A DNA stretch of 64,000 bases from Bacteroidales bacterium. Lineage in GTDB: Bacteria > Bacteroidota > Bacteroidia > Bacteroidales > VadinHA17. The translations under genes were made by a program, and so were the position numbers. Shown one piece after another: positions 1-64,000 of the stretch (positions within the stretch are counted from its first letter, which is position 1; the number at the start of each line of letters is the position of its first letter). The DNA lies in the NCBI GenBank assembly GCA_021371855.1, contig JAJFVL010000022.1, forward strand, positions 1 to 64,000, given 5' to 3'. Below the pieces are notes generated by a model. That model was not told the origin of the DNA and ran no database searches. It was given only the letters and a program-made list of their open reading frames with translations.

Positions 1-54
1 AATTGGTTCTCCCAACAGGGGTTACAATCTTTGTATCTGAGAATGACGGTTTAA
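1..54 (+). CDS. C-terminal end of a group II intron-encoded reverse transcriptase/maturase (partial)
   Basis: Reading frame 1 is open from the window edge to a TAA at 52-54 and gives 17 residues beginning NWFSQQGLQSLYL. The call rests mainly on position. In bacterial group II introns the protein gene lies in domain IV and ends a few bases before domain V, and a convincing domain V starts about ten bases after this stop. The catalytic RT motifs would lie upstream of the window, so intactness cannot be judged. Confidence 0.45.
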   Translation, partial: NWFSQQGLQSLYLRMTV

Positions 55-63
55 AAGTTAGTA

Positions 64-136
64 GAAACCGCCGTGGTACGACATCGTATGCCCGGTGGTG
101 TGGGGGGACAGCGGCGTGAGCCGCTTCCTACCCGAT
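64..136 (+). ncRNA. Group II intron domains V and VI, 3' splice end
   Basis: Bases 64-100 fold as a domain V hairpin. ACCGCCG pairs with CGGTGGT, and an upper helix (GG/CC then TACG/CGTA) is separated by a two-base bulge, as in the conserved domain V; the CGC catalytic-triad position is present. Bases 101-136 form domain VI (AGCGGC-GTGA-GCCGCT within a longer G-rich/C-rich stem). The A at 130 is the expected bulged branch point, a few bases before a 3' end at CCCGAT (136). The remainder of the intron lies outside the window. The fold was drawn by eye. Confidence 0.7.
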
Positions 137-138
137 TA

Positions 139-290
139 ACCACCGGTGCAACCGGTGGTATGAAGATAGTATAGAATCAAAGCCCTGAAGGGGCTTAACT
201 ATGTTGCGCTCCTTCAGAGCTGATAGTTTCTTTCCGTTGCTTACCTCCGGTTTCACCGGAGGTTATTCATATATGGCTCTTTCAGAGCCA
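139..290. repeat. Cluster of REP-like short hairpins
   Basis: Five perfect short hairpins lie in 150 bases: 139-159 (ACCACCGGT, loop GCA), 180-197 (AAGCCC/GGGCTT), about 209-221 (GCTC-CTTCA-GAGC), 243-263 (ACCTCCGGT, loop TTC) and 274-290 (TGGCTC/GAGCCA). CCGGT-type and TTCAGAG-type hairpins alternate. This resembles the interspersed REP/BIME-like palindromes common in Bacteroidota. It begins directly at the intron 3' junction, which suggests the intron inserted next to a hairpin. Confidence 0.5.
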
Positions 291-463
291 GTCAGCGAAA
301 AATATTATAGCTTCAACGAGTCTAATATAATCATACTTGTATGATTATTTAAATTACGACGGTTTCACTTTGGATCGGGCAAATGAAGAATCGGAGTGAA
401 CCAGCGCTCAAATAATTCAAAATCTATTAATTTATGTGCATGATTCCTGATACTTATATAAAA

Positions 464-492
464 TAAAAAAGCCCGGCTTTTAACCGGGTTTA
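464..492 (-). terminator. Rho-independent terminator of the lipoprotein gene
   Basis: On the minus strand AACCCGG-TTAAAA-GCCGGGCTT is followed by a T-rich run. It lies about 20 bases past the stop codon of the minus-strand gene ending at 512. Confidence 0.7.
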
Positions 493-511
493 TATATTTT
501 GTTTAAGATAT

Positions 512-1330
512 TTAGTTACATATGACATTAGTCAGATTACTGTCCCAGCAATACCAGTTGCTATCTGAAAAAAATTCCGGGCATTTAACTCTTCCGTTAT
601 GAGTCGTCCGGTTCCATTTAACATCGACAGTGGAAAATCCGTTGCCATTATTATAGTAAATTGAATAATATGCGTCATAATCACCTGATACCTGCAACCC
701 ATATTCTATGTAACTGCCTGTAGAAGGTTGGGATGTTTTTACGTAAGTATATTTAATAGTTGCAATTGAGGCACTGGTTTTTGTCCAGTCGATCTGAAGG
801 CAAGCTTCAGGCACCTGGGCGCTCTGGTTAAGGATCCATTGCCCGCTTGTTCCATCGAGTTTTGAGGTCCCTTCAAACCATAGAAATTCATTGTAACCAC
901 CGGTCCCTTCTTTCGTTATGTGCATTTGCCACAGAACATCGCTTGCCCTTATTTGCCCTGTAAGTCTGGCCTTATATGTTGTAAGAGCTACTGGGACATC
1001 ATAGCTCCATTGCCATGTTTTATCAGAAAGATAAACAGGTTCCTGGTCTGTCGCTACTTTGAAAGCAGCAACCGGGACAATAAGGGTTGTAGTCAAAAGA
1101 GTATTCCATATCCCTGCAACTGTGGCAGAAAACTCCCAGTTGATTTGATTAATCCCTTTAATATCAGAAAAAGCAGCAGCAGATTTGGAAGATGCAACGA
1201 AATTACTGAAATCAATTGTCATAGATCCTTCCGGAGGCAAAACAGGAGGATCTCCCTTATCCTTTTTACAGCTCATAAAAAATCCGGTTGCAAGAATAAA
1301 GACCAGAGAGAGTAAATAAACTTTTTTCAT
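512..1330 (-). CDS. Hypothetical exported lipoprotein
   Basis: About 272 residues starting MKKVYLLSLVFILATG. The N-terminus is a lipoprotein signal with lipobox FMSC, and the mature protein begins CKKDKGD, a charged start usual for Bacteroidota lipoproteins sorted to the outer membrane. The start at 1330 is preferred over an ATG twelve bases upstream because it gives a standard n-region. The mature part is rich in Ser, Thr and aromatic residues and probably beta-structured. It stands alone, with a terminator just downstream and over 300 bases of empty sequence upstream. I do not recognise a family, so function is unknown. Confidence 0.7.
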   Translation of the reverse strand: MKKVYLLSLVFILATGFFMSCKKDKGDPPVLPPEGSMTIDFSNFVASSKSAAAFSDIKGINQINWEFSATVAGIWNTLLTTTLIVPVAAFKVATDQEPVYLSDKTWQWSYDVPVALTTYKARLTGQIRASDVLWQMHITKEGTGGYNEFLWFEGTSKLDGTSGQWILNQSAQVPEACLQIDWTKTSASIATIKYTYVKTSQPSTGSYIEYGLQVSGDYDAYYSIYYNNGNGFSTVDVKWNRTTHNGRVKCPEFFSDSNWYCWDSNLTNVICN

Positions 1331-1342
1331 AGAAATATCCAT

Positions 1343-1650
1343 TAATTATTATTTAGTTAAACATTTAATTTCACATAAATTGAACAAGTACCCGGTAAAG
1401 TCAATGAATTTATATGCACGTGTCCGGATACTCCAGAAATAATAAACGGCTGATTGTTTTAATTAGTGTCCCGGATGCAAATATATAAAGACAAATGTAA
1501 AAAGATTAATAGAAACTGGTTGTTTGTTGCTTTTATAATTGTCGGGTCTTGGTGGCAATTACATTTTTTTGACTTTTCTGAGCGGACTCAATTATCAGGT
1601 ATTTGAACAAATAGCTTCTTTGTTTGTTCCTGATAACAAAACACAGATTC
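1343..1650. other. Intergenic region, nothing recognised
   Basis: AT-rich spacer between the divergent lipoprotein and superoxide dismutase genes. It must hold both promoters, but no clear TAnnTTTG box, repeat or RNA was found. Confidence 0.5.
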
Positions 1651-2379
1651 ATGGAAAGAAGAAAATTTGTTAAATCCGTTGGGCTGGTGACCGCTGCTGC
1701 ATATATCGGCCCAAAAGTATTTGGTAATGACCAAATTGTCAAATCTTATGGGATTGAAGGTGTTCCGGCATCTGAGTTCTCTCCTCTGCCTTTTGCATAT
1801 AATGCTTTAGAACCCTATATTGATGCCAGAACAATGGAAGTTCACTATGATAAACATCACAGGGCATATTATACTAACTTCATTAATGCAATTAAAGGTA
1901 CCCCTCTTGAGGCAGTATCTATGACAGACCTTTTTGCTTCGATCTCAAAGCAGACCGATGTTATTAGAAATAATGGAGGAGGTTATTATAATCATCTCTT
2001 CTTCTGGAAAAACCTTGGGGCAGGATCTGCCGGTCCTTCGGCCGGGTTATCCGAAGCAATTACAAAGGCATTTGGTTCTTTTGATAAATTCAGGGAAGCA
2101 TTTAACACTGCAGCAAAAACAAGGTTTGGAAGCGGCTGGGCGTGGTTATGTCTTAATGCGGAGAAAAATCTGGCTGTAGGCAGTACTCCAAACCAGGATA
2201 ATCCTCTCATGGATATTTCATTGGTAAAGGGAATTCCACTCCTTACTCTTGATGTATGGGAACATGCTTATTATCTGAAATATCAGAACAGAAGAGCCGA
2301 TTACATCGATGCATTCTGGAATGTAGTGAAGTGGGAAGAGGTAAATAAGAGATATGAAGAGGCAGTAAAAATCAGATAA
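1651..2379 (+). CDS. Fe/Mn superoxide dismutase with Tat-type export signal
   Basis: Converts superoxide to hydrogen peroxide and oxygen. Counting from the ATG at 1651 (242 residues), the four metal ligands of the Fe/Mn family are visible: His65 (VHYDKHH), His115 (NHLFFW), Asp201 and His205 (DVWEHAYY). The catalytic domain, about 200 residues, starts near residue 40. The N-terminus MERRKFVKSVGL followed by a small-residue stretch is a twin-arginine signal, so the enzyme is predicted to be exported to the periplasm, unlike the usual cytoplasmic SodB/SodA. The start at 1651 is chosen over one 27 bases upstream because it puts the RR motif at the N-terminus. Metal preference (Fe, Mn or cambialistic) cannot be decided by eye. 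Confidence 0.92.
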   Translation: MERRKFVKSVGLVTAAAYIGPKVFGNDQIVKSYGIEGVPASEFSPLPFAYNALEPYIDARTMEVHYDKHHRAYYTNFINAIKGTPLEAVSMTDLFASISKQTDVIRNNGGGYYNHLFFWKNLGAGSAGPSAGLSEAITKAFGSFDKFREAFNTAAKTRFGSGWAWLCLNAEKNLAVGSTPNQDNPLMDISLVKGIPLLTLDVWEHAYYLKYQNRRADYIDAFWNVVKWEEVNKRYEEAVKIR

Positions 2380-2394
2380 ACAGGAATATAAGTT

Positions 2395-2412
2395 CCTCTC
2401 CCTTGGGAGAGG
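2395..2412. repeat. Short hairpin after the SOD gene
   Basis: CCTCTCCC-TT-GGGAGAGG, an eight-base-pair stem just past the SOD stop; a common interspersed palindrome type in this phylum. It may help end transcription. Confidence 0.4.
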
Positions 2413-2465
2413 GATTTAGAGTGAGGAGGATTTCAGAGAGGGCATTTGTGTGAATGGTATTGGAA

Positions 2466-2503
2466 TAAAGAGAGGCTCTATTACAAAATAAAGCCTCTCT
2501 TTA
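2466..2503. terminator. Bidirectional terminator between convergent genes
   Basis: A perfect twelve-base-pair stem (TAAAGAGAGGCT paired with AGCCTCTCTTTA) with a 14-base loop lies between the convergent SOD and acyl-CoA synthetase genes. A-rich and T-rich flanks suit termination in both directions. Confidence 0.6.
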
Positions 2504-2519
2504 CTAAGTAGCAGGTATC

Positions 2520-4166
2520 TTATGTATAAAGAAATCTTTTTATCTTAAGTGTCGCAGTTTTCTGAAACGGAACAGGTTGAAGTACAACTTTATGTATCTG
2601 GCTGAATTTATTAACCTGCGAATTTACATACTCCTGTAATTCATTAAGAAGCTCATCAACTTTGTCATCAAACTGCCTGCTCATATCCTGCTTGAGATTC
2701 TGGTATTTCTTTTCCAGTTCATCCATATTGATGTTGACAAGGGCAACAAGCTTCCCTTTTTGCTGAATGACAAGCGATTCTGCCACGCAACGGAAATTGT
2801 TGATAATTGATTCAATTTCCTCGGGATAAATATTCTCACCGCTTGCGCCGAGGATCATATTCTTTAATCTTCCCTTTATGTAAAGGTTGTTGTTCGCATC
2901 CAATTTCCCAAGATCTCCGGTCTTGAACCAACCGTCAGGTGTAAGGACCTCTTTTGTCATTTCAGGTTCTTTATAATAGCCTTTCATGATGTTTGGTCCT
3001 TTTGCCCATATTTCACCTTCTCCGGTCTTCCGGTCAGGATTATTTATAATAAGTTCAATTCCTTCAATTTTCGGGCCTGTTGAATCAAAAATAGTATTCT
3101 TTGGATTAGCACCTGCAAGAAGAGGTGCTGCTTCAGTAAGACCGTAGCCAATAGCATAAGGAAACTTTGCTTCAAGAAGAAATTTCTCAACTGCCTTATT
3201 CAGTTTGGCTCCTCCGATACCAAAAAACTTCAGTTCACCGCCAAATGTTATTTTAAGTTTCTTACCGGCAGTTTTATTAAGAATTTTCCGGACAGGAGGG
3301 ACCTTATAAAGGAGTTTGAGAATAAGGTTATCCCTGAAAGTGGGCAGAATTTTATTATAATATATTTTTTCCATTATGAGCGGAACCGTCAGCATCAATG
3401 TGGGCTTAACTTCTGCCATAGCGGGTATAAGAACAGATGGTGTAGGGGGCTTCCTGAGATAATAAACACATGCCCCGTAGAGCATGGGCAGAATTAAGCC
3501 AAGTGTATTCTCATAAGTGTGCGATAAAGGAAGAACTGACAAAAAACGATCATTCTCGTTAATTGGTTGTATAACACCGGATTTTATTGCATTGAAAGTA
3601 ATGTTTTTGTGTGTCAGCATAACACCTTTTGAACGGCCCGTAGTTCCCGAAGTATATATAATTGAAGCAAGATCTTCTTCTTCAACTTCATATTTTCGTG
3701 AAGGAAGAGCATAAGGGTCATATTCAGAAGTATCATTTTCAGAGTAGACCAGTGAAAAATCTTCTATCAGGATTGCCGTTTTAAGATATTCCGATTTGAA
3801 TCCATCGATTCTCGCCATAAGTCCTGATGATATAAAAATCGCTTTAGCTTCCGAATGTTCCAGAATATTTGCAACTTCGGTACCTGAGAAATCGGGCAGA
3901 ATAGGAACAATAACGGCTTTCATGAAAGTAACTGCAAAGTAGCATACTCCCCAATTTGGCATATTTGAGCTCAAAATCGCCACTTTATCGCCGGGGCAAA
4001 TCCCTTTATTCTCAAGGAAAGAGATTAACGCCAGAATCTGTTTGTTGACTGTTTCATAACTCCTCGGTTCCTCCCCTACAAAAGAATAAGCATAATGCTT
4101 ACCGAACTTTCTTAATGTCTCATTAAACATGTCAGGGAAAGTAAGCCTGATCCTTTTTTCTTCCAT
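2520..4166 (-). CDS. Long-chain fatty acid--CoA ligase (AMP-forming)
   Basis: Activates fatty acids to acyl-AMP and then acyl-CoA. The 548-residue protein carries the ANL-superfamily motifs in order: the phosphate-binding loop YTSGTTGRSKG (residues 171-181), GYGLTEAAP (A5), GWFKTGDLG (A7), the hinge and lipid-activation motif RLKNMILGASGENIYPEEIE (A8), and a C-terminal catalytic lysine near residue 541 (TLKIKR, A10). It has no signal peptide, so it is cytoplasmic or membrane-peripheral. The sequence resembles the FadD15/long-chain type rather than acetyl-CoA synthetase. It is a single gene, convergent with SOD and divergent from queD. Chain-length preference is not deducible. Confidence 0.92.
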   Translation of the reverse strand: MEEKRIRLTFPDMFNETLRKFGKHYAYSFVGEEPRSYETVNKQILALISFLENKGICPGDKVAILSSNMPNWGVCYFAVTFMKAVIVPILPDFSGTEVANILEHSEAKAIFISSGLMARIDGFKSEYLKTAILIEDFSLVYSENDTSEYDPYALPSRKYEVEEEDLASIIYTSGTTGRSKGVMLTHKNITFNAIKSGVIQPINENDRFLSVLPLSHTYENTLGLILPMLYGACVYYLRKPPTPSVLIPAMAEVKPTLMLTVPLIMEKIYYNKILPTFRDNLILKLLYKVPPVRKILNKTAGKKLKITFGGELKFFGIGGAKLNKAVEKFLLEAKFPYAIGYGLTEAAPLLAGANPKNTIFDSTGPKIEGIELIINNPDRKTGEGEIWAKGPNIMKGYYKEPEMTKEVLTPDGWFKTGDLGKLDANNNLYIKGRLKNMILGASGENIYPEEIESIINNFRCVAESLVIQQKGKLVALVNINMDELEKKYQNLKQDMSRQFDDKVDELLNELQEYVNSQVNKFSQIHKVVLQPVPFQKTATLKIKRFLYT

Positions 4167-4292
4167 TATCCCCTATTCTTATTTATAGTGAAAATAAAAT
4201 GCAAAGTTACGCAATTATTTCATTATGGTTCATTTTGCACGGAATTATGTAAAAGCGTTATGAATCATTAACCCTTTATCGGGGGGAATGGT

Positions 4293-4300
4293 TATTTTTG
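4293..4300 (+). promoter_or_regulatory. Candidate -7 promoter box of queD
   Basis: TATTTTTG matches the Bacteroidota -7 consensus TAnnTTTG and lies 25 bases before the queD ATG. No clear -33 TTTG was seen. Confidence 0.45.
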
Positions 4301-4325
4301 TAAATAGATATTTAACCAGGAAATT

Positions 4326-4778
4326 ATGAGTTCTGTAATAAGAGTAACAAAGGAATTCACTTTTGAAATGGCGCATGCTTTATGGAATTATGATGGCCCC
4401 TGCAGAAATGTTCATGGACATTCATATAAGCTATATGTGACAATTTCCGGTATTCCGGTTGAAGACCCGGGAAATCCCAAGGACGGAATGGTAATAGATT
4501 TTACCGACTTGAAAAGCATTGTCAAAAAAGAGATAGTGGGTGTTTTTGATCATTCTGTTGTTGTTAGCAGGCGGTTTGATAAAGAAAAAAAGGAGATGTT
4601 TACAAAAATGTTCGGGAATGCGGTCCTGGTTGACTATCAGCCAACATGTGAAAATATGGTTTCTGATTTTGCATCAAGAATTTCAAACCTGTTACCTCCC
4701 GGAGTTAAACTGCACAGTCTTAAACTTTACGAAACTGCGACCTCTTTTGCAGAGTGGTATGCAGCAGATAACGAATAA
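4326..4778 (+). CDS. queD: 6-carboxy-5,6,7,8-tetrahydropterin synthase
   Basis: Converts dihydroneopterin triphosphate to 6-carboxytetrahydropterin, an early step in queuosine synthesis. The 150-residue protein has the pterin synthase fold signature: zinc ligands His17 (EMAHALW), His30 and His32 (VHGHSY), and the catalytic Cys26 four residues before His30 (CRNVHGH). Length and the C-R-N-x-HGH spacing fit QueD/PTPS-I homologues. No queC, queE or queF is next to it, so the rest of the pathway lies elsewhere. A 6-pyruvoyl-tetrahydropterin synthase activity is possible in this superfamily but less likely in bacteria. Confidence 0.9.
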   Translation: MSSVIRVTKEFTFEMAHALWNYDGPCRNVHGHSYKLYVTISGIPVEDPGNPKDGMVIDFTDLKSIVKKEIVGVFDHSVVVSRRFDKEKKEMFTKMFGNAVLVDYQPTCENMVSDFASRISNLLPPGVKLHSLKLYETATSFAEWYAADNE

Positions 4779-4831
4779 GATATGACCCCCAAACCCCTCT
4801 TAAAGGAGACTAATTCATACAAGGGATTTAA

Positions 4832-4879
4832 CCCCCCTTCAGGCCTGCTCGGACCGCAGCGTCGGAGGAGGCAGGGGGG
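4832..4879. repeat. GC-rich palindromic repeat, copy upstream of polA
   Basis: This 48-bp element begins CCCCCCTTCAGGCCTGCTC and ends in GGGGGG, with a central CCGCAGCGTCGGA. A near-identical copy in the opposite orientation lies just past polA at 7722-7768. It is much richer in GC than its surroundings and leaves only about 30 bases to the polA start. Confidence 0.6.
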
Positions 4880-4909
4880 TAGCACATAATATACTCAAAC
4901 TGACAAATT

Positions 4910-7711
4910 ATGACCGATACCGCCCCTAAAAAACTTTTCCTGCTTGACGCTTATGCACTCATTTTCCGCTCCTATTATGCTTTCATCAAAAATCCAAGAA
5001 TAACCTCAAAAGGGCAGAATACTTCAGCAGTATTCGGATTTTTTCTGACTCTGCAGGAGGTTCTTCAGAAACAAAAACCGACACATATTGCCGTGGTTTT
5101 TGATACTCCGACCCCAACCTTCAGGCACGAAATGTATAAGGAGTATAAAGCAAACCGTGCTGCGACACCTGAGGACATTATAAATGCAGTTCCTTATATA
5201 AAGCGGCTGATTGAAGCCTATAAAATTCCGGTGATTGATTGTCCGGGATTTGAAGCTGATGATGTAATTGGTACTTTGGCCAGAAAAGCATCTGAAAAAG
5301 GTTTTTCTACTTATATGATGACCCCCGACAAAGATTTTGCACAACTCGTTGCAGATAATGTTTTTATGTTCAAACCGTCAAGAAGCGGTAATGAATCCAT
5401 TTTATGGGGTGTTGATGATATTAAAAAAGAATTTTCAGTTCAAAAGCCGGAGCAGGTAGTTGATGTCCTTGCCCTTATGGGCGATACTGCTGATAATATT
5501 CCCGGAGCTCCCGGTATTGGTCCCAAAACAGCAAAGAAACTGATCTCCGAATATGGAAGCATTGAAGAAGTATTCAGAAATACCGGTAAGTTAAAAGGGA
5601 AACTTAAGGAGGTAATTGAAAATAACAGGGAGCAGATTGAGTTTTCGAAAAAGCTTGTTACAATCGAGCAGAATGCTCCGGTTGAGTTTGACGAGAACAA
5701 GCTTGCTATGGAAGTACCGGATGCTGATAAGCTGAAGATTCTTTTTGATGAACTTGAATTTAAAACAGCCGGCGACAAGGCTCTGTCGGGAATCAACAAA
5801 CCGGAAAAGCTTCAGGAACAACCACAATTATTTGTTCCTCAGCAGGATTCTCTTCAGGGTTCTCTCTTCGGTGATGAGGAAATGGCCCCTGTTGCCGAAA
5901 AAGCAACAATTGAAAATGTGGTTCACAGCTACAAGCTTGTCGAAGGCAGCAAGGAGCTTAAAGAATTTGTCAAGACTGCAGGAGCGCTGAAAGAATTTTG
6001 CTTTGACACTGAAACAACAAGTATCAATCCTCTTGATGCGGAGCTTGTCGCTCTTTCTTTCTCGTGGGAGAAAGGATCGGGTCATCTTATCCATTTTCCT
6101 GAATCACGGGAGAAAACAAAAGAGATTCTGGAGATTCTCCGGCCGGTTTTTGAAAATCCTGATATACTGAAAATAGGACAGAATCTTAAATTCGATATGC
6201 AGGTCCTGGCTAATTATGGCATTGAAGTGGAAGGTCCCTTGTTTGACACGATGATTGCCCATTATCTGCTGGAGCCCGAGATGAGGCATAACATGAACCT
6301 TTTGTCTGAAACATATCTGTCGTATGATCCGGTGCATATTGAATCGCTTATTGGTGAGAAAGGGAGTAATCAGAAAAACATGCGTTCGGTTCCTGTTGAT
6401 AAGCTTAAAGAATATGCTGTCGAAGATGCAGATGTAACATTTCAGCTGAAGAACGTTTTTGAGCCCCGGTTAAATGCTGAAGGACTTTGCGACCTGGCAG
6501 GAGATATTGAGATGCCCCTTATCCGTGTACTGGCAACTATGGAAAGGAACGGAGTGAAGCTTGATCTGGATGATCTTAAGGCAATAACCATTAACCTTAG
6601 AGAGGATATTATCGCACTTGAAAAAGAGATCTATACTCTTGCAGGAACCGAATTTAATATTTCCTCACCAAAACAGCTTGGAGATATTCTTTTTATCAGG
6701 CTGAAACTTGACGAAAATGCACGTGTCACAAAAACGAGGCAGTTCATTACCAATGAAGAGATCTTACAGCGGCTAAAAAGCAAACACCCCATTATTGACA
6801 AAGTATTGGAATACCGGGGGCTTAAGAAATTACTGTCAACTTATGTTGAAGCACTGCCCCTGCTTGTTGATAAGTATACCGGCAGGATACATACCTCGTT
6901 CAATCAGGCTGTAGCCTCAACAGGAAGGTTGAGTTCAAATAATCCAAATCTTCAGAATATACCGGTGAGAGATGAAAGGGGAAGAGAAATAAGGAAAGCC
7001 TTTGTCCCGGAGAAGGGATATGTTTTCTTGTCTGCCGACTATTCTCAGATTGAATTAAGGCTGATGGCACATCTGAGCAAGGATAAAAATATGATAGCGG
7101 ATTTTCTTTCGGGAAGCGATATCCATGCAGCTACTGCTGCAAAAATATTCGGTGTAGAGTTAAAGGATGTTACACGTGAGATGCGCAGCAGAGCAAAGAC
7201 TGCTAATTTTGGTATTATTTATGGAATATCATCTTTCGGGCTTTCGGAAAGGTTGACAATAGGAAGAAAAGAGGCCAAAGAGTTGATAGACGGATATTTC
7301 AATTCTTATCCCGGAGTAAAGGCTTATATGGATGAGAGCATCAGCAAGGCAAGAGATCTGGGTTACGTAACTACAATGTTTGGACGTAAACGGTATCTTA
7401 CCGATATTCATTCCAGGAATCAGGTAGTAAGGGGTAATGCTGAACGGAATGCTATTAATGCCCCGATTCAGGGCAGCGCTGCAGATATCATTAAAATAGC
7501 AATGGTCAGGATTTACAACAGGATGAAAGCTGAAAGATTTGTATCGAAAATGATACTGCAGGTACACGATGAACTGATCTTTGAAACAGAGACTTCTGAG
7601 CTTGAAAAGCTCAAGGGCATTGTAATATATGAAATGGAAAATGCAGCTAAATTGAATGTGCCGTTAAAAGTCGACTGCGGTACGGGAAATAATTGGTTTG
7701 AGGCGCATTAA
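4910..7711 (+). CDS. polA: DNA polymerase I
   Basis: Fills gaps and removes RNA primers and damaged strands in replication and repair. All three modules are present in 933 residues. The first ~290 residues are the 5'-3' flap nuclease, with acidic clusters such as FDTPTPTFR and FEADDVIG and the helix-hairpin-helix GAPGIGPKTA. Residues ~340-520 are a 3'-5' exonuclease with intact DEDDy residues (FDTETTS, NLKFDMQVL, YAVEDAD), so proofreading is predicted. The polymerase domain has motif A (DYSQIELRLMAHLS), motif B (RAKTANFGIIYG) and motif C (QVHDELIF). Length is typical for full PolA. It is flanked on both sides by copies of one GC-rich repeat, and a separate transcription unit is likely. Confidence 0.97.
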   Translation: MTDTAPKKLFLLDAYALIFRSYYAFIKNPRITSKGQNTSAVFGFFLTLQEVLQKQKPTHIAVVFDTPTPTFRHEMYKEYKANRAATPEDIINAVPYIKRLIEAYKIPVIDCPGFEADDVIGTLARKASEKGFSTYMMTPDKDFAQLVADNVFMFKPSRSGNESILWGVDDIKKEFSVQKPEQVVDVLALMGDTADNIPGAPGIGPKTAKKLISEYGSIEEVFRNTGKLKGKLKEVIENNREQIEFSKKLVTIEQNAPVEFDENKLAMEVPDADKLKILFDELEFKTAGDKALSGINKPEKLQEQPQLFVPQQDSLQGSLFGDEEMAPVAEKATIENVVHSYKLVEGSKELKEFVKTAGALKEFCFDTETTSINPLDAELVALSFSWEKGSGHLIHFPESREKTKEILEILRPVFENPDILKIGQNLKFDMQVLANYGIEVEGPLFDTMIAHYLLEPEMRHNMNLLSETYLSYDPVHIESLIGEKGSNQKNMRSVPVDKLKEYAVEDADVTFQLKNVFEPRLNAEGLCDLAGDIEMPLIRVLATMERNGVKLDLDDLKAITINLREDIIALEKEIYTLAGTEFNISSPKQLGDILFIRLKLDENARVTKTRQFITNEEILQRLKSKHPIIDKVLEYRGLKKLLSTYVEALPLLVDKYTGRIHTSFNQAVASTGRLSSNNPNLQNIPVRDERGREIRKAFVPEKGYVFLSADYSQIELRLMAHLSKDKNMIADFLSGSDIHAATAAKIFGVELKDVTREMRSRAKTANFGIIYGISSFGLSERLTIGRKEAKELIDGYFNSYPGVKAYMDESISKARDLGYVTTMFGRKRYLTDIHSRNQVVRGNAERNAINAPIQGSAADIIKIAMVRIYNRMKAERFVSKMILQVHDELIFETETSELEKLKGIVIYEMENAAKLNVPLKVDCGTGNNWFEAH

Positions 7712-7721
7712 CCCAAATTTA

Positions 7722-7768
7722 CTCCCTTCCCCCTCCGACGCTGCGGTCGGAGCAGGCCTGAAGGGGGG
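7722..7768. repeat. GC-rich palindromic repeat, inverted copy downstream of polA
   Basis: The reverse complement reads CCCCCCTTCAGGCCTGCTC..., matching the element at 4832-4879 with a few differences. It starts ten bases after the polA stop. Confidence 0.6.
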
Positions 7769-7833
7769 CTAAGAAATGAGATTGATTTAAACCCACCTTT
7801 AGGGGCAGAGATTGAAACAAAGGGAGGAAAAAG

Positions 7834-8067
7834 ATGACAATTAAAGTATTGTTTTTCGGAATTTTGGCAGAGGTTACCGGAAATTGCTGTAAACATTACC
7901 CTGATGTAAGTTCAATCGGTGATCTTAAGCTCAGGATCCAGGATGATTTTCCAGAGATAATCCATTATAACTTCCGTATATCTCTTAATAATGAAATCAT
8001 TAATAATAATCCGTCTCTGAATGACGGGGATGAGGTAGCTTTTATGCCTCCATTTGCAGGAGGTTAG
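7834..8067 (+). CDS. moaD: Molybdopterin synthase small subunit (sulfur carrier)
   Basis: Small beta-grasp sulfur carrier, 77 residues. It ends in the required Gly-Gly (MPPFAGG), whose C-terminus is adenylated by an E1-like enzyme and then thiocarboxylated to donate sulfur to precursor Z. The start is the ATG at 7834, preceded by GGGAGGAAAAAG, a good ribosome site. It sits 30 bases before moaE, the partner subunit, so the two form an operon. The only E1-type candidate outside the accessory island is the MoeB-like gene ending at 60648. ThiS is the alternative, but the moaE neighbour makes MoaD much more likely. Confidence 0.9.
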   Translation: MTIKVLFFGILAEVTGNCCKHYPDVSSIGDLKLRIQDDFPEIIHYNFRISLNNEIINNNPSLNDGDEVAFMPPFAGG

Positions 8068-8097
8068 GTCTTTTATGCATAGATTCATTTGTAAATT

Positions 8098-8523
8098 ATG
8101 CCAAATAATTATCTGATAAAAGGACCGGTAACACATGAATTAATCTCTCTCTTTCTAAAGAAGATTGGAGAGAAAACAGATTCAGGTGGCCACTCGGTTT
8201 TCATTGGTCAGGTGAGAGCTGATAAAATCAACGGCAAAAAAGTAAAGTTAATTGAATATTCTGCATATGAAGAGCTGGTTAAGGTTGAGGCAGACAAAAT
8301 TATAAAAACCGTATTATCAGAGTTCAATGATGTTAAATCAATTGAGTTAGTACATTCGACGGGTAATGTCAAAGCAGGAGAGATCTCTTTGTTTGTGCTT
8401 GTATCAGCAGGTCACAGGCATCAGGCAATACAAGCTTGCAGCAAGACAGTTGAACTTGTCAAAGAAAAATTACCTGTCTGGAAAAAGGAGATTTTTGAAG
8501 ATAATTCCCACGAGTGGAAATAA
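8098..8523 (+). CDS. moaE: Molybdopterin synthase catalytic subunit
   Basis: Large subunit of molybdopterin synthase, which inserts two sulfurs into cyclic pyranopterin monophosphate. The 141-residue protein has the MoaE signature GHRHQAIQACSKTVELVK followed by PVWKKE, which carries the active-site lysines and the conserved His-Arg-His. It lies 30 bases after moaD. No moaA, moaB, moaC or mogA is adjacent, so the first and last steps of cofactor synthesis are encoded elsewhere. The gene ends about ten bases before the stop of the convergent S41 protease gene. Confidence 0.93.
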   Translation: MPNNYLIKGPVTHELISLFLKKIGEKTDSGGHSVFIGQVRADKINGKKVKLIEYSAYEELVKVEADKIIKTVLSEFNDVKSIELVHSTGNVKAGEISLFVLVSAGHRHQAIQACSKTVELVKEKLPVWKKEIFEDNSHEWK

Positions 8524-8534
8524 AATAATTCCGA

Positions 8535-10280
8535 TCAGACAGGTTCCTGGTGTTCTTTGCTTGCAAGGTAAGCGGATTCATCTTTGCTTATATCGTCCCT
8601 GCTTGCGGAAAGGATCGAGCCAAATTTTCCCTTAAGTATAGAATAGTACTCTTCTTTATTGTTAAGTATTTCAATAGCTTTTAATACCTGTTCATCTTTC
8701 TTTATCGTCCGGGCAATTGACCCTTCTTCATAGAAATACCGGCCAATGATTTCATCTTCGAGCAGATCAGTTATTTCGCTTCTGAACATCGAAAAGTCAT
8801 GGTCCAGACTATGTGTGACATTTTTCTCCAGTTCAGTAAAAAGGTCTTTGTGGATATCGTAATACTTTTCTTTTTTTGCATTTGAAACAAGTTCATTGAG
8901 AGATTCCTCAGTTTCGGTTTTATAGCTGAATTTACGATCCTCCAGAAATAGTTTAAAGTCAGTATAATCCTGTTCAGTCAGGGAGAATTGCCCGATAGTA
9001 TTTATTTCAGGATGAGCCCAATAATATTTGGTGGCAAAGTCGAAGATATAATTCCGCAAATATAGTTCTGCTGAAATCTGGCTAAGGGCTTCAGGCAGGA
9101 TTTCAATATCCGGAGCAATACCACCTCCGTCCTTTACGATCCTGCCGTTTTTTGTCTTAAATTCAGAAATGAGGGAATCAGGAATTATGCCAACGCTACC
9201 GTCTTCGTTTGGGTGAGAAAAGTCACGAGCCTGAATACATCTTCCGCTTGGGATATAATACTTTGCAGTAGTGACTTTCAATTGAGTGTTATAGCTTAAC
9301 GGACGTGAAATTTGCACCAATCCTTTTCCATATGAACGCTGACCAACAATTATACCCCTGTCAAGATCCTGAATTGCTCCCGCTACTATCTCTGAGGCAG
9401 AAGCAGAACCTCTGTTTATGATTACAGCAAGAGGTATTTTTTCGTCAATTGCAGGTTTTGTTGTTTTAAAATCCTCATCAAACTGCTTAACTTTTCCTTT
9501 TGTCGATACAACTTCATTCCCCGGGCCGACAAACAGATTAACTATTTCTACAGCTTCCGTAAGCAATCCGCCCGGATTTCCCCTCAGGTCAAGAATGATC
9601 TGCTCAGGATTCTTTGCTTTTAATGAAATAAGTGCATTTTTTACATCTTCAATACAATTTTGGGTGAAGTTGGTGAATCGTATATAACCTGTTTTTGAAT
9701 CAATCATTCCATAATAGGGTACAGGAGGAATTATAATTTTTTCCCTTTTTAACGAATATTCTTTTTCTTTTCCGTTCCTCTCCATCGTAAGGCTAATTTC
9801 TGTACCGGGATTTCCCTTAAGTTTATCACTGACTTTTTCAGTAGATAACCCTGCCAGAGAAACACCATCAACTTTTTTAAGAAGATCTCCGGCTTTTATT
9901 CCGGCTTTGTCGGCAGGAAATCCTTTATATACTTCACTGATAACAACATAATCTCCGGCATTTCGTATAAGTGATCCGATCCCTCCATATTTACCGGTTG
10001 TCATAAACGTGAATTCATCAACTTCCGATTCGGGGTAATAAGTGGTATATGGATCCAACGTTTTAAGCATATTATCTATACCTGTTTTAATCACTTTATC
10101 AGGATTAATATCATCAACATAAAAAGTATTTAATTCTCTGAAAAGAGTAAAAAAGATATCAAGATTTTTGGCAATCCTGAAGTCTCTGGTTTCCTGATTG
10201 GCCAAGAAAGCAGTGCTGATACCTGCAATTATCAGCAGACTCAGAGCTATAATTATTTTGCCTTTGTGAAACTTTTTCAT
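8535..10280 (-). CDS. C-terminal processing peptidase, S41 family
   Basis: Periplasmic or membrane-anchored serine protease of the CtpA/Prc group, 581 residues. An N-terminal hydrophobic segment (about 9-27) acts as signal or anchor. A PDZ domain occupies roughly residues 95-180, and the S41 catalytic domain follows. The Ser-Lys dyad is visible: Ser294 in NRGSASASEIVAG and Lys319 in RSYGKGLVQ, with the 25-residue spacing of the family. The C-terminal ~200 residues are a helical extension common in Bacteroidota members. It is downstream of rnpA on the same strand, as in many genomes of the phylum, but yidD, often found between them, is absent. Confidence 0.93.
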   Translation of the reverse strand: MKKFHKGKIIIALSLLIIAGISTAFLANQETRDFRIAKNLDIFFTLFRELNTFYVDDINPDKVIKTGIDNMLKTLDPYTTYYPESEVDEFTFMTTGKYGGIGSLIRNAGDYVVISEVYKGFPADKAGIKAGDLLKKVDGVSLAGLSTEKVSDKLKGNPGTEISLTMERNGKEKEYSLKREKIIIPPVPYYGMIDSKTGYIRFTNFTQNCIEDVKNALISLKAKNPEQIILDLRGNPGGLLTEAVEIVNLFVGPGNEVVSTKGKVKQFDEDFKTTKPAIDEKIPLAVIINRGSASASEIVAGAIQDLDRGIIVGQRSYGKGLVQISRPLSYNTQLKVTTAKYYIPSGRCIQARDFSHPNEDGSVGIIPDSLISEFKTKNGRIVKDGGGIAPDIEILPEALSQISAELYLRNYIFDFATKYYWAHPEINTIGQFSLTEQDYTDFKLFLEDRKFSYKTETEESLNELVSNAKKEKYYDIHKDLFTELEKNVTHSLDHDFSMFRSEITDLLEDEIIGRYFYEEGSIARTIKKDEQVLKAIEILNNKEEYYSILKGKFGSILSASRDDISKDESAYLASKEHQEPV

Positions 10281-10374
10281 AACCAGTGTGGTTTAATTTT
10301 TAGCGGCGAAAATAAGAAGAAAATTTGGTAACAGTTTTGATAAAGAAACAATTAAAACAACTTTAACATATTTT

Positions 10375-10770
10375 TTAATTCAATTTTGTATTAGCAATGA
10401 ATTTATTTATCATTTCTTTTATGGATCTTTCTATGATAAGATAATCAGGAACCATATTTCCTTTCAATATAACAACAAAAACAATCTGAATACCCTGTGA
10501 GGAAAGATGTTCGTAAAGTGTTGTTTTATTTTTCCGGTATGCTTCTCTCATTCTTCTTTTAATAAGGTTCCTCGTGACAGCCAGACGGAATCCTCTTTTT
10601 GACACGCTGAATGTGACCTGAGCCGGTGCCGGAAGCAGGACAGGGCTTTTTCCCCAAACTACTTTAAAACAGGAAGTGTAAAAAACATTTCCACTTTCAA
10701 ACAAGCTGGTGATTATTTTCCTGCTGCAAAGCTTTTCAGACTTATTAAATGTCTCCCTGATGGTATTCAT
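10375..10770 (-). CDS. rnpA: Ribonuclease P protein component
   Basis: Basic protein subunit of RNase P, which helps the catalytic RNA cleave tRNA 5' leaders. The 131-residue protein carries the RNR signature RNLIKRRMREAYRKNK in its central helix and the preceding FSVSKRGFRLAVTRN. The N-terminal extension is typical of this phylum. It lies in a minus-strand run DUF4271-hemD-rnpA-S41, a conserved Bacteroidota order. rpmH is not adjacent. Confidence 0.93.
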   Translation of the reverse strand: MNTIRETFNKSEKLCSRKIITSLFESGNVFYTSCFKVVWGKSPVLLPAPAQVTFSVSKRGFRLAVTRNLIKRRMREAYRKNKTTLYEHLSSQGIQIVFVVILKGNMVPDYLIIERSIKEMINKFIANTKLN

Positions 10771-10846
10771 ATTAAGACGGCTTGTCCCTTATGCTTTATC
10801 ATACGATCATTCCGTAACTTCAGGGTAAGCCGGTAGGTGAGATTAC

Positions 10847-11599
10847 TTATTTTAAATTCCTGTTATATTCTTTAAGATAATCATCAAGAGCCATAGTCAT
10901 CGAAGGAGCTTTGGGATTCGGAGCATTTATATCGAGTCTTAAACCCTCGTGTTCAACAGCATAGGCTGTTGTTGGTCCAAATGCTGCAATTTTAATATCT
11001 CCCTGTTTAAATGACGGGAAATTTTCTTTCAACGATTTTATCCCCGAAGGACTATAAAAAACAAGAATGTCATAGTCGAAATCCTTCAAATTCGAAAAGT
11101 TGGTACTGATTGTTCTGTAGAGAATCCCAATTGAATAACGGATCCCGTTATTATCAAGCAAATCGGGAATTTCAGTATTATGTGGTTCTGATAACGGGAC
11201 AAAAAAGTTATCTTCCTTATGCTTGGCAATGACATCCATAAGGTCCTGAAACTTGGCTTTCCCATGAAATATTTTACGCTTTCTGTATACAATATACTTC
11301 TGCAGGTAAAATGCAACGTTTTCTGTAATACAGAAATACTTCATTGTATCCGGGACCACAGTCCTCATTTCAGCACAAATCCTGAAAAAGTGATCAATCC
11401 CCGTTTTACTCGTGAAAATGACGGCAGTAAAATCAAGAATATTGATTTTTTGTTGCCTGAAATCTTTTGATGAGATTCCTTCAACCTGTACAAACGGTTT
11501 AAAATCAACTTTTAGATTATATTTTCTGGCCAGCTCGAAATATGGGGATTTCGGATTCATCGGTTCTGGCTGTGATACTAAGATCTTCCTTATTTTCAA
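10847..11599 (-). CDS. hemD: Uroporphyrinogen-III synthase
   Basis: Cyclises hydroxymethylbilane to uroporphyrinogen III in tetrapyrrole synthesis. The 250-residue protein begins with the family start KILVSQPEP and has the two-lobed pattern: FTAVIFTSKTGIDHFF in the first lobe and DILVFYSPSGIKSLKENFP plus IAAFGPTTAYAVE in the second. HemD is weakly conserved, so the call also uses the neighbourhood: DUF4271 upstream and rnpA downstream is the standard Bacteroidota arrangement. No other hem genes are near. Confidence 0.85.
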   Translation of the reverse strand: MKIRKILVSQPEPMNPKSPYFELARKYNLKVDFKPFVQVEGISSKDFRQQKINILDFTAVIFTSKTGIDHFFRICAEMRTVVPDTMKYFCITENVAFYLQKYIVYRKRKIFHGKAKFQDLMDVIAKHKEDNFFVPLSEPHNTEIPDLLDNNGIRYSIGILYRTISTNFSNLKDFDYDILVFYSPSGIKSLKENFPSFKQGDIKIAAFGPTTAYAVEHEGLRLDINAPNPKAPSMTMALDDYLKEYNRNLK

Positions 11600-11645
11600 C
11601 TCTTTAAAGTTTAAGTTTCACTTTCTCTATGTAACCCTAACCAAT

Positions 11646-12668
11646 CTAAACAAGGCTTGTAAAATACTTCACTGATATCAAAACAGGTAGAATTTCTAGG
11701 GCACAAAGGTACAAAATCAAATAGAAAATAGAAATATTCCTGTTCAGAAAAATTTTCATCAGTGTGGCAATTCTGATCAGATACATTATTCCTGTTACAA
11801 TAATACCTGCAATAAAATAGAGATCAGATGGGTGAAGCGGGGTGTAATATATCATAATAACAATTACGGAAAGCAGCAGTGCAGCAAACCTGTATGACTG
11901 GAATACCACCACCTGATATTCCCTGAATACTTCCTTTTCTCCGCTTGCAAAACCTGTTATTATGCAGGTAACATGCCGTAATATAACAACCACTATAATT
12001 GCACCAAGAGAAATCAGCCAGAAAAATATACCAGGGATATTTGTGGGTACAGCACCAAAATATTCAGCTGAAGAATAAATGAAAAGAGCTATGATAAAAA
12101 AAGAAGCCAGATTTAAGATTGTTGATTGCCAAAGAAATAGTCCGCCAACATTTCGTGTAGAAGGATCGGTTATTCCCTTGAAAAGGAAAAATCTGGTAAT
12201 ATCTGAAAACATATTTTTGGATGTTACCCTTACGATAGATAGTAAAAATGCTGCGATCAGGATAATCCCAATCACCCATTCATCATGAAATTGCTGAACA
12301 GGAAGGTCCAGTCCCGGTTTAAGTTTTTTTTCCAGGGAAGCCTTTATATCTGCTTTGATTTGTCTGTTTTTTTCAATGAAAAGAACAGGAAATCCGTTCG
12401 TTGTGCTCTGATCAATATTCGTAACGACATTAATTGAATCGTAAAATGTGATGTCAGCTACACTGTTTCTTCTGCACAAAGTGTCTGGAGCAACAATATT
12501 AGCAGAATCAGCAACTGGTTTCAGGATATAAATAGTAGAATCGGGCCTCCTGAAAGAGTTAATGATTGAACCGGAATCAGATTTTATCCAGGCAAAATCT
12601 TGAAAACCAGTATTTTTTCCCGGGACGACGTCTTGTTGTATTTCTGACCGATAATTTATCATCATCAT
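11646..12668 (-). CDS. DUF4271 integral membrane protein
   Basis: About 340 residues. A soluble N-terminal part of ~130 residues precedes about seven hydrophobic segments (for example GIILIAAFLLSIV, SFFIIALFIYSS, ISLGAIIVVVILRHV), so it is an inner-membrane protein. The gene order ahead of hemD identifies it as the DUF4271 family, which is nearly restricted to Bacteroidota and has no established function. The start at 12668 is preferred over one 36 bases upstream because a -7 promoter box lies between them at 12684-12691. It is probably the first gene of the hemD-rnpA operon. Confidence 0.75.
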   Translation of the reverse strand: MMMINYRSEIQQDVVPGKNTGFQDFAWIKSDSGSIINSFRRPDSTIYILKPVADSANIVAPDTLCRRNSVADITFYDSINVVTNIDQSTTNGFPVLFIEKNRQIKADIKASLEKKLKPGLDLPVQQFHDEWVIGIILIAAFLLSIVRVTSKNMFSDITRFFLFKGITDPSTRNVGGLFLWQSTILNLASFFIIALFIYSSAEYFGAVPTNIPGIFFWLISLGAIIVVVILRHVTCIITGFASGEKEVFREYQVVVFQSYRFAALLLSVIVIMIYYTPLHPSDLYFIAGIIVTGIMYLIRIATLMKIFLNRNISIFYLILYLCALEILPVLISVKYFTSLV

Positions 12669-12683
12669 TGTGAATTCAAAACA

Positions 12684-12691
12684 CAAAAGTA
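12684..12691 (-). promoter_or_regulatory. Candidate -7 promoter box of the DUF4271-hemD-rnpA operon
   Basis: On the minus strand TACTTTTG matches TAnnTTTG, 15 bases before the ATG at 12668. It supports the shorter start. Confidence 0.45.
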
Positions 12692-12741
12692 ATGATAAAT
12701 ACAAATGTTATCTCAAAATAGAGATAAGTACTGGCGATAAG

Positions 12742-13614
12742 TTAAAAATGATCAGCTGTGCAACCTGAAATTTCTGTGAGAATATTATTTGCGAGCCTGC
12801 TTGCTCCAATTCTGAAAAGACTATTGTTAAGCCAATCTTTGCCAAGGCAATAGTTTACAATCTGATAATAGTTAACTGCATCAGCTGAACTTGCTATTCC
12901 ACCGGCAGCTTTAAATCCTACCTTGATGCCTGTTTCTGAATAGAAATCAGATATTGCCCGGCACATTACAAAAGCGGCCTCCGGCGTGGCGGAAACCGGA
13001 GTTTTACCTGTTGATGTCTTGATAAAGTCAGCTCCGGCATCCATTGCAATCATTGATGCTTTGAAAATCTGTTCATAACCTCCTAACAGGCCTGATTCAA
13101 CAATAACCTTAAGTGTTCTTTCTCCGATAGCCGATTTAATTTCCCTGATTTCATCAGCAACCAGGGCAAAATCGTTGCCAAGAAAGGCTCCAACCGGAAT
13201 GACAATATCAACCTCTTCAGCTCCGGCTTCTACTGCCATCTTGCATTCAGCGACCTTTACGCTGCGAAAGGTCTGTGAGGTTGGGAATGATCCTGCTACT
13301 GTAGCGATTTTTACATTTTTGGCTGACAGCTTTTCTTTTACAACTGAAACAAAATTGGGAAACACACAGATTGCCGCAACGTTCGGGATATTTGAATACC
13401 GGCCTGAAAAACTGTTTACCTTGCCTGTAAAACGCACTATCTGGCTTTTATTGTCAGTTGTGTTAAGGCTGGTCAGATCGATCATATTCAGAATGCTCAT
13501 CAGCAAATGCTTGTCGGGAGTTGTTGTCAGCTCAGACGTAACTTTTTTTAGTCCCTTCCGGATTTCTGTTTCTGAAGGACATGAATTGATAAGCTTTTGG
13601 TATAGTTTTGTCAT
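12742..13614 (-). CDS. deoC: Deoxyribose-phosphate aldolase
   Basis: Class I aldolase that splits 2-deoxyribose 5-phosphate into acetaldehyde and glyceraldehyde 3-phosphate in deoxynucleoside catabolism. The 290-residue TIM-barrel protein shows the Schiff-base lysine motif DFIKTSTGK, the preceding LKVIVESGLLGG strand and the second lysine in VGFKAAGGI. It is slightly longer than the E. coli enzyme, mainly at the N-terminus, as in many Bacteroidota. No other deo genes are adjacent. It is cytoplasmic and probably monocistronic, since spacers lie on both sides. Confidence 0.94.
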   Translation of the reverse strand: MTKLYQKLINSCPSETEIRKGLKKVTSELTTTPDKHLLMSILNMIDLTSLNTTDNKSQIVRFTGKVNSFSGRYSNIPNVAAICVFPNFVSVVKEKLSAKNVKIATVAGSFPTSQTFRSVKVAECKMAVEAGAEEVDIVIPVGAFLGNDFALVADEIREIKSAIGERTLKVIVESGLLGGYEQIFKASMIAMDAGADFIKTSTGKTPVSATPEAAFVMCRAISDFYSETGIKVGFKAAGGIASSADAVNYYQIVNYCLGKDWLNNSLFRIGASRLANNILTEISGCTADHF

Positions 13615-13776
13615 AATTAATCTGTTATGTTAAATTTAATGACCTTTCTATTGATAAAAGAGCGGGATCAATATAATGCTTTTTGTTTTCATAATAAATT
13701 TAAAATTAAATTTAATTTAAAGTTGCATAAATAATACCGGAGACCCTGTTTCTGCGGTCTTATTACATCCTGATCT

Positions 13777-15216
13777 TTAAGTTTTCAGAAAATTTGTTTC
13801 AGGAGGATTTTTAACAGAATTTTTATTTCCGAGTTTCTCATTTCTTGCAAGCGAAGCAAAGATTCCGCATACCGATAATATTGAAAAGATAAGAAAACCT
13901 GTTCTCATTGATGACATCAATCCCTGATAAGTGGAAGGATTAATGGTCTGCTTTCCGATATATAATGAAATGAGCATCATAGCAATACCCATGCTCATCA
14001 TCTGACCGACCATCCGCATGGTCCCGAGAACTCCGGATGCTACCCCCAGATAACGTTTTTCAACTGAGCTCATAATAGCATTTGAGTTTGGTGAGGAAAA
14101 CAGACCAAAACCGATTCCCATAAGGGTCAGCATCAACACAATGAGGTAAGTTGGCGTAGTCTCTTTTATAAAACACAATAAAACGAGCCCGGCAGCTGTC
14201 AATCCCATGCCAATTGAAGCTATGATCCCGGGATTCTTCTTATCTGATAATTTCCCCGCAACTGGCGAAAGGAGCATCATGGCAACAGGCTGCGATATCA
14301 TTATTAAACCGGCTGTTCTGGCATCAAACCCTTTAAGATATTGGAGGTAAAGACTAATAAAGAATCCGGTTGCACTTGTCGCTGAATAATGAATCAATGC
14401 TGCTATACCCGAGAAAGCAAATACTCTGTTCCTAAAAATGAGACGGATATCAAATACCGGATTTATGATCTTGTTCTCGACGATGACAAAAACAACTGAC
14501 ATCATAAGGGCAACGGCAATGCATATCCATCCCAATGCAGAAGGGAGTTTTGAAAATCCATACATAAATGAAGACAATGCTATACCATAGATGACTGACC
14601 CGCTCCAGTCAAATTTTTCACCGGCTGCCTCCGCCCATTCGGTTTTTATCTTTCTGCTTATGAGAATGAGTGAAATAATCCCAAATGGAACAAGAAACGC
14701 GAAAATGCTTCTCCATCCAAAATACTGAGTCAGTAATCCTCCGATAATAGGGCCACATGACAAACCAAGGTATACTGCTGTTACATTGATCCCCATTGCC
14801 CTTCCTCTCTCACCGGGCTGGAAAACAGAAGTTATTATGGCCATACTTGTACCAAAGATCATTGCACCGGCCAGCCCCTGGAAAATCCTGAAAACTATCA
14901 GCGAAATAACGTTCCAGGCGAATATTAAGAGAAAGGTGGAAATGGTAAACAGCAAAATCCCGGTAAAGAAGATTTTTTTCCTTCCGGTAATATCTGCCAG
15001 CCGTCCAAAAGGGAGAAGAAATACAGATGAGGATAAAATAAAACTGCTGATTACCCATCCCAGCTCAACAGCATTTGCATGGAGATCTTTCCCTATTGAA
15101 GGAAGGGCCAGATTAACTGCTGAACCAAGAAAAGGTGTTAAAAATGCTGCAAAAGCTGCAACAAGCAGTACCGATTTTTTTGAAGTCTCTTCCGCGGTGG
15201 CACCATTATTACTCAT
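13777..15216 (-). CDS. MFS drug/solute exporter, DHA2 (EmrB/QacA)-like
   Basis: A 479-residue membrane transporter of the major facilitator superfamily, with about 13-14 hydrophobic segments. The loop after the second segment carries MFS motif A (GRLADITGRKKIF). A DHA2-type antiporter motif occurs near MGINVTAVYLGLSCGPIIGG, typical of proton-coupled multidrug exporters. No periplasmic adaptor (EmrA/HlyD) or TolC gene is next to it, so it probably works alone. The substrate cannot be inferred. It is on the same strand as dtd, 30 bases downstream of it, and so may be cotranscribed. Confidence 0.85.
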   Translation of the reverse strand: MSNNGATAEETSKKSVLLVAAFAAFLTPFLGSAVNLALPSIGKDLHANAVELGWVISSFILSSSVFLLPFGRLADITGRKKIFFTGILLFTISTFLLIFAWNVISLIVFRIFQGLAGAMIFGTSMAIITSVFQPGERGRAMGINVTAVYLGLSCGPIIGGLLTQYFGWRSIFAFLVPFGIISLILISRKIKTEWAEAAGEKFDWSGSVIYGIALSSFMYGFSKLPSALGWICIAVALMMSVVFVIVENKIINPVFDIRLIFRNRVFAFSGIAALIHYSATSATGFFISLYLQYLKGFDARTAGLIMISQPVAMMLLSPVAGKLSDKKNPGIIASIGMGLTAAGLVLLCFIKETTPTYLIVLMLTLMGIGFGLFSSPNSNAIMSSVEKRYLGVASGVLGTMRMVGQMMSMGIAMMLISLYIGKQTINPSTYQGLMSSMRTGFLIFSILSVCGIFASLARNEKLGNKNSVKNPPETNFLKT

Positions 15217-15246
15217 ATTCTATTTCTGCATTATTCCGGCGACCTG

Positions 15247-15699
15247 TTATTCTTTTTGTTTAGTATCGATAATTATTGTAACCGGACCATCGTTAATCAG
15301 TTCTATCTGCATCATAGCGCCAAACTCACCGGTTCCAACCTCTTTCCCCAGAAGCCCGGAAAGCTTGCTGATGAACCTGTTATACAAAGGAATTGCTGTG
15401 TCGGGATGTGCAGCGCGGATATATGAAGGTCTGTTCCCTTTCCGTGTTTTGGCATGAAGGGTAAACTGGCTGATTGCAAGAATACTTCCTTTTATCTCAA
15501 GAATAGAAAGGTTCATTACTTCATTTGCGTCATTGAAAATCCGCAACTGAACTATTTTATTGCACAACCATTCAATATCAGTATCATTATCCGATTCTTC
15601 AATACCAATCAGAACAAGCAACCCAATACCAATTTGTGATTTAATATTATTATTGATTGTTACAGAGGCTCTTTTTACCCTTTGAATAACAGCTCGCAT
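15247..15699 (-). CDS. dtd: D-aminoacyl-tRNA deacylase
   Basis: Hydrolyses D-amino acids mischarged onto tRNA. The 150-residue protein begins MRAVIQRVKRASVTI and contains the two family motifs SQFTLHA (with the catalytic-loop Gln and Thr) and, near the C-terminus, NDGPVTIIID in place of the usual NxGPVT. Both are needed for the cross-subunit Gly-cisPro-type active site. The start at 15699 is chosen because a longer reading would begin inside the -7 box at 15721-15728. It is divergent from mntP and cytoplasmic. Confidence 0.93.
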   Translation of the reverse strand: MRAVIQRVKRASVTINNNIKSQIGIGLLVLIGIEESDNDTDIEWLCNKIVQLRIFNDANEVMNLSILEIKGSILAISQFTLHAKTRKGNRPSYIRAAHPDTAIPLYNRFISKLSGLLGKEVGTGEFGAMMQIELINDGPVTIIIDTKQKE

Positions 15700-15720
15700 T
15701 GAAATCATTTTTGTGGTGTT

Positions 15721-15728
15721 CAAATATA
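15721..15728 (-). promoter_or_regulatory. Candidate -7 promoter box of dtd
   Basis: TATATTTG on the minus strand, 21 bases before the dtd ATG. Confidence 0.5.
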
Positions 15729-15767
15729 TGCATTCAATTTTAAAAACCTTAAAATGGTGTTTTATAT

Positions 15768-15775
15768 TATATTTG
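15768..15775 (+). promoter_or_regulatory. Candidate -7 promoter box of mntP
   Basis: TATATTTG, 20 bases before the ATG at 15796. With the dtd box it makes a compact divergent promoter region. It also shows that an in-frame ATG at 15754 lies upstream of the likely transcript. Confidence 0.5.
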
Positions 15776-15795
15776 CCCGCATTAATGTTTTTCAG

Positions 15796-16356
15796 ATGGA
15801 TTATGTTACAATTTTTGCAATAGCAATCGGGCTATGTTTCGACACATTTGCGGTTTCTCTTTCATATGGTGTTGTTCAATACAAAATATTATTCCGTCAG
15901 GCAATGCGTCTGGCATTATTGTTTGCAGTTTTCCAGGGAGGACTGACAGTAGCTGGTTATTTCCTGGGATCCATTGTTTCAGACATCCTTAAAACAGCTG
16001 ACCATTGGATAGCATTAGGGTTGCTTTCAGCTCTTGGCATCAAAATGATTATAGAAGGATTGAAAAAAGAAGAGACGAAAGAGGTGCTTGATTATAGCAA
16101 ACTCATTGTACTCCTGACTTTGGCCCTGGGAACAAGCATCGATGCTTTTGCAGTAGGGATCAGCTTTGCCCTGCTTGACGTTAAAATATGGACCGCCGGA
16201 ATAATTATAGGTTTCGTGACATTTCTGGCTTCAATGGTTGCCATCAGGATCGGAAAATCTGCTGGTGAAAGACTTGGAAATAAAGTCGAGATTATTGGAG
16301 GTATTATACTGGTCGGAATAGGGGTGAAGATATTTATCGAGCATATGCTCGCCTGA
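15796..16356 (+). CDS. mntP: Manganese efflux pump MntP
   Basis: Inner-membrane Mn(II) exporter of the MntP/YebN family, about 186 residues with six hydrophobic segments. Two repeated motifs with membrane aspartates characterise the family: GLCFDTFAVSLSYG in segment one and GTSIDAFAVGISFALL in the second half. Both aspartates are present. The start at 15796 gives the normal family N-terminus. In many bacteria this gene is controlled by a manganese riboswitch (yybP-ykoY), but the short leader here leaves no room for one. Confidence 0.92.
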   Translation: MDYVTIFAIAIGLCFDTFAVSLSYGVVQYKILFRQAMRLALLFAVFQGGLTVAGYFLGSIVSDILKTADHWIALGLLSALGIKMIIEGLKKEETKEVLDYSKLIVLLTLALGTSIDAFAVGISFALLDVKIWTAGIIIGFVTFLASMVAIRIGKSAGERLGNKVEIIGGIILVGIGVKIFIEHMLA

Positions 16357-16397
16357 TTATTTTTTGATAAAAAACTCCAGGAAGAAAGCTTTCATAA

Positions 16398-17183
16398 TTA
16401 AAAGGGTATCATTTTACGTTCTCTTTTATTGAATGTCGCCATCTCGCTGAAACCTGTATATCTGAGAAGTTCATAAACCTCATCGAAATACTGGCCAACC
16501 CTGAAAGTCAGATGTGCATCTGAATTGACACATACAGGAACTTTCTCTTTTTGGAAAATACTCAGGAACCTGCGGTCGGGATAAAAATCAGCAAGGGGCC
16601 TGTTCCTTCCGTTAGTATTTACCTCAAAGACGACGTCATGCTTTTTCATTGTTCGGGCAAGCTTCATGTAAAACGGCTCCAGATCGAAAGTTGGTTTATG
16701 TCCGTATATCCTTATCAGGTCGCAATGACCAATAATATCAAAAAGATCCGATCCGGCAGCTGCGATAACAGTGTCAAAGTAAGATTCGAATAATCTGTCG
16801 ATGTTTTTTCCTTCATAAAATTCAGGGCCGTTATCCACAGTTTGTTCACCCAGATAATGAACCGATCCTATAACATAATCAAGTTGGAGAGGTTGGAGAA
16901 AAGCTTCGATCTCAGCTTCTTTTCCGGGGAAAAAATCAACCTCCAGACCCGTCTTTATTTTTATATTTTTAGTATCCTCTCCGATTGTCCCGATGTGATT
17001 GATATATTCTGAAATGTTTTCAGGATTCATGCACCATTCCTCATTGTACTTAAAAAGGTTGAGATGATCGGATATGCCTATTTCACTAAAACCCGCTTCA
17101 ACGGCAGGAACAATGTATTCCTTTGGTGTCGATCGTCCGTCACTGAAGGTTGAATGAAGATGGTAATCGGTTTTGTATATCAT
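16398..17183 (-). CDS. PHP-domain histidinol-phosphatase-like hydrolase
   Basis: A 261-residue polymerase-and-histidinol-phosphatase (PHP) domain enzyme. Metal-binding motifs are visible: DYHLHSTFSDG at the N-terminus, SDHLN, ..GLEVDF.., VIGSVHYLG, IIGHCDLIR, and NSDAH near the C-terminus. This set fits the HisK/HisJ type of histidinol-phosphate phosphatase. No histidine biosynthesis gene is adjacent, so a role in histidine synthesis is only a family-level guess and another phosphoester substrate is possible. It is convergent with mntP. Confidence 0.85.
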   Translation of the reverse strand: MIYKTDYHLHSTFSDGRSTPKEYIVPAVEAGFSEIGISDHLNLFKYNEEWCMNPENISEYINHIGTIGEDTKNIKIKTGLEVDFFPGKEAEIEAFLQPLQLDYVIGSVHYLGEQTVDNGPEFYEGKNIDRLFESYFDTVIAAAGSDLFDIIGHCDLIRIYGHKPTFDLEPFYMKLARTMKKHDVVFEVNTNGRNRPLADFYPDRRFLSIFQKEKVPVCVNSDAHLTFRVGQYFDEVYELLRYTGFSEMATFNKRERKMIPF

Positions 17184-17322
17184 GACAAATAAAAAGATGT
17201 AAATAGTTCTTTTTAACTTTCAAAATAGACTTAAATTTGGCAATAAAGCAAATTGGAAATTCATAATTTGATTTTTATCAGATAATAAAATCAATACTAA
17301 ACGGATAATTCGTGAAATTAAC

Positions 17323-17363
17323 ATGAGATTCTGAGCGAAACGAAGTGAAGCGAAGAATCTCAT
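17323..17363. repeat. Interspersed hairpin repeat
   Basis: ATGAGATTCT pairs perfectly with AGAATCTCAT around a 21-base purine-rich loop containing GCGAAACGAAGTGAAGCGA. It is the type of dispersed palindrome often seen between Bacteroidota genes, and lies in the spacer between the divergent PHP and tldD genes. Confidence 0.45.
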
Positions 17364-17436
17364 ATTATTAGTCGGACACTATTGTAATAAAATAATGAAT
17401 ATTAAAAGTTAAAAGGAGATATTCGGAAACTCAAAA

Positions 17437-18978
17437 ATGCATAAAATGAAAATGGAAAAACAGACCGTCAGGGATATTCCCCGCAGAAAATTTCTTGAAA
17501 TGAGCATGAAAAGCGGATTGCTGATTGCTGCAACACCTGCTCTTATGTCCCGGTTGGTATCGTGTCGTGAAGGTGTTAACGCTTCATCAGGTATGGATAT
17601 GGATAAGGAGACATTATCGAAGATCATAACAAAAGCTCTCGAAAAGGGAGGTGATTTTGCAGATGTATATCTGGAAAACCGGATATCACGGCAGATTGTC
17701 ATGGAAGAATCCATATTTAAAAGCGGACTGTATGGGATCAGCCAGGGGGCAGGAGTGAGAGTAATATCGGGAAACAAAACGGGGTATGCCTATACTGACG
17801 AAATAACTGAAGAAAAACTTATGCGGGCGGCTGAAGTGGCATCTTATGTGGCACATAACGGGAATAAAACAATTCCCGTCAATATCTCAGAAACCAGTTG
17901 CCCTTCATTTGTAACTGTGAAGCAGCCTCTTTGTGAAATTGCTGATGAAAAAAGGATTGATATCATAAAAAGAGCCGATCAGGCTGTAAAAGATTATGAT
18001 CCGAGGATCAGGATGGCCATGGTTGACTATAATGATGAGATAAGGGGTAGGGTAATTGCCACAAGCGAGGGGATCTATCTGAGAGATGAACTGCCACTTC
18101 TGTTTTTCATTGTTCAGGCAATGAGCGATGACGGAAAAACAAGGCATATGGCTCGCGAGAGAATAAGCTATCATTCAGGTTTTGAGATGTTTGAAAAAGT
18201 GACGCCTGAAACAGTAGCCCGGAATGCAGCGCGGGAGGCAATTGCCATGCTTGCCGCGGAAGATGCTCCCGCAGGTATTATGGATGTCGTTATGCAGAAC
18301 GGATGGGGCGGAGTATTGGTTCATGAAGCTGTTGGACATCCGCTGGAGGCTGATAACATAGCCAAAGAGATTGGGACTTTCACAGGAAAACTGGGAAAAA
18401 AAGTCGCAAGCGATTGTTTTACAATGGTTGATGACGGCACCCTTCCAGGTTTCCGCGGCACTATTAATCATGATGATGAAGGAACTGAAGCCAAACGGAA
18501 TATCCTGATAGAAAACGGGGTATTAAAGGGATTCATGACAGATATACTTAGTGCAAAGCAGCTTTCAATGGAACGGACAGGCAATGGGAGGAGAGAATCA
18601 TTCAGGTATATTCCTATACCAAGAATGACCAATACTTTTATAGATGCCGGCAAAGATAAACCGGAAGATATTCTTTCTTCGACTAAAAAAGGCATCTATG
18701 TTCAAAGCCTTAGCGGAGGAAGTGTCAATCCTGTAACAGGGGTATTTAATTTTACCTGCCGGGAAGCCTATATGATTGAAAATGGTAAAAAAACCAAACC
18801 CATTAAAGGGGCAACACTTATAGGCTCATGCATGGATATAATATCCAATATAGATGCAGTTGGCAATGATCTTGATTTTGGAGTTGGTATTTGTGGAAAA
18901 GGGCAGGCAGCCGAAGTATCAGCAGGACAACCAACAGTCAGGATAAGAGGTATTAATGTAGGAGGAAGCAAAGGTTAA
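17437..18978 (+). CDS. tldD: TldD-family metalloprotease with Tat lipoprotein-type leader
   Basis: Catalytic subunit of a TldD/TldE-type protease pair (513 residues). The zinc motif HEAVGHPLEAD (HExxxH) is present, followed by the GGSVNPVTGVFNF region conserved in TldD. In E. coli TldD/TldE trims peptides such as microcin B17 precursor and CcdA in the cytoplasm. Here the N-terminus carries PRRKFLEMSMKSG, a twin-arginine motif, then a hydrophobic stretch ending RLVSC, a fair lipobox. The protein may therefore be exported and lipidated, which is unusual for the family. Its partner gene starts 24 bases downstream. The far N-terminus (MHKMKMEKQ) could be trimmed to an internal Met. Confidence 0.88.
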   Translation: MHKMKMEKQTVRDIPRRKFLEMSMKSGLLIAATPALMSRLVSCREGVNASSGMDMDKETLSKIITKALEKGGDFADVYLENRISRQIVMEESIFKSGLYGISQGAGVRVISGNKTGYAYTDEITEEKLMRAAEVASYVAHNGNKTIPVNISETSCPSFVTVKQPLCEIADEKRIDIIKRADQAVKDYDPRIRMAMVDYNDEIRGRVIATSEGIYLRDELPLLFFIVQAMSDDGKTRHMARERISYHSGFEMFEKVTPETVARNAAREAIAMLAAEDAPAGIMDVVMQNGWGGVLVHEAVGHPLEADNIAKEIGTFTGKLGKKVASDCFTMVDDGTLPGFRGTINHDDEGTEAKRNILIENGVLKGFMTDILSAKQLSMERTGNGRRESFRYIPIPRMTNTFIDAGKDKPEDILSSTKKGIYVQSLSGGSVNPVTGVFNFTCREAYMIENGKKTKPIKGATLIGSCMDIISNIDAVGNDLDFGVGICGKGQAAEVSAGQPTVRIRGINVGGSKG

Positions 18979-19002
18979 TAAATCATTCAAAAGATATTAA
19001 AA

Positions 19003-20337
19003 ATGGACTATATAGAATTAGCAGAAAAACTTGTTAAGAAGAGTATCAGCCTTGGAGCCGATGCTGCTGAGGTTTTTCTTGAAACAAACAGGAATCTGTC
19101 AATCGGAGTACTAAAATCTGAAATTGAGACTATTGAAGAAGCTTCATCTCACGGAGCAGGATTCAGGGTTTTTGTAGGTAACAAAATGGGCTTCAGCCAT
19201 TGCAACGATCTAAGCGACAGATCGCTTGAAGATACTGTTTCGCGAGCCATTGCTTTTGCAAAGCTCTCATCTCCTGATGAGAACAATGTCCTGACAGACG
19301 ACATAGGGGTTACTGCAGCAAAAGATTTATACGATAAGAGTATTGCAGCCGAACCGATGGAAAAGAAAATCAGGATGGCTCTTGATCTTGAAAAACTTGC
19401 CATGAAAGATCCGAGGATAACCAAAAGTGCAGGTGCAGGTTATGGAGAAGGTGAATCAGAGGTTTTTATAGCAAACTCCAATGGTATATTAAAAAGTTAT
19501 AAATCATCCGGTTGCTCACTTGGAGTGAGTGTTGTCGCTGAAAAAGGAGATCAGAAAAATACCGGAAGCGAATATTGTTCAAGAGTATTTTTTAAAGACC
19601 TTGTTTCCCTTGAAGGAATAGCGGCTTTAGCATCACAAAGGGCATGGGAACTTCTTGATCCTGTAATGATCAACACTCAGAAAGCCTCAGTATTATTTGA
19701 CCCGGACGTAGCCAGATCACTTTTAGGAGGTATAATTACCGCTGTCAACGGTGAACGTGTTCTCCAGGGAGCCAGTTTTCTGAAAGATCATCTGAATAAA
19801 CAATTTGCTTCATCCCTGCTTTCCATAACCGATGATGGTACAAAACAGAAAAGTTTAGGCAGCGCTCCTTTCGACGGGGAAGGTGTACCAACAATGAAGA
19901 ACATCCTTGTTCAGAACGGGATACTGAAGAGTTTTATTTATAATACCAAAACTGCAAAACGGGCAGGTGTAAGAAGTACAGGGAATGCATCACGCGGAGG
20001 TTTCAGCAGCCTGCCGGGGATTGGAACCCATAATATATATCTTGAACCAGGGAAGCATACAGGCAAAGAGATAATCGCTGCTACAAAAAAAGGACTTCTG
20101 CTGAAAGAGGTTACAGGTTATGGTATTGATGCGGTAAGCGGTAATTTCAGCGGAGGGGCAAGCGGATTCTGGATTTTGAACGGGGAAATCGCCTTCCCCG
20201 TTAAAGGTGTTACTATTGCCGGAAAGGCTTTTGATATTCTCAACGGGATCGATATGATGGGAAATGATATTGACATGAACAGGACTTTTGCTGCACCGAT
20301 ATTCAGGGTGGCTGAAATGCAGATAGGAGGTAAATAA
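19003..20337 (+). CDS. pmbA: TldE/PmbA-family partner protein
   Basis: Non-catalytic partner of the TldD protease, 444 residues, without an HExxxH motif. It aligns in character with PmbA: the N-terminal LVKKSISLGADAAEVFLE, the central FDGEGVPTMKNILVQNGIL and the C-terminal GNFSGGASGFWILNGEI are PmbA/TldE landmarks. It directly follows tldD and probably shares its transcript and complex. Unlike the preceding gene it has no visible signal peptide or Tat motif. If the TldD really is exported the two would be in different compartments, so one localisation guess must be wrong or the pair has separated roles. Confidence 0.88.
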   Translation: MDYIELAEKLVKKSISLGADAAEVFLETNRNLSIGVLKSEIETIEEASSHGAGFRVFVGNKMGFSHCNDLSDRSLEDTVSRAIAFAKLSSPDENNVLTDDIGVTAAKDLYDKSIAAEPMEKKIRMALDLEKLAMKDPRITKSAGAGYGEGESEVFIANSNGILKSYKSSGCSLGVSVVAEKGDQKNTGSEYCSRVFFKDLVSLEGIAALASQRAWELLDPVMINTQKASVLFDPDVARSLLGGIITAVNGERVLQGASFLKDHLNKQFASSLLSITDDGTKQKSLGSAPFDGEGVPTMKNILVQNGILKSFIYNTKTAKRAGVRSTGNASRGGFSSLPGIGTHNIYLEPGKHTGKEIIAATKKGLLLKEVTGYGIDAVSGNFSGGASGFWILNGEIAFPVKGVTIAGKAFDILNGIDMMGNDIDMNRTFAAPIFRVAEMQIGGK

Positions 20338-20465
20338 AAACTTAAAGGTAATAATGCAACTAAGCTTCATCTGAATTCATCTGCAAGATTATCACAGATA
20401 TAATTTTTTGATTATTTTAATATTCTGTTAATATTTTATTAAGATTTCGTCTATTGCCCATTTTC

Positions 20466-20473
20466 TAAATTTG
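20466..20473 (+). promoter_or_regulatory. Candidate -7 promoter box of the NEW3-ABC operon
   Basis: TAAATTTG, 40 bases before the ATG at 20514, fits TAnnTTTG. Confidence 0.45.
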
Positions 20474-20500
20474 CCTTCAAAATTAAAGTAATTTAATAAT

Positions 20501-20505
20501 GGAGG
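20501..20505 (+). promoter_or_regulatory. Ribosome binding site deciding the start at 20514
   Basis: GGAGG lies eight bases before the ATG at 20514. An in-frame ATG at 20499 overlaps this site and is therefore unlikely to be the start. Confidence 0.6.
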
Positions 20506-20513
20506 ATTTTTAT

Positions 20514-21665
20514 ATGTCAATACGCACGAAATCGTTAAGGCTGTTTACATCCCTGTTATTAGGGATATTTTGCCTGAGTAGTCACGCCTATCCGGTAACT
20601 GATAGCGTGACATTATATACACCTTATACAAAAATTTCAGTCCCGCCGGGTCAATCCATTGACTATGCTATTGATGTTATCAATAATGGCAGAGAAATCA
20701 AAACCGTCGATATCTCGCTGGCAGGAATGCCAAAGGGGTGGAATTATACTTTGAAAGCAGGAGGCTGGACTATAGGACAGATCTCAATACTGCCCGGTGA
20801 AAGGAAAAGCTTTTCTCTTAATGTGGGGGTTCCCTATAAAGTTAATAAAGGAAGTTACCGGTTCAAGGTTTTGGCAGGAGGATCTTATTCACTGCCATTG
20901 GTTGTATCCATATCGGAGCAGGGAACTTTTAAGACAGAGTTTTCTACGGAACAGCCAAACAGGGAAGGCCAGGCTAATTCTTCTTTCACATTTAATGCTG
21001 TTCTGAAAAACCAGACTGCAGACAAGCAACTATATACTTTGACAGCTAATGCCTCACGAGGCTGGAATGTCGCTTTCAAATCAAATTATCAGCAGGTAAC
21101 TTCGGTCAATATTGAAGCAAACAGTACTCAATCTATAGAAATCGATATAAAGCCACCTGAAAATATTGAAGCCGGCAGGTACAAAATTCCGATCGTTGCT
21201 TCAACAAATACATCATCAAGCAGCATAGAACTGGAAGTGGTTATTACTGGTTCTTACAAAATGGAACTGACTTCCCCGACTGGCTTGTTAAGTACCAATA
21301 TTACAGCAGGTAAATATAAAAGGGTGGAACTTATTGTCAATAACACCGGTTCCTCTGAGCTTGCAGATATTAAGTTTGACTTTTCTGCACCATCTAAATG
21401 GGATGTCACCTTCGATCCAAAAAAAGTCGATAAGCTGCAGGCAGGAAAATCAGCAAAGGTTTTTGCCACTATAAAAGCCGATAAAAAAGCTATTCCCGGA
21501 GATTATGTAACGAACCTTGAAGCCAAAACACCTGAAACATCTTCCAGGGCCTCTTTCAGGATCTCTGTTGAAACAGCCATGCTCTGGGGTTGGATTGGTG
21601 TGCTTATCATAATTGCCGCTTTGGGAAGTGTATACTATCTGTTCCGCAAATATGGAAGGAGGTAA
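20514..21665 (+). CDS. Secreted NEW3-domain protein with C-terminal membrane anchor
   Basis: About 383 residues. A signal peptide (MSIRTKSLRLFTSLLLGIFC) is followed by three or so immunoglobulin-like beta domains of the NEW3 (NPCBM-associated) type. Repeated phrases such as PPGQSIDYAIDVINNG, PGERKSFSLNVGVP, EANSTQSIEIDIKPP and KYKRVELIVNNTG mark them. A single C-terminal TM helix (LWGWIGVLIIIAALGSVYYLF) and basic tail anchor it, leaving the domains outside. It is followed four bases later by an ABC ATPase and then a permease. It is probably the extracytoplasmic part of that transporter. The cargo is unknown. Confidence 0.8.
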   Translation: MSIRTKSLRLFTSLLLGIFCLSSHAYPVTDSVTLYTPYTKISVPPGQSIDYAIDVINNGREIKTVDISLAGMPKGWNYTLKAGGWTIGQISILPGERKSFSLNVGVPYKVNKGSYRFKVLAGGSYSLPLVVSISEQGTFKTEFSTEQPNREGQANSSFTFNAVLKNQTADKQLYTLTANASRGWNVAFKSNYQQVTSVNIEANSTQSIEIDIKPPENIEAGRYKIPIVASTNTSSSSIELEVVITGSYKMELTSPTGLLSTNITAGKYKRVELIVNNTGSSELADIKFDFSAPSKWDVTFDPKKVDKLQAGKSAKVFATIKADKKAIPGDYVTNLEAKTPETSSRASFRISVETAMLWGWIGVLIIIAALGSVYYLFRKYGRR

Positions 21666-21668
21666 ACC

Positions 21669-22655
21669 GTGGACGGAAATATTATTGAATTGGTTGACCT
21701 TACCAAAAAATATGGATCGTTTACGGCAGTCAATCAGCTAAACCTGTCTGTCCGGAAGGGTGAGATTTTTGGTCTGCTTGGACCCAATGGCGCCGGCAAG
21801 TCGACAACGATCCTGATGATGCTCGGATTGGCAGACCCGACTTCCGGGTCAGTCACAGTATGTGGAATTGATTCCACAAGTAATCCAATAGAGGTAAAAA
21901 GAAGGGTTGGCTATTTACCTGAAAATGTCGGATTTTATTCTAACCGTAGCGGGTTTGAGAACCTTATGTTTACTGCCCTGTTAAATCGTCTTGCGGGCAG
22001 GGAAGCAAAGCAGAAAGTAGAAAAGCTGCTTGGTTGGGTCGGTTTGTCAGATGAAGCAGGAAAAAAGACTGGAAAATATTCTCGTGGGATGCTGCAACGT
22101 CTTGGTCTTGCAGATGTGCTTATCAAGGATCCTGAAGTTGTTATTCTCGATGAACCAACGTTAGGCATTGACCCCACAGGAGTACGTGAATTCCTGGATT
22201 TAATTGTCGGGTTGAGCAGGCAGGAAGGTCTTACGGTTCTTTTTTCTTCGCACGATCTGCATCACGTTCAGCAGGTTTGTGACCGTGTCGGTTTATTTGT
22301 CAGCGGCAAATTACTGGCCGAAGGTGACATCGAAACACTATCGAAGAAATTATTTTCCAAAAATCCCTATGTTATTGAAACCAGCATTTCTAAAGCTCCT
22401 TCTGACGCTTCGGGTTTTCCGGGTAAAGAGTATTTGGCAGACAGGTTAATAGAAACATTGCAGCGTATTGATGGTATAGTTTCTGTAACTAACAGGGATG
22501 ATGTTTTTCAAATCGAATGTTCCCGTGATACAACACCGGAAATTGCCAGAGCAATTGTTGAAGCGGGAGCTGGATTGAATTATCTGAAAAAGAAGGAATT
22601 TGGGCTTGATGATATTTATTACCGCTATTTTGACGGAGGTGTGAATCATGAATAA
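21669..22655 (+). CDS. ABC transporter ATP-binding protein
   Basis: A 328-residue ABC ATPase of the ABC-2/CcmA type. Walker A is GPNGAGKST, the signature YSRGMLQRLGLA, Walker B VVILDEPTLGIDP and the switch histidine SSHDLHH. The last ~90 residues form a C-terminal regulatory extension usual in this subgroup. The start is GTG at 21669, just after a strong AGGAGG site formed by the end of the NEW3 gene. The stop overlaps the permease start by eight bases (ATGAATAA), so translation is coupled. The complex probably exports a lipid, polysaccharide, peptide or small molecule; the substrate is not deducible. Confidence 0.92.
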   Translation: MDGNIIELVDLTKKYGSFTAVNQLNLSVRKGEIFGLLGPNGAGKSTTILMMLGLADPTSGSVTVCGIDSTSNPIEVKRRVGYLPENVGFYSNRSGFENLMFTALLNRLAGREAKQKVEKLLGWVGLSDEAGKKTGKYSRGMLQRLGLADVLIKDPEVVILDEPTLGIDPTGVREFLDLIVGLSRQEGLTVLFSSHDLHHVQQVCDRVGLFVSGKLLAEGDIETLSKKLFSKNPYVIETSISKAPSDASGFPGKEYLADRLIETLQRIDGIVSVTNRDDVFQIECSRDTTPEIARAIVEAGAGLNYLKKKEFGLDDIYYRYFDGGVNHE

Positions 22656-23706
22656 TCAGGAAAAACAAATACAATATTTTTTTGAACCATGGCTTATGAA
22701 AATAAAACGCTTTTTCTTACACTTCAAAGTGTTGAACTGGCTTGAAAAAGATGATGAGGTTCTCCATCCTTTCAGGGTGATCTTAAACAAAGAAATTTCA
22801 GATCATGTGAGGAGCTGGCGTTTCATAATCTTAATTGCAATTATCACTTTGACTTGTCTGGGTTCAATTTACACTGCATTGACGAATATGGGCAGCGCAG
22901 TAAAACCCGACGATCCCGAGGGGACGTTCTTCTTCCTGAAACTATTTACAATTTCTGACGGTACCCTGCCCTCTTTTTTTGTATTTATAAGCTTTCTGGG
23001 ACCTTTGCTTGGAATAAGCCTGGGGTTTGATGCTGTCAATTCTGAACAAAATAACGGGACTCTCAGCCATGTTCTGGCACAGCCAATTTACCGCGACTAT
23101 TTGCTCAACGCTAAATTCCTGGCAGCTCTGATCGTTATTAGCGTAATGTTCTTTGCACTCGGTTTCCTCGTAATTGGATTGGGACTTATCACCATCGGAA
23201 TCCCTCCGACAGTTGAGGAATTTATGCGAATAGTTTTCTTTATTTTGCTTGGTATACTTTATGTGGCATTCTGGTTAAATTTGTCAATACTGTTTTCGGT
23301 GCTGTTCCGCCAGCCGGCAACATCTGCACTGTCGGGTATCGCTGTATGGTTATTCTTTTCGGTATTCTACAGTATGATAGTTAATTTAATTATAAAGCCA
23401 TTAACACCTTCTGAATTCGCAACCCCGAACCAGATAATCAGTTTTGAGGAATTAAAATTGAATTTATTACGGATAATGCCCAATCAGCTCTTCAGCGAGG
23501 CTACAACAACACTGCTGATGCCATCTGTGCGCAGCCTTGGGCCATTAACTATGGAGCAGGTTTATGGGACTATTCCGGGCCCGCTTCCACTCGGCCAGAG
23601 CGCATTACTGGTCTGGCCGCAGGTTACCGGACTTATCGCAGCCACGGTTCTGTGCTTCGTGTTATCATATATTTCATTTATGAGAAGAGAGATCCGTTCA
23701 AGATAA
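22648..23706 (+). CDS. ABC-2 type transporter permease
   Basis: A 352-residue permease with six hydrophobic segments. A soluble N-terminal section of ~50 residues precedes FIILIAIITLTCLGSIYTAL. A long extracytoplasmic loop and segments such as FVFISFLGPLLGISLGFDAVN follow. The phrase SEQNNGTLSHVLAQPIYRDYLLNAKF is characteristic of ABC-2 permeases of the NosY/ABC2_membrane_2 group. It is coupled to the ATPase gene by an overlap and closes the NEW3-ATPase-permease operon. Confidence 0.88.
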   Translation: MNNQEKQIQYFFEPWLMKIKRFFLHFKVLNWLEKDDEVLHPFRVILNKEISDHVRSWRFIILIAIITLTCLGSIYTALTNMGSAVKPDDPEGTFFFLKLFTISDGTLPSFFVFISFLGPLLGISLGFDAVNSEQNNGTLSHVLAQPIYRDYLLNAKFLAALIVISVMFFALGFLVIGLGLITIGIPPTVEEFMRIVFFILLGILYVAFWLNLSILFSVLFRQPATSALSGIAVWLFFSVFYSMIVNLIIKPLTPSEFATPNQIISFEELKLNLLRIMPNQLFSEATTTLLMPSVRSLGPLTMEQVYGTIPGPLPLGQSALLVWPQVTGLIAATVLCFVLSYISFMRREIRSR

Positions 23707-23853
23707 TAGTGTGATACCTAAACCGTTTCTGTGATAGTTTTAAGCATTCTGTTGAGGCTTATTTAGGATAATGGTGTAACTTTGAATAAATGAAAAGTAA
23801 TACCAGGTTAAATAATGATCTCATATTGAAACAATAATATTTCTTATGCTATC

Positions 23854-23934
23854 ATGAAAATATTAATGTCTGTAATAATTATCATTATTTTGATGATTTG
23901 CTTTGTCATCATAAAGGATCGTCAATTTACTTAA
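23854..23934 (+). CDS. Possible 26-residue single-TM microprotein
   Basis: An ATG-to-TAA frame encodes MKILMSVIIIIILMICFVII followed by a short charged tail, a plausible membrane peptide of type I toxin-like size. It has no visible ribosome site and could be chance in an AT-rich spacer, so confidence is low. Confidence 0.2.
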   Translation: MKILMSVIIIIILMICFVIIKDRQFT

Positions 23935-23945
23935 ATCATTAAAGA

Positions 23946-24431
23946 ATGATTATAAACAAAGCAAATATATCTCTTAGGAAAGCTTCAGAAAACGACATTG
24001 AAACTTTGGTAGAAAACAGGATTATTTTTCTGAAAGAAGCCTATGGTAATCCATCTACGGAACTGGAATCTCTTTTAAGGCTCAACCTAAGGGAATACTA
24101 CGCCAGATCATTAAAAAGCGGAACATTTATTTCCTGGATTGCTGAATATGAAAATGAAGCTGTTGGATTCTGCGGAATGGTAATACGTGAGCAACCCGGA
24201 AATTTTGAAATTCCAAATGGCAAAACAGGCTATATCTTGAATATTTTTACTATTAAGCAATTCAGGAAAAACGGAATTGCTTCACTGCTTGTTCAAAAAC
24301 TTATTGATGAAGGCCGGCAAAAAGAGCTTGACAAGATCGAACTGCATGCTACCCCTGATGGAGAACCGGTTTACAGGCGAATTGGGTTTATCGAACCACA
24401 CGACAGAGCTCTGGAAATAATTTTAAAATAA
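23946..24431 (+). CDS. GNAT-family N-acetyltransferase
   Basis: A 161-residue acetyltransferase of the GCN5-related fold, transferring an acetyl group from acetyl-CoA to an unknown amine. The acetyl-CoA binding motif A is seen as YILNIFTIKQFRKNGIASLLVQKLI (here R-K-N-G-I-A for Q/RxxGxG/A), followed by IELHATPDGEPVYRRIGF. The length is typical for a single-domain enzyme. It is the last ordinary gene before the accessory island: an IS21 remnant begins about 15 bases after its stop. Confidence 0.85.
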   Translation: MIINKANISLRKASENDIETLVENRIIFLKEAYGNPSTELESLLRLNLREYYARSLKSGTFISWIAEYENEAVGFCGMVIREQPGNFEIPNGKTGYILNIFTIKQFRKNGIASLLVQKLIDEGRQKELDKIELHATPDGEPVYRRIGFIEPHDRALEIILK

Positions 24432-24560
24432 AGAAATCGGGCCTGTCTGCCATAGCTGCAGTTAATATGGTATCTCCAAAGATTTCATTCCATTGATCGG
24501 AAGTAAGGTTTGCTGTGATAATGGCAGACTTTCTGCCAACATACTTGTTTACTGCAAAAC
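24432..24560 (-). pseudogene. Remnant of IS21-family IstB ATPase
   Basis: Read on the minus strand, about 35 codons give NKYVGRKSAIITANLT and then DQWNEIFGDTILTAAMADR. This matches the late part of IstB helper ATPases (the RKSTIITSQ..W...DPTLADAILDR pattern). Start, Walker motifs and stop are missing, and no istA is present. It is a decayed fragment marking the left edge of the accessory island. Confidence 0.65.
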
Positions 24561-25126
24561 ATAACTTGTCCCGATCAATCGGGATGCTTTTTTACCTGCC
24601 CTGTCTCCGCCATTTAGACGACTCTGACCTATTATGACAGCCCCTGCCCGTTTACCGTGACTTGCAAAAGCCAAACATAGTCAACATTATAACATAACAT
24701 ATTTGTTTTGTATTCAGGATACAGATAATGAGATTAATGATGCTATTAATAGGTTCTATTTTTTTTTGCTTGTCATAATTTTTGTTATACCATATAAAAC
24801 GAGCAAAACCGGTAAATCAGATAAAATTATTTCTATAAAATTTAATATTACTTAAACAAAATGTTCTGATTTAATAAATAAAGTTGATTACCTTTAACCT
24901 GAAATGTGAGAGTTAGTCAAACGATATTGTGAGGTGTTACAGTGCAGTTGAGGTTGTCCGTTATTGTGACTGACGTGGCTTTGGCGTAACAAAATTCAAT
25001 GTTATCTGAAGATTATAATTGATGGTTTATATAGGATTGATAGAAGAAAATATTAGAATACCCGGAAGTGTGTTAACAACACCAGCTTTACCACAGTAAG
25101 GACTCTTTTGGTGTACATATAAACAA
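24561..25126. other. Long non-coding spacer
   Basis: No gene recognised. Around 24625-24680 there is a stretch with TATGACAG, CCTGCCC and ACCGTGAC words also found in the spacers at 28.8-29.1 and 46.2-46.6 kb. The rest is AT-rich and featureless. Confidence 0.4.
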
Positions 25127-25184
25127 GTTAGCCACAAGGCTAGAAAAGACAAGACACCTCAAAAACTTAATAACTAATTTCAAA

Positions 25185-25841
25185 ATGGCAGAAAAATTTA
25201 CTTTAGAAGATTTATTGATTAAAATAATACCAGGAGGAGTATTAATTGGAGTTTTATACTTTCTTTTCTCTAACCAGATTGATTTAAAAATAGAAAACGG
25301 ATTAGATTTCTTTTATACATTTCTCTTTTTTACATTCTCTTATTTAGCTGGAGAGGTCATTCAAACAATTGCGCATGAACTGGAATGGATTATTTTTTCA
25401 TTTTTTAAGTTCTATAAACCCTCTGAAATTTTTATGTATAAAAATAATCCCGTACTAAAAAACGAATACATAAGACAACAATTATTTAACCATCTCAATT
25501 TGGATTCATCTGAAATAACAAGTTTTGATAAATCTTATAAGGAACTTCCTTTTTGGTGGTGGAAAAGAGAAAAACAAATTAAATCACAAAGTATTTTTTG
25601 GAAACTCTATTCTGAGATAAGTGCAGATGCTGAAATTAAAATTTTCAATAGAAACTTTCTTTTCGTTAGAGCAATAACCTTTGTTACTTTAGGACTAAGC
25701 ATCTTATTTTCGATAAAAGATTATCGTGAATTGGCTGCAATATCTATTTTATTATTTATTCTATTTCTCTGGAGAGCTAGAGGAATGGCTCGTACTCTTG
25801 TTTTCAAAACAGTCATATTGAATCTTAAAGCTAAGAAATAA
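25185..25841 (+). CDS. Four-TM membrane protein paired with an MBL hydrolase
   Basis: A 218-residue protein of unknown family. Hydrophobic segments lie near residues 13-29, 41-60, 160-177 and 183-197. A ~95-residue hydrophilic middle rich in Trp, Lys and Glu (for example LPFWWWKREKQIK) is probably cytoplasmic. Its stop and the next start overlap as TAATG, so the two proteins are translationally coupled and probably work together. Base composition is much more AT-rich than the core genes. The arrangement suggests a membrane effector controlled by a soluble hydrolase, as in many defence pairs, but no known effector family was recognised. Confidence 0.7.
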   Translation: MAEKFTLEDLLIKIIPGGVLIGVLYFLFSNQIDLKIENGLDFFYTFLFFTFSYLAGEVIQTIAHELEWIIFSFFKFYKPSEIFMYKNNPVLKNEYIRQQLFNHLNLDSSEITSFDKSYKELPFWWWKREKQIKSQSIFWKLYSEISADAEIKIFNRNFLFVRAITFVTLGLSILFSIKDYRELAAISILLFILFLWRARGMARTLVFKTVILNLKAKK

Positions 25842-26743
25842 TGAAACTAATTGTATTTGATGTTGGTAATGCAGCTTGTTCTGTAATTTCAAGCCCGACA
25901 AATATAGGAATGATGATTGATTGTGGAAGTAATTCAGACAATTCTAACCCTGTTGATTTATACAACAATGATAAAAAATGGCTTGGAATTAAACCATTTA
26001 TTAAAAGTGATGGTACAAGCTATGAGTTAGGTTTACTTCACATAACTCATCCAGACGATGACCATGTAAGAAATGCAAAAAGAATTAAAGAGGAGATAGA
26101 ACCTTATTTGCTTATAAAGCGCGAATATGAGGAGTTCCCAGATGGTGATTCAATAAATCAAGAATACAAGGACTACATTGATAAAAAATACAGAGGAAAT
26201 AATCCGGAAACAATTGAATGGGGATTTGAAAAAAATGAAATCTTCCAAATTCCAATGGATACACTTAAAAATGATGAAATCCTATCGAAAAAATTAAGAA
26301 ATAATTCAAGTATAATTCGTTTTATTGAAAAGGATGGCTTTAGAATTTTGTATTGTGGTGATATGGAAACGGCAGGCTGGGAATGGTTAGTAAAAAACAA
26401 TAAAAGATTTGTCGACACAATTTCAAATGGTATAGATGTTCTTATCGCTCCACATCATGGACACATATCTGGTTTTCCAAGTGCTCTTTTTGACATAATT
26501 GGTAAAGTTAAATGCGTAATACACTCAAAAGGAAGTGAGGCAAATATTGAAGGAACTGATATTTCGACTCAATACTCAGAAAAGACGTATGGGGTTATAT
26601 ACAAAAGTTTGAATGACAATTGCATGTATAAAGGAAAAGCACTTACAACTAGGAGTAATGGCAATATATACATCCAAGTAAATTCAACTGACTTTAATGT
26701 TTGGACAGACAAAGCATCTTCAAATCATGAGAAATTAACATAG
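25841..26743 (+). CDS. ComEC-like metallo-beta-lactamase-fold hydrolase
   Basis: A 300-residue soluble MBL-fold protein. The metal motif is THPDDDH (His70, Asp72, Asp74, His75), the HxDxDH variant typical of ComEC/Rec2-type domains. FRILYCGDMETAGW supplies the later Asp and LIAPHHGHISG the last His. It has no TM segments, so it is not a DNA-uptake channel. Members with this motif are usually nucleases or phosphodiesterases, but the substrate here is unknown. It is coupled to the upstream four-TM gene by TAATG. A second MBL gene of similar type heads the conjugation operon 2.5 kb downstream, also in a module with a four-TM protein. Confidence 0.75.
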   Translation: MKLIVFDVGNAACSVISSPTNIGMMIDCGSNSDNSNPVDLYNNDKKWLGIKPFIKSDGTSYELGLLHITHPDDDHVRNAKRIKEEIEPYLLIKREYEEFPDGDSINQEYKDYIDKKYRGNNPETIEWGFEKNEIFQIPMDTLKNDEILSKKLRNNSSIIRFIEKDGFRILYCGDMETAGWEWLVKNNKRFVDTISNGIDVLIAPHHGHISGFPSALFDIIGKVKCVIHSKGSEANIEGTDISTQYSEKTYGVIYKSLNDNCMYKGKALTTRSNGNIYIQVNSTDFNVWTDKASSNHEKLT

Positions 26744-26764
26744 ATAAAAAGCCCAGTGGCTAAT

Positions 26765-27352
26765 AAATAGGACTCTGAGCGGTCAGCACGACCCAGCGAT
26801 GAGTCGGTGTTGAACTACAACCCTCCGGATTAAGAGCTATGTACTTGAAGACGTTTTTTAATTTTTTTTGAAGGAAAACAGATTAACCGTCAATCGAGGT
26901 TTTGGAAGTTATTTGTTTTTTAGCCAATCCCAAAGATGAAGCTGTAAAAAAAGGCAGCGTTTTATTCATTTTTTGCTCACTGTAAGACATACCTTTCCAT
27001 GTAGCATCATTAGCGCCCCGGGGATTTGTTAATCAAGACTATTACAGTTATTGATCAGGAAAATACCAACCGTGGAACGGATGCACTCCTTTCTCCGCTC
27101 TACGCTCTGTGTACGCTCTGTGCTCTGTACTCTATGCCCCATACTCTGTGCCGGCCACATTTTTAACCCTGTTCATAACTTGCTACAAATATCTGAATAT
27201 CATTGCAGCTTCTTTGGTAAATTTATCAGGCTGATACAATCAGTGAAGAAATGAGGTGTTGGTTTTTGTAGTGCGCTATTTATCTGAAAAAATAAACATT
27301 ATTATATATAATAAAAGCATAATATGTGGAATAAAAGTAACTATATAAACAT
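26765..27352. other. Non-coding spacer between cassette-like units 1 and 2
   Basis: No gene recognised. At 27080-27155 there is a degenerate tandem run of CTCTGTG-like words (CGCTCTGTG, GCTCTGTG, ACTCTGTG). The stretch at about 26811 reads GTTGAAC, but no matching partner arm was found. A short open stretch on the minus strand near 26900-27030 has no start and no recognised family. Confidence 0.4.
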
Positions 27353-27394
27353 GTTACAAGCCATTCGAGACAACCCCTACTGACAAATAAAAAT

Positions 27395-28042
27395 ATGACA
27401 TCACAGGAATTAATAAACGAAATATTCAACAAACTGGATGAATGGAGATTCTTACCAGCTTATCAATTGGAGCGACGTGTAGACATATTTTTCGCTTTAT
27501 ACCTGAAAGAAATTATCAAGAAAAGATTTAAAGAGGAGATTGAGTTAATCATCCCTGAATTTCCAGTCAGAATTGGGAATCTCTATAAGAACAAAAGATT
27601 AGATAATCCAAATCTTTCCTTCAAAATTGACTATGTCGGAGTATGCAAAGAATCAGATAAAGTATTCCTTATCGAATTAAAAACGGATGATGGTTCAAGA
27701 AGAGAAAAACAAGATTGGTACCTCGAAATGGCTCAGAAGAACAACATCGTAGATTTGGTAGATGGAATACTAGATATTTACAAAGCAACAAGTTCCAAAA
27801 AAAAATATGACAATCTAATTTCATTGCTTACAAAAATTAATTGGATTGATAAAAAGACCATGACAAACATTTCTCATGACTCAGAGATAATAATTCTTTA
27901 CATACAACCGACAGCAAAGGATTCTGGGAAAAACATTGTAACTTTCAATAATATAATCGAATACCTTTCAGAACATGAAGATGATTTTACAAAAAGATTT
28001 ATTCAATCTCTTAAAAAATGGATAAATAATCCTAATGAATAA
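27395..28042 (+). CDS. PD-(D/E)XK-like nuclease, hypothetical
   Basis: A 215-residue soluble protein. Residues 74-97 read as a beta-hairpin with a PD-(D/E)XK-type active site: Asp79 in FKIDYVGV, then Glu94 and Lys96 in VFLIELKTDD. An upstream acidic helix (QLERRVDIFF, Glu26) fits the core fold. The order acid, hairpin, E-x-K, then a helix with a conserved Gln/Lys (EKQDWYLEMAQ) resembles nucleases of restriction and defence systems. No homologous family was recognised by name. It is the first gene of a three-gene unit with a two-TM protein and a polyproline microprotein, and may be the DNA-targeting part. Confidence 0.6.
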   Translation: MTSQELINEIFNKLDEWRFLPAYQLERRVDIFFALYLKEIIKKRFKEEIELIIPEFPVRIGNLYKNKRLDNPNLSFKIDYVGVCKESDKVFLIELKTDDGSRREKQDWYLEMAQKNNIVDLVDGILDIYKATSSKKKYDNLISLLTKINWIDKKTMTNISHDSEIIILYIQPTAKDSGKNIVTFNNIIEYLSEHEDDFTKRFIQSLKKWINNPNE

Positions 28043-28065
28043 TAATCTCATCAAAAATCCATAAT

Positions 28066-28563
28066 ATGATTAGACAGCAGATTTGGACCAATTTAGTCAA
28101 TACAAAATTTAAATGCATCTATCTTGGCCATTTGATCCACAGAGATAAGAGGATAAGTCTTGGGATTAATATATTCCTTGCAATCATTTCCTTATCAAGC
28201 ATCTCAGCTTGGACAATATGGAAAATTTTACCAGGATTGTTTACATCCCTTATAGCCATTTCTAATATTCTGATGGTAATTAAACCTATCCTATCTTTCG
28301 ATAAAAGAATCAAGGAGTTAAATGAAAAAATAATTCTGCTGGAGGATGTACAATTCGAATATGAAAAATTATGGTATCACTTTGAAACGAATAGAATTAA
28401 TGAAAATAAGGTATCGGAAACTTTTTTCGAAATCTACGAAAAACAAAAGAATAGTCTCAGAACATCTAGTGAGTTAATAATAGGCAAAAATAAAAAGATC
28501 ACTTCAAAAAGTGATAGTGAAACAGATAGTTACATAAGGAATCATTACGGATATACTTACTAA
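28066..28563 (+). CDS. SLATT-like two-TM coiled-coil protein
   Basis: A 165-residue protein with two adjacent hydrophobic segments at about residues 31-53 and 54-77 joined by a very short turn. A long charged helix (residues ~80-125, FDKRIKELNEKIILLEDVQFE) and a polar tail follow. Two tight TM helices followed by a coiled coil is the architecture of SLATT-type effectors described in conflict systems, thought to perforate the membrane when triggered. The assignment is by architecture only. It starts 23 bases after the nuclease gene, and the next gene begins one base after its stop. Confidence 0.55.
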   Translation: MIRQQIWTNLVNTKFKCIYLGHLIHRDKRISLGINIFLAIISLSSISAWTIWKILPGLFTSLIAISNILMVIKPILSFDKRIKELNEKIILLEDVQFEYEKLWYHFETNRINENKVSETFFEIYEKQKNSLRTSSELIIGKNKKITSKSDSETDSYIRNHYGYTY

Positions 28564-28564
28564 A

Positions 28565-28792
28565 ATGGATAATCAATTATTAAATCAGACAAGCATTGTT
28601 GATGTTTTAGAATTAACAGAGGCAGAAACCCGGATGGTAACAATTAATTCTGAAGAGAAAAAACCAGTACCTCCGCTACCACCTCCCCCTCCACCTGAGA
28701 GACGTGGAGTAGACCGACCAGAAATTAAAGGAATTCCAGATAAACCTTTTATTCCTCCACCACCACCCCCGCCTCCATCAAAAGATAAATAA
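28565..28792 (+). CDS. Polyproline microprotein
   Basis: A 75-residue protein beginning one base after the two-TM gene stop. The first ~30 residues are acidic and polar (MDNQLLNQTSIVDVLELTEA). Two proline runs follow: PPLPPPPPPERR and FIPPPPPPPPSKDK. Such runs form polyproline-II helices that bind partner domains, and they stall ribosomes unless EF-P acts, so translation may be deliberately slow. No family is known to me. The tight coupling suggests it binds or restrains the two-TM protein or the nuclease. A non-functional low-complexity frame is possible, but the ATG position and reading length argue for a real gene. Confidence 0.55.
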   Translation: MDNQLLNQTSIVDVLELTEAETRMVTINSEEKKPVPPLPPPPPPERRGVDRPEIKGIPDKPFIPPPPPPPPSKDK

Positions 28793-28814
28793 TACCTTGA
28801 TCAAATAAAAAAAC

Positions 28815-29145
28815 GGCTTGTAACACGGACGGTAGGGTTAATAAGCTTGTCACACTTTTTGCTTTTGCTCCTGCACCCAAGACAAATTCGTGATGTTCTT
28901 GCACCCGGACTCGCTCATCTGCACCCAATTAAATTCCTGCATCTTGACTAATTTCTGGCTTCGAGACAGTTTGTATCGCGACACTGCCTGCACCCAATAA
29001 AATTTGTACCATGACGGCAAAAAGTGCGCCATACCCTCCTTGCACCGTGACAGTTTACTGGCCCCGCTGCCGCGGGGTACCAGGATTGTTACCGGATGCT
29101 GTCGTCGGGTAACGCTTACTAAGCCCTACCGCCGGGCCGTTAGCG
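28815..29145. repeat. Long intergenic spacer element, copy A
   Basis: This 331-bp spacer begins GGCTTGTAACACGGACGGTA and ends CGGGCCGTTAGCG. Copy B at 46234-46590 begins GCCTGTAACACGGATGGTA and ends CGGGCCGTTGGCG, and the two also share AAAATTTGTA..CCATGAC inside. Copy A contains about five degenerate TGCACCC words in 180 bases. The ends look like R'' and R' boxes of an attC site, but the length is about three times the usual. Confidence 0.5.
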
Positions 29146-29195
29146 TTCATGATAAAAAAGGACACACGAAATAAACAACCTAAAAATAGAAAATT

Positions 29196-30272
29196 ATGCC
29201 ATTAGAAATTTTTGTACCAAATACAGGACAAGGCGATTGCACTTATGTAAGATTTGCAAATGGGAAAAACATGCTTGTCGATATGAACAAGTCGACTACC
29301 GACGTTGATATTATAGAGTTTTTAAGAGATAAAATCAAGAAAACTTATCATAGTGATATTGATAAGACTTGTAGAAGAATAAATTACTTTGTAAACACTC
29401 ATCCGCATGAAGATCATTTACGTGGAATTGCTGAGCTTGACTCGGATGAATTTTACATTGACAAGATTTGGGAATCAGATCACAGGTTATATGTTCCGAA
29501 AGAAAAACAAGCGGAATACCCTCATTATTATGCCTTTCTCAGCCTTGTAAATAAGTTAAAGAAAAGAAGTGCAGTTAGAGTATTAAAAGCAGGAAGAGCA
29601 TGCTTTGAAGAAATAGGCTCAGCGAAAATATATGTTTTTGCTCCTTCACAATACTTGACCGATTCTTCATCAAGAGAAGACATTCATAATCAATGTGGTA
29701 TTTTAAAAATTGAATATGCTGATAACTCTGTTTTATTTGCTGGTGACTCTGATCGCTCAAGTTGGGAAGATCGAATCGTACCAAATTATTCAGATGATAA
29801 AGAAATTGATGGTAAAAAGCAATCTAATCTACTAAAGTCCACAGTGCTTCATGCAAGTCATCATGGGTCAAAATACTTTTTTGTAAAAAAGAATAATGAC
29901 GATGACAAATATAAAAGGAGTATGGATAAAATAGATCCCAGATTTACTATAATACCGGTTGGAAAAGACAATAAGCATGGTCATCCTGATAAGCTCGCTG
30001 TTGATATTTATATTGAAAAGACGAAGTATAATAGAGTATTCCAGACAAAAGACGATAAATCAATCTACTTTGCATTTTTTAGCGATGGTAAAGTTCAATA
30101 TAAAAAAGGATTAAGTTATGACCAACTTGTATCAATGAAACCGGATGAATCTAAAACAATAACCAATTCTTTATATAGTTCAACTAGGACACTTTCTGGT
30201 TATATTCCAACAGACATAGAATTATCAATGCCTGTAATTATTCCGAAAACTAAACGTGAAGGTTATATGTAA
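29196..30272 (+). CDS. Metallo-beta-lactamase-fold hydrolase of a ubiquitin-like conjugation operon
   Basis: A 358-residue soluble MBL-fold protein. The metal motif is complete: THPHEDH (His69, His71, Asp73, His74), followed by VLFAGDSDRSSW and LHASHHGSKYFF for the remaining Asp and His ligands. A ~60-residue C-terminal tail follows the hydrolase core. It heads an operon with an E2-E1 fusion, a JAB peptidase and a four-TM protein; the E2-E1 gene starts two bases after its stop. In type II CBASS this position is held by a cyclic-nucleotide synthase. MBL proteins have been noted beside bacterial E1/E2/JAB genes in comparative surveys, but their role is not established. It could degrade or sense a nucleotide or nucleic acid. 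Confidence 0.8.
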   Translation: MPLEIFVPNTGQGDCTYVRFANGKNMLVDMNKSTTDVDIIEFLRDKIKKTYHSDIDKTCRRINYFVNTHPHEDHLRGIAELDSDEFYIDKIWESDHRLYVPKEKQAEYPHYYAFLSLVNKLKKRSAVRVLKAGRACFEEIGSAKIYVFAPSQYLTDSSSREDIHNQCGILKIEYADNSVLFAGDSDRSSWEDRIVPNYSDDKEIDGKKQSNLLKSTVLHASHHGSKYFFVKKNNDDDKYKRSMDKIDPRFTIIPVGKDNKHGHPDKLAVDIYIEKTKYNRVFQTKDDKSIYFAFFSDGKVQYKKGLSYDQLVSMKPDESKTITNSLYSSTRTLSGYIPTDIELSMPVIIPKTKREGYM

Positions 30273-30274
30273 TT

Positions 30275-32035
30275 ATGTATTGGTGGGAAGAAAGAAAAGA
30301 TGTGCTTGTCAGAGAAAAAACAAGACTGGATAAAAAATATCCATTAAATGATTTCCAATTTGAAATCGAAGATGGTTATTTGTGGCTAAAAGGAACAATT
30401 CATATTGAAAAGAAATTAGATTTTCATTTTCCATTTGAATTAAAATACCCAAAATCTTATCCATTTGCTCCACCGTTTATTTATCCAAAGGATAAATCAT
30501 CAGATTGGGTTCCAGGTCATCAATTCATACTAAATGGACGTTTTTGTTTAGACATCAGAGAACATAATTGGGATCCAAATTTTTCCGGTGTAGATATAAT
30601 TGAAAGTATGGCCACCCTAATAAATGCCAGAGTAGATAAATACTTAAAAAAAACAGATAAATTAAGTGTTTTGGAAGGAGTAGAACCGACGATTTTAGAA
30701 ACAAAAACAAAAGATAAAATTTGTTTATATTCTTCCATTTCTAGTCCATTCAAAAACGAATCAGGTGTTTTTAAATATTTTACACTCAATGAATTATTTG
30801 ATAATAGAATAATAATATTACCAGATTTAGATTTTAAAGACATTTTAGCATCAGCGTTTTTCAATATATGGGATATGGATATTTTTTCTGATAAAAAAGG
30901 TATCTATTTAAAAGTTAATCTATCTAATATTAACGATATTCTGGGTTGTAAAAAGATAGATGAGTTATATTCTTGTTTTGAAACAACTGGCATTATTGAA
31001 AAACAACAAATTGAAACATTAGTTACTGATAATGAAAGTTCGTACATTCTTCTTGTTGATGAGATATTAAAACCAATTGTTTTAATAAAGCTTAACAAAG
31101 CAGAATCAGACATAAAGTTTTATGGTTTGTATGAGATAGATTTTGAGAAAATATTTAATAGGATTCCAAATAAAGAAGAGAAGACTTTATTAAGCAATTG
31201 CAAGGTAACAATAATTGGCTGTGGATCAGGAGGTAGTTCAATTGCTGAATACTTAGTCAAATCAGGGGTGTCAAAATTGGTATTAATAGATTCTGAAATT
31301 TTAGAAGTTGAAAATGTTCTACGGCATACGTGTACATTAAAGGATATAGGGCTCAAAAAGGTTTTGGCTCTAAAAAATCGCCTAAAAACTATAAACCCAA
31401 TTATCGAAGTTACTACCATAGAGAAAAATATTGATTCTTTTACAGAAGAGATTGATTCAAAGATCAAGAATTCAGACTTGATTATAAATGCTATTGGGAA
31501 TTCAGAAAGTATGGTAAATGCTTATTCATATTTGAATAAAATTACTACTATACATTGTAAGGTATATCCATTTGGTTTTGGAGGTGAAGTATTAAGAATT
31601 ATTCCTGATGTTACTCCATGCTATGATTGCCTTTACAAATATTTAAATACAGAATTAGAAGAAATACCAATTCACACTGAGTTTCCGCACGATCAAACAA
31701 TTAACTACAACATAACCAACGAAGGAGAAACTATTCCAATACCATCTTTAGCAGTTGATGCAGGGTTTATCATAAATATTACTTCAAAAATGGCAATTGA
31801 GACTTTATTGTCTAGCAAGAAAGATTTGAAAAACAAACAAAATATCATTCTTTGGGGGAATAAAAAAGAATGGATTTTTAATGAAGAATTTTCTTGTTTA
31901 AAGGTTGAAACAAAGTTGAGCAAATCTTACAACAACTGTATTGTCTGTCATAACCATGATGCAATTCATAAGGAAGTAAATATGGATGAATCAGAGATGA
32001 ATGAATATTATTCAGCAATTCAGATTAAAAGATGA
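30275..32035 (+). CDS. E2-E1 fusion protein (Cap2-like ubiquitin-like transferase)
   Basis: A 586-residue protein with an E2-like domain (about 1-125), a linker, and a ThiF/E1 adenylation domain (about 305-480). The E2 catalytic cysteine is Cys91 in LNGRFCLDIREHNW, in the usual setting after YPKSYPFAPPFIYP. The E1 nucleotide loop is IIGCGSGGSSIAEYL (Gly315-Gly320), followed by LIDSEILEVENVLRH with the Asp, Asn and Arg of E1 enzymes. Two zinc pairs, Cys449/Cys452 and Cys555/Cys558, are present. By analogy with CBASS Cap2 it should charge a protein's C-terminus and pass it to a target. No ubiquitin-like protein is encoded beside it, so the modified partner is unknown; candidates are the MBL or TM protein. 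Confidence 0.88.
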   Translation: MYWWEERKDVLVREKTRLDKKYPLNDFQFEIEDGYLWLKGTIHIEKKLDFHFPFELKYPKSYPFAPPFIYPKDKSSDWVPGHQFILNGRFCLDIREHNWDPNFSGVDIIESMATLINARVDKYLKKTDKLSVLEGVEPTILETKTKDKICLYSSISSPFKNESGVFKYFTLNELFDNRIIILPDLDFKDILASAFFNIWDMDIFSDKKGIYLKVNLSNINDILGCKKIDELYSCFETTGIIEKQQIETLVTDNESSYILLVDEILKPIVLIKLNKAESDIKFYGLYEIDFEKIFNRIPNKEEKTLLSNCKVTIIGCGSGGSSIAEYLVKSGVSKLVLIDSEILEVENVLRHTCTLKDIGLKKVLALKNRLKTINPIIEVTTIEKNIDSFTEEIDSKIKNSDLIINAIGNSESMVNAYSYLNKITTIHCKVYPFGFGGEVLRIIPDVTPCYDCLYKYLNTELEEIPIHTEFPHDQTINYNITNEGETIPIPSLAVDAGFIINITSKMAIETLLSSKKDLKNKQNIILWGNKKEWIFNEEFSCLKVETKLSKSYNNCIVCHNHDAIHKEVNMDESEMNEYYSAIQIKR

Positions 32036-32484
32036 AACAAATATCAATATCATTAGATGATAACTCTAAGGAAAAAATAGTAGAGGCTCTTAAAAGATAT
32101 TCGCCAAATGAAATTGGGGGTATATTAATCGGAAATAAAGTCTCAGAGGATTATATAATTGTCAATGATGTTTCAATTTCTAATGAGAGCGGTTTATTTA
32201 ATTTTGCTTCTTTCATTAGAGACACTGTAAAAGCTCAAAAATTATTAAATGAGCATTACAAAAACTCAACTGGATTTTATGTTGGAGAATGGCATTCACA
32301 TCCAAGCTTCTCATTAAATCCAAGTGGCAAGGATATTATTACAATGAAAGGGATTATTCAGGATAAAAACTACAATGCATCGTTTGCTATTCTTATAATC
32401 GTAAAATTGAACCTTGAAAAAGAACTTGAATCAAAGGGATTCTTATTTCACAAAGAAATTAAAGAATACATTTGCTTAGAATAA
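32032..32484 (+). CDS. JAB/JAMM metallopeptidase (Cap3-like deconjugase)
   Basis: A 150-residue zinc isopeptidase of the JAB/MPN+ family. All JAMM residues are present at family spacing: Glu27 (NEIGGIL), His88 and His90 (GEWHSHPS), Ser98 and Asp101 (NPSGKD). It would cleave the bond made by the E2-E1 protein, as Cap3 does in type II CBASS. Its ATG overlaps the end of the E2-E1 gene by four bases (ATGA), so the two are translationally coupled. It is soluble, with no extra domain. Confidence 0.88.
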   Translation: MKQISISLDDNSKEKIVEALKRYSPNEIGGILIGNKVSEDYIIVNDVSISNESGLFNFASFIRDTVKAQKLLNEHYKNSTGFYVGEWHSHPSFSLNPSGKDIITMKGIIQDKNYNASFAILIIVKLNLEKELESKGFLFHKEIKEYICLE

Positions 32485-32509
32485 AAAATATAATTTAAAA
32501 CAGAACTTT

Positions 32510-33217
32510 ATGAGTGACAACAATAAAACTTACGAAAAGTATGCTCGATTGTATCCTGTAATCGTTGCTATGCTAATACCATTAATATTGTTTATAATTA
32601 TTGGGAAAGAACTTGCAAGCCTATATCTAAAACTTAATGACATTTGGAATATTTTGATTTCAATTATTCCTGCAAGCTTTATCACCACTGCGTTGGGATA
32701 CGGTGTAAAATTAGTTGCTCGTTCTACTTCTAAAAAATTATTTCAGTTTCCATTATTCAAAGAAGATGAGACCAAAATGCCCACTACAGATTATCTCCTT
32801 TGGTCGACAAAATACGCTTCCATGCAAAAAAAACAATTAATAAGAGAAAAAATAAAACAAGAAATAGGATTAGAACTGTTGGATGAAGTACAAGAAAGTC
32901 AAAATGAAAATGAAGCAAGATTACTGATAGTTGACGCTGTTTCTCAAATAAGAGAAAAAACAAGAGATAACACAATATTATTTAACTACTTATGTTCTTT
33001 TGGATTTATTAGGAATTTTCTTGGGGCTAATGTTTGGGCGCTATTAATTACAATCTTATATATGTCATATAACTTTGTAATTCCTATTGTTTCCAATAAA
33101 ATTGCTGTAGGCTCAGTTATATTTGTCGTTTTATTATTCCCTTTATTTTATATGTTCCTAAGACAGACTGGTCGAGAATATGCGCGACAATTGTTTACAG
33201 CTTTTTTAGAAATATAA
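32510..33217 (+). CDS. Four-TM protein, candidate membrane effector
   Basis: A 235-residue membrane protein with N-terminal hydrophobic segments at about 14-33 and 45-66 and C-terminal ones at about 176-195 and 199-221. A hydrophilic middle of ~100 residues (LVARSTSKKLFQFPLF through REKTRDN) is predicted cytoplasmic. It starts 25 bases after the JAB gene and ends the operon. The topology, two helices then a cytoplasmic domain then two helices, resembles the S-4TM class of predicted effectors in CBASS-related systems. The similarity is by layout only. Membrane damage on activation is an inference. Confidence 0.65.
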   Translation: MSDNNKTYEKYARLYPVIVAMLIPLILFIIIGKELASLYLKLNDIWNILISIIPASFITTALGYGVKLVARSTSKKLFQFPLFKEDETKMPTTDYLLWSTKYASMQKKQLIREKIKQEIGLELLDEVQESQNENEARLLIVDAVSQIREKTRDNTILFNYLCSFGFIRNFLGANVWALLITILYMSYNFVIPIVSNKIAVGSVIFVVLLFPLFYMFLRQTGREYARQLFTAFLEI

Positions 33218-33280
33218 TTTAAAGCAAATAGTATAATCAACTGAAAATAAAAGATATAAAATAAATCACGAAACGCTAAC

Positions 33281-33488
33281 AATGTATAAAAATAATAGCC
33301 GAAATAGTAGTAAATTCAAGGGTTGTAGCCCGCATCAACTTTTCGTGTAACTTGATAGAGAATCGCCCGAAGTCCCTTACAGTATATAGCCTCGACCGTT
33401 AAATAAACAAACATGTATATTGATTTATTTTGATCCATTGGAGGAGAAATTAAGATTAATTTAGGGAATTAAAAAATTCGTATAAGCA
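33281..33488. other. Spacer before the restriction operon
   Basis: Begins AATGTATAAAAATAATAGCCG directly after the right arm of unit 3. No gene is present. GTTAAAT at about 33399 resembles a cassette start, but no partner was found past the restriction genes. Confidence 0.35.
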
Positions 33489-35039
33489 ATGGCAAAGAAA
33501 AACGGGAACGGGTCCGAAGAACCTTTAGAAAAACAACTCTGGAAAGCAGCTGATAAACTGAGAAAAAACATTGATGCAGCTGAATATAAGCATGTGGTTT
33601 TAGGATTAATTTTCCTGAAATACATATCCGATGCTTTCGAAGAGTTGTTTGCTAAACTGAAAGCAGAAGAAGCCCAGGGAGCCGATCCAGAAGACAAAGA
33701 CGAATACAAAGCAGAAAATGTATTCTTCGTTCCAAAGGATGCGCGGTGGGGTGATTTGTTGGCAAAAGCAAAACAACCTGATATTGGTAAGTTTGTGGAT
33801 AACGCAATGGACGCGCTTGAAAAGGAAAATGCTTCTTTGAAAGGTGTTTTGCCTAAAGTATATGCTCGACAGAACCTTGATCCGACAAGTTTGGGCGAAT
33901 TAATTGATTTGGTGGGTAATATTGCCCTTGGCGATACAAAAGCCCGTAGCGCTGATGTCCTCGGACACGTTTTTGAATATTTCCTTGGTGAATTTGCCCT
34001 TGCCGAAGGCAAGAAGGGAGGACAATTCTACACCCCACGAAGTGTTGTTGAATTGCTGGTTGAAATGTTAGAACCTTATCAAGGACGGGTTTTCGATCCA
34101 TGTTGTGGTTCGGGTGGTATGTTTGTACAATCGGAAAAATTTGTAGAAGGACGAAAAGGAAGAGTAAACGATATTTCCATTTATGGACAGGAAAGTAACC
34201 AGACTACATGGCGATTATGTAAAATGAACCTTGCCATACGTGGCATTGACAGTTCTCAGGTAAAATGGAATAACGAGGGTTCATTTCTGAACAATGCACA
34301 CAAAGACCTGAAAGCCGATTTTATTATTGCTAATCCACCCTTTAACGTGAGTGACTGGGGAGGCGATTTGCTTCGTAAAGACGGACGCTGGCAATACGGT
34401 GTACCACCCGTTGGCAACGCCAATTACGCTTGGATTCAACATTTCCTTTATCACTTGGCACCCAACGGACAAGCAGGTTTTGTGTTGGCAAAAGGTTCGC
34501 TAACTACTAAAACATCAGGTGAAGGAGAAATTCGTAAAGCTTTGGTAGAAAACAACCTGATTGATTGCATTGTAAACCTTCCTGCTAAACTTTTCCTTAA
34601 TACACAAATACCCGCCTCGCTTTGGTTTATGAACCGAAACCGTACAAACGGGAAATTCCGTAATCGCAGCAACGAAATACTATTTATTGATGCCCGAAAC
34701 CTTGGCCATTTGATAAACCGCAGAACTAAGGAACTATCACCAGAGGATATTCAAGAAATTGCAGAGACTTACCATAATTGGCGTAATGTACAAACGCACG
34801 GCCGTGCGTCTCAATACGAGGATATTGCGGGTTTCTGTGCCTCTGTTCTCATAGAACGGGTAAAGGAATTGGATTACGTGCTTACACCCGGACGTTATGT
34901 TGGTTTACCCGATGATGAAGACGACTTTAATTTTAACGAACGGTTTTCGGCTCTGAAAGCTGAATTAGAAGAGCAACTCAAAGAAGAACAACAACTAAAT
35001 AAAATAATTGCCGCCAACCTTTCTAAAATTAAATATTAA
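33489..35039 (+). CDS. hsdM: Type I restriction-modification methyltransferase subunit
   Basis: N6-adenine methyltransferase subunit of a type I system, 516 residues. An N-terminal helical domain (1-150) precedes the catalytic domain. The AdoMet-binding motif I is FDPCCGSGG (residues 202-210) and the catalytic motif IV is NPPF (282-285). It works as a dimer with HsdS to methylate the recognition site and, with HsdR, to license cleavage. It opens an operon whose order here is hsdM, dinD, small ORF, hsdS, RAYT and hsdR. GC content is visibly higher than in the preceding defence units, which suggests a separate origin. Confidence 0.95.
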
Positions 35040-35042
35040 CCC

Positions 35043-35897
35043 ATGTCAAAAGAACTTACCAAACAACATAATAGCCTTTTCGAGCAAATAAGGCAAACAG
35101 ACGAAAGTGGTAATGAATTTTGGAGCGCCAGAGATTTGTCAAAAGTGTTGGAATACTCTGAATACAGGCACTTTATGTCAGTAATAGAACGAGCAAAAGA
35201 AGCTTGCATTAACAGTGGCCAGCAAATAACAGACCATTTCGAGGATATCCTCGAAATGGTTAATATTGGGTCTGGGGCACAAAGAAAAACTGAAAGCGTA
35301 AAACTTTCAAGGTATGCATGTTATTTGATTGTACAAAATGCCGACCCTGGTAAAGAGGTTGTGGCCTTGGGTCAGACCTATTTTGCTGTGCAAACCCGTT
35401 TACAGGAAATTCGTCAAATGGACGAGTACAACCGTTTGAGTACCGAAGACGAAAAACGGATGTTTCTCCGCAACGAAATGGCAAAACATAATACACAGCT
35501 TGCGGCAGCCGCAAAAAATGCCGGAGTAATTGAGCCTGTAGATTATGCAATATTTCAGAATCACGGATATATGGGTTTGTATGGAGGATTAGATGCTAAA
35601 GCAATCCATAAAAAGAAAGGGCTAAAGAAAAGCCAGCAGATACTCGACCACATGGGCAGTACAGAGTTGGCAGCGAATCTGTTCCGAGCTACACAAACCG
35701 AAGAAAAGCTAAAAAGAGAAAACATCAGAGGTAAACAGAAAGCCAACCAAACACACTACGAAGTAGGCAAAAAAGTGCGCAAAACCATTCAGGAATTAGG
35801 AGGCGAAATGCCCGAAAACCTGCCCGTAGCAGATAGTATCAAGAGGATAGAAAAAGCCCGGGAGCCTAAATCGCTAAAAAAACCAAAGAAAAAATAA
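35043..35897 (+). CDS. dinD: DNA-damage-inducible protein D homologue
   Basis: A 284-residue DinD-family protein, with an N-terminal BRO-N/P22AR-like domain (EFWSARDLSKVLEYSEYRHF, then RKTESVKLSRYACYLIVQNADP) and a helical C-terminal half. E. coli DinD is SOS-induced and inhibits RecA-driven strand exchange. In many genomes, as here, the gene sits inside type I restriction operons, where it may protect the host chromosome or adjust repair after cleavage. It starts three bases after hsdM. No LexA-type operator was seen. Confidence 0.88.
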   Translation: MSKELTKQHNSLFEQIRQTDESGNEFWSARDLSKVLEYSEYRHFMSVIERAKEACINSGQQITDHFEDILEMVNIGSGAQRKTESVKLSRYACYLIVQNADPGKEVVALGQTYFAVQTRLQEIRQMDEYNRLSTEDEKRMFLRNEMAKHNTQLAAAAKNAGVIEPVDYAIFQNHGYMGLYGGLDAKAIHKKKGLKKSQQILDHMGSTELAANLFRATQTEEKLKRENIRGKQKANQTHYEVGKKVRKTIQELGGEMPENLPVADSIKRIEKAREPKSLKKPKKK

Positions 35898-35943
35898 TAA
35901 AATCATTGAGTCATAGAAATCAAGGTTCAGACAACTTTTAAAG

Positions 35944-36192
35944 ATGAAAATAATGAGCAATAAAAACATATACAACTTTACTGTTGGCGAACTGATAAAA
36001 ATATTACAGCAATACCCCAAAGATATGCCGGTGGTTGTAAGCGGTTACGAAAACGGTTATGAGAATTTTTATCATCCGTTTGTGAAAAAAGTAAAACACA
36101 TGCCCGAAAACCCTTATTACGATGGTCTGTTTCAGCTCGACGACAATGGAGCAGATGCCCTGCTTTTAGAAAGGGAGGTCAGAAATGACTGA
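35944..36192 (+). CDS. Small conserved-looking protein in the type I operon
   Basis: An 82-residue soluble protein, with TVGELIKILQQYPKDMPVVVSGYE as its core and an acidic C-terminus; a Met nine bases downstream could also be the start. The pattern ELIKxLxxYPxDxPVVV is found in small hypothetical proteins linked to restriction or phage genes, but no function is known. Its end overlaps hsdS by eight bases (ATGACTGA), so the two are co-translated. It may modulate the specificity subunit. Confidence 0.6.
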   Translation: MKIMSNKNIYNFTVGELIKILQQYPKDMPVVVSGYENGYENFYHPFVKKVKHMPENPYYDGLFQLDDNGADALLLEREVRND

Positions 36193-37369
36193 GTGGAAAG
36201 AAGTAGAATTACAAGAAATAGCTGAAGTACAAACTGGACCATTTGGAAGTCAGTTAAAAAATGAACAATATGTAACAGGTGGTACTCCTGTTGTTACTGT
36301 AGAACATTTACAGGACTTTAGGATAATTGACTTTGATTATCCAAGTGTAACAGAAGAAGATAAAAACAGACTTTCAAAATATTTATTAAAACAGGATGAC
36401 ATAGTTTTTACAAGGGTTGGTTCTGTTGATTTAAGTGCATTTGTAAAAAAGCACCAAGATGGTTGGATGTTTTCTTCAAGAATGCTTCGTGTTAGGGCAA
36501 ACCCCGTTGAAGTAGATTCACGATTTTTAAGCTATTATTTTCAACAGAAAAGTTTTAGAGATTACATTTTGAATATTTCGGTTGGTGCAACAATGCCTTC
36601 AATAAATACTGAAATTTTAAAAACAATACCTGTTTCTTATCCTTATTTACCTGAACAAAAAGCCATAGCCGAAATCCTTTCCAGCCTCGACGACAAAATT
36701 GACCTGCTCCATCGCCAAAACGCCACCCTCGAAAAAATGGCAGAAACGCTTTTTAGGCAGTGGTTTGTGGAGGAAGCTAAGGAGGAGTGGGAAATAGGAA
36801 CTTTAGATGAAATACTAACAGTTAAAGGTGGAACGACTCCAAGTACAAGCGAACCCGCATTTTGGAATGGAACAATACATTGGACTTCTCCAAGAGATAT
36901 TACAAACTTAAATGGGATTTACTTATTCGACACTGAAAGAAAAATAACCGAATTAGGACTCTCAAAAATTAGTTCTGGTTTATTACCAAAAGGCACTTTA
37001 CTGATGTCCTCAAGAGCACCTGTTGGAGTTTTGGCCTTTTCTGAAGTTCCAGTTGCAATCAATCAAGGATACATTGCTATTCTTGACGACAAGGGATATT
37101 CAAAAGAATTCATCTACCTGTGGTTGAAAATAAACATTGATACAGTTCATAGTTTTTCAAATGGCTCAACATTTATGGAAGTTAGTAAATCTGCATTTAA
37201 ATCAATAGAAATTCAAATACCACCTATGAGCATATTAAGAGAATTTCAATTTATAGTTAAACCCTATTTTGAAAAAATTAAAACAAACCAAACCCAAATC
37301 CGCACCCTCACCGCTTTGGGCGATACCTTGTTGCCGAAATTGATGAATGGGGAGGTAAGGGTATTGTAA
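36185..37369 (+). CDS. hsdS: Type I restriction specificity subunit
   Basis: DNA-recognition subunit of the type I enzyme, 394 residues. Two target-recognition domains are seen, each followed by a conserved helix. The first spans about 1-155 (QTGPFGSQLKNEQY ... PYLPEQKAIAEILSSLDDKIDLLHRQNATLE). The second begins GTLDEILTVKGGTTPST and ends with IRTLTALGDTLLPKLMNGEV. Conserved helices set the spacing between the two half-sites. The two domains look unrelated, so the site should be asymmetric and bipartite; its sequence cannot be predicted here. No second hsdS or inversion-ready repeat was seen nearby. Confidence 0.92.
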   Translation: MTEWKEVELQEIAEVQTGPFGSQLKNEQYVTGGTPVVTVEHLQDFRIIDFDYPSVTEEDKNRLSKYLLKQDDIVFTRVGSVDLSAFVKKHQDGWMFSSRMLRVRANPVEVDSRFLSYYFQQKSFRDYILNISVGATMPSINTEILKTIPVSYPYLPEQKAIAEILSSLDDKIDLLHRQNATLEKMAETLFRQWFVEEAKEEWEIGTLDEILTVKGGTTPSTSEPAFWNGTIHWTSPRDITNLNGIYLFDTERKITELGLSKISSGLLPKGTLLMSSRAPVGVLAFSEVPVAINQGYIAILDDKGYSKEFIYLWLKINIDTVHSFSNGSTFMEVSKSAFKSIEIQIPPMSILREFQFIVKPYFEKIKTNQTQIRTLTALGDTLLPKLMNGEVRVL

Positions 37370-37403
37370 AGATAAGGCATGCTTTGTCCCCAAAAAAACC
37401 GAT

Positions 37404-38006
37404 ATGGACAAATTTCAAAATAAATACCGCATACCATCTACCCGACTGCAAAACTGGAATTACGGACAAAATGCGGCCTATTTTGTAACCATTTGCACAC
37501 AGGACAGAGAATGTTATTTTGGTGATGTGGTTGATGGGAAAATGCATTTGTCGGATATCGGGATTATCGCCGATATTCTTTGGCACGAAATAAAAAACCA
37601 TGTACAAAACATTGAATTGGGCGAATTTGTGGTAATGCCAAATCATGTGCACGGGATATTGATATTGAATGGTAATGATACCATTCGCATGAACAACGCC
37701 AACGTAGAGACAACGCATGCGTTGTCTCTACAAACCCAACAACAAACCCAACAACAAACCAATGGGCAAAAACGATTTCAAAACCAGGGCAAAAACACAT
37801 TATCGTCAATTATCGGTTCATATAAATCGGCGGTTTCAAAACATGCACACCGGTTAGGGTTCCATTTTGTATGGCAATCGAGGTTTCATGACCACATTAT
37901 CCGAAACAGACAATCGTATCAAACCATATCCGAATATATCATCTCTAATCCGTTAAGATGGAACAATGATAAATTCAATTGTATGAATAAAAATATTGAA
38001 GAATGA
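37404..38006 (+). CDS. REP-associated tyrosine transposase (RAYT) within the restriction operon
   Basis: A 200-residue HUH single-strand transposase of the Y1/RAYT group. The HUH motif is FVVMPNHVHGIL and the catalytic tyrosine is probably in TISEYIISNPLRW. RAYTs recognise GTAG-headed REP hairpins. A perfect 28-bp palindrome starting GTAGAGAC (37704-37731) lies inside this gene and encodes VETTHALSL in a variable linker before a Gln-rich run (QTQQQTQQQTNGQ). The stop overlaps the hsdR start by four bases (ATGA), so the transposase gene is embedded in the restriction operon without disrupting it. Confidence 0.85.
   Translation: MDKFQNKYRIPSTRLQNWNYGQNAAYFVTICTQDRECYFGDVVDGKMHLSDIGIIADILWHEIKNHVQNIELGEFVVMPNHVHGILILNGNDTIRMNNANVETTHALSLQTQQQTQQQTNGQKRFQNQGKNTLSSIIGSYKSAVSKHAHRLGFHFVWQSRFHDHIIRNRQSYQTISEYIISNPLRWNNDKFNCMNKNIEE
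37704..37731. repeat. GTAG-type REP palindrome inside the RAYT gene
   Basis: GTAGAGACAACGCATGCGTTGTCTCTAC is a perfect palindrome of 14 bp per arm, beginning with the GTAG tetranucleotide that RAYT enzymes bind. A related palindrome beginning GTAGAGAC lies at 50358-50384. Confidence 0.8.
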
Positions 38007-38968
38007 CCCGAATTACGGAAAACAGCATTGAAGAATTTGCAATCGAGTTATTGGACAAGCTCGGTTACGAATACATTTATGCGCCCAATATTGCCCCTGA
38101 TGGTGAAACACCCGAACGGGAGACCTACGAGCAGGTTTTATTGATTGATCGTTTACAAAACGCTGTAAAACGTATTAACAAATCCATTCCTGCCGATGCA
38201 CAAGACGAAGCCTTAAAGGAAATCCAGCGTATTGCTTCGCCTGAATTATTGGCGAATAATGAATCTTTTCACAGGCTTTTAACTGAAGGTATTCCTGTTT
38301 CAAAGCGGGTTGATGGAGATGACCGTGGCGACCGTGTTTGGCTGATTGACTTTAAAAATCCGTACAACAACGATTTTGTGGTTGCCAACCAGTTTACCGT
38401 GGTGGAGAACAACAATAACAAACGTCCCGATGTAATTTTGTTTGTCAATGGTATTCCGTTGGTGGTTATCGAATTAAAAAATGCTGCCGATGAAAATGCA
38501 ACCATTCATTCGGCATTCAAACAGATAGAAACTTATAAATCTATTATCCCAGGCCTTTTTATGTACAACGGTTTTGTAGTTATTTCAGATGGGTTGGAAG
38601 CCAAAGCTGGTTCCATTTCGGCTGGGTTCAGCCGTTTTATGGCATGGAAATCTGCCGATGGTAAAGCCGAAGCATCACATTTGGTTAGCCAGTTAGAAAC
38701 CCTTATTTTGGGTATGCTCAATAAAGAAACGCTGATTGATTTAATCCGTCATTTCATTGTATTTGAAAAATCGAAAAGAGAAGACCCCGAAACGGGAATC
38801 ATTACTATAACCACAGTTAAAAAGCTTGCAGCTTATCATCAATACTATGCTGTAAACCGTGCTGTGGAATCCACACTACGGGCATCGGGCTTTAATTCCC
38901 CTCCTTTGGAGGGGTGGCAGACGAAGTCTGACGGGGTGGTCAATTCCCCTCCTTTGGAGGGGTGGTAG
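38003..38968 (+). pseudogene. hsdR: Type I restriction subunit HsdR, N-terminal part (split by stop)
   Basis: The first 300 residues are the HsdR N-terminal nuclease domain, with the PD-(D/E)XK site Asp143 (RPDVILF), Glu157 and Lys159 (VVIELKN). The frame then enters two 48-bp repeats translated as NSPPLEGWQTKSDGVV and ends at TAG (38966-38968). Downstream, the same frame reopens 15 bases later and continues through a DUF559 domain into the HsdR motor. Without the TAG the whole would be one 1235-residue protein. In repeat copy 1 the same codon is CAG, so a single C-to-T change made the stop. Read-through, a split enzyme or inactivation are all possible. Confidence 0.85.
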
Positions 38969-38989
38969 ACGAAGTCTGACGGGGTGGTC
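38894..38989 (+). repeat. Two tandem 48-bp repeats
   Basis: Copies 38894-38941 and 38942-38989 are identical except C (38918) versus T (38966). Each contains the palindrome CCCCTCC-TTT-GGAGGGG and the hairpin-like CAGACGAAGTCTG, and ends GACGGGGTGGTC. Confidence 0.9.
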
Positions 38990-39386
38990 AAAAGAGCCAG
39001 TAAAAACTACTTCGAATTACCCTACAATCCAAAACTTAAAGAACGCGCATGTGCATTGCGTCAAGCCGGAAATTTACCGGAAGTTCTTTTCTGGAATCAG
39101 GTAAAGAACAAGCAATTTAGAGGTTACGATTTCGACAGACAAAAGATAATTGGCAATTATATTGTTGATTTTTATTGCTGCAACTGTCAAGTAGTGATAG
39201 AAGTAGATGGAAGCAGTCATGATGAAAAACAGGAATACGATGCAGAACGAGATACTTACCTGGAATCGCTTGGTTTAAAGCTGATTCATATTCCGGTAAT
39301 GGATGTGTTGCAGAGAATGAATGCGGTTATGGAGATGCTCTACGACCACCCCGCCCTAAAGGGCACCCCTCCGGAGGAGGGGAATT
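38894..39386 (+). mobile_element. DUF559 endonuclease element inserted in hsdR
   Basis: A 493-bp insertion between the HsdR nuclease and motor domains. The left end is the 48-bp repeat (AATTCCCCTCC...GACGGGGTGGTC). The right end (39344-39386) is its imperfect inverted copy, beginning GACCACCCCG and ending GGAGGAGGGGAATT. Between them is a single DUF559 endonuclease domain. The whole insert is open in the hsdR frame apart from one TAG. Repeats of this type with DUF559 genes appear to be dispersed in Bacteroidota; the movement mechanism is not established. Confidence 0.75.
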
Positions 39387-41710
39387 TGGTCATGGAATCG
39401 CCAGAAAGTTACGGTGTGCCAGGCGTAAAAAAACAACCTGTTGGCGACCGCAAAGGTGGCGTAGTTTGGCACACACAAGGGAGCGGCAAATCGCTTTCAA
39501 TGGTTTTTTATACTGGCAAAATCGTGTTGGCAATGGATAACCCTACCATTGTAGTAATTACCGACCGCAACGATTTGGACGACCAGCTTTTTGATACATT
39601 CGCAGCATCTAAACAGCTATTACGACAAGAACCCGTTCAGGCCGAAGATAGAAACCAACTGAAAGAACTTCTAAAGGTCGGTTCGGGTGGTGTGGTTTTT
39701 ACAACCATTCAAAAATTTCAACCCGACAATGGAAATGTTTACGAATTGCTTTCCAATCGTGAAAACATTGTTGTAATTGCCGATGAAGCACACCGCACAC
39801 AATACGGTTTTAAAGCCAAAACTATTGACGACAAAAACGAGAGAGGTGATGTAGTCGGTAAAAAAATTGTTTATGGTTTTGCAAAATATATGCGTGATGC
39901 CTTGCCTAATGCTACTTATCTGGGTTTTACAGGTACACCCATTGAAAATACCGATGTAAATACCCCTGCCGTTTTCGGGAATTATGTGGACATTTACGAC
40001 ATTGCTCAAGCCGTTGAAGACGGGGCGACTGTCCGTATTTATTACGAAAGCCGCTTGGCAAAAGTAAACCTTAGCGAAGAAGGCAAAAAGTTAGTTGACG
40101 AATTGGACGAAGAACTAGACCAGGAGGATTTAACCGATACCCAAAAAGCAAAATCAAAGTGGACTCAATTAGAAGCATTGGTAGGCAGCGAAAACCGAAT
40201 TAACCAGATTGCAAAAGATATTATAGAACATTTCGAACAACGACAAGCTGTTTTTGAAGGCAAAGGGATGATTGTTACCATGAGTCGCCGTATTGCAGCC
40301 GATTTATACGAAGCCATCATCAAACTAAAACCCGAATGGCATTCCGGTGAACTGAACAAAGGCGTTATCAAAGTGGTAATGACTTCTTCATCGTCTGATG
40401 GTCCCAAGATTTCAAAACATCATACTACCAAAGAACAACGCCGTACTTTAGCCGAACGCATGAAAAACCCCGATGATGAACTAAAACTTGTTATAGTTCG
40501 GGATATGTGGCTCACTGGTTTTGACGCGCCAAGTTTGCACACCCTTTACATTGACAAACCTATGAAAGGGCATAATTTGATGCAAGCTATCGCAAGGGTA
40601 AACCGTGTTTACAAGGACAAACCGGGTGGTTTAATTGTCGATTATTTAGGTATTGCGTCCGATTTAAAAAAGGCACTTTCATTCTATTCCGATTCAGGTG
40701 GAAAAGGCGACCCGACCATTTTACAGGAACAGGCTGTTCAGTTGATGTTGGAAAAACTGGAAGTGGTTTCCAATATGTATTATGCATTTAATTATGAAGA
40801 TTTTTTTGAAGCCGAAACTTCCAAAAAGCTTTCTATTATTTTGGCCGCCGAGGAACACATCTTAGGCTTGGAAGATGGCAGGAAAAGATACATAAATGAA
40901 GTTTCGGCATTGTCAAAAGCCTTTGCCATAGCTATTCCGCATGATAAGGCAATGGATGCCAAAGATGAAATTTCATTTTTTCAGGCAGTAAAAGCACGTT
41001 TGGCAAAATTTGACGGTACAGGTTCGGGCAAAACCGATGAAGAAATTGAGACAACCATCCGTCAGGTAATTGACAAAGCATTGGTTACCGAAAAAGTAAT
41101 TGATGTATTTGATGCCGCAGGACTAAAGAAACCTGACATTTCAATACTTTCAGAAGAATTCCTTTTGGAACTAAAAGGAATGGAACATAAAAATGTAGCC
41201 CTCGAAGTATTGAAAAAGCTATTGAATGATGAAATAAAATCGAGAGCTAAAAAGAACCTTGTTAAAAGTAAGTCTTTAATGGAAATGTTGGAAAATGCCA
41301 TTAAGAAATACCATAATAAAATCCTTACAGCAGCCGAAGTTATTGAGGAACTGATAAACCTGAGCAAAGAAATTGTTGAAATGGATAGCGAGGCCAAAGC
41401 AATGGGATTATCAGACTTTGAATATGCTTTTTACACAGCAGTTGCGAACAACGACAGCGCAAGAGAACTCATGCAAAAAGACAAATTGCGTGAATTAGCC
41501 GTTGTTTTGACAGAAACCATCAAACAAAATGCCTCGATTGATTGGACAATAAAGGAAAGTGTTAAAGCTAAATTGAAGGTTGCTGTAAAAAGACTTTTAA
41601 GAAAATATGGCTATCCGCCAGACATGCAAATGCTCGCAACTGAAACCGTATTGAAACAAGCAGAAATGATTGCTAATGAATTGACAAACAAAGAAAAAGC
41701 TAAAATATAA
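38984..41710 (+). CDS. hsdR: DUF559 endonuclease domain fused to HsdR motor domains
   Basis: Opens at GTG 38984 inside the second repeat; 908 residues. Residues ~8-125 are a DUF559 (Vsr-like PD-(D/E)XK) domain, with [22 protein letters not shown] and a following [13 protein letters not shown]. From about residue 135 the HsdR translocase resumes: [11 protein letters not shown] (Walker A), [11 protein letters not shown] (DEAH box), LGFTGTPIE, and [16 protein letters not shown] (motif VI), then a helical C-terminus for HsdM binding. The HsdR nuclease domain is on the preceding fragment. This piece might be made separately from the GTG, giving a motor with a substitute nuclease, or as part of a read-through product. 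Confidence 0.85.
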
Positions 41711-41742
41711 AATCTGTCATTTTTTGTCTCAGAGAATATAAT

Positions 41743-41817
41743 ATGAAATCCACATGATTGATTGCAAACACAAACCCTAATGAAAATAATTTTCAACCAT
41801 GTGGGTCCCATCCAACC
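41743..41817 (+). repeat. 75-bp imperfect palindrome, copy 1
   Basis: ATGAAATCCACATGATTG...CAACCATGTGGGTCCCAT. The arms CCACATGATTG (41750-41760) and CAACCATGTGG (41794-41804) are inverted with one mismatch. A closely similar element lies at 51535-51610; each sits 20-27 bases before a plus-strand start codon. Confidence 0.6.
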
Positions 41818-41844
41818 TTAAACTAAAAATTATCTACGTGTGAA

Positions 41845-42282
41845 ATGAAAAAAGAGGATATCCTTATCTGCTCTGAATTATCAAGACTCGGTAGAAACTT
41901 GCTAATGATTATGGGTATCCTTAATGAATGTATGAACCGGAATATTAAGGTTTGGACAATCAAAGACAATTATCGTCTGGGAAGCGATATCAGCTCCAAA
42001 GTTCTTGCGTTTGCTTTCGGACTTTCTGCAGAAATTGAACCAAATCTTATATCGCAAAGAACTAAAGAAGCCTTGGCCAGAAAAAGAGCTGAAGGCGTAA
42101 TTTTAGGTCGTCCTTTGGGTAGGAAATCCTCTAAAACCAAACTTACAGGACAGGAAAAAAAGATAAAAGAGTTATTAGATAAAAAAGTATCTTACAGCGC
42201 CATAGGTAGGATTTTAGGGGTGCACAGGTTAACCGTTTCTAGCTATGTAATGAGAGAAAAAATTAATTCATCAGAAAGTTAA
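41845..42282 (+). pseudogene. Truncated serine recombinase (resolvase/invertase)
   Basis: 145 residues resembling the C-terminal two thirds of a small serine recombinase: EDILICSELSRLGRNLLMIM, then the long helix FAFGLSAEIEPNLISQRTKEALARKRAEGVILGRP, then a helix-turn-helix (KKVSYSAIGRILGVHRLTVSSY). The usual first ~55 residues with the YxRVSTxxQ catalytic serine are missing, and the frame before the ATG is not open to them. The protein could still bind DNA but not recombine. It lies between hsdR and the primase-helicase gene, a likely scar of the element that brought that gene. Confidence 0.75.
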
Positions 42283-42450
42283 AAACACAATCACAGCAGT
42301 CACCCCCATTGCCTAAGCTCAATTAGCCATCGTGTTCAACATGGTTTGGCAAATTAGATAATTATACTATTTTTAAAGTTCATTTGCAACTCAAACTTAA
42401 TTATGTAATTACAATCTTAAAATAGATCAAAAGGGAAAATAAACTTTTTT

Positions 42451-44589
42451 ATGCAGTACACTCCTGAAAATATAATCCAATTCAAATCCATTTTCCATGG
42501 CAGGCAGGATGTATATGCTACTCATTGGGAAAAAGACGGTAAAAGTGGTTATATGCCTGCTTATAAAGTTGATTGGAGCGATTACAGAGAACACACAGCT
42601 AAAGGAGGAACATTTAAGGATTATCCAAAGAAAGAATATCAGCCGTTTACCACTGAAGTAATCCTTCAGCATTTCCAGGGAAACGAAACGATTGGAATTT
42701 ATCCTTTTTTAGAAGATAATACTTCATATTTTATTGCAGCCGATTTTGATGATAAAAATTGGGAAGTATCTATTTTAAAGTTGTATTCCACTTGTATTAA
42801 ATACGATATACCAGCATATATTGAACGTTCCCGGTCGGGTAATGGCGGTCATCTTTGGGTTTTCTTCGAAGAAAACCTTCCGGCAGAACAAACCCGTAAA
42901 TTAATGTTTGAACTGTTAAGAGAGGCTTCAATTATTTCACCTTTCGAAAAAGAACCAAGTTTTGACAGGTTATTTCCCAATCAGGATTTCCATTCAGGAA
43001 AAGGTCTTGGCAATCTGATTGCATTGCCTTTAAACGGTAAAGCTCTTCAAAACAGCAATTCCGTCTTCTCAAGTCCAGGTACTTCTGAACCATTTGTTGA
43101 TCAATTTGAAGCGATAAGCAGTTTTCGAAGACTATCAAAAGCAAATTTTCTTATCCTATATGAAAACTTCTTCGACCACAAACCACAGGAGTTCATGAAA
43201 TCAAAATTTTCCTTAGATTCTCATAATGAAATTGAAATACAAATTGACAGACTGATTTACCTTAAACGTCTGCAGCTAAACAAAAAACTTATCGAATTTC
43301 TCCGTGATAATTTGAACTTTCTAAATTCCGATTATCTGGTTAAAAAGAACATGGGCAGAGCAACTTATAATCTTGAAAAATATTTCAGGTTAATTGAAGA
43401 GACTTCAGATGAGGTAATTATTCCCAGAGGTTTTGTCGCCACACTTGTCACTTTCTGCAAGCACGAAAATCTTTCGTTCAAGATCATTGATAACCGTAAG
43501 AAGCTTGATTTCATAGATTTTGATTCAGAAATTGAATTATTACCAGATCAGGAACTAGCCATAGAAAAGACTTTAGACAAAGATTTTGGAGTAATTGTTT
43601 CTCCCCCAGGTTCAGGTAAAACTATTATCGGGCTCGAAATTATTGCACAAAAAAGGCAACCAGCCTTAATCATTGTTCATAGGATACAATTATTTGATCA
43701 ATGGATTGACCGTATACAAAGTTTCCTTAAAATACCCAAAAAAGAAATCGGCCAGATTGGCAATCAGAAATTTAAAATTGGCAAAGAGATAACTGTTGCA
43801 ATGATTCAATCTCTTGCCCGGAACGATAAAATCGCTAAAATATCTGATTGTTTTGGAACTATTATAGTTGACGAGTGTCATCATATCCCCGCAAAATCGT
43901 TCAGAGAAGCAATTGTTAACTTCAACTCATTTTATTTGTATGGTTTGACAGCTACTCCAAAACGCAAAAATAATGACGAAAAACTTATATATGTCTACAT
44001 TGGTAATATTTTATATAATGCTGATCAGATAAATCAGATTAAAAAAAACCAAACTAAAGTTGAGATTAATATCAGGTTAACAGACCTTTATGCCCCATTT
44101 GATTATAAAATCGATAAATACGAAACAATTTCAAGGATACTGATTCATGATACTCAACGTAATTCTCTTATAATTAAAGATTTGGAAAATAATATCGGCC
44201 GTTTTAAATCAGTTTTAGTCCTTACTGAACGAAAAGCACATGTGGAAATATTAAACCTTTACCTTAAAGACAAATATGAGACGATTCCCATTTCTGGGGA
44301 TGATTCCGAAAAAAGCAGGAAGAGTAAATTGGAACAATTAAAACAAGGCCATTACAAAATTGCAATTTCAACAGGTCAATACTTTGGAGAAGGTATTGAT
44401 CTTGATAATTTAGAATGCCTATTTATCGTTTACCCGTTTGCTTTTGAAGGGAAACTGATTCAATATATCGGTCGAATCCAGCGTTCAGGAAAACCATCTG
44501 TAATTTTCGATTACAGAGATTCAAAAATTGATTATTTTGACAAAATGTTTAAACAGAGAAACCGGTATTACAATAAACTATTAAAATAA
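42451..44589 (+). CDS. Primase-polymerase/SF2 helicase fusion (TOTE-like)
   Basis: A 712-residue fusion. Residues ~1-200 resemble the archaeo-eukaryotic primase (AEP) domain of TOTE conflict systems: FIAADFDDKNW supplies the catalytic D-x-D and RSRSGNGGHLWVFF the downstream His motif. Residues ~365-712 are a superfamily 2 helicase with Walker A SPPGSGKT, DECHH box IIVDECHHIPAK, LYGLTATPKRK and motif VI QYIGRIQRSGK. Such proteins may make or extend primers while unwinding, and are thought to act in conflicts between mobile elements and hosts. It is followed four bases later by an AlbA_2-type regulator. No kinase or ERCC4-type nuclease partner was seen. Confidence 0.75.
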   Translation: MQYTPENIIQFKSIFHGRQDVYATHWEKDGKSGYMPAYKVDWSDYREHTAKGGTFKDYPKKEYQPFTTEVILQHFQGNETIGIYPFLEDNTSYFIAADFDDKNWEVSILKLYSTCIKYDIPAYIERSRSGNGGHLWVFFEENLPAEQTRKLMFELLREASIISPFEKEPSFDRLFPNQDFHSGKGLGNLIALPLNGKALQNSNSVFSSPGTSEPFVDQFEAISSFRRLSKANFLILYENFFDHKPQEFMKSKFSLDSHNEIEIQIDRLIYLKRLQLNKKLIEFLRDNLNFLNSDYLVKKNMGRATYNLEKYFRLIEETSDEVIIPRGFVATLVTFCKHENLSFKIIDNRKKLDFIDFDSEIELLPDQELAIEKTLDKDFGVIVSPPGSGKTIIGLEIIAQKRQPALIIVHRIQLFDQWIDRIQSFLKIPKKEIGQIGNQKFKIGKEITVAMIQSLARNDKIAKISDCFGTIIVDECHHIPAKSFREAIVNFNSFYLYGLTATPKRKNNDEKLIYVYIGNILYNADQINQIKKNQTKVEINIRLTDLYAPFDYKIDKYETISRILIHDTQRNSLIIKDLENNIGRFKSVLVLTERKAHVEILNLYLKDKYETIPISGDDSEKSRKSKLEQLKQGHYKIAISTGQYFGEGIDLDNLECLFIVYPFAFEGKLIQYIGRIQRSGKPSVIFDYRDSKIDYFDKMFKQRNRYYNKLLK

Positions 44590-44593
44590 CCAT

Positions 44594-45922
44594 ATGTCTG
44601 AAAATCAAAGCATAGAATTTAAGGAAACCTGGAAGGATGAATACCTTAAATGGATTTGTGGTTTTGCAAATGCCAATGGCGGAACTATTTTCATTGGGAA
44701 GAATGATAAAGGAGAAATCGTTCCAATTGAAAATGCCAAAAAATTATTAGAAGATATTCCAAACAAGGTAAAGGATACATTAGGGATATTGGTTGACGTT
44801 AATTTGCATCATACAGTCAAAGGTGATTTTATTGAAATAATAGTAGAATCTTATCCTTATCCGGTCAATTACAAAGGTCAATACCATTACCGGAGTGGAG
44901 CTACCAAGCAGGAATTAAAAGGAGCTGCATTAGACAAATTTCTTTTGCAACGTAAAGGCAAAAGATGGGACGGGGTTCCATTACCAAATATTTCTGTAGC
45001 AGAATTAAAGCAGGAAGCACTTGACTTTTTTCGTAAAAGAGCTCTTAAAAGCCAACGCATTGAAGAAGATGTATTAACTGACTCTAATGAACTTTTGATT
45101 GAAAACCTTCAATTAATAGAAAATGCATTTCTAAAACGGGCAGCTATTTTACTGTTTCATCCTAATCCTGAAAAATATATTACCGGGGCATTCATCAAAA
45201 TAGGTTTTTTTGAAACAGATGATGACCTGAAATTTCAGGACGAAATACACGGCAACTTATTTGAACAGATTGAAAAGGCTATGGATTTACTTTTTACCAA
45301 ATACATTAAAGCAGAAATAAGTTACGAGGGCATTAATAGAGTCGAAAAATATGAATATCCGAAAGATGCGGTTCGTGAAGCTCTGTTAAATGCTATTGCA
45401 CACAAAGACTATTCTGGAGGTGTTCCTATCCAGATTAGTGTTTACAACGACAAAATCATTTTTTGGAATGAAGGTCAATTGCCAGAAAATTGGACAGTTG
45501 AAAATCTATTGACCAAACATCCGTCAAAACCCTATAATCCGGATATTGCCAATGCCCTTTTCAGAAGCGGTTACATTGAATCGTGGGGTCGTGGAACTTT
45601 AAAGATGATTAAAGTATGTATTGACGCTGGTTTACCTAAACCTCTGTACTACTATGATATGTCGGGCTTTTTTGTGGAGTTTAGAAAAAACATATTCAGT
45701 GAGAAATATCTTAAATCTCTTGGATTAAGTGATCGGCAGGAAAAAGCAATTATATTCATTAAAGAAAAAGGTAAAATTTCGAATAGTGAGTATCAGGATC
45801 TAAACAATGTATCTAAGGCTACAGCTACAAGAGATTTATCAGAACTTGTTGAGAAATATGAAATTTTAAGAAGAGCAGGTGATATTGGGGCAGGAACTAA
45901 TTATGTTTTGATTGGCTCATAA
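44594..45922 (+). CDS. AlbA_2/HATPase transcriptional regulator-like protein
   Basis: A 442-residue protein of the putative transcriptional regulator/ATPase type. An N-terminal AlbA_2 (Schlafen-like) domain is marked by SIEFKETW, FANANGGTIFIGKNDKGE and YHYRSGATKQEL. A GHKL-like ATPase domain (HATPase_c_4) has EALLNAIAHKDYSGG and WNEGQLPENW, then FRSGYIESWGRGTLKM. A winged helix ends it (LSDRQEKAIIFIKEKGKISNSEYQDL). It is coupled to the primase-helicase by a four-base gap. Proteins of this form are frequent in defence islands, and roles as regulators or RNA/DNA-targeting factors have been proposed. Confidence 0.8.
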   Translation: MSENQSIEFKETWKDEYLKWICGFANANGGTIFIGKNDKGEIVPIENAKKLLEDIPNKVKDTLGILVDVNLHHTVKGDFIEIIVESYPYPVNYKGQYHYRSGATKQELKGAALDKFLLQRKGKRWDGVPLPNISVAELKQEALDFFRKRALKSQRIEEDVLTDSNELLIENLQLIENAFLKRAAILLFHPNPEKYITGAFIKIGFFETDDDLKFQDEIHGNLFEQIEKAMDLLFTKYIKAEISYEGINRVEKYEYPKDAVREALLNAIAHKDYSGGVPIQISVYNDKIIFWNEGQLPENWTVENLLTKHPSKPYNPDIANALFRSGYIESWGRGTLKMIKVCIDAGLPKPLYYYDMSGFFVEFRKNIFSEKYLKSLGLSDRQEKAIIFIKEKGKISNSEYQDLNNVSKATATRDLSELVEKYEILRRAGDIGAGTNYVLIGS

Positions 45923-46233
45923 TTGGCTCAATTGGCTCAAATTGCATCACACATTAGTTTGAAAGCACATTGTCAAAGCCCCACGAGCCAACACTGCAAC
46001 CAAATCTTTGTCAAAGAGCTTGCAAAATAGTCCTTCAGCATTGAAAAATTCAGTTGTCAAGTGAAATAACAAAAATAGTTACATAAGAGAAATACGTAAT
46101 TTTAAAATTTTTCTCCCTCCTTCCTAAGTAATAAGGATTTCTGCAATTTGACAATTTGGAGGACAACACTAACTTATTAAAAATATGCTCATATCGAGAC
46201 AAATTACAGGACCCATGACAAGAATAAAGCCAG
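45923..46233. other. Non-coding spacer after the primase-helicase operon
   Basis: No gene recognised. It contains ATTGGCTCA repeated three times in tandem just past the stop (45914-45945), and AT-rich sequence. Confidence 0.4.
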
Positions 46234-46590
46234 CCTGTAACACGGATGGTATGGGTAATTGCCTGCAGCAGCCCGGACAACTACTCAATCAGCTCAAAAA
46301 GTCTATGCGAGAAAGTTCATCGCAACTTATAAAAATTTGTATACCATGACTAATCCTGCTGCCGAGACAAAGTCAATAGGGCTGCTGGCCAACGCACAGT
46401 TGTCATGGTTTTTGCATCGCCACTTAGACAGTTTTATCATGACGGGACAAATCCTGCCCATCAATCGGGACTCAGTCATCTGGACAACTTCATCATGACA
46501 CAAATTCCTCGTCCATCTACCTGGAATTTGCAAAAACGCATGCCAACCCCGACACAGACGGCAACTCCCCAGACCAACGGGCCGTTGGCG
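46234..46590. repeat. Long intergenic spacer element, copy B
   Basis: Begins GCCTGTAACACGGATGGTA and ends CGGGCCGTTGGCG, matching both ends of copy A (28815-29145). Inside, GACAGTTTTATCATGAC and GACAACTTCATCATGAC form a direct repeat about 55 bases apart. It has no convincing coding frame. A left-end relative (CCTGACACGGATGG) also lies at 48236. Confidence 0.5.
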
Positions 46591-46662
46591 GTCATTGTAA
46601 AAGGATTCCGAATCAGTCAGACAGCAAAAATAGATAATTTGAAAAATCATTAGAACAAATTG

Positions 46663-47226
46663 ATGACAGAAAAGACACTTAACATAAAAACAAGGGCTGA
46701 ATGGAGAAATTGGCTTCAACTGAATTTCAACATTGAGAACGAAGTTTGGCTGATTTATGCTAAAAAATCAACTGGCGAACAACGCATTCAGTACAATGAT
46801 GCGGTTGAAGAAGCCCTATGTTTCGGTTGGATAGACAGTACCAATAAAACCCTTGATAAAGACCACTCAATCCAGCGATTTACTCCCCGACAAACCAATA
46901 GCATTTATTCACAACCCAATAAAGAACGACTGAAATGGTTAGCCGAAAACAATCTGATTCATGATTCATTTCTAAAAACAGTCCAGGAAATTATTTCAAA
47001 AGAGTATGTTTTTCCTATCGACATTTTAGATGAAATAAAAAAGGACAAAAAAGCATGGAATAACTATATAAAATTTTCAGAGCCATACAAACGGATACGA
47101 ATTGCATACATTGATAGTGCAAGAAAACGACCAGAAGAATTTACTAAACGACTGACTAATTTTATTCAAAAAACACGAGACAACAAACTTATTTCAGGAT
47201 TTGGTGGTATTGACAAATATTATTAG
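46663..47226 (+). CDS. YdeI/OmpD-associated family protein 1
   Basis: A 187-residue protein of the YdeI family (annotated in places as bacteriocin-protection related). Family landmarks are WLIYAKKSTGEQ, YNDAVEEALCFGWIDS, FTPRQTNSIYSQPNKER and a C-terminal IAYIDSARKRPEEFTKRL. The start is ATG 46663 rather than an overlapping TTG. It is cytoplasmic, with no signal peptide. A second family member lies 375 bases downstream. Proposed roles in peptide or cell-envelope stress resistance are not firmly established. It follows spacer copy B and might be a cassette gene, but no matching right arm was found. Confidence 0.8.
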   Translation: MTEKTLNIKTRAEWRNWLQLNFNIENEVWLIYAKKSTGEQRIQYNDAVEEALCFGWIDSTNKTLDKDHSIQRFTPRQTNSIYSQPNKERLKWLAENNLIHDSFLKTVQEIISKEYVFPIDILDEIKKDKKAWNNYIKFSEPYKRIRIAYIDSARKRPEEFTKRLTNFIQKTRDNKLISGFGGIDKYY

Positions 47227-47601
47227 CACACACACTATGAAAGACTGTACGGCAGACAAACTGACTGAAATAACAACGAATTGCTAAGTAAAAGTTAACC
47301 GTGGGATAGATGTTCGGTTTTTAACTCCCCAACATTTCCAACCACGGAAACGTTTGGCAGCAACCATGCAAATTTCATTTTTCCAGTAGAAGTTCAAATC
47401 AAAATTTGCTTTTTATCTTTAGATATATTGATTAAATAAGAATATTTTAAAATTTTGACTTTCAATGAATTTTAAGTTAATTTAGTTACTTAATCTTAAA
47501 ATGAAATATTATGATTTCAACAAGTCATCTTCACCCAATATTTTGGGACTAGACAAAACCTGCTATTGATTAATTTCAATTTCACAACTTTTTGATTGCT
47601 T
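47227..47601. other. Non-coding spacer between the two YdeI genes
   Basis: AT-rich, no gene recognised. GTTAACCGTGGG (about 47298) and CCACGG (about 47343) are weakly complementary, and nothing firmer was seen. Confidence 0.35.
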
Positions 47602-48162
47602 ATGGATAAAATATTGACATTCACCGACAGACAAGCCTTTCGGGAATGGCTTGGCAAGAATGGGACAGAGAGCGATGGTATATGGTTACTCTTTTGTAAA
47701 AAAGGAAAAATTGTCACCCTCTCTGCTGGTGATGCATTGGAAGAGGCGCTCTGTCACGGATGGATAGACGGACAAATTCAGTCCCTTGACGACAATAGTT
47801 ATAAAAAGTATTTTGCGCGACGTATACCTGAAAGCAAATGGTCTGTTAAAAACAAAGAGCTGGCACAAATTCTTATCGAAAAGGGTTTAATGACCCGGCA
47901 GGGTTTAGAAGCCATAGAACGCGCAAGAAAAAACGGTTCATGGGATAATGCTAAACGTATCCTTATTGACGAAGAACAAATACAGATATTTAAGGAAATC
48001 GTTCAGCCGTATGAGCCTGCTTATACCAATTTGCAGGCTATGTCGCATTCAGTACAGCGTACATATACCGGATTTTATCTTGATACCAAATCTGACAAAA
48101 CCCGTCAGGCCCGGCTGGAAAAGATTATTGACAGACTTAATAGGAATTTGAAGCCAATGTGA
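47602..48162 (+). CDS. YdeI/OmpD-associated family protein 2
   Basis: A 186-residue paralogue of the previous gene, with WLLFCKKGKIVTL, AGDALEEALCHGWIDGQIQS, YFARRIPESKWSVKNKELAQ and a C-terminal TYTGFYLDTKSDKTRQARLEKII. The two differ clearly in sequence, so they are old paralogues or independent arrivals rather than a recent duplication. The start is ATG 47602, two codons after an in-frame TTG. The molecular activity of this family is not established. Confidence 0.8.
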   Translation: MDKILTFTDRQAFREWLGKNGTESDGIWLLFCKKGKIVTLSAGDALEEALCHGWIDGQIQSLDDNSYKKYFARRIPESKWSVKNKELAQILIEKGLMTRQGLEAIERARKNGSWDNAKRILIDEEQIQIFKEIVQPYEPAYTNLQAMSHSVQRTYTGFYLDTKSDKTRQARLEKIIDRLNRNLKPM

Positions 48163-48332
48163 TGCAAGTAATTTATTTGGCAATATTGAAACAGGATTAG
48201 GAAAACACCTGGAGATAAATGTAAAATATCTTGCCCTGACACGGATGGCGCTATAGTTAATTGCCGGTGCAGTGCGTATTTGAGCGTTTCTGCCCGTATA
48301 AAAAGTATTTTTGGATAAAGCATAAAGAAATT

Positions 48333-48905
48333 ATGGGAGCAGTTATTCACGAAGAAAAGTCGTTCAGAAATATTGCTTTTACTGAAGAGGAGACCAGAAA
48401 CAATGAGTTTTTTAATTGTTCTTTTATAAACTGTGATTTTTCAAAAGGAGTTTTTGTGTTATGCAAATTTGTGGATTGTACATTTACCGGCTGTAACTTT
48501 ACAATGGCAAAACTCAGTCAGTGTCTGCTGAGCGATGTTACATTTAAAGACAGCAAGTTATTAGGTGTTGATTTCAGCGATTGTGTTGACCTCCCTTTTA
48601 CTGTAAAATTTGACAACTGTGTATTGGATTATAGTTCGTTTGTAAAAAAGAAATTAATAAAGACATTGTTTATAAACACATCAATCAGGAATGTGGATTT
48701 TACCGAAAGTGATTTGACAAAGTCTGCATTTTCAAATACTGATTTGACGAATACCATATTTAATAAGACAATACTTAAAGAGGTTGATTTTTTGTCAGCA
48801 ACGAATTATAATATTGACCCTGAACTGAATAATATAAAAAAGGCAAAGTTTTCACTTTATGGGATAGCCGGATTATTGAGCAAGTATGACATTAAGATTG
48901 AATAA
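48333..48905 (+). CDS. Pentapeptide-repeat protein
   Basis: A 190-residue protein starting MGAVIHEEKSF. Residues ~30-160 are pentapeptide repeats of the A(D/N)LxX type: NCSFINCDFSKGVFVLCKF, FTGCNFTMAKL, DVDFTESDLTKSAFSNTDL. They fold as a right-handed four-sided helix of Qnr/MfpA type. The Cys-rich repeats and the C-terminal helix (GIAGLLSKYDIKIE, a likely dimer segment) resemble Qnr proteins that mimic DNA and shield gyrase. Resistance or gyrase protection is an inference. An ATG 72 bases upstream gives an unlikely N-terminus. It is the last gene of the accessory island. Confidence 0.8.
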   Translation: MGAVIHEEKSFRNIAFTEEETRNNEFFNCSFINCDFSKGVFVLCKFVDCTFTGCNFTMAKLSQCLLSDVTFKDSKLLGVDFSDCVDLPFTVKFDNCVLDYSSFVKKKLIKTLFINTSIRNVDFTESDLTKSAFSNTDLTNTIFNKTILKEVDFLSATNYNIDPELNNIKKAKFSLYGIAGLLSKYDIKIE

Positions 48906-49003
48906 TTATAGCCACTTGTAGCCTTTTGCTCAATCATCAAACGTTTTTCTTTAAACTCCGGGAGATTGTTTTAAAACCTCAGCAATGAATACGGCGTCTT
49001 TTG

Positions 49004-49011
49004 TAAATTTG
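49004..49011 (+). promoter_or_regulatory. Candidate -7 promoter box of the phosphofructokinase gene
   Basis: TAAATTTG, about 85-110 bases before the likely starts, fits TAnnTTTG. Confidence 0.4.
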
Positions 49012-49123
49012 TATTGATTTAATTCTGAATTAAAAAACGATATTTGGAATAATATTAAAAAGTTTTACTTTAGGGGTCTTAAAAAATTTACTAATAATGG
49101 TACCAAATAAAAAGCAAAAGATC

Positions 49124-50329
49124 ATGGCAAACCAAAAAACGATCAAAGGGGTAATTGGTATTCTTACCGGTGGTGGAGATGTACCCGGGCTTAATCCTGC
49201 AATTCGTGCAGTGACAATCCGTGCAAACCGGGAGGGATACAAAGTAATCGGACTTCGAAGGGGATGGGCCGGAATAACCGAATTAATAAGGGATACGAAA
49301 GCAGACAACAGCAATAATTATCTGGTCCTTACGGATGATATTGTAAATAAAGCAGGCCGTACCGGAGGAACATTTTTACATACTTCCAGAACCAGGCCAA
49401 GCCACATGACAAAAGAAAATGTCCCGGAACATCTTCAAAGTACCTATAATGCAGATGTTAATGATCTTACCCCGGAAATAATTAAAAATCTTGAATGGCT
49501 GGGTATTGATTACCTGATTCCTATCGGTGGTGACGACACTCTCAGTTATGGAGTTCATCTTTACAAAAAAGGGGTGAACGTTATTGCAATCCCAAAAACA
49601 ATGGATAATGATGTTCCCGGAACAGATTATTGCATTGGTTTCAGTACATGTGTAACAAGGACCATACAAATGACTAACAGCCTCAGAACATCAGCTGGTT
49701 CACATGAAAGGCTTCTTGTTCTTGAAGTGTTTGGGAGATATGCCGGATTTACTGCCATGGTACCAACGATGGCGGGAGCAGCAAACAGGTGTGTGATACC
49801 CGAATATGAGTTTGATATTGACCAACTGACAAGGCTTCTTGTAGAGGACAGAAATCATAATCCAAGTAAATATTCTATTGTTCTTGTTTCAGAAGGAGCA
49901 ATGTTTAAAGGTGGAGAAATGATCTTTTCTGACAGTGAAAAAGATGCCTATGGTCATGCAAAACTTGGTGGTATTGGTGATATGGTATCAGCAAAACTTA
50001 AAGAATTGTCTGGAAAATATAATAAAGGGAAGACAATTAACATAATTAACCAGAAACTTGGCTATATGGTACGCGGAGGCGATCCTGATGCTCTCGATTC
50101 TATTGTACCGATGGCCTATGGAAACCTTGCTCTTGATCTGATTCTTAAAGGTGTTCACGGAAGAATTGTGGTCCTCAAAAACGGAAGGTATGATAATCTT
50201 CCAATTGACGTTGTAACTGCAACCAAGAAAATCATCAAAGTATCAGAATACTATAATACTGAAAGATTAAGACCGATATACCAGAATTTTGAGATGAAAC
50301 CATTCCTGCTTATGGCTTCTGAAAGCTAA
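49124..50329 (+). CDS. 6-phosphofructokinase, PPi-dependent type by motif
   Basis: Phosphorylates fructose 6-phosphate in glycolysis. The protein has about 401 residues (ATG 49124; an ATG 27 bases upstream is possible). The phosphate-donor site reads GGDDTLSYG, with Asp where ATP enzymes have Gly, and the next motif is PKTMDNDVPGTD, with Lys where ATP enzymes have Gly. This Asp-plus-Lys pair is the signature of pyrophosphate-dependent enzymes, which work reversibly. Other landmarks are GILTGGGDVPGLN and the substrate loop VLEVFGRYAGF. The gene marks the return to core sequence after the island. Confidence 0.88.
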   Translation: MANQKTIKGVIGILTGGGDVPGLNPAIRAVTIRANREGYKVIGLRRGWAGITELIRDTKADNSNNYLVLTDDIVNKAGRTGGTFLHTSRTRPSHMTKENVPEHLQSTYNADVNDLTPEIIKNLEWLGIDYLIPIGGDDTLSYGVHLYKKGVNVIAIPKTMDNDVPGTDYCIGFSTCVTRTIQMTNSLRTSAGSHERLLVLEVFGRYAGFTAMVPTMAGAANRCVIPEYEFDIDQLTRLLVEDRNHNPSKYSIVLVSEGAMFKGGEMIFSDSEKDAYGHAKLGGIGDMVSAKLKELSGKYNKGKTINIINQKLGYMVRGGDPDALDSIVPMAYGNLALDLILKGVHGRIVVLKNGRYDNLPIDVVTATKKIIKVSEYYNTERLRPIYQNFEMKPFLLMASES

Positions 50330-50357
50330 AAAATGATTTATTTCTAAGCAAAATATT

Positions 50358-50384
50358 GTAGAGACGTTCAATTTGAACGTCTCT
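50358..50384. repeat. GTAG-type REP palindrome between pfk and rsgA
   Basis: GTAG, then AGAGACGTTCAA-T-TTGAACGTCTCT: a 12-bp perfect stem 29 bases after the pfk stop. It shares the GTAGAGAC head with the palindrome in the RAYT gene. It could also terminate pfk transcription. Confidence 0.65.
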
Positions 50385-50431
50385 CTTTGTTTTAATTAAC
50401 GCTGATTTTTATCTTCTGGAACAAAATTCTT

Positions 50432-50439
50432 TACTTTTG
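50432..50439 (+). promoter_or_regulatory. Candidate -7 promoter box of rsgA
   Basis: TACTTTTG, 18 bases before the TTG at 50458. A further upstream in-frame TTG (50437) lies inside this box and is unlikely to be the start. Confidence 0.5.
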
Positions 50440-50457
50440 TTTCAAATATTCAGACTT

Positions 50458-51384
50458 TTGGAAAAGGGAGTTGTATTAAAATCTACCGGAAGCCATTACA
50501 GGGTGCTCTGTTACGGCGGTAACATCGTTGATTGTTCTGTTAAAGGGAAACTCAGGATTAAAGAGTTGCGCACCACAAATCCAATAGCTGTCGGAGATAA
50601 TGTCTCATTCGAAATGGATGAGAAAAACAATTCAGGTATTATTACCGGGGTACTGGATCGGAGGAATTATATCTTACGAAAAGCAACAAATCTCTCAAAA
50701 TATTCCCAGATAATAGCTGCAAATATCGATCAGGTTTTCCTCATGATCACCATTATTTTGCCGGAGACTCCTGTAGAATTTATCGACAGGTACCTGATTA
50801 CTGCCGAAGCTTACAGGGTCCCTGCCCGGATCATCATTAATAAAACAGATCTGTATGGGAAGGATGAGCTGGAGAAATTAGAATACATTGAGGCTATGTA
50901 TAACAAAATTGGTTATGAATGTATCAGGCTCTCATTATATGATAAAACCAATATTGACCGGCTCAAACTGTTAATGAAGGATAAGATCAGCCTTATTTCG
51001 GGTAATTCCGGTGTCGGAAAAACCACTCTCCTGAATTTTTTTGATCCCTCACTCAACCTGAAAACGGCAGAAATATCAGAATCTCATAAGCAGGGGAAGC
51101 ATATTACTACTTTTCCTGAAATGTATCAGATGCCTTTTGGCGGATTTGTAATTGATACTCCGGGGATAAGAGGATTTGGTGTTGTTGATATGGAACGGAA
51201 TGAAATTTACCATTTCTTTCGCGAAATATTCGCAATGTCAAAAAATTGCAGGTTTAATAACTGTCTCCATCTTGATGAACCCGGATGTGCAGTCAGGAAT
51301 GCTGTGGAACAAGGAGAGATAGATTTTTTCCGTTACAGAAGCTATCTTAATATCATGGAAGGAGATAACAGGAAATACAGGTAA
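50458..51384 (+). CDS. rsgA: Small ribosomal subunit biogenesis GTPase RsgA
   Basis: Circularly permuted GTPase that helps 30S subunit maturation, 308 residues. The G motifs appear in permuted order: NKTD (G4), then GNSGVGKTTLLN (G1), KHITTF (G2) and DTPGIRGFG (G3). An N-terminal OB-fold (GVVLKSTGSHYRVL) and a C-terminal zinc knuckle (CRFNNCLHLDEPGCAV, with Cys and His ligands) complete the family set. The start is taken as TTG 50458 (reading MEKGVVLK), because no ATG is in frame near and the promoter box overlaps the other choice. It is a single gene. Confidence 0.93.
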   Translation: MEKGVVLKSTGSHYRVLCYGGNIVDCSVKGKLRIKELRTTNPIAVGDNVSFEMDEKNNSGIITGVLDRRNYILRKATNLSKYSQIIAANIDQVFLMITIILPETPVEFIDRYLITAEAYRVPARIIINKTDLYGKDELEKLEYIEAMYNKIGYECIRLSLYDKTNIDRLKLLMKDKISLISGNSGVGKTTLLNFFDPSLNLKTAEISESHKQGKHITTFPEMYQMPFGGFVIDTPGIRGFGVVDMERNEIYHFFREIFAMSKNCRFNNCLHLDEPGCAVRNAVEQGEIDFFRYRSYLNIMEGDNRKYR

Positions 51385-51534
51385 TTTTTTTAAAATATTT
51401 TTAGAGACATATTTTTATTTACTTTAGAAAAACATTTTTCCCAAATGGCTTTTCCTGCATTGAAAAACAAATACAATAATAATTTTTCAAAGCATGGATA
51501 CTCTGAATGAACGTAAATTATTAATTATTTCCAG

Positions 51535-51610
51535 ATGAAACCCGCATGATTGAACGCAATAACAAACACGTATAAATATAATTTTCAATCATGTGCGGTT
51601 CCATCATACC
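51535..51610 (+). repeat. 76-bp imperfect palindrome, copy 2
   Basis: ATGAAACCCGCATGATTG...CAATCATGTGCGGTTCCAT, the counterpart of 41743-41817. The arms GCATGATTG and CAATCATGT are inverted with one mismatch around a ~32-base AT-rich loop. It lies 20 bases before the hybrid kinase start, so it is part of its leader or promoter region. Confidence 0.6.
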
Positions 51611-51630
51611 ATTAAAATCAAAATTATATT

Positions 51631-54459
51631 ATGATGAAAAGGATCTTTATTATTGTTTATTCTGCCTTTTTCCTGCTTCTGCTTATTAATTTCATTTATT
51701 ATAAAAGTCTTTATAATAAACAGATAAACTATATTGTTGAGTTGCTTGACAGACAGGTGCAAATTATCGGGCTATCGGTTGACAGTATAAACAATGAATT
51801 TTCAAGCGATCTTAATCAGATCGGTTTCTCAGAGGACCTTCCATCGTTTTTTACAAATCCGGATTATCAGTACCAGGCAAAGGAGAGAATGAAACTTTTT
51901 TTCTCAAAATATGAGGAATTCGTTACAGGAATTAAATTGTATGATAATAATAAAAATGAATTCACTTTAAAAAGAGATAGTGAAAGTAAAAGTGGAGAAT
52001 GGCTTGAACAGACATTTATTCTTCATGCTCAGCCTGAAATATTTAATATGGAGAAGCTGGTTCAGGAAAACCGTAAATTTAATTATTACCTGCCGGTGAT
52101 TAAAAATAATAAGACTGTCGGCAACCTGGCCGTTACAGTCGATTATCAGAAATATTTTTCAGAACTTTTTTCAGAATTCAATCTTAAAGAGTATCAATGG
52201 CAATGGGTAATAAGCGATTCAGGGGAAATAATTTACGATAATAGTCAAAACAATGGTAAATACACTCAGCTGGGAAAGATAACCGGGAGTCTTGCTGACG
52301 GAGCAGTCGAGAATATTATTCATAAAGCCATAGTCAAAGGGAAAGAGAAAGAGATAATTTCATCATATTATTCAACACAGCTTCTTCAGAGAGATCTAGG
52401 GATTGTCTTCTCTGCCCCTACTGATTTTTTCCAGAAATATATTATCAGAAATTCTTTGCTTATTGTTTTGATAACGTTGTTTCTTGTTCAGTTGATAATA
52501 TTTGTTTTCTGGAGGTATCTTAAATCCCAAAAATCAGAAATGGACAGGTTAAAAGCTTCTGAAAAGATGCTTTTCAAAATGATTGAGGAGATGCCGGTTG
52601 GAGTTATTATTCATAATAAGAACAGGGAAATAATTAAAGCCAATAAAGTTGCTGCAGATCAGTACTCATACAAAGATGAATCTGAAATGAAGGGAAAAAT
52701 CTTCCCTGAAACATCATTGAATGACGATAACGATTATTTCTCAAAGAACCTTGGCGGTTCTTTCAGTCCTGATCAGTTCGTAATAATAAAGAAGGAAATC
52801 GGGGAAATGATCCTTTACAGAAACAGCATACCTGTGGTATTTATGGGGGAAGAAGCTTCAATGGAGATCCTGATCGATGTGACGATGCTTGAATCGGCAC
52901 GTAAACAGGAAGCCAAAGCTAATGTTGCCAAATCGGAATTTCTCGCAAGAATGAGTTATGAAATACGGACCCCTCTGAACGGGATTATAGGAATGGCGGA
53001 TGTCCTTAGAAAGTTTGATCTTTCAGACGAAATAAGGAATATTGTAAACCTGCTTCACCGTTCTACAGAAGTGTTACTGAGCATTATTAATGATATTCTT
53101 GATTTTTCGAGAATTGAATCCGGGAAAATGATTCTTGATGAAGTACCGTTTAATATAAGAGAGGAGGTAAATTATTGTACTGATCTGGCAAGAACAAATA
53201 TTGTCGGTAACGACCTCAATATAGATTGCAGAGTGGACGAAAATGTGCCGGAAGGCATTATCGGCGACCCTTTCAGACTCAGACAGATCCTGACGAATCT
53301 AATAAACAATTCGATCAGAAATACTGAAATGGGAGAAATAAGGCTGAGGTGTATGCTGAAAGGCAGCAAAAACGGAATAATCACTCTTGATTTTGAACTT
53401 CTGGATACAGGTCTGAGCTTTGACCAGGCAAGCCTGAAAAAAATATTTGGAGATTTTATAAATATTGAGTCAAAAGCAACACGGAACAATGACGGATCAG
53501 GTTTCGGAGCCATCATCGCGAAACAACTGGTTGAGTTGATGGGAGGGGAACTCTCGGCAGTCAGCCCTTCAGGGTTACAGGGGGATAATGGAACAAGGGT
53601 ATCCTTTACAATACCCACATATTCAAACGACAGACCAATTAAAGATCTTCCATTTGGCAAAATCAGAACATTTGACAAAATCAAAACACTTGTTATAACA
53701 GGGAGCCAAAATCGGGATGAAGATGTGCTGAGTGCTTTGCACAAGCTGAAGCTTATCATTTCTGTTACGACTTTCCAGAAGTCTACAGTAAACCAGATCA
53801 GAACAAACCTTAGTTATCCGGAAGAAAGATATAATCTTGTAATAATATTTGATGATGATGAGTTTAGCGGATTTGATGCCGCAAAGATTATCTGGGATAA
53901 CAATCTGTCACGGAGCTTTGTTATTCTGATTATAAGCTCAAATGATAAAAAAGGCAATTACATGAAATGTATTACTATGGGTATCGACCAGTATCTTGTA
54001 AAACCGTTTAGTATCGGTGATCTGCAAAATACGATAAAAAACAGTTTTACATTTGTAGAGGATCCTTCATCGTCGGTTGATATTGATGCGGTACGAAGCG
54101 ATATTAAGATATTGATTGTCGAGGATAACAAGATGAATCAGAAAGTTATCGGGACAATGCTTAAAAGCCTGGGATATTCCTTTGATATTGCAGAGGATGG
54201 TTATTCTGGTTATCTGCAGGCAAAAATCAGGAAATATGATCTTATTTTCATGGATCTGATAATGCCTGAGATGGATGGTTTTGAGGCTACACAAAAGATT
54301 CTTGCAATTGATAAATCGATTTTAATTATTGCCTTCACTGCTGATAATATGCCAGAAACAAAAAGAAAAGCTGAGTTGGTAGGTATAAAAGATTTTATTT
54401 CCAAACCAGTCCGGATAGAGGAACTTAAAAAGCTGTTTGTCCGGTATTTTAAAAAGTAA
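51631..54459 (+). CDS. Hybrid sensor kinase with degenerate kinase core (likely pseudokinase)
   Basis: A 942-residue membrane sensor. TM segments lie at 7-24 and 273-294 around a ~245-residue extracytoplasmic sensor of Cache-like size. A PAS-like region (~305-420), HisKA, HATPase, a degenerate receiver (~685-800) and an intact receiver (~822-940) follow. The phosphoacceptor His is replaced by Tyr443 (MSYEIRTPLNG; codon TAT 52957-52959). The ATP-lid motifs are also altered: DTGLSF for DTGIGI and GSGFGAIIA for GTGLGLAI. The last receiver keeps VEDN, Asp875 (FMDLIMPEMDG) and the KP lysine. It may act by binding or by receiving phosphate from another kinase. No partner gene is adjacent. Confidence 0.85.
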   Translation: MMKRIFIIVYSAFFLLLLINFIYYKSLYNKQINYIVELLDRQVQIIGLSVDSINNEFSSDLNQIGFSEDLPSFFTNPDYQYQAKERMKLFFSKYEEFVTGIKLYDNNKNEFTLKRDSESKSGEWLEQTFILHAQPEIFNMEKLVQENRKFNYYLPVIKNNKTVGNLAVTVDYQKYFSELFSEFNLKEYQWQWVISDSGEIIYDNSQNNGKYTQLGKITGSLADGAVENIIHKAIVKGKEKEIISSYYSTQLLQRDLGIVFSAPTDFFQKYIIRNSLLIVLITLFLVQLIIFVFWRYLKSQKSEMDRLKASEKMLFKMIEEMPVGVIIHNKNREIIKANKVAADQYSYKDESEMKGKIFPETSLNDDNDYFSKNLGGSFSPDQFVIIKKEIGEMILYRNSIPVVFMGEEASMEILIDVTMLESARKQEAKANVAKSEFLARMSYEIRTPLNGIIGMADVLRKFDLSDEIRNIVNLLHRSTEVLLSIINDILDFSRIESGKMILDEVPFNIREEVNYCTDLARTNIVGNDLNIDCRVDENVPEGIIGDPFRLRQILTNLINNSIRNTEMGEIRLRCMLKGSKNGIITLDFELLDTGLSFDQASLKKIFGDFINIESKATRNNDGSGFGAIIAKQLVELMGGELSAVSPSGLQGDNGTRVSFTIPTYSNDRPIKDLPFGKIRTFDKIKTLVITGSQNRDEDVLSALHKLKLIISVTTFQKSTVNQIRTNLSYPEERYNLVIIFDDDEFSGFDAAKIIWDNNLSRSFVILIISSNDKKGNYMKCITMGIDQYLVKPFSIGDLQNTIKNSFTFVEDPSSSVDIDAVRSDIKILIVEDNKMNQKVIGTMLKSLGYSFDIAEDGYSGYLQAKIRKYDLIFMDLIMPEMDGFEATQKILAIDKSILIIAFTADNMPETKRKAELVGIKDFISKPVRIEELKKLFVRYFKK

Positions 54460-54463
54460 ATGC

Positions 54464-55726
54464 TCAGTTAACCTCTTTTGCGTCAACCCATTTATAAACT
54501 TTGTCGGATCTCCTCAGATAATCGGGTACTTTTATTGAACAGAGTTCCCCCTTATTTGCTTTTTCAGTTACTTTAAGGTCAACACGGATCTCATCGACAT
54601 CATATCTGACAACTCCCGTTGTGGGGCCTGTGATAAGAATAGTATCTCCTTTCATAAGATCTCCGTTTTCGAGTTTGATCTCGGCAACATTAAGCTTGGT
54701 GAAATAGTTAGTGATCTTACCAATGTAAACCTTTCTTTTTGTGGCGCTTGAACCATAATTTGTATTCCATTCGCCTATTCTCTGGCCCAGATAATAACCA
54801 TCCCAGAAACCTCTGTTAAACACAGTCGAAAGTCTTGTTTTCCAGATCTCCGCTTTCTCTTTGTCGAATGTGCCGTTTTCAAGAGCTGTAAGGGCTTCAT
54901 TATAGCATGATGATACTTCCCTGACATATTCGGGAGAACGAGCTCTGCCCTCTATCTTCAGAACACTGACACCGGCATCAATCAATTTATCGAGAAAGCC
55001 AATTGTACAGAGATCTTTTGGAGACATTATATATTCATTGTCGATCTCAAGTTCATAACCGGATTCTTTATTGGTAACAATATATGATTTCCGGCAGGTC
55101 TGGTAGCATTCTCCCCTGTTTGCCGATTTATTGTTTTCATGAAGGCTTAAATAGCACTTCCCCGAAACGGCCATGCATAAAGCTCCATGAGCGAACATTT
55201 CGATTTTTATAAGATCTCCTTTTGGTCCCCTGATATCCTGCTCCCTGATACTGTTATAAATATATCTTACCTGATCGAGATTTAGTTCCCTTGCAAGCAC
55301 AGCTACATCGGCCCATTGGGAATAGAACTTCAACGCTTCAATGTTGGTGATATTCAGTTGTGTCGAAAGATGTACCTCCATCCCTGATGAAAAAGCGTAA
55401 TTAATTACAGAAAGGTCAGAAGCAATTACAGCAGATATACCGCTTTCAACAGCAGCATCTATTATCCTGTGCATCTGTTCAATTTCGCGGTCATAAACAA
55501 CAACATTAACAGTAAGATAACTTTTCAGGCCGTTTTTCTTGCAGATTGAAGCGATCTTCCTAAGATCATCCAGGGTAAAATTGTTTGAGGATGCTGCTCT
55601 CATATTGAGTTGTTCTGCGCCGAAGTAAACAGAATCAGCACCTCCCTGAATTGCCGCCATCAGCGATTCATAGGATCCCGCAGGAGCCATTATCTCAATA
55701 TCTTTTCTCTTCATAAATGAGCGCAA
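54464..55726 (-). CDS. Peptidase U32 family protein (TrhP-like)
   Basis: A 420-residue U32-family protein (start possibly four codons later, at MKRKDIEIMAPAG). The family signature appears as IEMFAHGALCMAVSGKCYLS followed by NRGECYQTCRKSY, supplying the conserved cysteines, and the N-terminus has APAGSYESLMAAIQGGAD. E. coli members TrhP and RlhA are now linked to prephenate-dependent hydroxylation of tRNA U34 and 23S rRNA rather than proteolysis. The size fits the TrhP type, so a tRNA modification role is the best inference. It is convergent with the hybrid kinase and nine bases downstream of a histidine kinase gene on the same strand. Confidence 0.85.
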   Translation of the reverse strand: MRSFMKRKDIEIMAPAGSYESLMAAIQGGADSVYFGAEQLNMRAASSNNFTLDDLRKIASICKKNGLKSYLTVNVVVYDREIEQMHRIIDAAVESGISAVIASDLSVINYAFSSGMEVHLSTQLNITNIEALKFYSQWADVAVLARELNLDQVRYIYNSIREQDIRGPKGDLIKIEMFAHGALCMAVSGKCYLSLHENNKSANRGECYQTCRKSYIVTNKESGYELEIDNEYIMSPKDLCTIGFLDKLIDAGVSVLKIEGRARSPEYVREVSSCYNEALTALENGTFDKEKAEIWKTRLSTVFNRGFWDGYYLGQRIGEWNTNYGSSATKRKVYIGKITNYFTKLNVAEIKLENGDLMKGDTILITGPTTGVVRYDVDEIRVDLKVTEKANKGELCSIKVPDYLRRSDKVYKWVDAKEVN

Positions 55727-55735
55727 ATATAACTA

Positions 55736-56893
55736 TTAGGATTTATTCTTGTTCATTACAATTCTGATACAGGAGCCTTTTCCTAACTCTGAATGCCGGA
55801 CAAATATTTTCCCGTTGTGATATTCCTCGATGATCCGTTTTGCCAGGGAAAGGCCAAGGCCCCATCCTCTTTGCTTAGTTGTAAAGCCAGGAGAGAAGAT
55901 CTTTTTAAAAGAAGATTTTGGAATTCCTTTACCTGTGTCGGTAATATCAATTAATGCATTTTTTTCTGTTTCGGTGATGCAAACAGAGATCTCTCCGCTT
56001 CCTTCCATAGAATCGATGGCATTTTTATAGATATTCTCTATTACCCATTCAAAAAGTGCAGGGTTTACCGGGATAACAACCTCCTTTTCAGGATTGTAAC
56101 CGATAACAAAATTTACTTTTGATGATGTTCTTGATTTAAGATAGTCGATGGTACGCGAAATAATGGAAATAATATTCTCATCCGAGAGGGCTGGTTTTGA
56201 TCCGATTCTTGAGAACCTTTCGGTTACTTTTTCGAGTCTTTGAACATCCAGGGCAAGTTCTCTGGTAATTGAAATTTCAGGATATTTTTGTTGCAAAATC
56301 TCTATCCAGCCCGAAAGGGATGATGTTGGTGTCCCAAGCTGGTGGGCAGTTTCTTTTGACAGTCCAACCCACACCTGGTTTTGTTCTGCTTTCCGTGATG
56401 AATTAAAAGCCAGGTATGAAACAAGAATGAAAAGAATAATAATTCCCAGCTGGATGTATGGATAAAATATCAGAAGTGTAAGGATAATACTATCCTTGTA
56501 GTAGATCAGATTAAAATGACCGTTCTCAAGATTGATTACTATGGGATTATTATCCTCTTTTATATTTTCAAGATTTTTTTTCAGATACACCGGATCACTA
56601 ATCCTTTCTTTATCGAAGTTTCTTGCAGAGATAATACTGTCCGATTCATCGGTGAGAATAACCGGAACAGTATTGTTGTTATCGATGATAGAAGAGAGAA
56701 AATCAACATTCTGGCTTGTATCAGAAAGAGATATCAGCCTTGTTGCCTCAGCCCAAAGTTCTACATTTTCTCTCTCCTCAACTTTCAGTTTCTCTACAAG
56801 GTTCCTTGTGTATATGAGAGAGCCCATGCCAATGAGTATTGCAAAAAGGAGCAGAAACAACTTCCCACGGTTTTTATACCGGATAATGTTCAT
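55736..56893 (-). CDS. Membrane sensor histidine kinase
   Basis: A 385-residue kinase with TM segments near 11-28 and 135-156 and a ~105-residue periplasmic sensor. The phosphoacceptor box is SKETAHQLGTPTSSLSGW, a variant common in Bacteroidota, with the His intact. ATPase motifs are complete: NIYKNAIDSM (N box), DTGKGIPKSSFKKIF (G1/F box) and GWGLGLSLAKRIIEEY (G2). No response regulator gene is next to it, so it is an orphan. Upstream lies an eight-base tandem repeat array at 56999-57110 that could affect promoter spacing. The U32 gene follows nine bases downstream and may be cotranscribed. Confidence 0.88.
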   Translation of the reverse strand: MNIIRYKNRGKLFLLLFAILIGMGSLIYTRNLVEKLKVEERENVELWAEATRLISLSDTSQNVDFLSSIIDNNNTVPVILTDESDSIISARNFDKERISDPVYLKKNLENIKEDNNPIVINLENGHFNLIYYKDSIILTLLIFYPYIQLGIIILFILVSYLAFNSSRKAEQNQVWVGLSKETAHQLGTPTSSLSGWIEILQQKYPEISITRELALDVQRLEKVTERFSRIGSKPALSDENIISIISRTIDYLKSRTSSKVNFVIGYNPEKEVVIPVNPALFEWVIENIYKNAIDSMEGSGEISVCITETEKNALIDITDTGKGIPKSSFKKIFSPGFTTKQRGWGLGLSLAKRIIEEYHNGKIFVRHSELGKGSCIRIVMNKNKS

Positions 56894-56998
56894 GGAATTC
56901 TTATTTTACAATTACTTATTTTTTTATTTCCTGAATCATTTTTCTCCTCTTCTTCTTACTCATTCCTCAAACCTCTTACCGTCTTTGTGTAGTTGTCC

Positions 56999-57110
56999 CG
57001 TTATTCCGTTGCTCCGTTGTGCCGTTGCCCCGTTGCCCCGTTGCCCCGTTGCGCCGTTTCGCCGTTGCCCCGTTGCCCCGTTGTGCCGTTGCCCCGTTGC
57101 GCCGTTGCGC
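56999..57110. repeat. Tandem array of 14 eight-base units (CGTTGCCC)
   Basis: Fourteen consecutive units, seven of them CGTTGCCC or close to it, with variants CGTTGCGC, CGTTGTGC, CGTTATTC and CGTTTCGC. It lies between the end of the AsmA-like gene (two bases away) and the start of the histidine kinase gene (106 bases away). It is much more GC-rich than its surroundings. Confidence 0.9.
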
Positions 57111-57112
57111 CT

Positions 57113-59731
57113 TTATTTGTCATCAAAAGTAACCTTTACAGCACTCTTCTTTTTTTCCGGAGCAGGTGCTGGTTCTGCTTTTGCTTTTGCATTATTGTCA
57201 TCACTCCATGAAATATTGAATCGTGGTTTTTTATTTGCCGGTTTCTGTTTTGCAACGGTATCGTTTTTAAACCATCCATACTCCTGGTTCAGAATTGTTT
57301 TAAGGGTCTGTTTTTCAGTTTTGATATTGTTCTTTATAACATTGCCTGCCGCTTTCATGTCATACGTTACATTGATATCTTTCCCCTTTTTTTCAATTTT
57401 CAGCAACATTGAGGTACGACCCACCCCGTCATCTTCAATAACACCGAATTCTGAGAAGTGTGTTTTTTTCTTTCTTTTCCTGCTAAGCATTTCCGACAAT
57501 AATATTTTTATGTGATACTCATAATCATTGTCAAAATTGTGCTTCCCGTTCAAAGAGAGATCAGCGGCTGATGATCTTACATCCATTTGTGGAGTATAGA
57601 GAAAATTGTTTCTTATAAAAAAGTCATTTTCCAGCTTGTCAAAATTAATGTTCTCAAGCTCGGAAAGTGCAATAAATGAAGAAAGCCGCTTTACCGGGTC
57701 AAAATTAATTAGCTTCCCGTCTGTAATAGTATATTTTCCTTCAGCATTAACAGTTTTTATCTGAGGCTTCATCATCGAATCCATAGGAAGAAGAAGCGAA
57801 AATGTTCCGGAAAGATTACCCGTGATGTTTTCAGATTTAAGGAAGTCCTGTCCAAAGTTATGGAATGTTGTAAAAGCGTTATGTATATCAATATCACTGA
57901 CATTAAAATTTCCCCGGGCGATATTCGATTTATTGCTGTTTTGAACGATGAATCCATTACCGGAAATAGTTCCGTTCAATGATTCCATATTCAACGATTT
58001 AAAAGTAAGTATTCCTGGTTTGTAGTTGAATGCTCCTGTAATTTTTGAGGACGAAAAAGATTTGTAGTCAAGGGTGTCAATTTTAAAATTTATGTCAAGA
58101 ATAACATCATCCGGAAATGTAAATGCAGTTCTATATGGAGCCTGTGTTCTTATTAAGGAGGAATCATTTAAAAATGATTCCGGAATCAGCCTGCCGAAGG
58201 TGACATCGGCAGAAGCAATCAGCTTAACAGGTTTGCCGGCAAGCCATTCGGGTAAATTGTTGAATTCCCCGTCAATGGCTATTTGCTGCCTTTTATAAAC
58301 GAACTTAAGATTGTCAGCTGTGACAGAACTGGAAATTGACAATTTTCCATTTATCCGGTTAAACAGAAATTTGTCGTTTTTCAGACCGATACTGAATGAA
58401 TTAAAGATCAGATTTGCTTCCGGTTTCAGATCGATAATATCTTTAAGCTTTATTTTCTCTTTAGGCCATGGTTTGTCAATCACTTTGACATCAAAATCAA
58501 AAGAACCGCTGGCAGTCGAAATTTCAGCTATGTTAAAAAACTCCTTCAGCTCTTCCGGTAATATCTTCCCTTTTAAAAAAAGATCAGCAGTGGGATTTAC
58601 AAAATGATTCAATGTAAACGATCCGGTATATTCTGCTGACCCCAGCTGTGCAGTAAGGTCCCTGATAGAAAAAGAGCTTGTTTCAGGGCAATTCCCTGAT
58701 CCGTTTGAATAATTTCCGGCAAAAGAAAGGTCTTTAAGAGACAGATCGGATTTGCCATATTTGATCTGCCCATTCTTAAGAAGCCAGTTTATTTCAACAT
58801 GTGGATGAGTTGTCCGGCTTAAAAGGCCTTTAACCTTACTTTTAACAAATAGTTTACCCGAAGGAGAATATTGTGAAACTAATTCAAAGTATTTTTCCGG
58901 AAGATAATTTTTAACATTCGAGAGATCAATATTATTTCCGGTTATATTAAGATCGAGTATTCTGTCAGACGAAATGGTACCATTCAACCCGAAATCGTAA
59001 TTTTCAATTTTCAGACTGCCATTTTTGAACACTATGCCTTTATCTGACTTTTTAAGTACCAGCCCAAGTTTAGAGGAGATTGGTTTATTGATTGTAGTAT
59101 TGTAAAGCTGAAATGTGCTTATCTGAATTTCTGCACCTGCTGTAAAATCAACATCTTCTCCTGAAATCCTGCTTTTAATCCTGCCGTTCTTGATCAATCC
59201 GGTAATTAACAACCTGGTAGCAAGATTGTTATAACAGGCATCTATATCCGACAGATTTATTCTCTTGAGATTTATTGCAAAGTCATTGTCCGTGGGATTC
59301 CTGTTCTTAACTTTAATTATGTAATTAACACGGCCTGCTGTATCAGTATAAAAGTTTATTTTTCCGGTTTTGGCACTGATTCTTTCAATGTTATAGATCC
59401 CGCGAATGATATCCGTAATTTTGAAATCGACAGATACAGATCTGGCATTCAGAAGAGTATCGGTATTTATACCTTTAAATGAGTCAGGGTTAAAGTCGGG
59501 AGAAGAATAAACCAGAACATCTTTTAATACAAGAGATGCATTTGGGAATTTCCTTAAAAAAGTCAGTCTCGAAGATCCGATATTCAGTTTTGTCGAAACA
59601 TTCCTGTTAAGAGAATTCAGTATAATATCCGCGACTCTGTTTTCCAGGAATAGTGAAGCTGAAAACAGTAGTGCCGAAGCTGTGATAAACAGTATTGCAA
59701 ACAGTTTCAGTATTTTCAATGTCAGTTTCAT
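57113..59731 (-). CDS. AsmA-family envelope protein
   Basis: An 872-residue protein with an N-terminal TM anchor (LKILKLFAILFITASALLF) and a long periplasmic beta-rich region made of repeated strands. This is the AsmA/TamB-related architecture now linked to phospholipid transport between membranes. The C-terminal part (DVRSSAADLSLNGKHNFDNDYEYHIKILLSEML) matches the AsmA C-terminal domain, where a short ANGSLTLNG-like motif is usual. The last ~50 residues are charged and low-complexity (KAKAEPAPAPEKKKSAVK). The lipid role is a family-level inference. A -7 box lies at 59775-59782. Confidence 0.8.
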   Translation of the reverse strand: MKLTLKILKLFAILFITASALLFSASLFLENRVADIILNSLNRNVSTKLNIGSSRLTFLRKFPNASLVLKDVLVYSSPDFNPDSFKGINTDTLLNARSVSVDFKITDIIRGIYNIERISAKTGKINFYTDTAGRVNYIIKVKNRNPTDNDFAINLKRINLSDIDACYNNLATRLLITGLIKNGRIKSRISGEDVDFTAGAEIQISTFQLYNTTINKPISSKLGLVLKKSDKGIVFKNGSLKIENYDFGLNGTISSDRILDLNITGNNIDLSNVKNYLPEKYFELVSQYSPSGKLFVKSKVKGLLSRTTHPHVEINWLLKNGQIKYGKSDLSLKDLSFAGNYSNGSGNCPETSSFSIRDLTAQLGSAEYTGSFTLNHFVNPTADLFLKGKILPEELKEFFNIAEISTASGSFDFDVKVIDKPWPKEKIKLKDIIDLKPEANLIFNSFSIGLKNDKFLFNRINGKLSISSSVTADNLKFVYKRQQIAIDGEFNNLPEWLAGKPVKLIASADVTFGRLIPESFLNDSSLIRTQAPYRTAFTFPDDVILDINFKIDTLDYKSFSSSKITGAFNYKPGILTFKSLNMESLNGTISGNGFIVQNSNKSNIARGNFNVSDIDIHNAFTTFHNFGQDFLKSENITGNLSGTFSLLLPMDSMMKPQIKTVNAEGKYTITDGKLINFDPVKRLSSFIALSELENINFDKLENDFFIRNNFLYTPQMDVRSSAADLSLNGKHNFDNDYEYHIKILLSEMLSRKRKKKTHFSEFGVIEDDGVGRTSMLLKIEKKGKDINVTYDMKAAGNVIKNNIKTEKQTLKTILNQEYGWFKNDTVAKQKPANKKPRFNISWSDDNNAKAKAEPAPAPEKKKSAVKVTFDDK

Positions 59732-59774
59732 GCAGAAAATAAAATATCTGTCATCCGTTAAGATTTTCGATGGG

Positions 59775-59782
59775 CAAAGTTA
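59775..59782 (-). promoter_or_regulatory. Candidate -7 promoter box of the AsmA-like gene
   Basis: TAACTTTG on the minus strand, 43 bases before the start at 59731, fits TAnnTTTG. Confidence 0.4.
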
Positions 59783-59807
59783 ATTCATTTGAGTAAACAT
59801 ATTTCTC

Positions 59808-60515
59808 TTATTTAAGGAGGAAGGATAAATCGTCTGTGGAGCTGAGTTCAAAAGGAGCGGCACCTTTTTTAAAGATCCTTACTTTTCGTGGACCATCAAG
59901 CCTTAATATTTCATTTTCAAGGATCAGTATAGTCCCTTCACGCAATCCTGCTACAAAAATTCCAGGATTGGCTTCAATGAATTCTTCAATCCTTTGTTCC
60001 CTCGTCTCCCCTGCATGTCCTGCCGGATTTGCATCAAGATAATGAGGATTTATCTGGAAAGGTATAAGATTAAATGCACCGAATGAATCAGGTTCGACCA
60101 CAGGCATATCGTTTGTGGTTTTTAAGGTCGGACAGGCAACATTTGATCCGGCACTCCATCCGATATAAGGAGTTCCGGACATAACCTTCTCCCTGACAAT
60201 ATCAATGAGATTATTTTCTCTGATCATCTTTAAAAGTTTCCAGGTATTTCCTCCTCCTACCACTATTGCTGAAGCTTCTTTCATTGCTGCAACAGGATCG
60301 TCAAAGTGGTGAATTGAAATAATGTCATGTCCAACTTCCCTGAACCTTTCTGATACTTTTTTTTCATATGAATCGAACGAAAAAGTGACAGCAGCATAGG
60401 GAATGAACAGTGCTTTTACAGGCTGATTACCGAGAAAGTCTTTTATTTTATTCTTTGGATAATCAAGATATGGTTCTCCGGGATTGGTGGAATTGCTGAT
60501 AAGTAATAGTCTCAT
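59808..60515 (-). CDS. pepE: Dipeptidase E (alpha-aspartyl dipeptidase)
   Basis: Serine peptidase of family S51 that hydrolyses Asp-X dipeptides in the cytoplasm, about 235 residues. The nucleophile elbow is IGWSAGSNVA, with the Ser in GWSAGS, and other landmarks are MRLLLISNSTNPGEPYLD and AIVVGGGNTWKLLK, as in E. coli PepE. The start at 60515 (MRLLL) is preferred over an ATG 42 bases upstream because it gives the family N-terminus. A His in NPHYLDANPAGHAGETR fits the catalytic histidine region. It probably stands alone. Confidence 0.92.
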   Translation of the reverse strand: MRLLLISNSTNPGEPYLDYPKNKIKDFLGNQPVKALFIPYAAVTFSFDSYEKKVSERFREVGHDIISIHHFDDPVAAMKEASAIVVGGGNTWKLLKMIRENNLIDIVREKVMSGTPYIGWSAGSNVACPTLKTTNDMPVVEPDSFGAFNLIPFQINPHYLDANPAGHAGETREQRIEEFIEANPGIFVAGLREGTILILENEILRLDGPRKVRIFKKGAAPFELSSTDDLSFLLK

Positions 60516-60647
60516 ATAGTTTGAAGTTTTAGATGCATGGTGTGCATAAAGGATCAACGGTTTGGAGTGCTTAGAGTACTTCGGGTTATTTGCAGTTATA
60601 TAAATATCTTTTCTTCACCTTTAGCTCACTCCAAACTCTGGCTCACT

Positions 60648-61424
60648 TTAAGTACTCTTATTTAACTCTTTGATATTATGATTCTCAGGAATACTATTAA
60701 CAGTAAAAGTATGGAATGTATTATTGAAAATATTGATTAACAAAACCTTGTTATAAAGAATCTCTCCTTTTCCGGTAATAATTTTGATAACCTCATTGGC
60801 CATATAGGTTCCTGTTATGCCGGGAAGAACTCCAAGCAATCCGACCTGTGAAGGCTGGGGATTTTTAAATCCTTCTTTCATCCCCGAAGGATTAAAACAT
60901 CTGTAGGTCGCTCCTCCTTTGTAGTTGAATACTGATATCATGCCTTCATATTTATGAATTGAGCCATGTACCATTGGTTTATCAAGGATGACGCATGAAT
61001 CGTTAATAACATATCTCGCTTCGAGGTTATCAGTGGCATCAACAATTATGTCGAAGTTCCGCAAAATGTTCAGAGAATTTAAGCCATCAAGCCGGAGATT
61101 GAATATCTCGATATCTATGAGAGAATTAAGATGAAGAAGACGGTTCTTTGCTATGATTGATTTAAGTTTTCCCACATCAGAAGAACCGTACAATACCTGT
61201 CTCTGAAGATTTGCCTCATCGACCATGTCAAATTCAGCTATGGCAATCTTACCGGCACCTGCAGCTGTAAGATATTGAAGAACAGGACATCCAAGACCGC
61301 CGGCGCCGACAACAAGCACTTTTGCCCGTTTCAGCTTTTCCTGACCTTCGATCCCTATTTCGGGGATCATGATCTGCCTGCTGTATCGCCTCATCTCCCT
61401 GGGAGACAATAGACCATTTTCCAT
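60648..61424 (-). CDS. moeB: MoeB/ThiF-family E1-like adenylyltransferase
   Basis: Adenylates the C-terminal Gly-Gly of MoaD or ThiS before sulfur transfer; about 258 residues. Landmarks are REMRRYSRQIMIPEIG, VVGAGGLGCPVLQYL, DMVDEANLQRQVLYG, DATDNLEARYVIND and EGMISVFNYKGG. The usual zinc site is missing: the first CxxC reads TYRC and the second pair near the C-terminus is absent, as in some zinc-free homologues. No rhodanese domain follows. No thi or moa genes are adjacent, so the partner (the MoaD at 7834 or a ThiS elsewhere) is a guess. The start at 61424 agrees with a -7 box just upstream. Confidence 0.82.
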   Translation of the reverse strand: MENGLLSPREMRRYSRQIMIPEIGIEGQEKLKRAKVLVVGAGGLGCPVLQYLTAAGAGKIAIAEFDMVDEANLQRQVLYGSSDVGKLKSIIAKNRLLHLNSLIDIEIFNLRLDGLNSLNILRNFDIIVDATDNLEARYVINDSCVILDKPMVHGSIHKYEGMISVFNYKGGATYRCFNPSGMKEGFKNPQPSQVGLLGVLPGITGTYMANEVIKIITGKGEILYNKVLLINIFNNTFHTFTVNSIPENHNIKELNKST

Positions 61425-61447
61425 TAAATGCTGAATATCTGTCGATA

Positions 61448-61455
61448 CAAAGATA
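61448..61455 (-). promoter_or_regulatory. Candidate -7 promoter box of the MoeB-like gene
   Basis: TATCTTTG on the minus strand, 23 bases before the ATG at 61424; followed by a CCTTGTTTC-rich leader. It supports the shorter start. Confidence 0.45.
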
Positions 61456-61519
61456 AGGGAGGTATGTAAAAGAAACAAGGAGTTATATTGCACAAAAAAA
61501 TAGACGCGTATAAAAATGC

Positions 61520-61561
61520 AAAGGGCGCAAAGAATAACATAAATTTATCTTTGCGCCCTTT
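61520..61561. terminator. Strong hairpin after the porin-like gene
   Basis: AAAGGGCGCAAAGA pairs perfectly over 14 bp with TCTTTGCGCCCTTT around a 14-base loop. It lies between two minus-strand genes and probably ends transcription of the barrel protein. It may also be a dispersed repeat, since TTTGCG words recur beside it. Confidence 0.55.
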
Positions 61562-61626
61562 ACTTAAACTTTGCGTTCTCCGCGGTTAAAAAAGTCTTCT
61601 CAACAGGTTCATATGATAATTTACCA

Positions 61627-62574
61627 TTAATCGTTAAAAGTAAATGCCAGGCCTATCTCAAAAGGGTAAAGATCATATCCTCCGGGTCCCTTCCCTGATT
61701 TGAAAAGGGGAGTCATGTAATATGTTGAGTAGATTTGAAAATTCTCATATCCGATACGTGCAGTGGCTCCGCAACGGAGCATATTCAGACTGAAATCATC
61801 ATTTGATTTTACTTTTTCACCGTCAGGGAAAACAATTTTATTATGAGAACTGATTTTTACTGCTCCGATCGGCCCTGCAGCGATATTAATATGGTTATGA
61901 TTGACAGGTACCTGAAATTCGAGCATAAATGGGAGATTTAAATACAAGGTTGTAAGCTTGGACTTTTTATATGAAGTACCTGGTTCCGGAACGAGCTCTG
62001 TGATTACCCCATTTGTTCCTTTAATGATATTGTTATCTCCGTCAAACCTGTAGTTGTTCCAGTTTAGTCCGAGCCCGGTTACAAATCCGATATGCCTTGT
62101 CAATCCGAGACTCAGTTGTGCGAAATTAATATTGAAATTTGACGACTTATTTGAATGAAGTGTCATGTAATCTATATCATCGGGCATTACAAAACTCATA
62201 TCAGATGTAAGATAACTGTTAAGACCAACCTCAACTCCTGCCCAGTGTCCTTTAAACCTGCTTCTTCCGCTGGTTCTTTGGCTATCAGAATCATGCTGAT
62301 CAAATTCGTCAGATTCCTCGTACTTCTCAAATTTAAATTTTGGCCCTTCAAGTGATTCCAGAACACTCAGGCCCCTGTCACCGATTCTCATGTCGAATGT
62401 TGAATCACTATTTTCAATTGTTATAAGATCTTTTCCTATAATGACTTTAGTGTTCTCATCAGCAATGGAATCTGTTCTCTGCTTTTTGCCGTCCTGATCT
62501 TCAGCCGAAATTTCCTGGCTGAAGCCCTGAATTATTATTGCTGTAAGTATTACAGCTATTCCAACCTTTCTCAT
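61627..62574 (-). CDS. Outer-membrane beta-barrel (PorT-like) protein
   Basis: A 315-residue exported protein with signal peptide MRKVGIAVILTAIIIQGFSQ. A charged ~75-residue linker follows, then about 200 residues of alternating strands typical of the Bacteroidota outer-membrane barrel family (WAGVEVGLNSYLTSDM, GFVTGLGLNWNNYRF, LYLNLPFMLEFQVP) ending in the aromatic-terminal strand PFEIGLAFTF. It is in an apparent operon with the upstream membrane protein and ECF sigma factor, which may control it. The specific role is unknown. Confidence 0.78.
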   Translation of the reverse strand: MRKVGIAVILTAIIIQGFSQEISAEDQDGKKQRTDSIADENTKVIIGKDLITIENSDSTFDMRIGDRGLSVLESLEGPKFKFEKYEESDEFDQHDSDSQRTSGRSRFKGHWAGVEVGLNSYLTSDMSFVMPDDIDYMTLHSNKSSNFNINFAQLSLGLTRHIGFVTGLGLNWNNYRFDGDNNIIKGTNGVITELVPEPGTSYKKSKLTTLYLNLPFMLEFQVPVNHNHINIAAGPIGAVKISSHNKIVFPDGEKVKSNDDFSLNMLRCGATARIGYENFQIYSTYYMTPLFKSGKGPGGYDLYPFEIGLAFTFND

Positions 62575-62633
62575 GATAATGATAATTAAATGTTAATTGT
62601 TTCTGAGATGGGACGAACAGGAGCTTTAAAAAG

Positions 62634-63734
62634 TTACTCCGATAATTCGGTTTTTTTAACCGGAGCATTAAACTTCAGTATAGCTGAAGTGAAATAAATC
62701 GATTTCAACTCCCCGTTCTCATCATTTTTCTTTTTTAGTGTCATATTCCAGCCGAGTAATTTATTGATACCTTTCATTCCGGCTTCTGCAATTTCGTAGA
62801 CTTTAAGAGGGTTATCCTGTAAAGAATTTTCTTTTAATATCTTTTCCCGGAAAGTCTTTGCAATAAGCCTGCTGATTTTATTCCCGTCATTATCGTAAGG
62901 CGGGGCAGTAAAAATGACATCAGATGTAATAAGAGTGTTGCTGACAATTTCTTCCCTAAGATCGATATGTAAGTTTACCGGGACTTTATTAATAGCTGTT
63001 TCCGGTATAACAGGCTTCTTTAGTAATTGATCACCCGGTTTTAAAAGATTTGAATCGGGTTGAAACATAGCAGAATTCATCTGCTGAACTCCGGCCAGTA
63101 AACTTTCATTTTTTTGCTTAATGGCAGAGGTTTTTTCTTTGGTTATTGATTTTTCAGGTATTGTATCATTTGTTTTTTGCAGGAAGCTGCTGTCTGCCCT
63201 GATATCCTGCGCAGTATTTCTGAGTTCATCCGGCAGGCTCCGCGGAGCGGAAAGATAAACCATTATTATCAATAAAACAGCCGCCGCCGCACTTAATCCA
63301 ATCAACGATAAACGCATGATTTTATGTGCAGGAGATCTCTTAATAAGTTTGTTTTTATATCTGTAACTTACTTCCGCAGGGACAAGCCTCATTTTCTGAA
63401 TTAACTCAAAAATCCTCTTTTTTTCCTGATCATGACCGATGCTCTCTTTCAGTTCTGTTTGCTGGTCTGCGGAAAGATCATTTTCAAGGTAAGCTACACA
63501 CAGGTTTTCGAACTGAGTCAAATGAAGATCTTCAATTGATTTTTTCAGTTTATTTTTATGAGGAAACAATTCTGCAGAAGGCTTTAACCTGAATCTGCTC
63601 ATTTCATCAAATCCTTCTTTAAGATCAGGATTTTCATTCAGGAATAATTCAAGCTGTTCAACCTGGAGGTTGTTAAGCTTCCCGTCGAGCCAATCCGTGA
63701 GCCATATTTCGTAGTTTGTCCTGTCAATTTTCAT
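62634..63734 (-). CDS. Putative anti-sigma-like single-TM protein
   Basis: A 366-residue protein with one TM helix at about 139-161 (MRLSLIGLSAAAAVLLIIMVYL). A ~138-residue N-terminal cytoplasmic part with two zinc-finger-less anti-sigma-like helical segments (WLTDWLDGKLNNLQVEQLELFL and AYLENDLSADQQTELKESI) precedes it, and a ~205-residue periplasmic part follows. The repeated phrase YLENDL/WLDGKL...QLELFL resembles the helices by which anti-sigma factors hold sigma. Its start lies two bases after the ECF sigma stop, so it is the obvious candidate to regulate that factor. Confidence 0.7.
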   Translation of the reverse strand: MKIDRTNYEIWLTDWLDGKLNNLQVEQLELFLNENPDLKEGFDEMSRFRLKPSAELFPHKNKLKKSIEDLHLTQFENLCVAYLENDLSADQQTELKESIGHDQEKKRIFELIQKMRLVPAEVSYRYKNKLIKRSPAHKIMRLSLIGLSAAAAVLLIIMVYLSAPRSLPDELRNTAQDIRADSSFLQKTNDTIPEKSITKEKTSAIKQKNESLLAGVQQMNSAMFQPDSNLLKPGDQLLKKPVIPETAINKVPVNLHIDLREEIVSNTLITSDVIFTAPPYDNDGNKISRLIAKTFREKILKENSLQDNPLKVYEIAEAGMKGINKLLGWNMTLKKKNDENGELKSIYFTSAILKFNAPVKKTELSE

Positions 63735-63736
63735 GG

Positions 63737-64000
63737 CTACAATACCGTTTCAATTTTCCCGATGAAATTTTTCAATGCAAGCCGTCCCCTGTAGATATTT
63801 ATTTTCACCTGTGCTTCAGTCTGTCCGGTGATTTCTCCAATCTCTTTATAGCTGTATCCTTCATAATCCCTTAAAGTCACGGAAGCTTTTTGCTGATCTG
63901 GCAGATGCTCCAGGGCTTTATGGAGAATTTCATTCAGATCGCTGTATTGCGATTCATAAACAAGATCGGTTTCATATGATTCTTCAAGAGTTACTGTTCT
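63737..64000 (-). CDS. ECF RNA polymerase sigma factor, C-terminal part (runs off the window)
   Basis: 87 residues ending at the TAG at 63737-63739. They contain sigma region 4: LEHLPDQQKASVTLRDYEGYSYKEIGEITGQTEAQVKINIYRGR, a helix-turn-helix that reads the -35 promoter element, preceded by a linker from region 2, which lies beyond the window. The next gene starts two bases downstream and looks like its anti-sigma partner, with an outer-membrane protein after that. An envelope-stress circuit is a reasonable inference. Confidence 0.88.
   Translation of the reverse strand, partial: RTVTLEESYETDLVYESQYSDLNEILHKALEHLPDQQKASVTLRDYEGYSYKEIGEITGQTEAQVKINIYRGRLALKNFIGKIETVL

What the first reader, a model, noticed from the sequence alone, without database searches (positions are those of the whole stretch)
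41845..45922. Primase-helicase fusion and AlbA_2 regulator behind a beheaded serine recombinase
An AEP-type primase fused to a DECH helicase is the core of TOTE conflict systems, normally linked to mobile elements. Here it is a two-gene operon following a serine recombinase that lacks its catalytic N-terminus, suggesting an immobilised element whose conflict genes were kept.
Basis: partly seen in the sequence, partly recalled or inferred. Interest (0 to 1): 0.6.

Follow-up and report, generated by a model that had tools for sequence, protein, structure and literature searches.

The report
Primase-helicase with self-tagged DNA-binding partner
In a bacterial anti-virus gene cluster, a primase-helicase enzyme is paired with a DNA-binding protein whose gene carries, right at its end, the very DNA repeats that the protein appears built to recognise; across many relatives the protein's reading residues and these repeats change together, as a matched lock and key.

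Summary
41845-42282 is a serine recombinase (Mpi-type invertase) lacking its first 58 residues, including the catalytic serine. 42451-44589 is an AEP/PrimPol fused to an XPB-like DECH helicase with all motifs conserved. 44594-45922, 4 nt downstream, is a Schlafen/AlbA_2-GHKL ATPase-winged-helix protein. None of 40 related primase-helicase loci carries the recombinase, so it is a passenger fragment. The cassette sits in a defence island (E1-E2/JAB operon, type I RM). AlbA_2 follows the primase-helicase in about 17 of 31 relatives.

The unexpected result concerns the AlbA_2 gene. It ends in tandem repeats (TTGGCTCA x3, spacing 11 and 9 bp) straddling its stop codon. Relatives keep this geometry but change the unit, and the unit covaries with the wHTH recognition helix (partial Mantel P=2e-4; residues 408/409 rank first of 442). 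In a held-out set, 10/10 genes carried the unit predicted from the helix. A second class carries 12-bp in-frame repeats just before the wHTH. The protein therefore probably binds DNA in its own gene, as an exchangeable reader-plus-site module; what that binding does is inferred.

The parts
41845..42282 (+). N-terminally truncated Mpi-family serine recombinase (invertase) fragment, 145 aa; probably a passenger
   Evidence: PF00239 from position 63; NF009949 59-199/203; 65% identical to an intact relative from its residue 59; ER changed to EP
42451..44589 (+). Primase-helicase: AEP/PrimPol domain (residues 7-232) fused to an XPB-like SF2 DECH helicase (about 361-680), 712 aa
   Evidence: PF22548 E=4.6e-77, ResIII 1.3e-30; invariant catalytic motifs; profile hits to XPBII and CAPP; fold search
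44594..45922 (+). Schlafen/AlbA_2 - GHKL ATPase (HATPase_c_4) - winged-helix protein, 442 aa
   Evidence: PF04326, PF13749, PF08220; AF2 model mean pLDDT 87.4; best fold match 3lmm DIP2311
45815..45853 (+). Recognition helix of the wHTH (residues 408-420; motif VSKATATRDL starts at 406)
   Evidence: AF2 helix H408-420; residues 408 and 409 are the two of 442 columns best associated with repeat identity
45911..45939 (+). Tandem array ATTGGCTCA-TA-ATTGGCTCA-ATTGGCTCA across the stop codon (TTGGCTCA at 45912, 45923, 45932)
   Evidence: Only 3 TTGGCTCA in the whole window, all here; spaced doublet found nowhere else in the genome; conserved geometry and covariation
33489..41710 (+). Type I restriction-modification operon (genomic context): HsdM 33489-35039, BRO-N/PDC-S13 35043-35897, HsdS 36185-37369, HsdR in two ORFs 38003-38968 and 38984-41710
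25841..32484 (+). Upstream defence operon (genomic context): metallo-beta-lactamase-like proteins, E2-E1 fusion (ThiF), JAB peptidase
   Evidence: PADLOC E1-E2 2.6e-64, JAB 6e-37, PDC-M48B/LmuA-like; Pfam ThiF, Prok-JAB

Best explanation
The locus is a two-gene cassette in a Bacteroidales defence island. Gene 1 is an active-looking PrimPol-XPB-type helicase fusion. Gene 2 is a Schlafen-like (AlbA_2) GHKL-ATPase protein whose C-terminal winged helix binds a tandem array carried by its own gene: here three TTGGCTCA sites on one DNA face, across its stop codon. Reader (wHTH) and site (array) sit side by side and are inherited and exchanged as one module, so the pair stays matched while its specificity diversifies. 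Well supported computationally: the families, the conserved motifs, the array, its fixed geometry and its covariation with the recognition helix. Inferred: the ATP-gated AlbA_2 protein assembles on its own array, controls expression or activity of the cassette (most likely as insulated self-regulation), and brings the primase-helicase to DNA that is being invaded or replicated. The recombinase fragment plays no part.
For: Family and fold assignments. AlbA_2 lies 0-20 nt behind the primase-helicase in about 17 of 31 loci with sequence downstream. Array: 40 of 55 non-GxW-tail AlbA_2 genes have a 7-mer repeat at spacing 11 and 19 at spacing 9, against about 0.5-1 in shuffles; 28 have spacing 20 and 16 have 31. 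Covariation: partial Mantel of unit versus helix given backbone r=0.27, P=2e-4; columns 408 and 409 rank first. Held-out genes outside the order: 10/10 predicted cores present at least twice when the helix is within 1 mismatch of a training helix; only 1 of 180 other core/gene combinations did so. Orphan downstream modules match prediction in 3/3. Class B in-frame 12-bp arrays: 44 of 60 genes, top wHTH column family-wise P=0.0005. The unit is not enriched upstream of the gene.
Against: No binding, expression or phage data. The array lies behind the stop codon, an unusual place for an autoregulatory operator, and no promoter motif is clearly enriched after it (4 of 35 versus 1.2 in shuffles). 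Most AlbA_2 genes occur without the primase-helicase, and about 14 of 31 primase-helicases occur without AlbA_2, so the functional link between the two is looser than a fixed operon. Some helices (e.g. SKAT) go with two related units (GGCTCA, GGTTCA).
Confidence: 0.68

Rival explanations
1. One reading: a TOTE conflict system left behind by an element immobilised when its serine recombinase lost the catalytic N-terminus.
For: AEP domain belongs to Pfam AEP-TOTE; truncated recombinase adjacent; defence island.
Against: TOTE is defined by TPR, OB, TBP and effector and those parts were not found. No related primase-helicase locus has the recombinase. The recombinase is of the Mpi invertase family, not a transposase.
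Confidence: 0.06
2. Iteron-type replication module: the AlbA_2-wHTH protein is an initiator, the array its iterons, and the primase-helicase the loaded replication enzyme, giving local DNA amplification or a relic replicon.
For: wHTH plus tandem direct repeats in or beside its own gene, with a variable linker in class B, is the layout of pSK41-type RepA_N initiators, whose origin lies within the rep gene and encodes a linker (PMC5703833); a primase-helicase is the operon partner.
Against: No Rep family match. Most AlbA_2 genes are chromosomal or inside type I RM operons; two of the plasmids examined have their own replication initiator next to the AlbA_2 gene.
Confidence: 0.13
3. The repeats are neutral slippage products (3' microsatellites or low-complexity linkers) with no binding role.
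For: Class B repeats look like ordinary low-complexity linkers such as SSDKSSDK or VPDKVPDK.
Against: Fixed spacing 11/9/20/31 in non-coding DNA, covariation with the recognition helix in two separate classes, and 10/10 held-out predictions.
Confidence: 0.04
4. The array is an operator only for whatever gene lies downstream, i.e. an ordinary repressor with a site in the next promoter.
For: In class A the array lies just after the stop codon; in several genes two pairs of sites are 65-90 bp apart, a spacing that could flank a promoter.
Against: Downstream genes differ between relatives; the TAnnTTTG promoter motif is not convincingly enriched; class B arrays lie inside the coding region.
Confidence: 0.09

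Closest known systems
Pfam AEP-TOTE (PF22548) primase-helicase proteins, annotated 'DEAD/DEAH box helicase family protein'
   Same: AEP domain fused to an SF2 helicase, full length (plasmid relatives at 32-33% identity over 99% of length)
   Different: No TPR-OB or TBP partner was found here; the partner is an AlbA_2 protein or none
CRISPR-associated PrimPol (CAPP) of Marinitoga, PDB 7NQD/7NQF
   Same: PrimPol fold (target TM-score up to 0.82, E=2.6e-11); profile match E=2.4e-21
   Different: Fused to an XPB-like helicase; no CRISPR-like repeat found in 33-50 kb
XPB/RAD25 and RadD helicases
   Same: Helicase core (XPBII E=1e-28 by profile; best fold matches)
   Different: No Bax1 nuclease partner found beside it; N-terminal PrimPol instead
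DIP2311 (PDB 3LMM) and 'ATP-binding protein / RNA-binding domain-containing protein' AlbA_2 family
   Same: AlbA_2-GHKL-wHTH architecture (Foldseek E=3.5e-25); first Glu and EFK motif shared with SLFN11
   Different: A DNA array in or at the end of the gene, matched to the wHTH, was not described in the papers found
RepA_N initiators with the origin inside rep (pSK41); phage lambda O with iterons (lambda O gene layout from general knowledge)
   Same: Winged-helix reader and its tandem sites lie in one gene, with the encoded linker dispensable (PMC5703833)
   Different: No Rep homology detected; sites of 8-9 bp at 11/12-bp spacing; AlbA_2 and GHKL domains; mostly chromosomal defence context

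Membership tests
TOTE conflict system | AEP primase-type domain of PF22548 (one of its effector-side domains) | tested here: met
   E=4.6e-77
TOTE conflict system | TPR-OB/cold-shock protein and TBP-like protein in the same locus (TPR, OB, TBP, Effector; PMC12458937) | tested here: not met
   No such gene among scanned window neighbours nor in the 25 commonest neighbour families of relatives, upstream and downstream; rarer families were not all listed
AEP PrimPol superfamily | AEP fold with the catalytic DxD and sxH motifs | tested here: met
   D98, D100, H134 invariant; fold match to CAPP
Mpi-type serine invertase | Catalytic N-terminal domain with the nucleophilic serine | tested here: not met
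   First 58 residues absent; ER changed to EP
Schlafen/AlbA_2 proteins | SLFN_AlbA_2 domain over its cut-off with the conserved Glu pair | tested here: met
   58.2 bits against cut-off 25.3; E3 and E8 invariant, aligned to the SLFN11 ES..IEFK motif
GHKL ATPase (HATPase_c_4) | N-box and G-box residues | tested here: met
   E262, N266, N292, G332, G334 invariant
Iteron-type replication initiator | Tandem sites in or beside the gene, bound by its winged helix | tested here: inconclusive
   Layout and covariation met; binding itself not measured
Iteron-type replication initiator | Membership of a Rep family and support of autonomous replication | not testable with these tools
   No Rep family match in Pfam; replication needs an experiment
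CRISPR-associated PrimPol | Linkage to a CRISPR array or cas genes | tested here: not met
   No CRISPR-like repeat family in 33-50 kb; no cas gene among the neighbours scanned

The most novel reading that the evidence does not exclude
AlbA_2-GHKL-wHTH proteins are a broad class of 'self-addressed' DNA-binding ATPases. Each gene carries its own cognate array (behind the stop codon, or as an in-frame linker before the wHTH), reader and site are swapped as one cassette leaving orphan modules behind, and in this locus the nucleoprotein loads a PrimPol-helicase at its own address, an origin-like or self-recognition device used in defence islands.
Probability: 0.17. Interest if true: 0.87.

Novelty: new variant of a known kind. 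Interest (0 to 1): 0.68.

Why it matters
AlbA_2-GHKL-wHTH proteins are common in bacterial defence islands and type I RM operons, yet are usually annotated only as 'ATP-binding protein' and have no known target. That makes binding, specificity swaps and function directly testable. It also explains in-frame 12-bp repeats that otherwise look like low-complexity linkers, and gives a new example of a reader and its site being inherited as one exchangeable module.

Tried and rejected
Recombinase-driven mobility: no recombinase homologue in any other primase-helicase locus; relatives in 80 genomes are few and not linked. TOTE membership: defining partners not found. Upstream operator copies of the repeat: none beyond chance (1 seen, 1.1 expected). 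Downstream promoter motif: weak. Viral origin: few and weak relatives in viral contigs. Repeat 46191-46655 as part of the cassette: shared with L033 but also present about 12 times elsewhere in the genome, so left as a separate repeat family. Literature searches for AlbA_2 with repeats found no description; the library lacks most subscription papers, so prior description cannot be excluded.
Full report
OBSERVATION. The first is a serine recombinase fragment: Pfam Resolvase is matched only from position 63 and the NCBI Mpi-invertase model from 59 to 199 of 203. An intact relative from the same order aligns from its residue 59, so the serine-bearing N-terminus is gone. A further conserved residue is changed (AEIER to AEIEP). 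The second gene is a 712-aa fusion of an AEP/PrimPol domain (PF22548, E=4.6e-77) and a DECH SF2 helicase. The third, 4 nt downstream, is AlbA_2-HATPase_c_4-wHTH.

THE PRIMASE-HELICASE. An alignment of 32 relatives keeps every motif invariant: D98 and D100, SGNGGH up to H134, GKT at 389-391, DECHH at 474-478, R675. The profile matches archaeal XPB (E=1e-28) and the Marinitoga CAPP PrimPol (E=2.4e-21) in the PDB. The AF2 model (pLDDT 75.5, helicase C-terminus poor) finds the same two folds. Forty-one related loci came from 84,980 species genomes, mostly Bacteroidota. Full-length relatives at 32-33% identity also occur on proteobacterial plasmids. It is therefore a widespread, intact enzyme.

CONTEXT. 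Upstream in the window lie an E2-E1 fusion/JAB operon with metallo-beta-lactamase-like genes and a type I RM operon. In relatives, immediate upstream neighbours are often defence genes: N6/N4 or type II methyltransferases (L033, L049), RhuM/PDC-S05 (L050, L051, L062), hsdR (L050, L051), PDC-S02 (L063), PDC-M04B (L056). No background rate was computed, so this is a description, not a test of enrichment. L033 shares the block from the primase-helicase start to about 46586 but neither flank, which is the pattern of a cassette that moves between sites.

TOTE AND THE RECOMBINASE. TOTE means TPR, OB, TBP, Effector (PMC12458937). No such partner was found, so the locus is not filed as a TOTE system although it shares the AEP domain. 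The recombinase is single-copy in the genome and absent from all 40 other loci; it is best read as a passenger.

THE ALBA_2 PARTNER. AlbA_2 follows the primase-helicase by a few nucleotides in about 17 of 31 loci with usable downstream sequence (L067 has a distant version; it is decayed in L031 and L032). The AF2 model is good (pLDDT 87.4). The nearest solved structure is DIP2311 (3LMM), then Schlafen proteins and GHKL kinases. The first Glu and EFK of the Schlafen motif are kept, so nuclease activity is possible but untested.

THE ARRAY. The gene ends ...ATTGGCTCATAATTGGCTCAATTGGCTCA. TTGGCTCA occurs three times in the 64-kb window, all here, and the spaced doublet occurs nowhere else in the 4.7-Mb genome. 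In 55 AlbA_2 genes of the non-GxW-tail group, a repeated 7-mer is seen at spacing 11 in 40, at 9 in 19, at 20 in 28 and at 31 in 16, against 0.5-1 in dinucleotide shuffles. The geometry (11-9-11, or two pairs 65-90 bp apart) is conserved while the unit changes: TTGGCTCA, TTGCACCA, ATGGCGGA, ATGTCGGA, TTGCGTAA, AGGGGCCA and others.

COVARIATION. Genes with the same recognition helix have the same unit even when the rest of the protein is only about 50% identical. With units extracted automatically, a partial Mantel test of unit sharing against helix distance, controlling for distance over the rest of the protein, gives r=0.27, P=2e-4. Of all 442 columns the two most associated are 408 and 409, the first residues of the recognition helix. 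Prediction was then tested on genes fetched later from other orders, other classes and plasmids: 10 of 10 genes whose helix was within one mismatch of a training helix carried at least two copies of the predicted 6-mer, while the other 18 cores reached two copies in 1 of 180 cases. At two mismatches the match was only partial (L228, L234, L263). The training cores were assigned by eye from the repeats; the Mantel test was not.

MODULES. Downstream of 8 of 44 repeat-bearing genes lie wHTH fragments, most of them truncated orphan modules. Three orphans with an intact helix seen before have the predicted array: L184 (SEKT, ATGTCCGA), L225 (SKAT, TTGGCTCA), L191 (TDRT, GTCGGA). This looks like replacement of the C-terminal reader-plus-site module, with the old one left behind, as in orphan tips of polymorphic toxins (analogy from general knowledge).

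A SECOND CLASS. AlbA_2 genes with a GxW tail mostly lack the 3' array of class A. In 44 of 60 genes of the scanned set (which includes a few class A genes caught by the tail filter) a 12-bp in-frame tandem repeat lies in the linker just before the wHTH, against none at 12 bp in a control stretch. A few genes (L211, L242, L253) lack the linker repeat and carry a 12-bp array after the stop instead. Of 135 distinct genes, 57 have the in-frame array, 60 a terminal repeat by a lenient criterion, and 18 neither. In the in-frame class the wHTH column best associated with the repeat lies at the start of the recognition helix (family-wise P=0.0005; T with AATG, A with AGTT, G with AACT). The encoded amino acids vary freely, as in the origin-encoded linker of pSK41 Rep (PMC5703833).

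MECHANISM. The evidence supports sequence-specific recognition, by the protein, of DNA in its own gene. The effect of binding is not shown. No further copy lies upstream of the gene, so classical promoter autorepression is not obvious. The preferred reading is an ATP-gated complex at the gene's own address that controls the cassette. An iteron-like, primase-loading role is the most novel alternative not excluded.

LIMITS. No wet data. The literature library is open-access only. AlphaFold gave no DNA complex. The functional link between the two genes rests on frequent adjacency only.

Noticed in passing
window 38890-39394: hsdR is split by an in-frame insert encoding a DUF559 endonuclease, flanked by inverted repeats AATTCCCCTCC(TTT)GGAGGGGTG; the homologous hsdR in L051 is uninterrupted. 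The insert is single-copy in the genome.
   Followed up: partly
window 46191-46655: Repeat family with about 12 further copies (74-89% identical) in the genome, several in short contigs spaced 1-4 kb apart between unrelated genes (VapC-type toxin, MazF-like, katG, RsgA), resembling a gene-cassette array.
   Followed up: partly
window 25841-32484: Defence operon with two metallo-beta-lactamase-like proteins, an E2-E1 (ThiF) fusion and a JAB peptidase, a bacterial ubiquitin-like conjugation system.
   Followed up: partly
window 35043-35897: BRO-N/PDC-S13 gene between hsdM and hsdS of the type I RM operon; PADLOC lists this family as a phage-defence candidate.
   Followed up: no
window 37404-38006: Y1-transposase-like (REP-associated tyrosine transposase type) gene between hsdS and hsdR (weak match E=0.0075).
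   Followed up: no
L228, L231: Serine recombinase genes next to AlbA_2 genes on Hymenobacter and Emticicia plasmids; whether this is more than chance was not tested.
   Followed up: no
window 45964-46025 and L065 2721-2782: A 62-nt non-coding stretch after the AlbA_2 array recurs at 84% identity about 4.5 kb upstream of the primase-helicase in another genome, suggesting another dispersed repeat.
   Followed up: no
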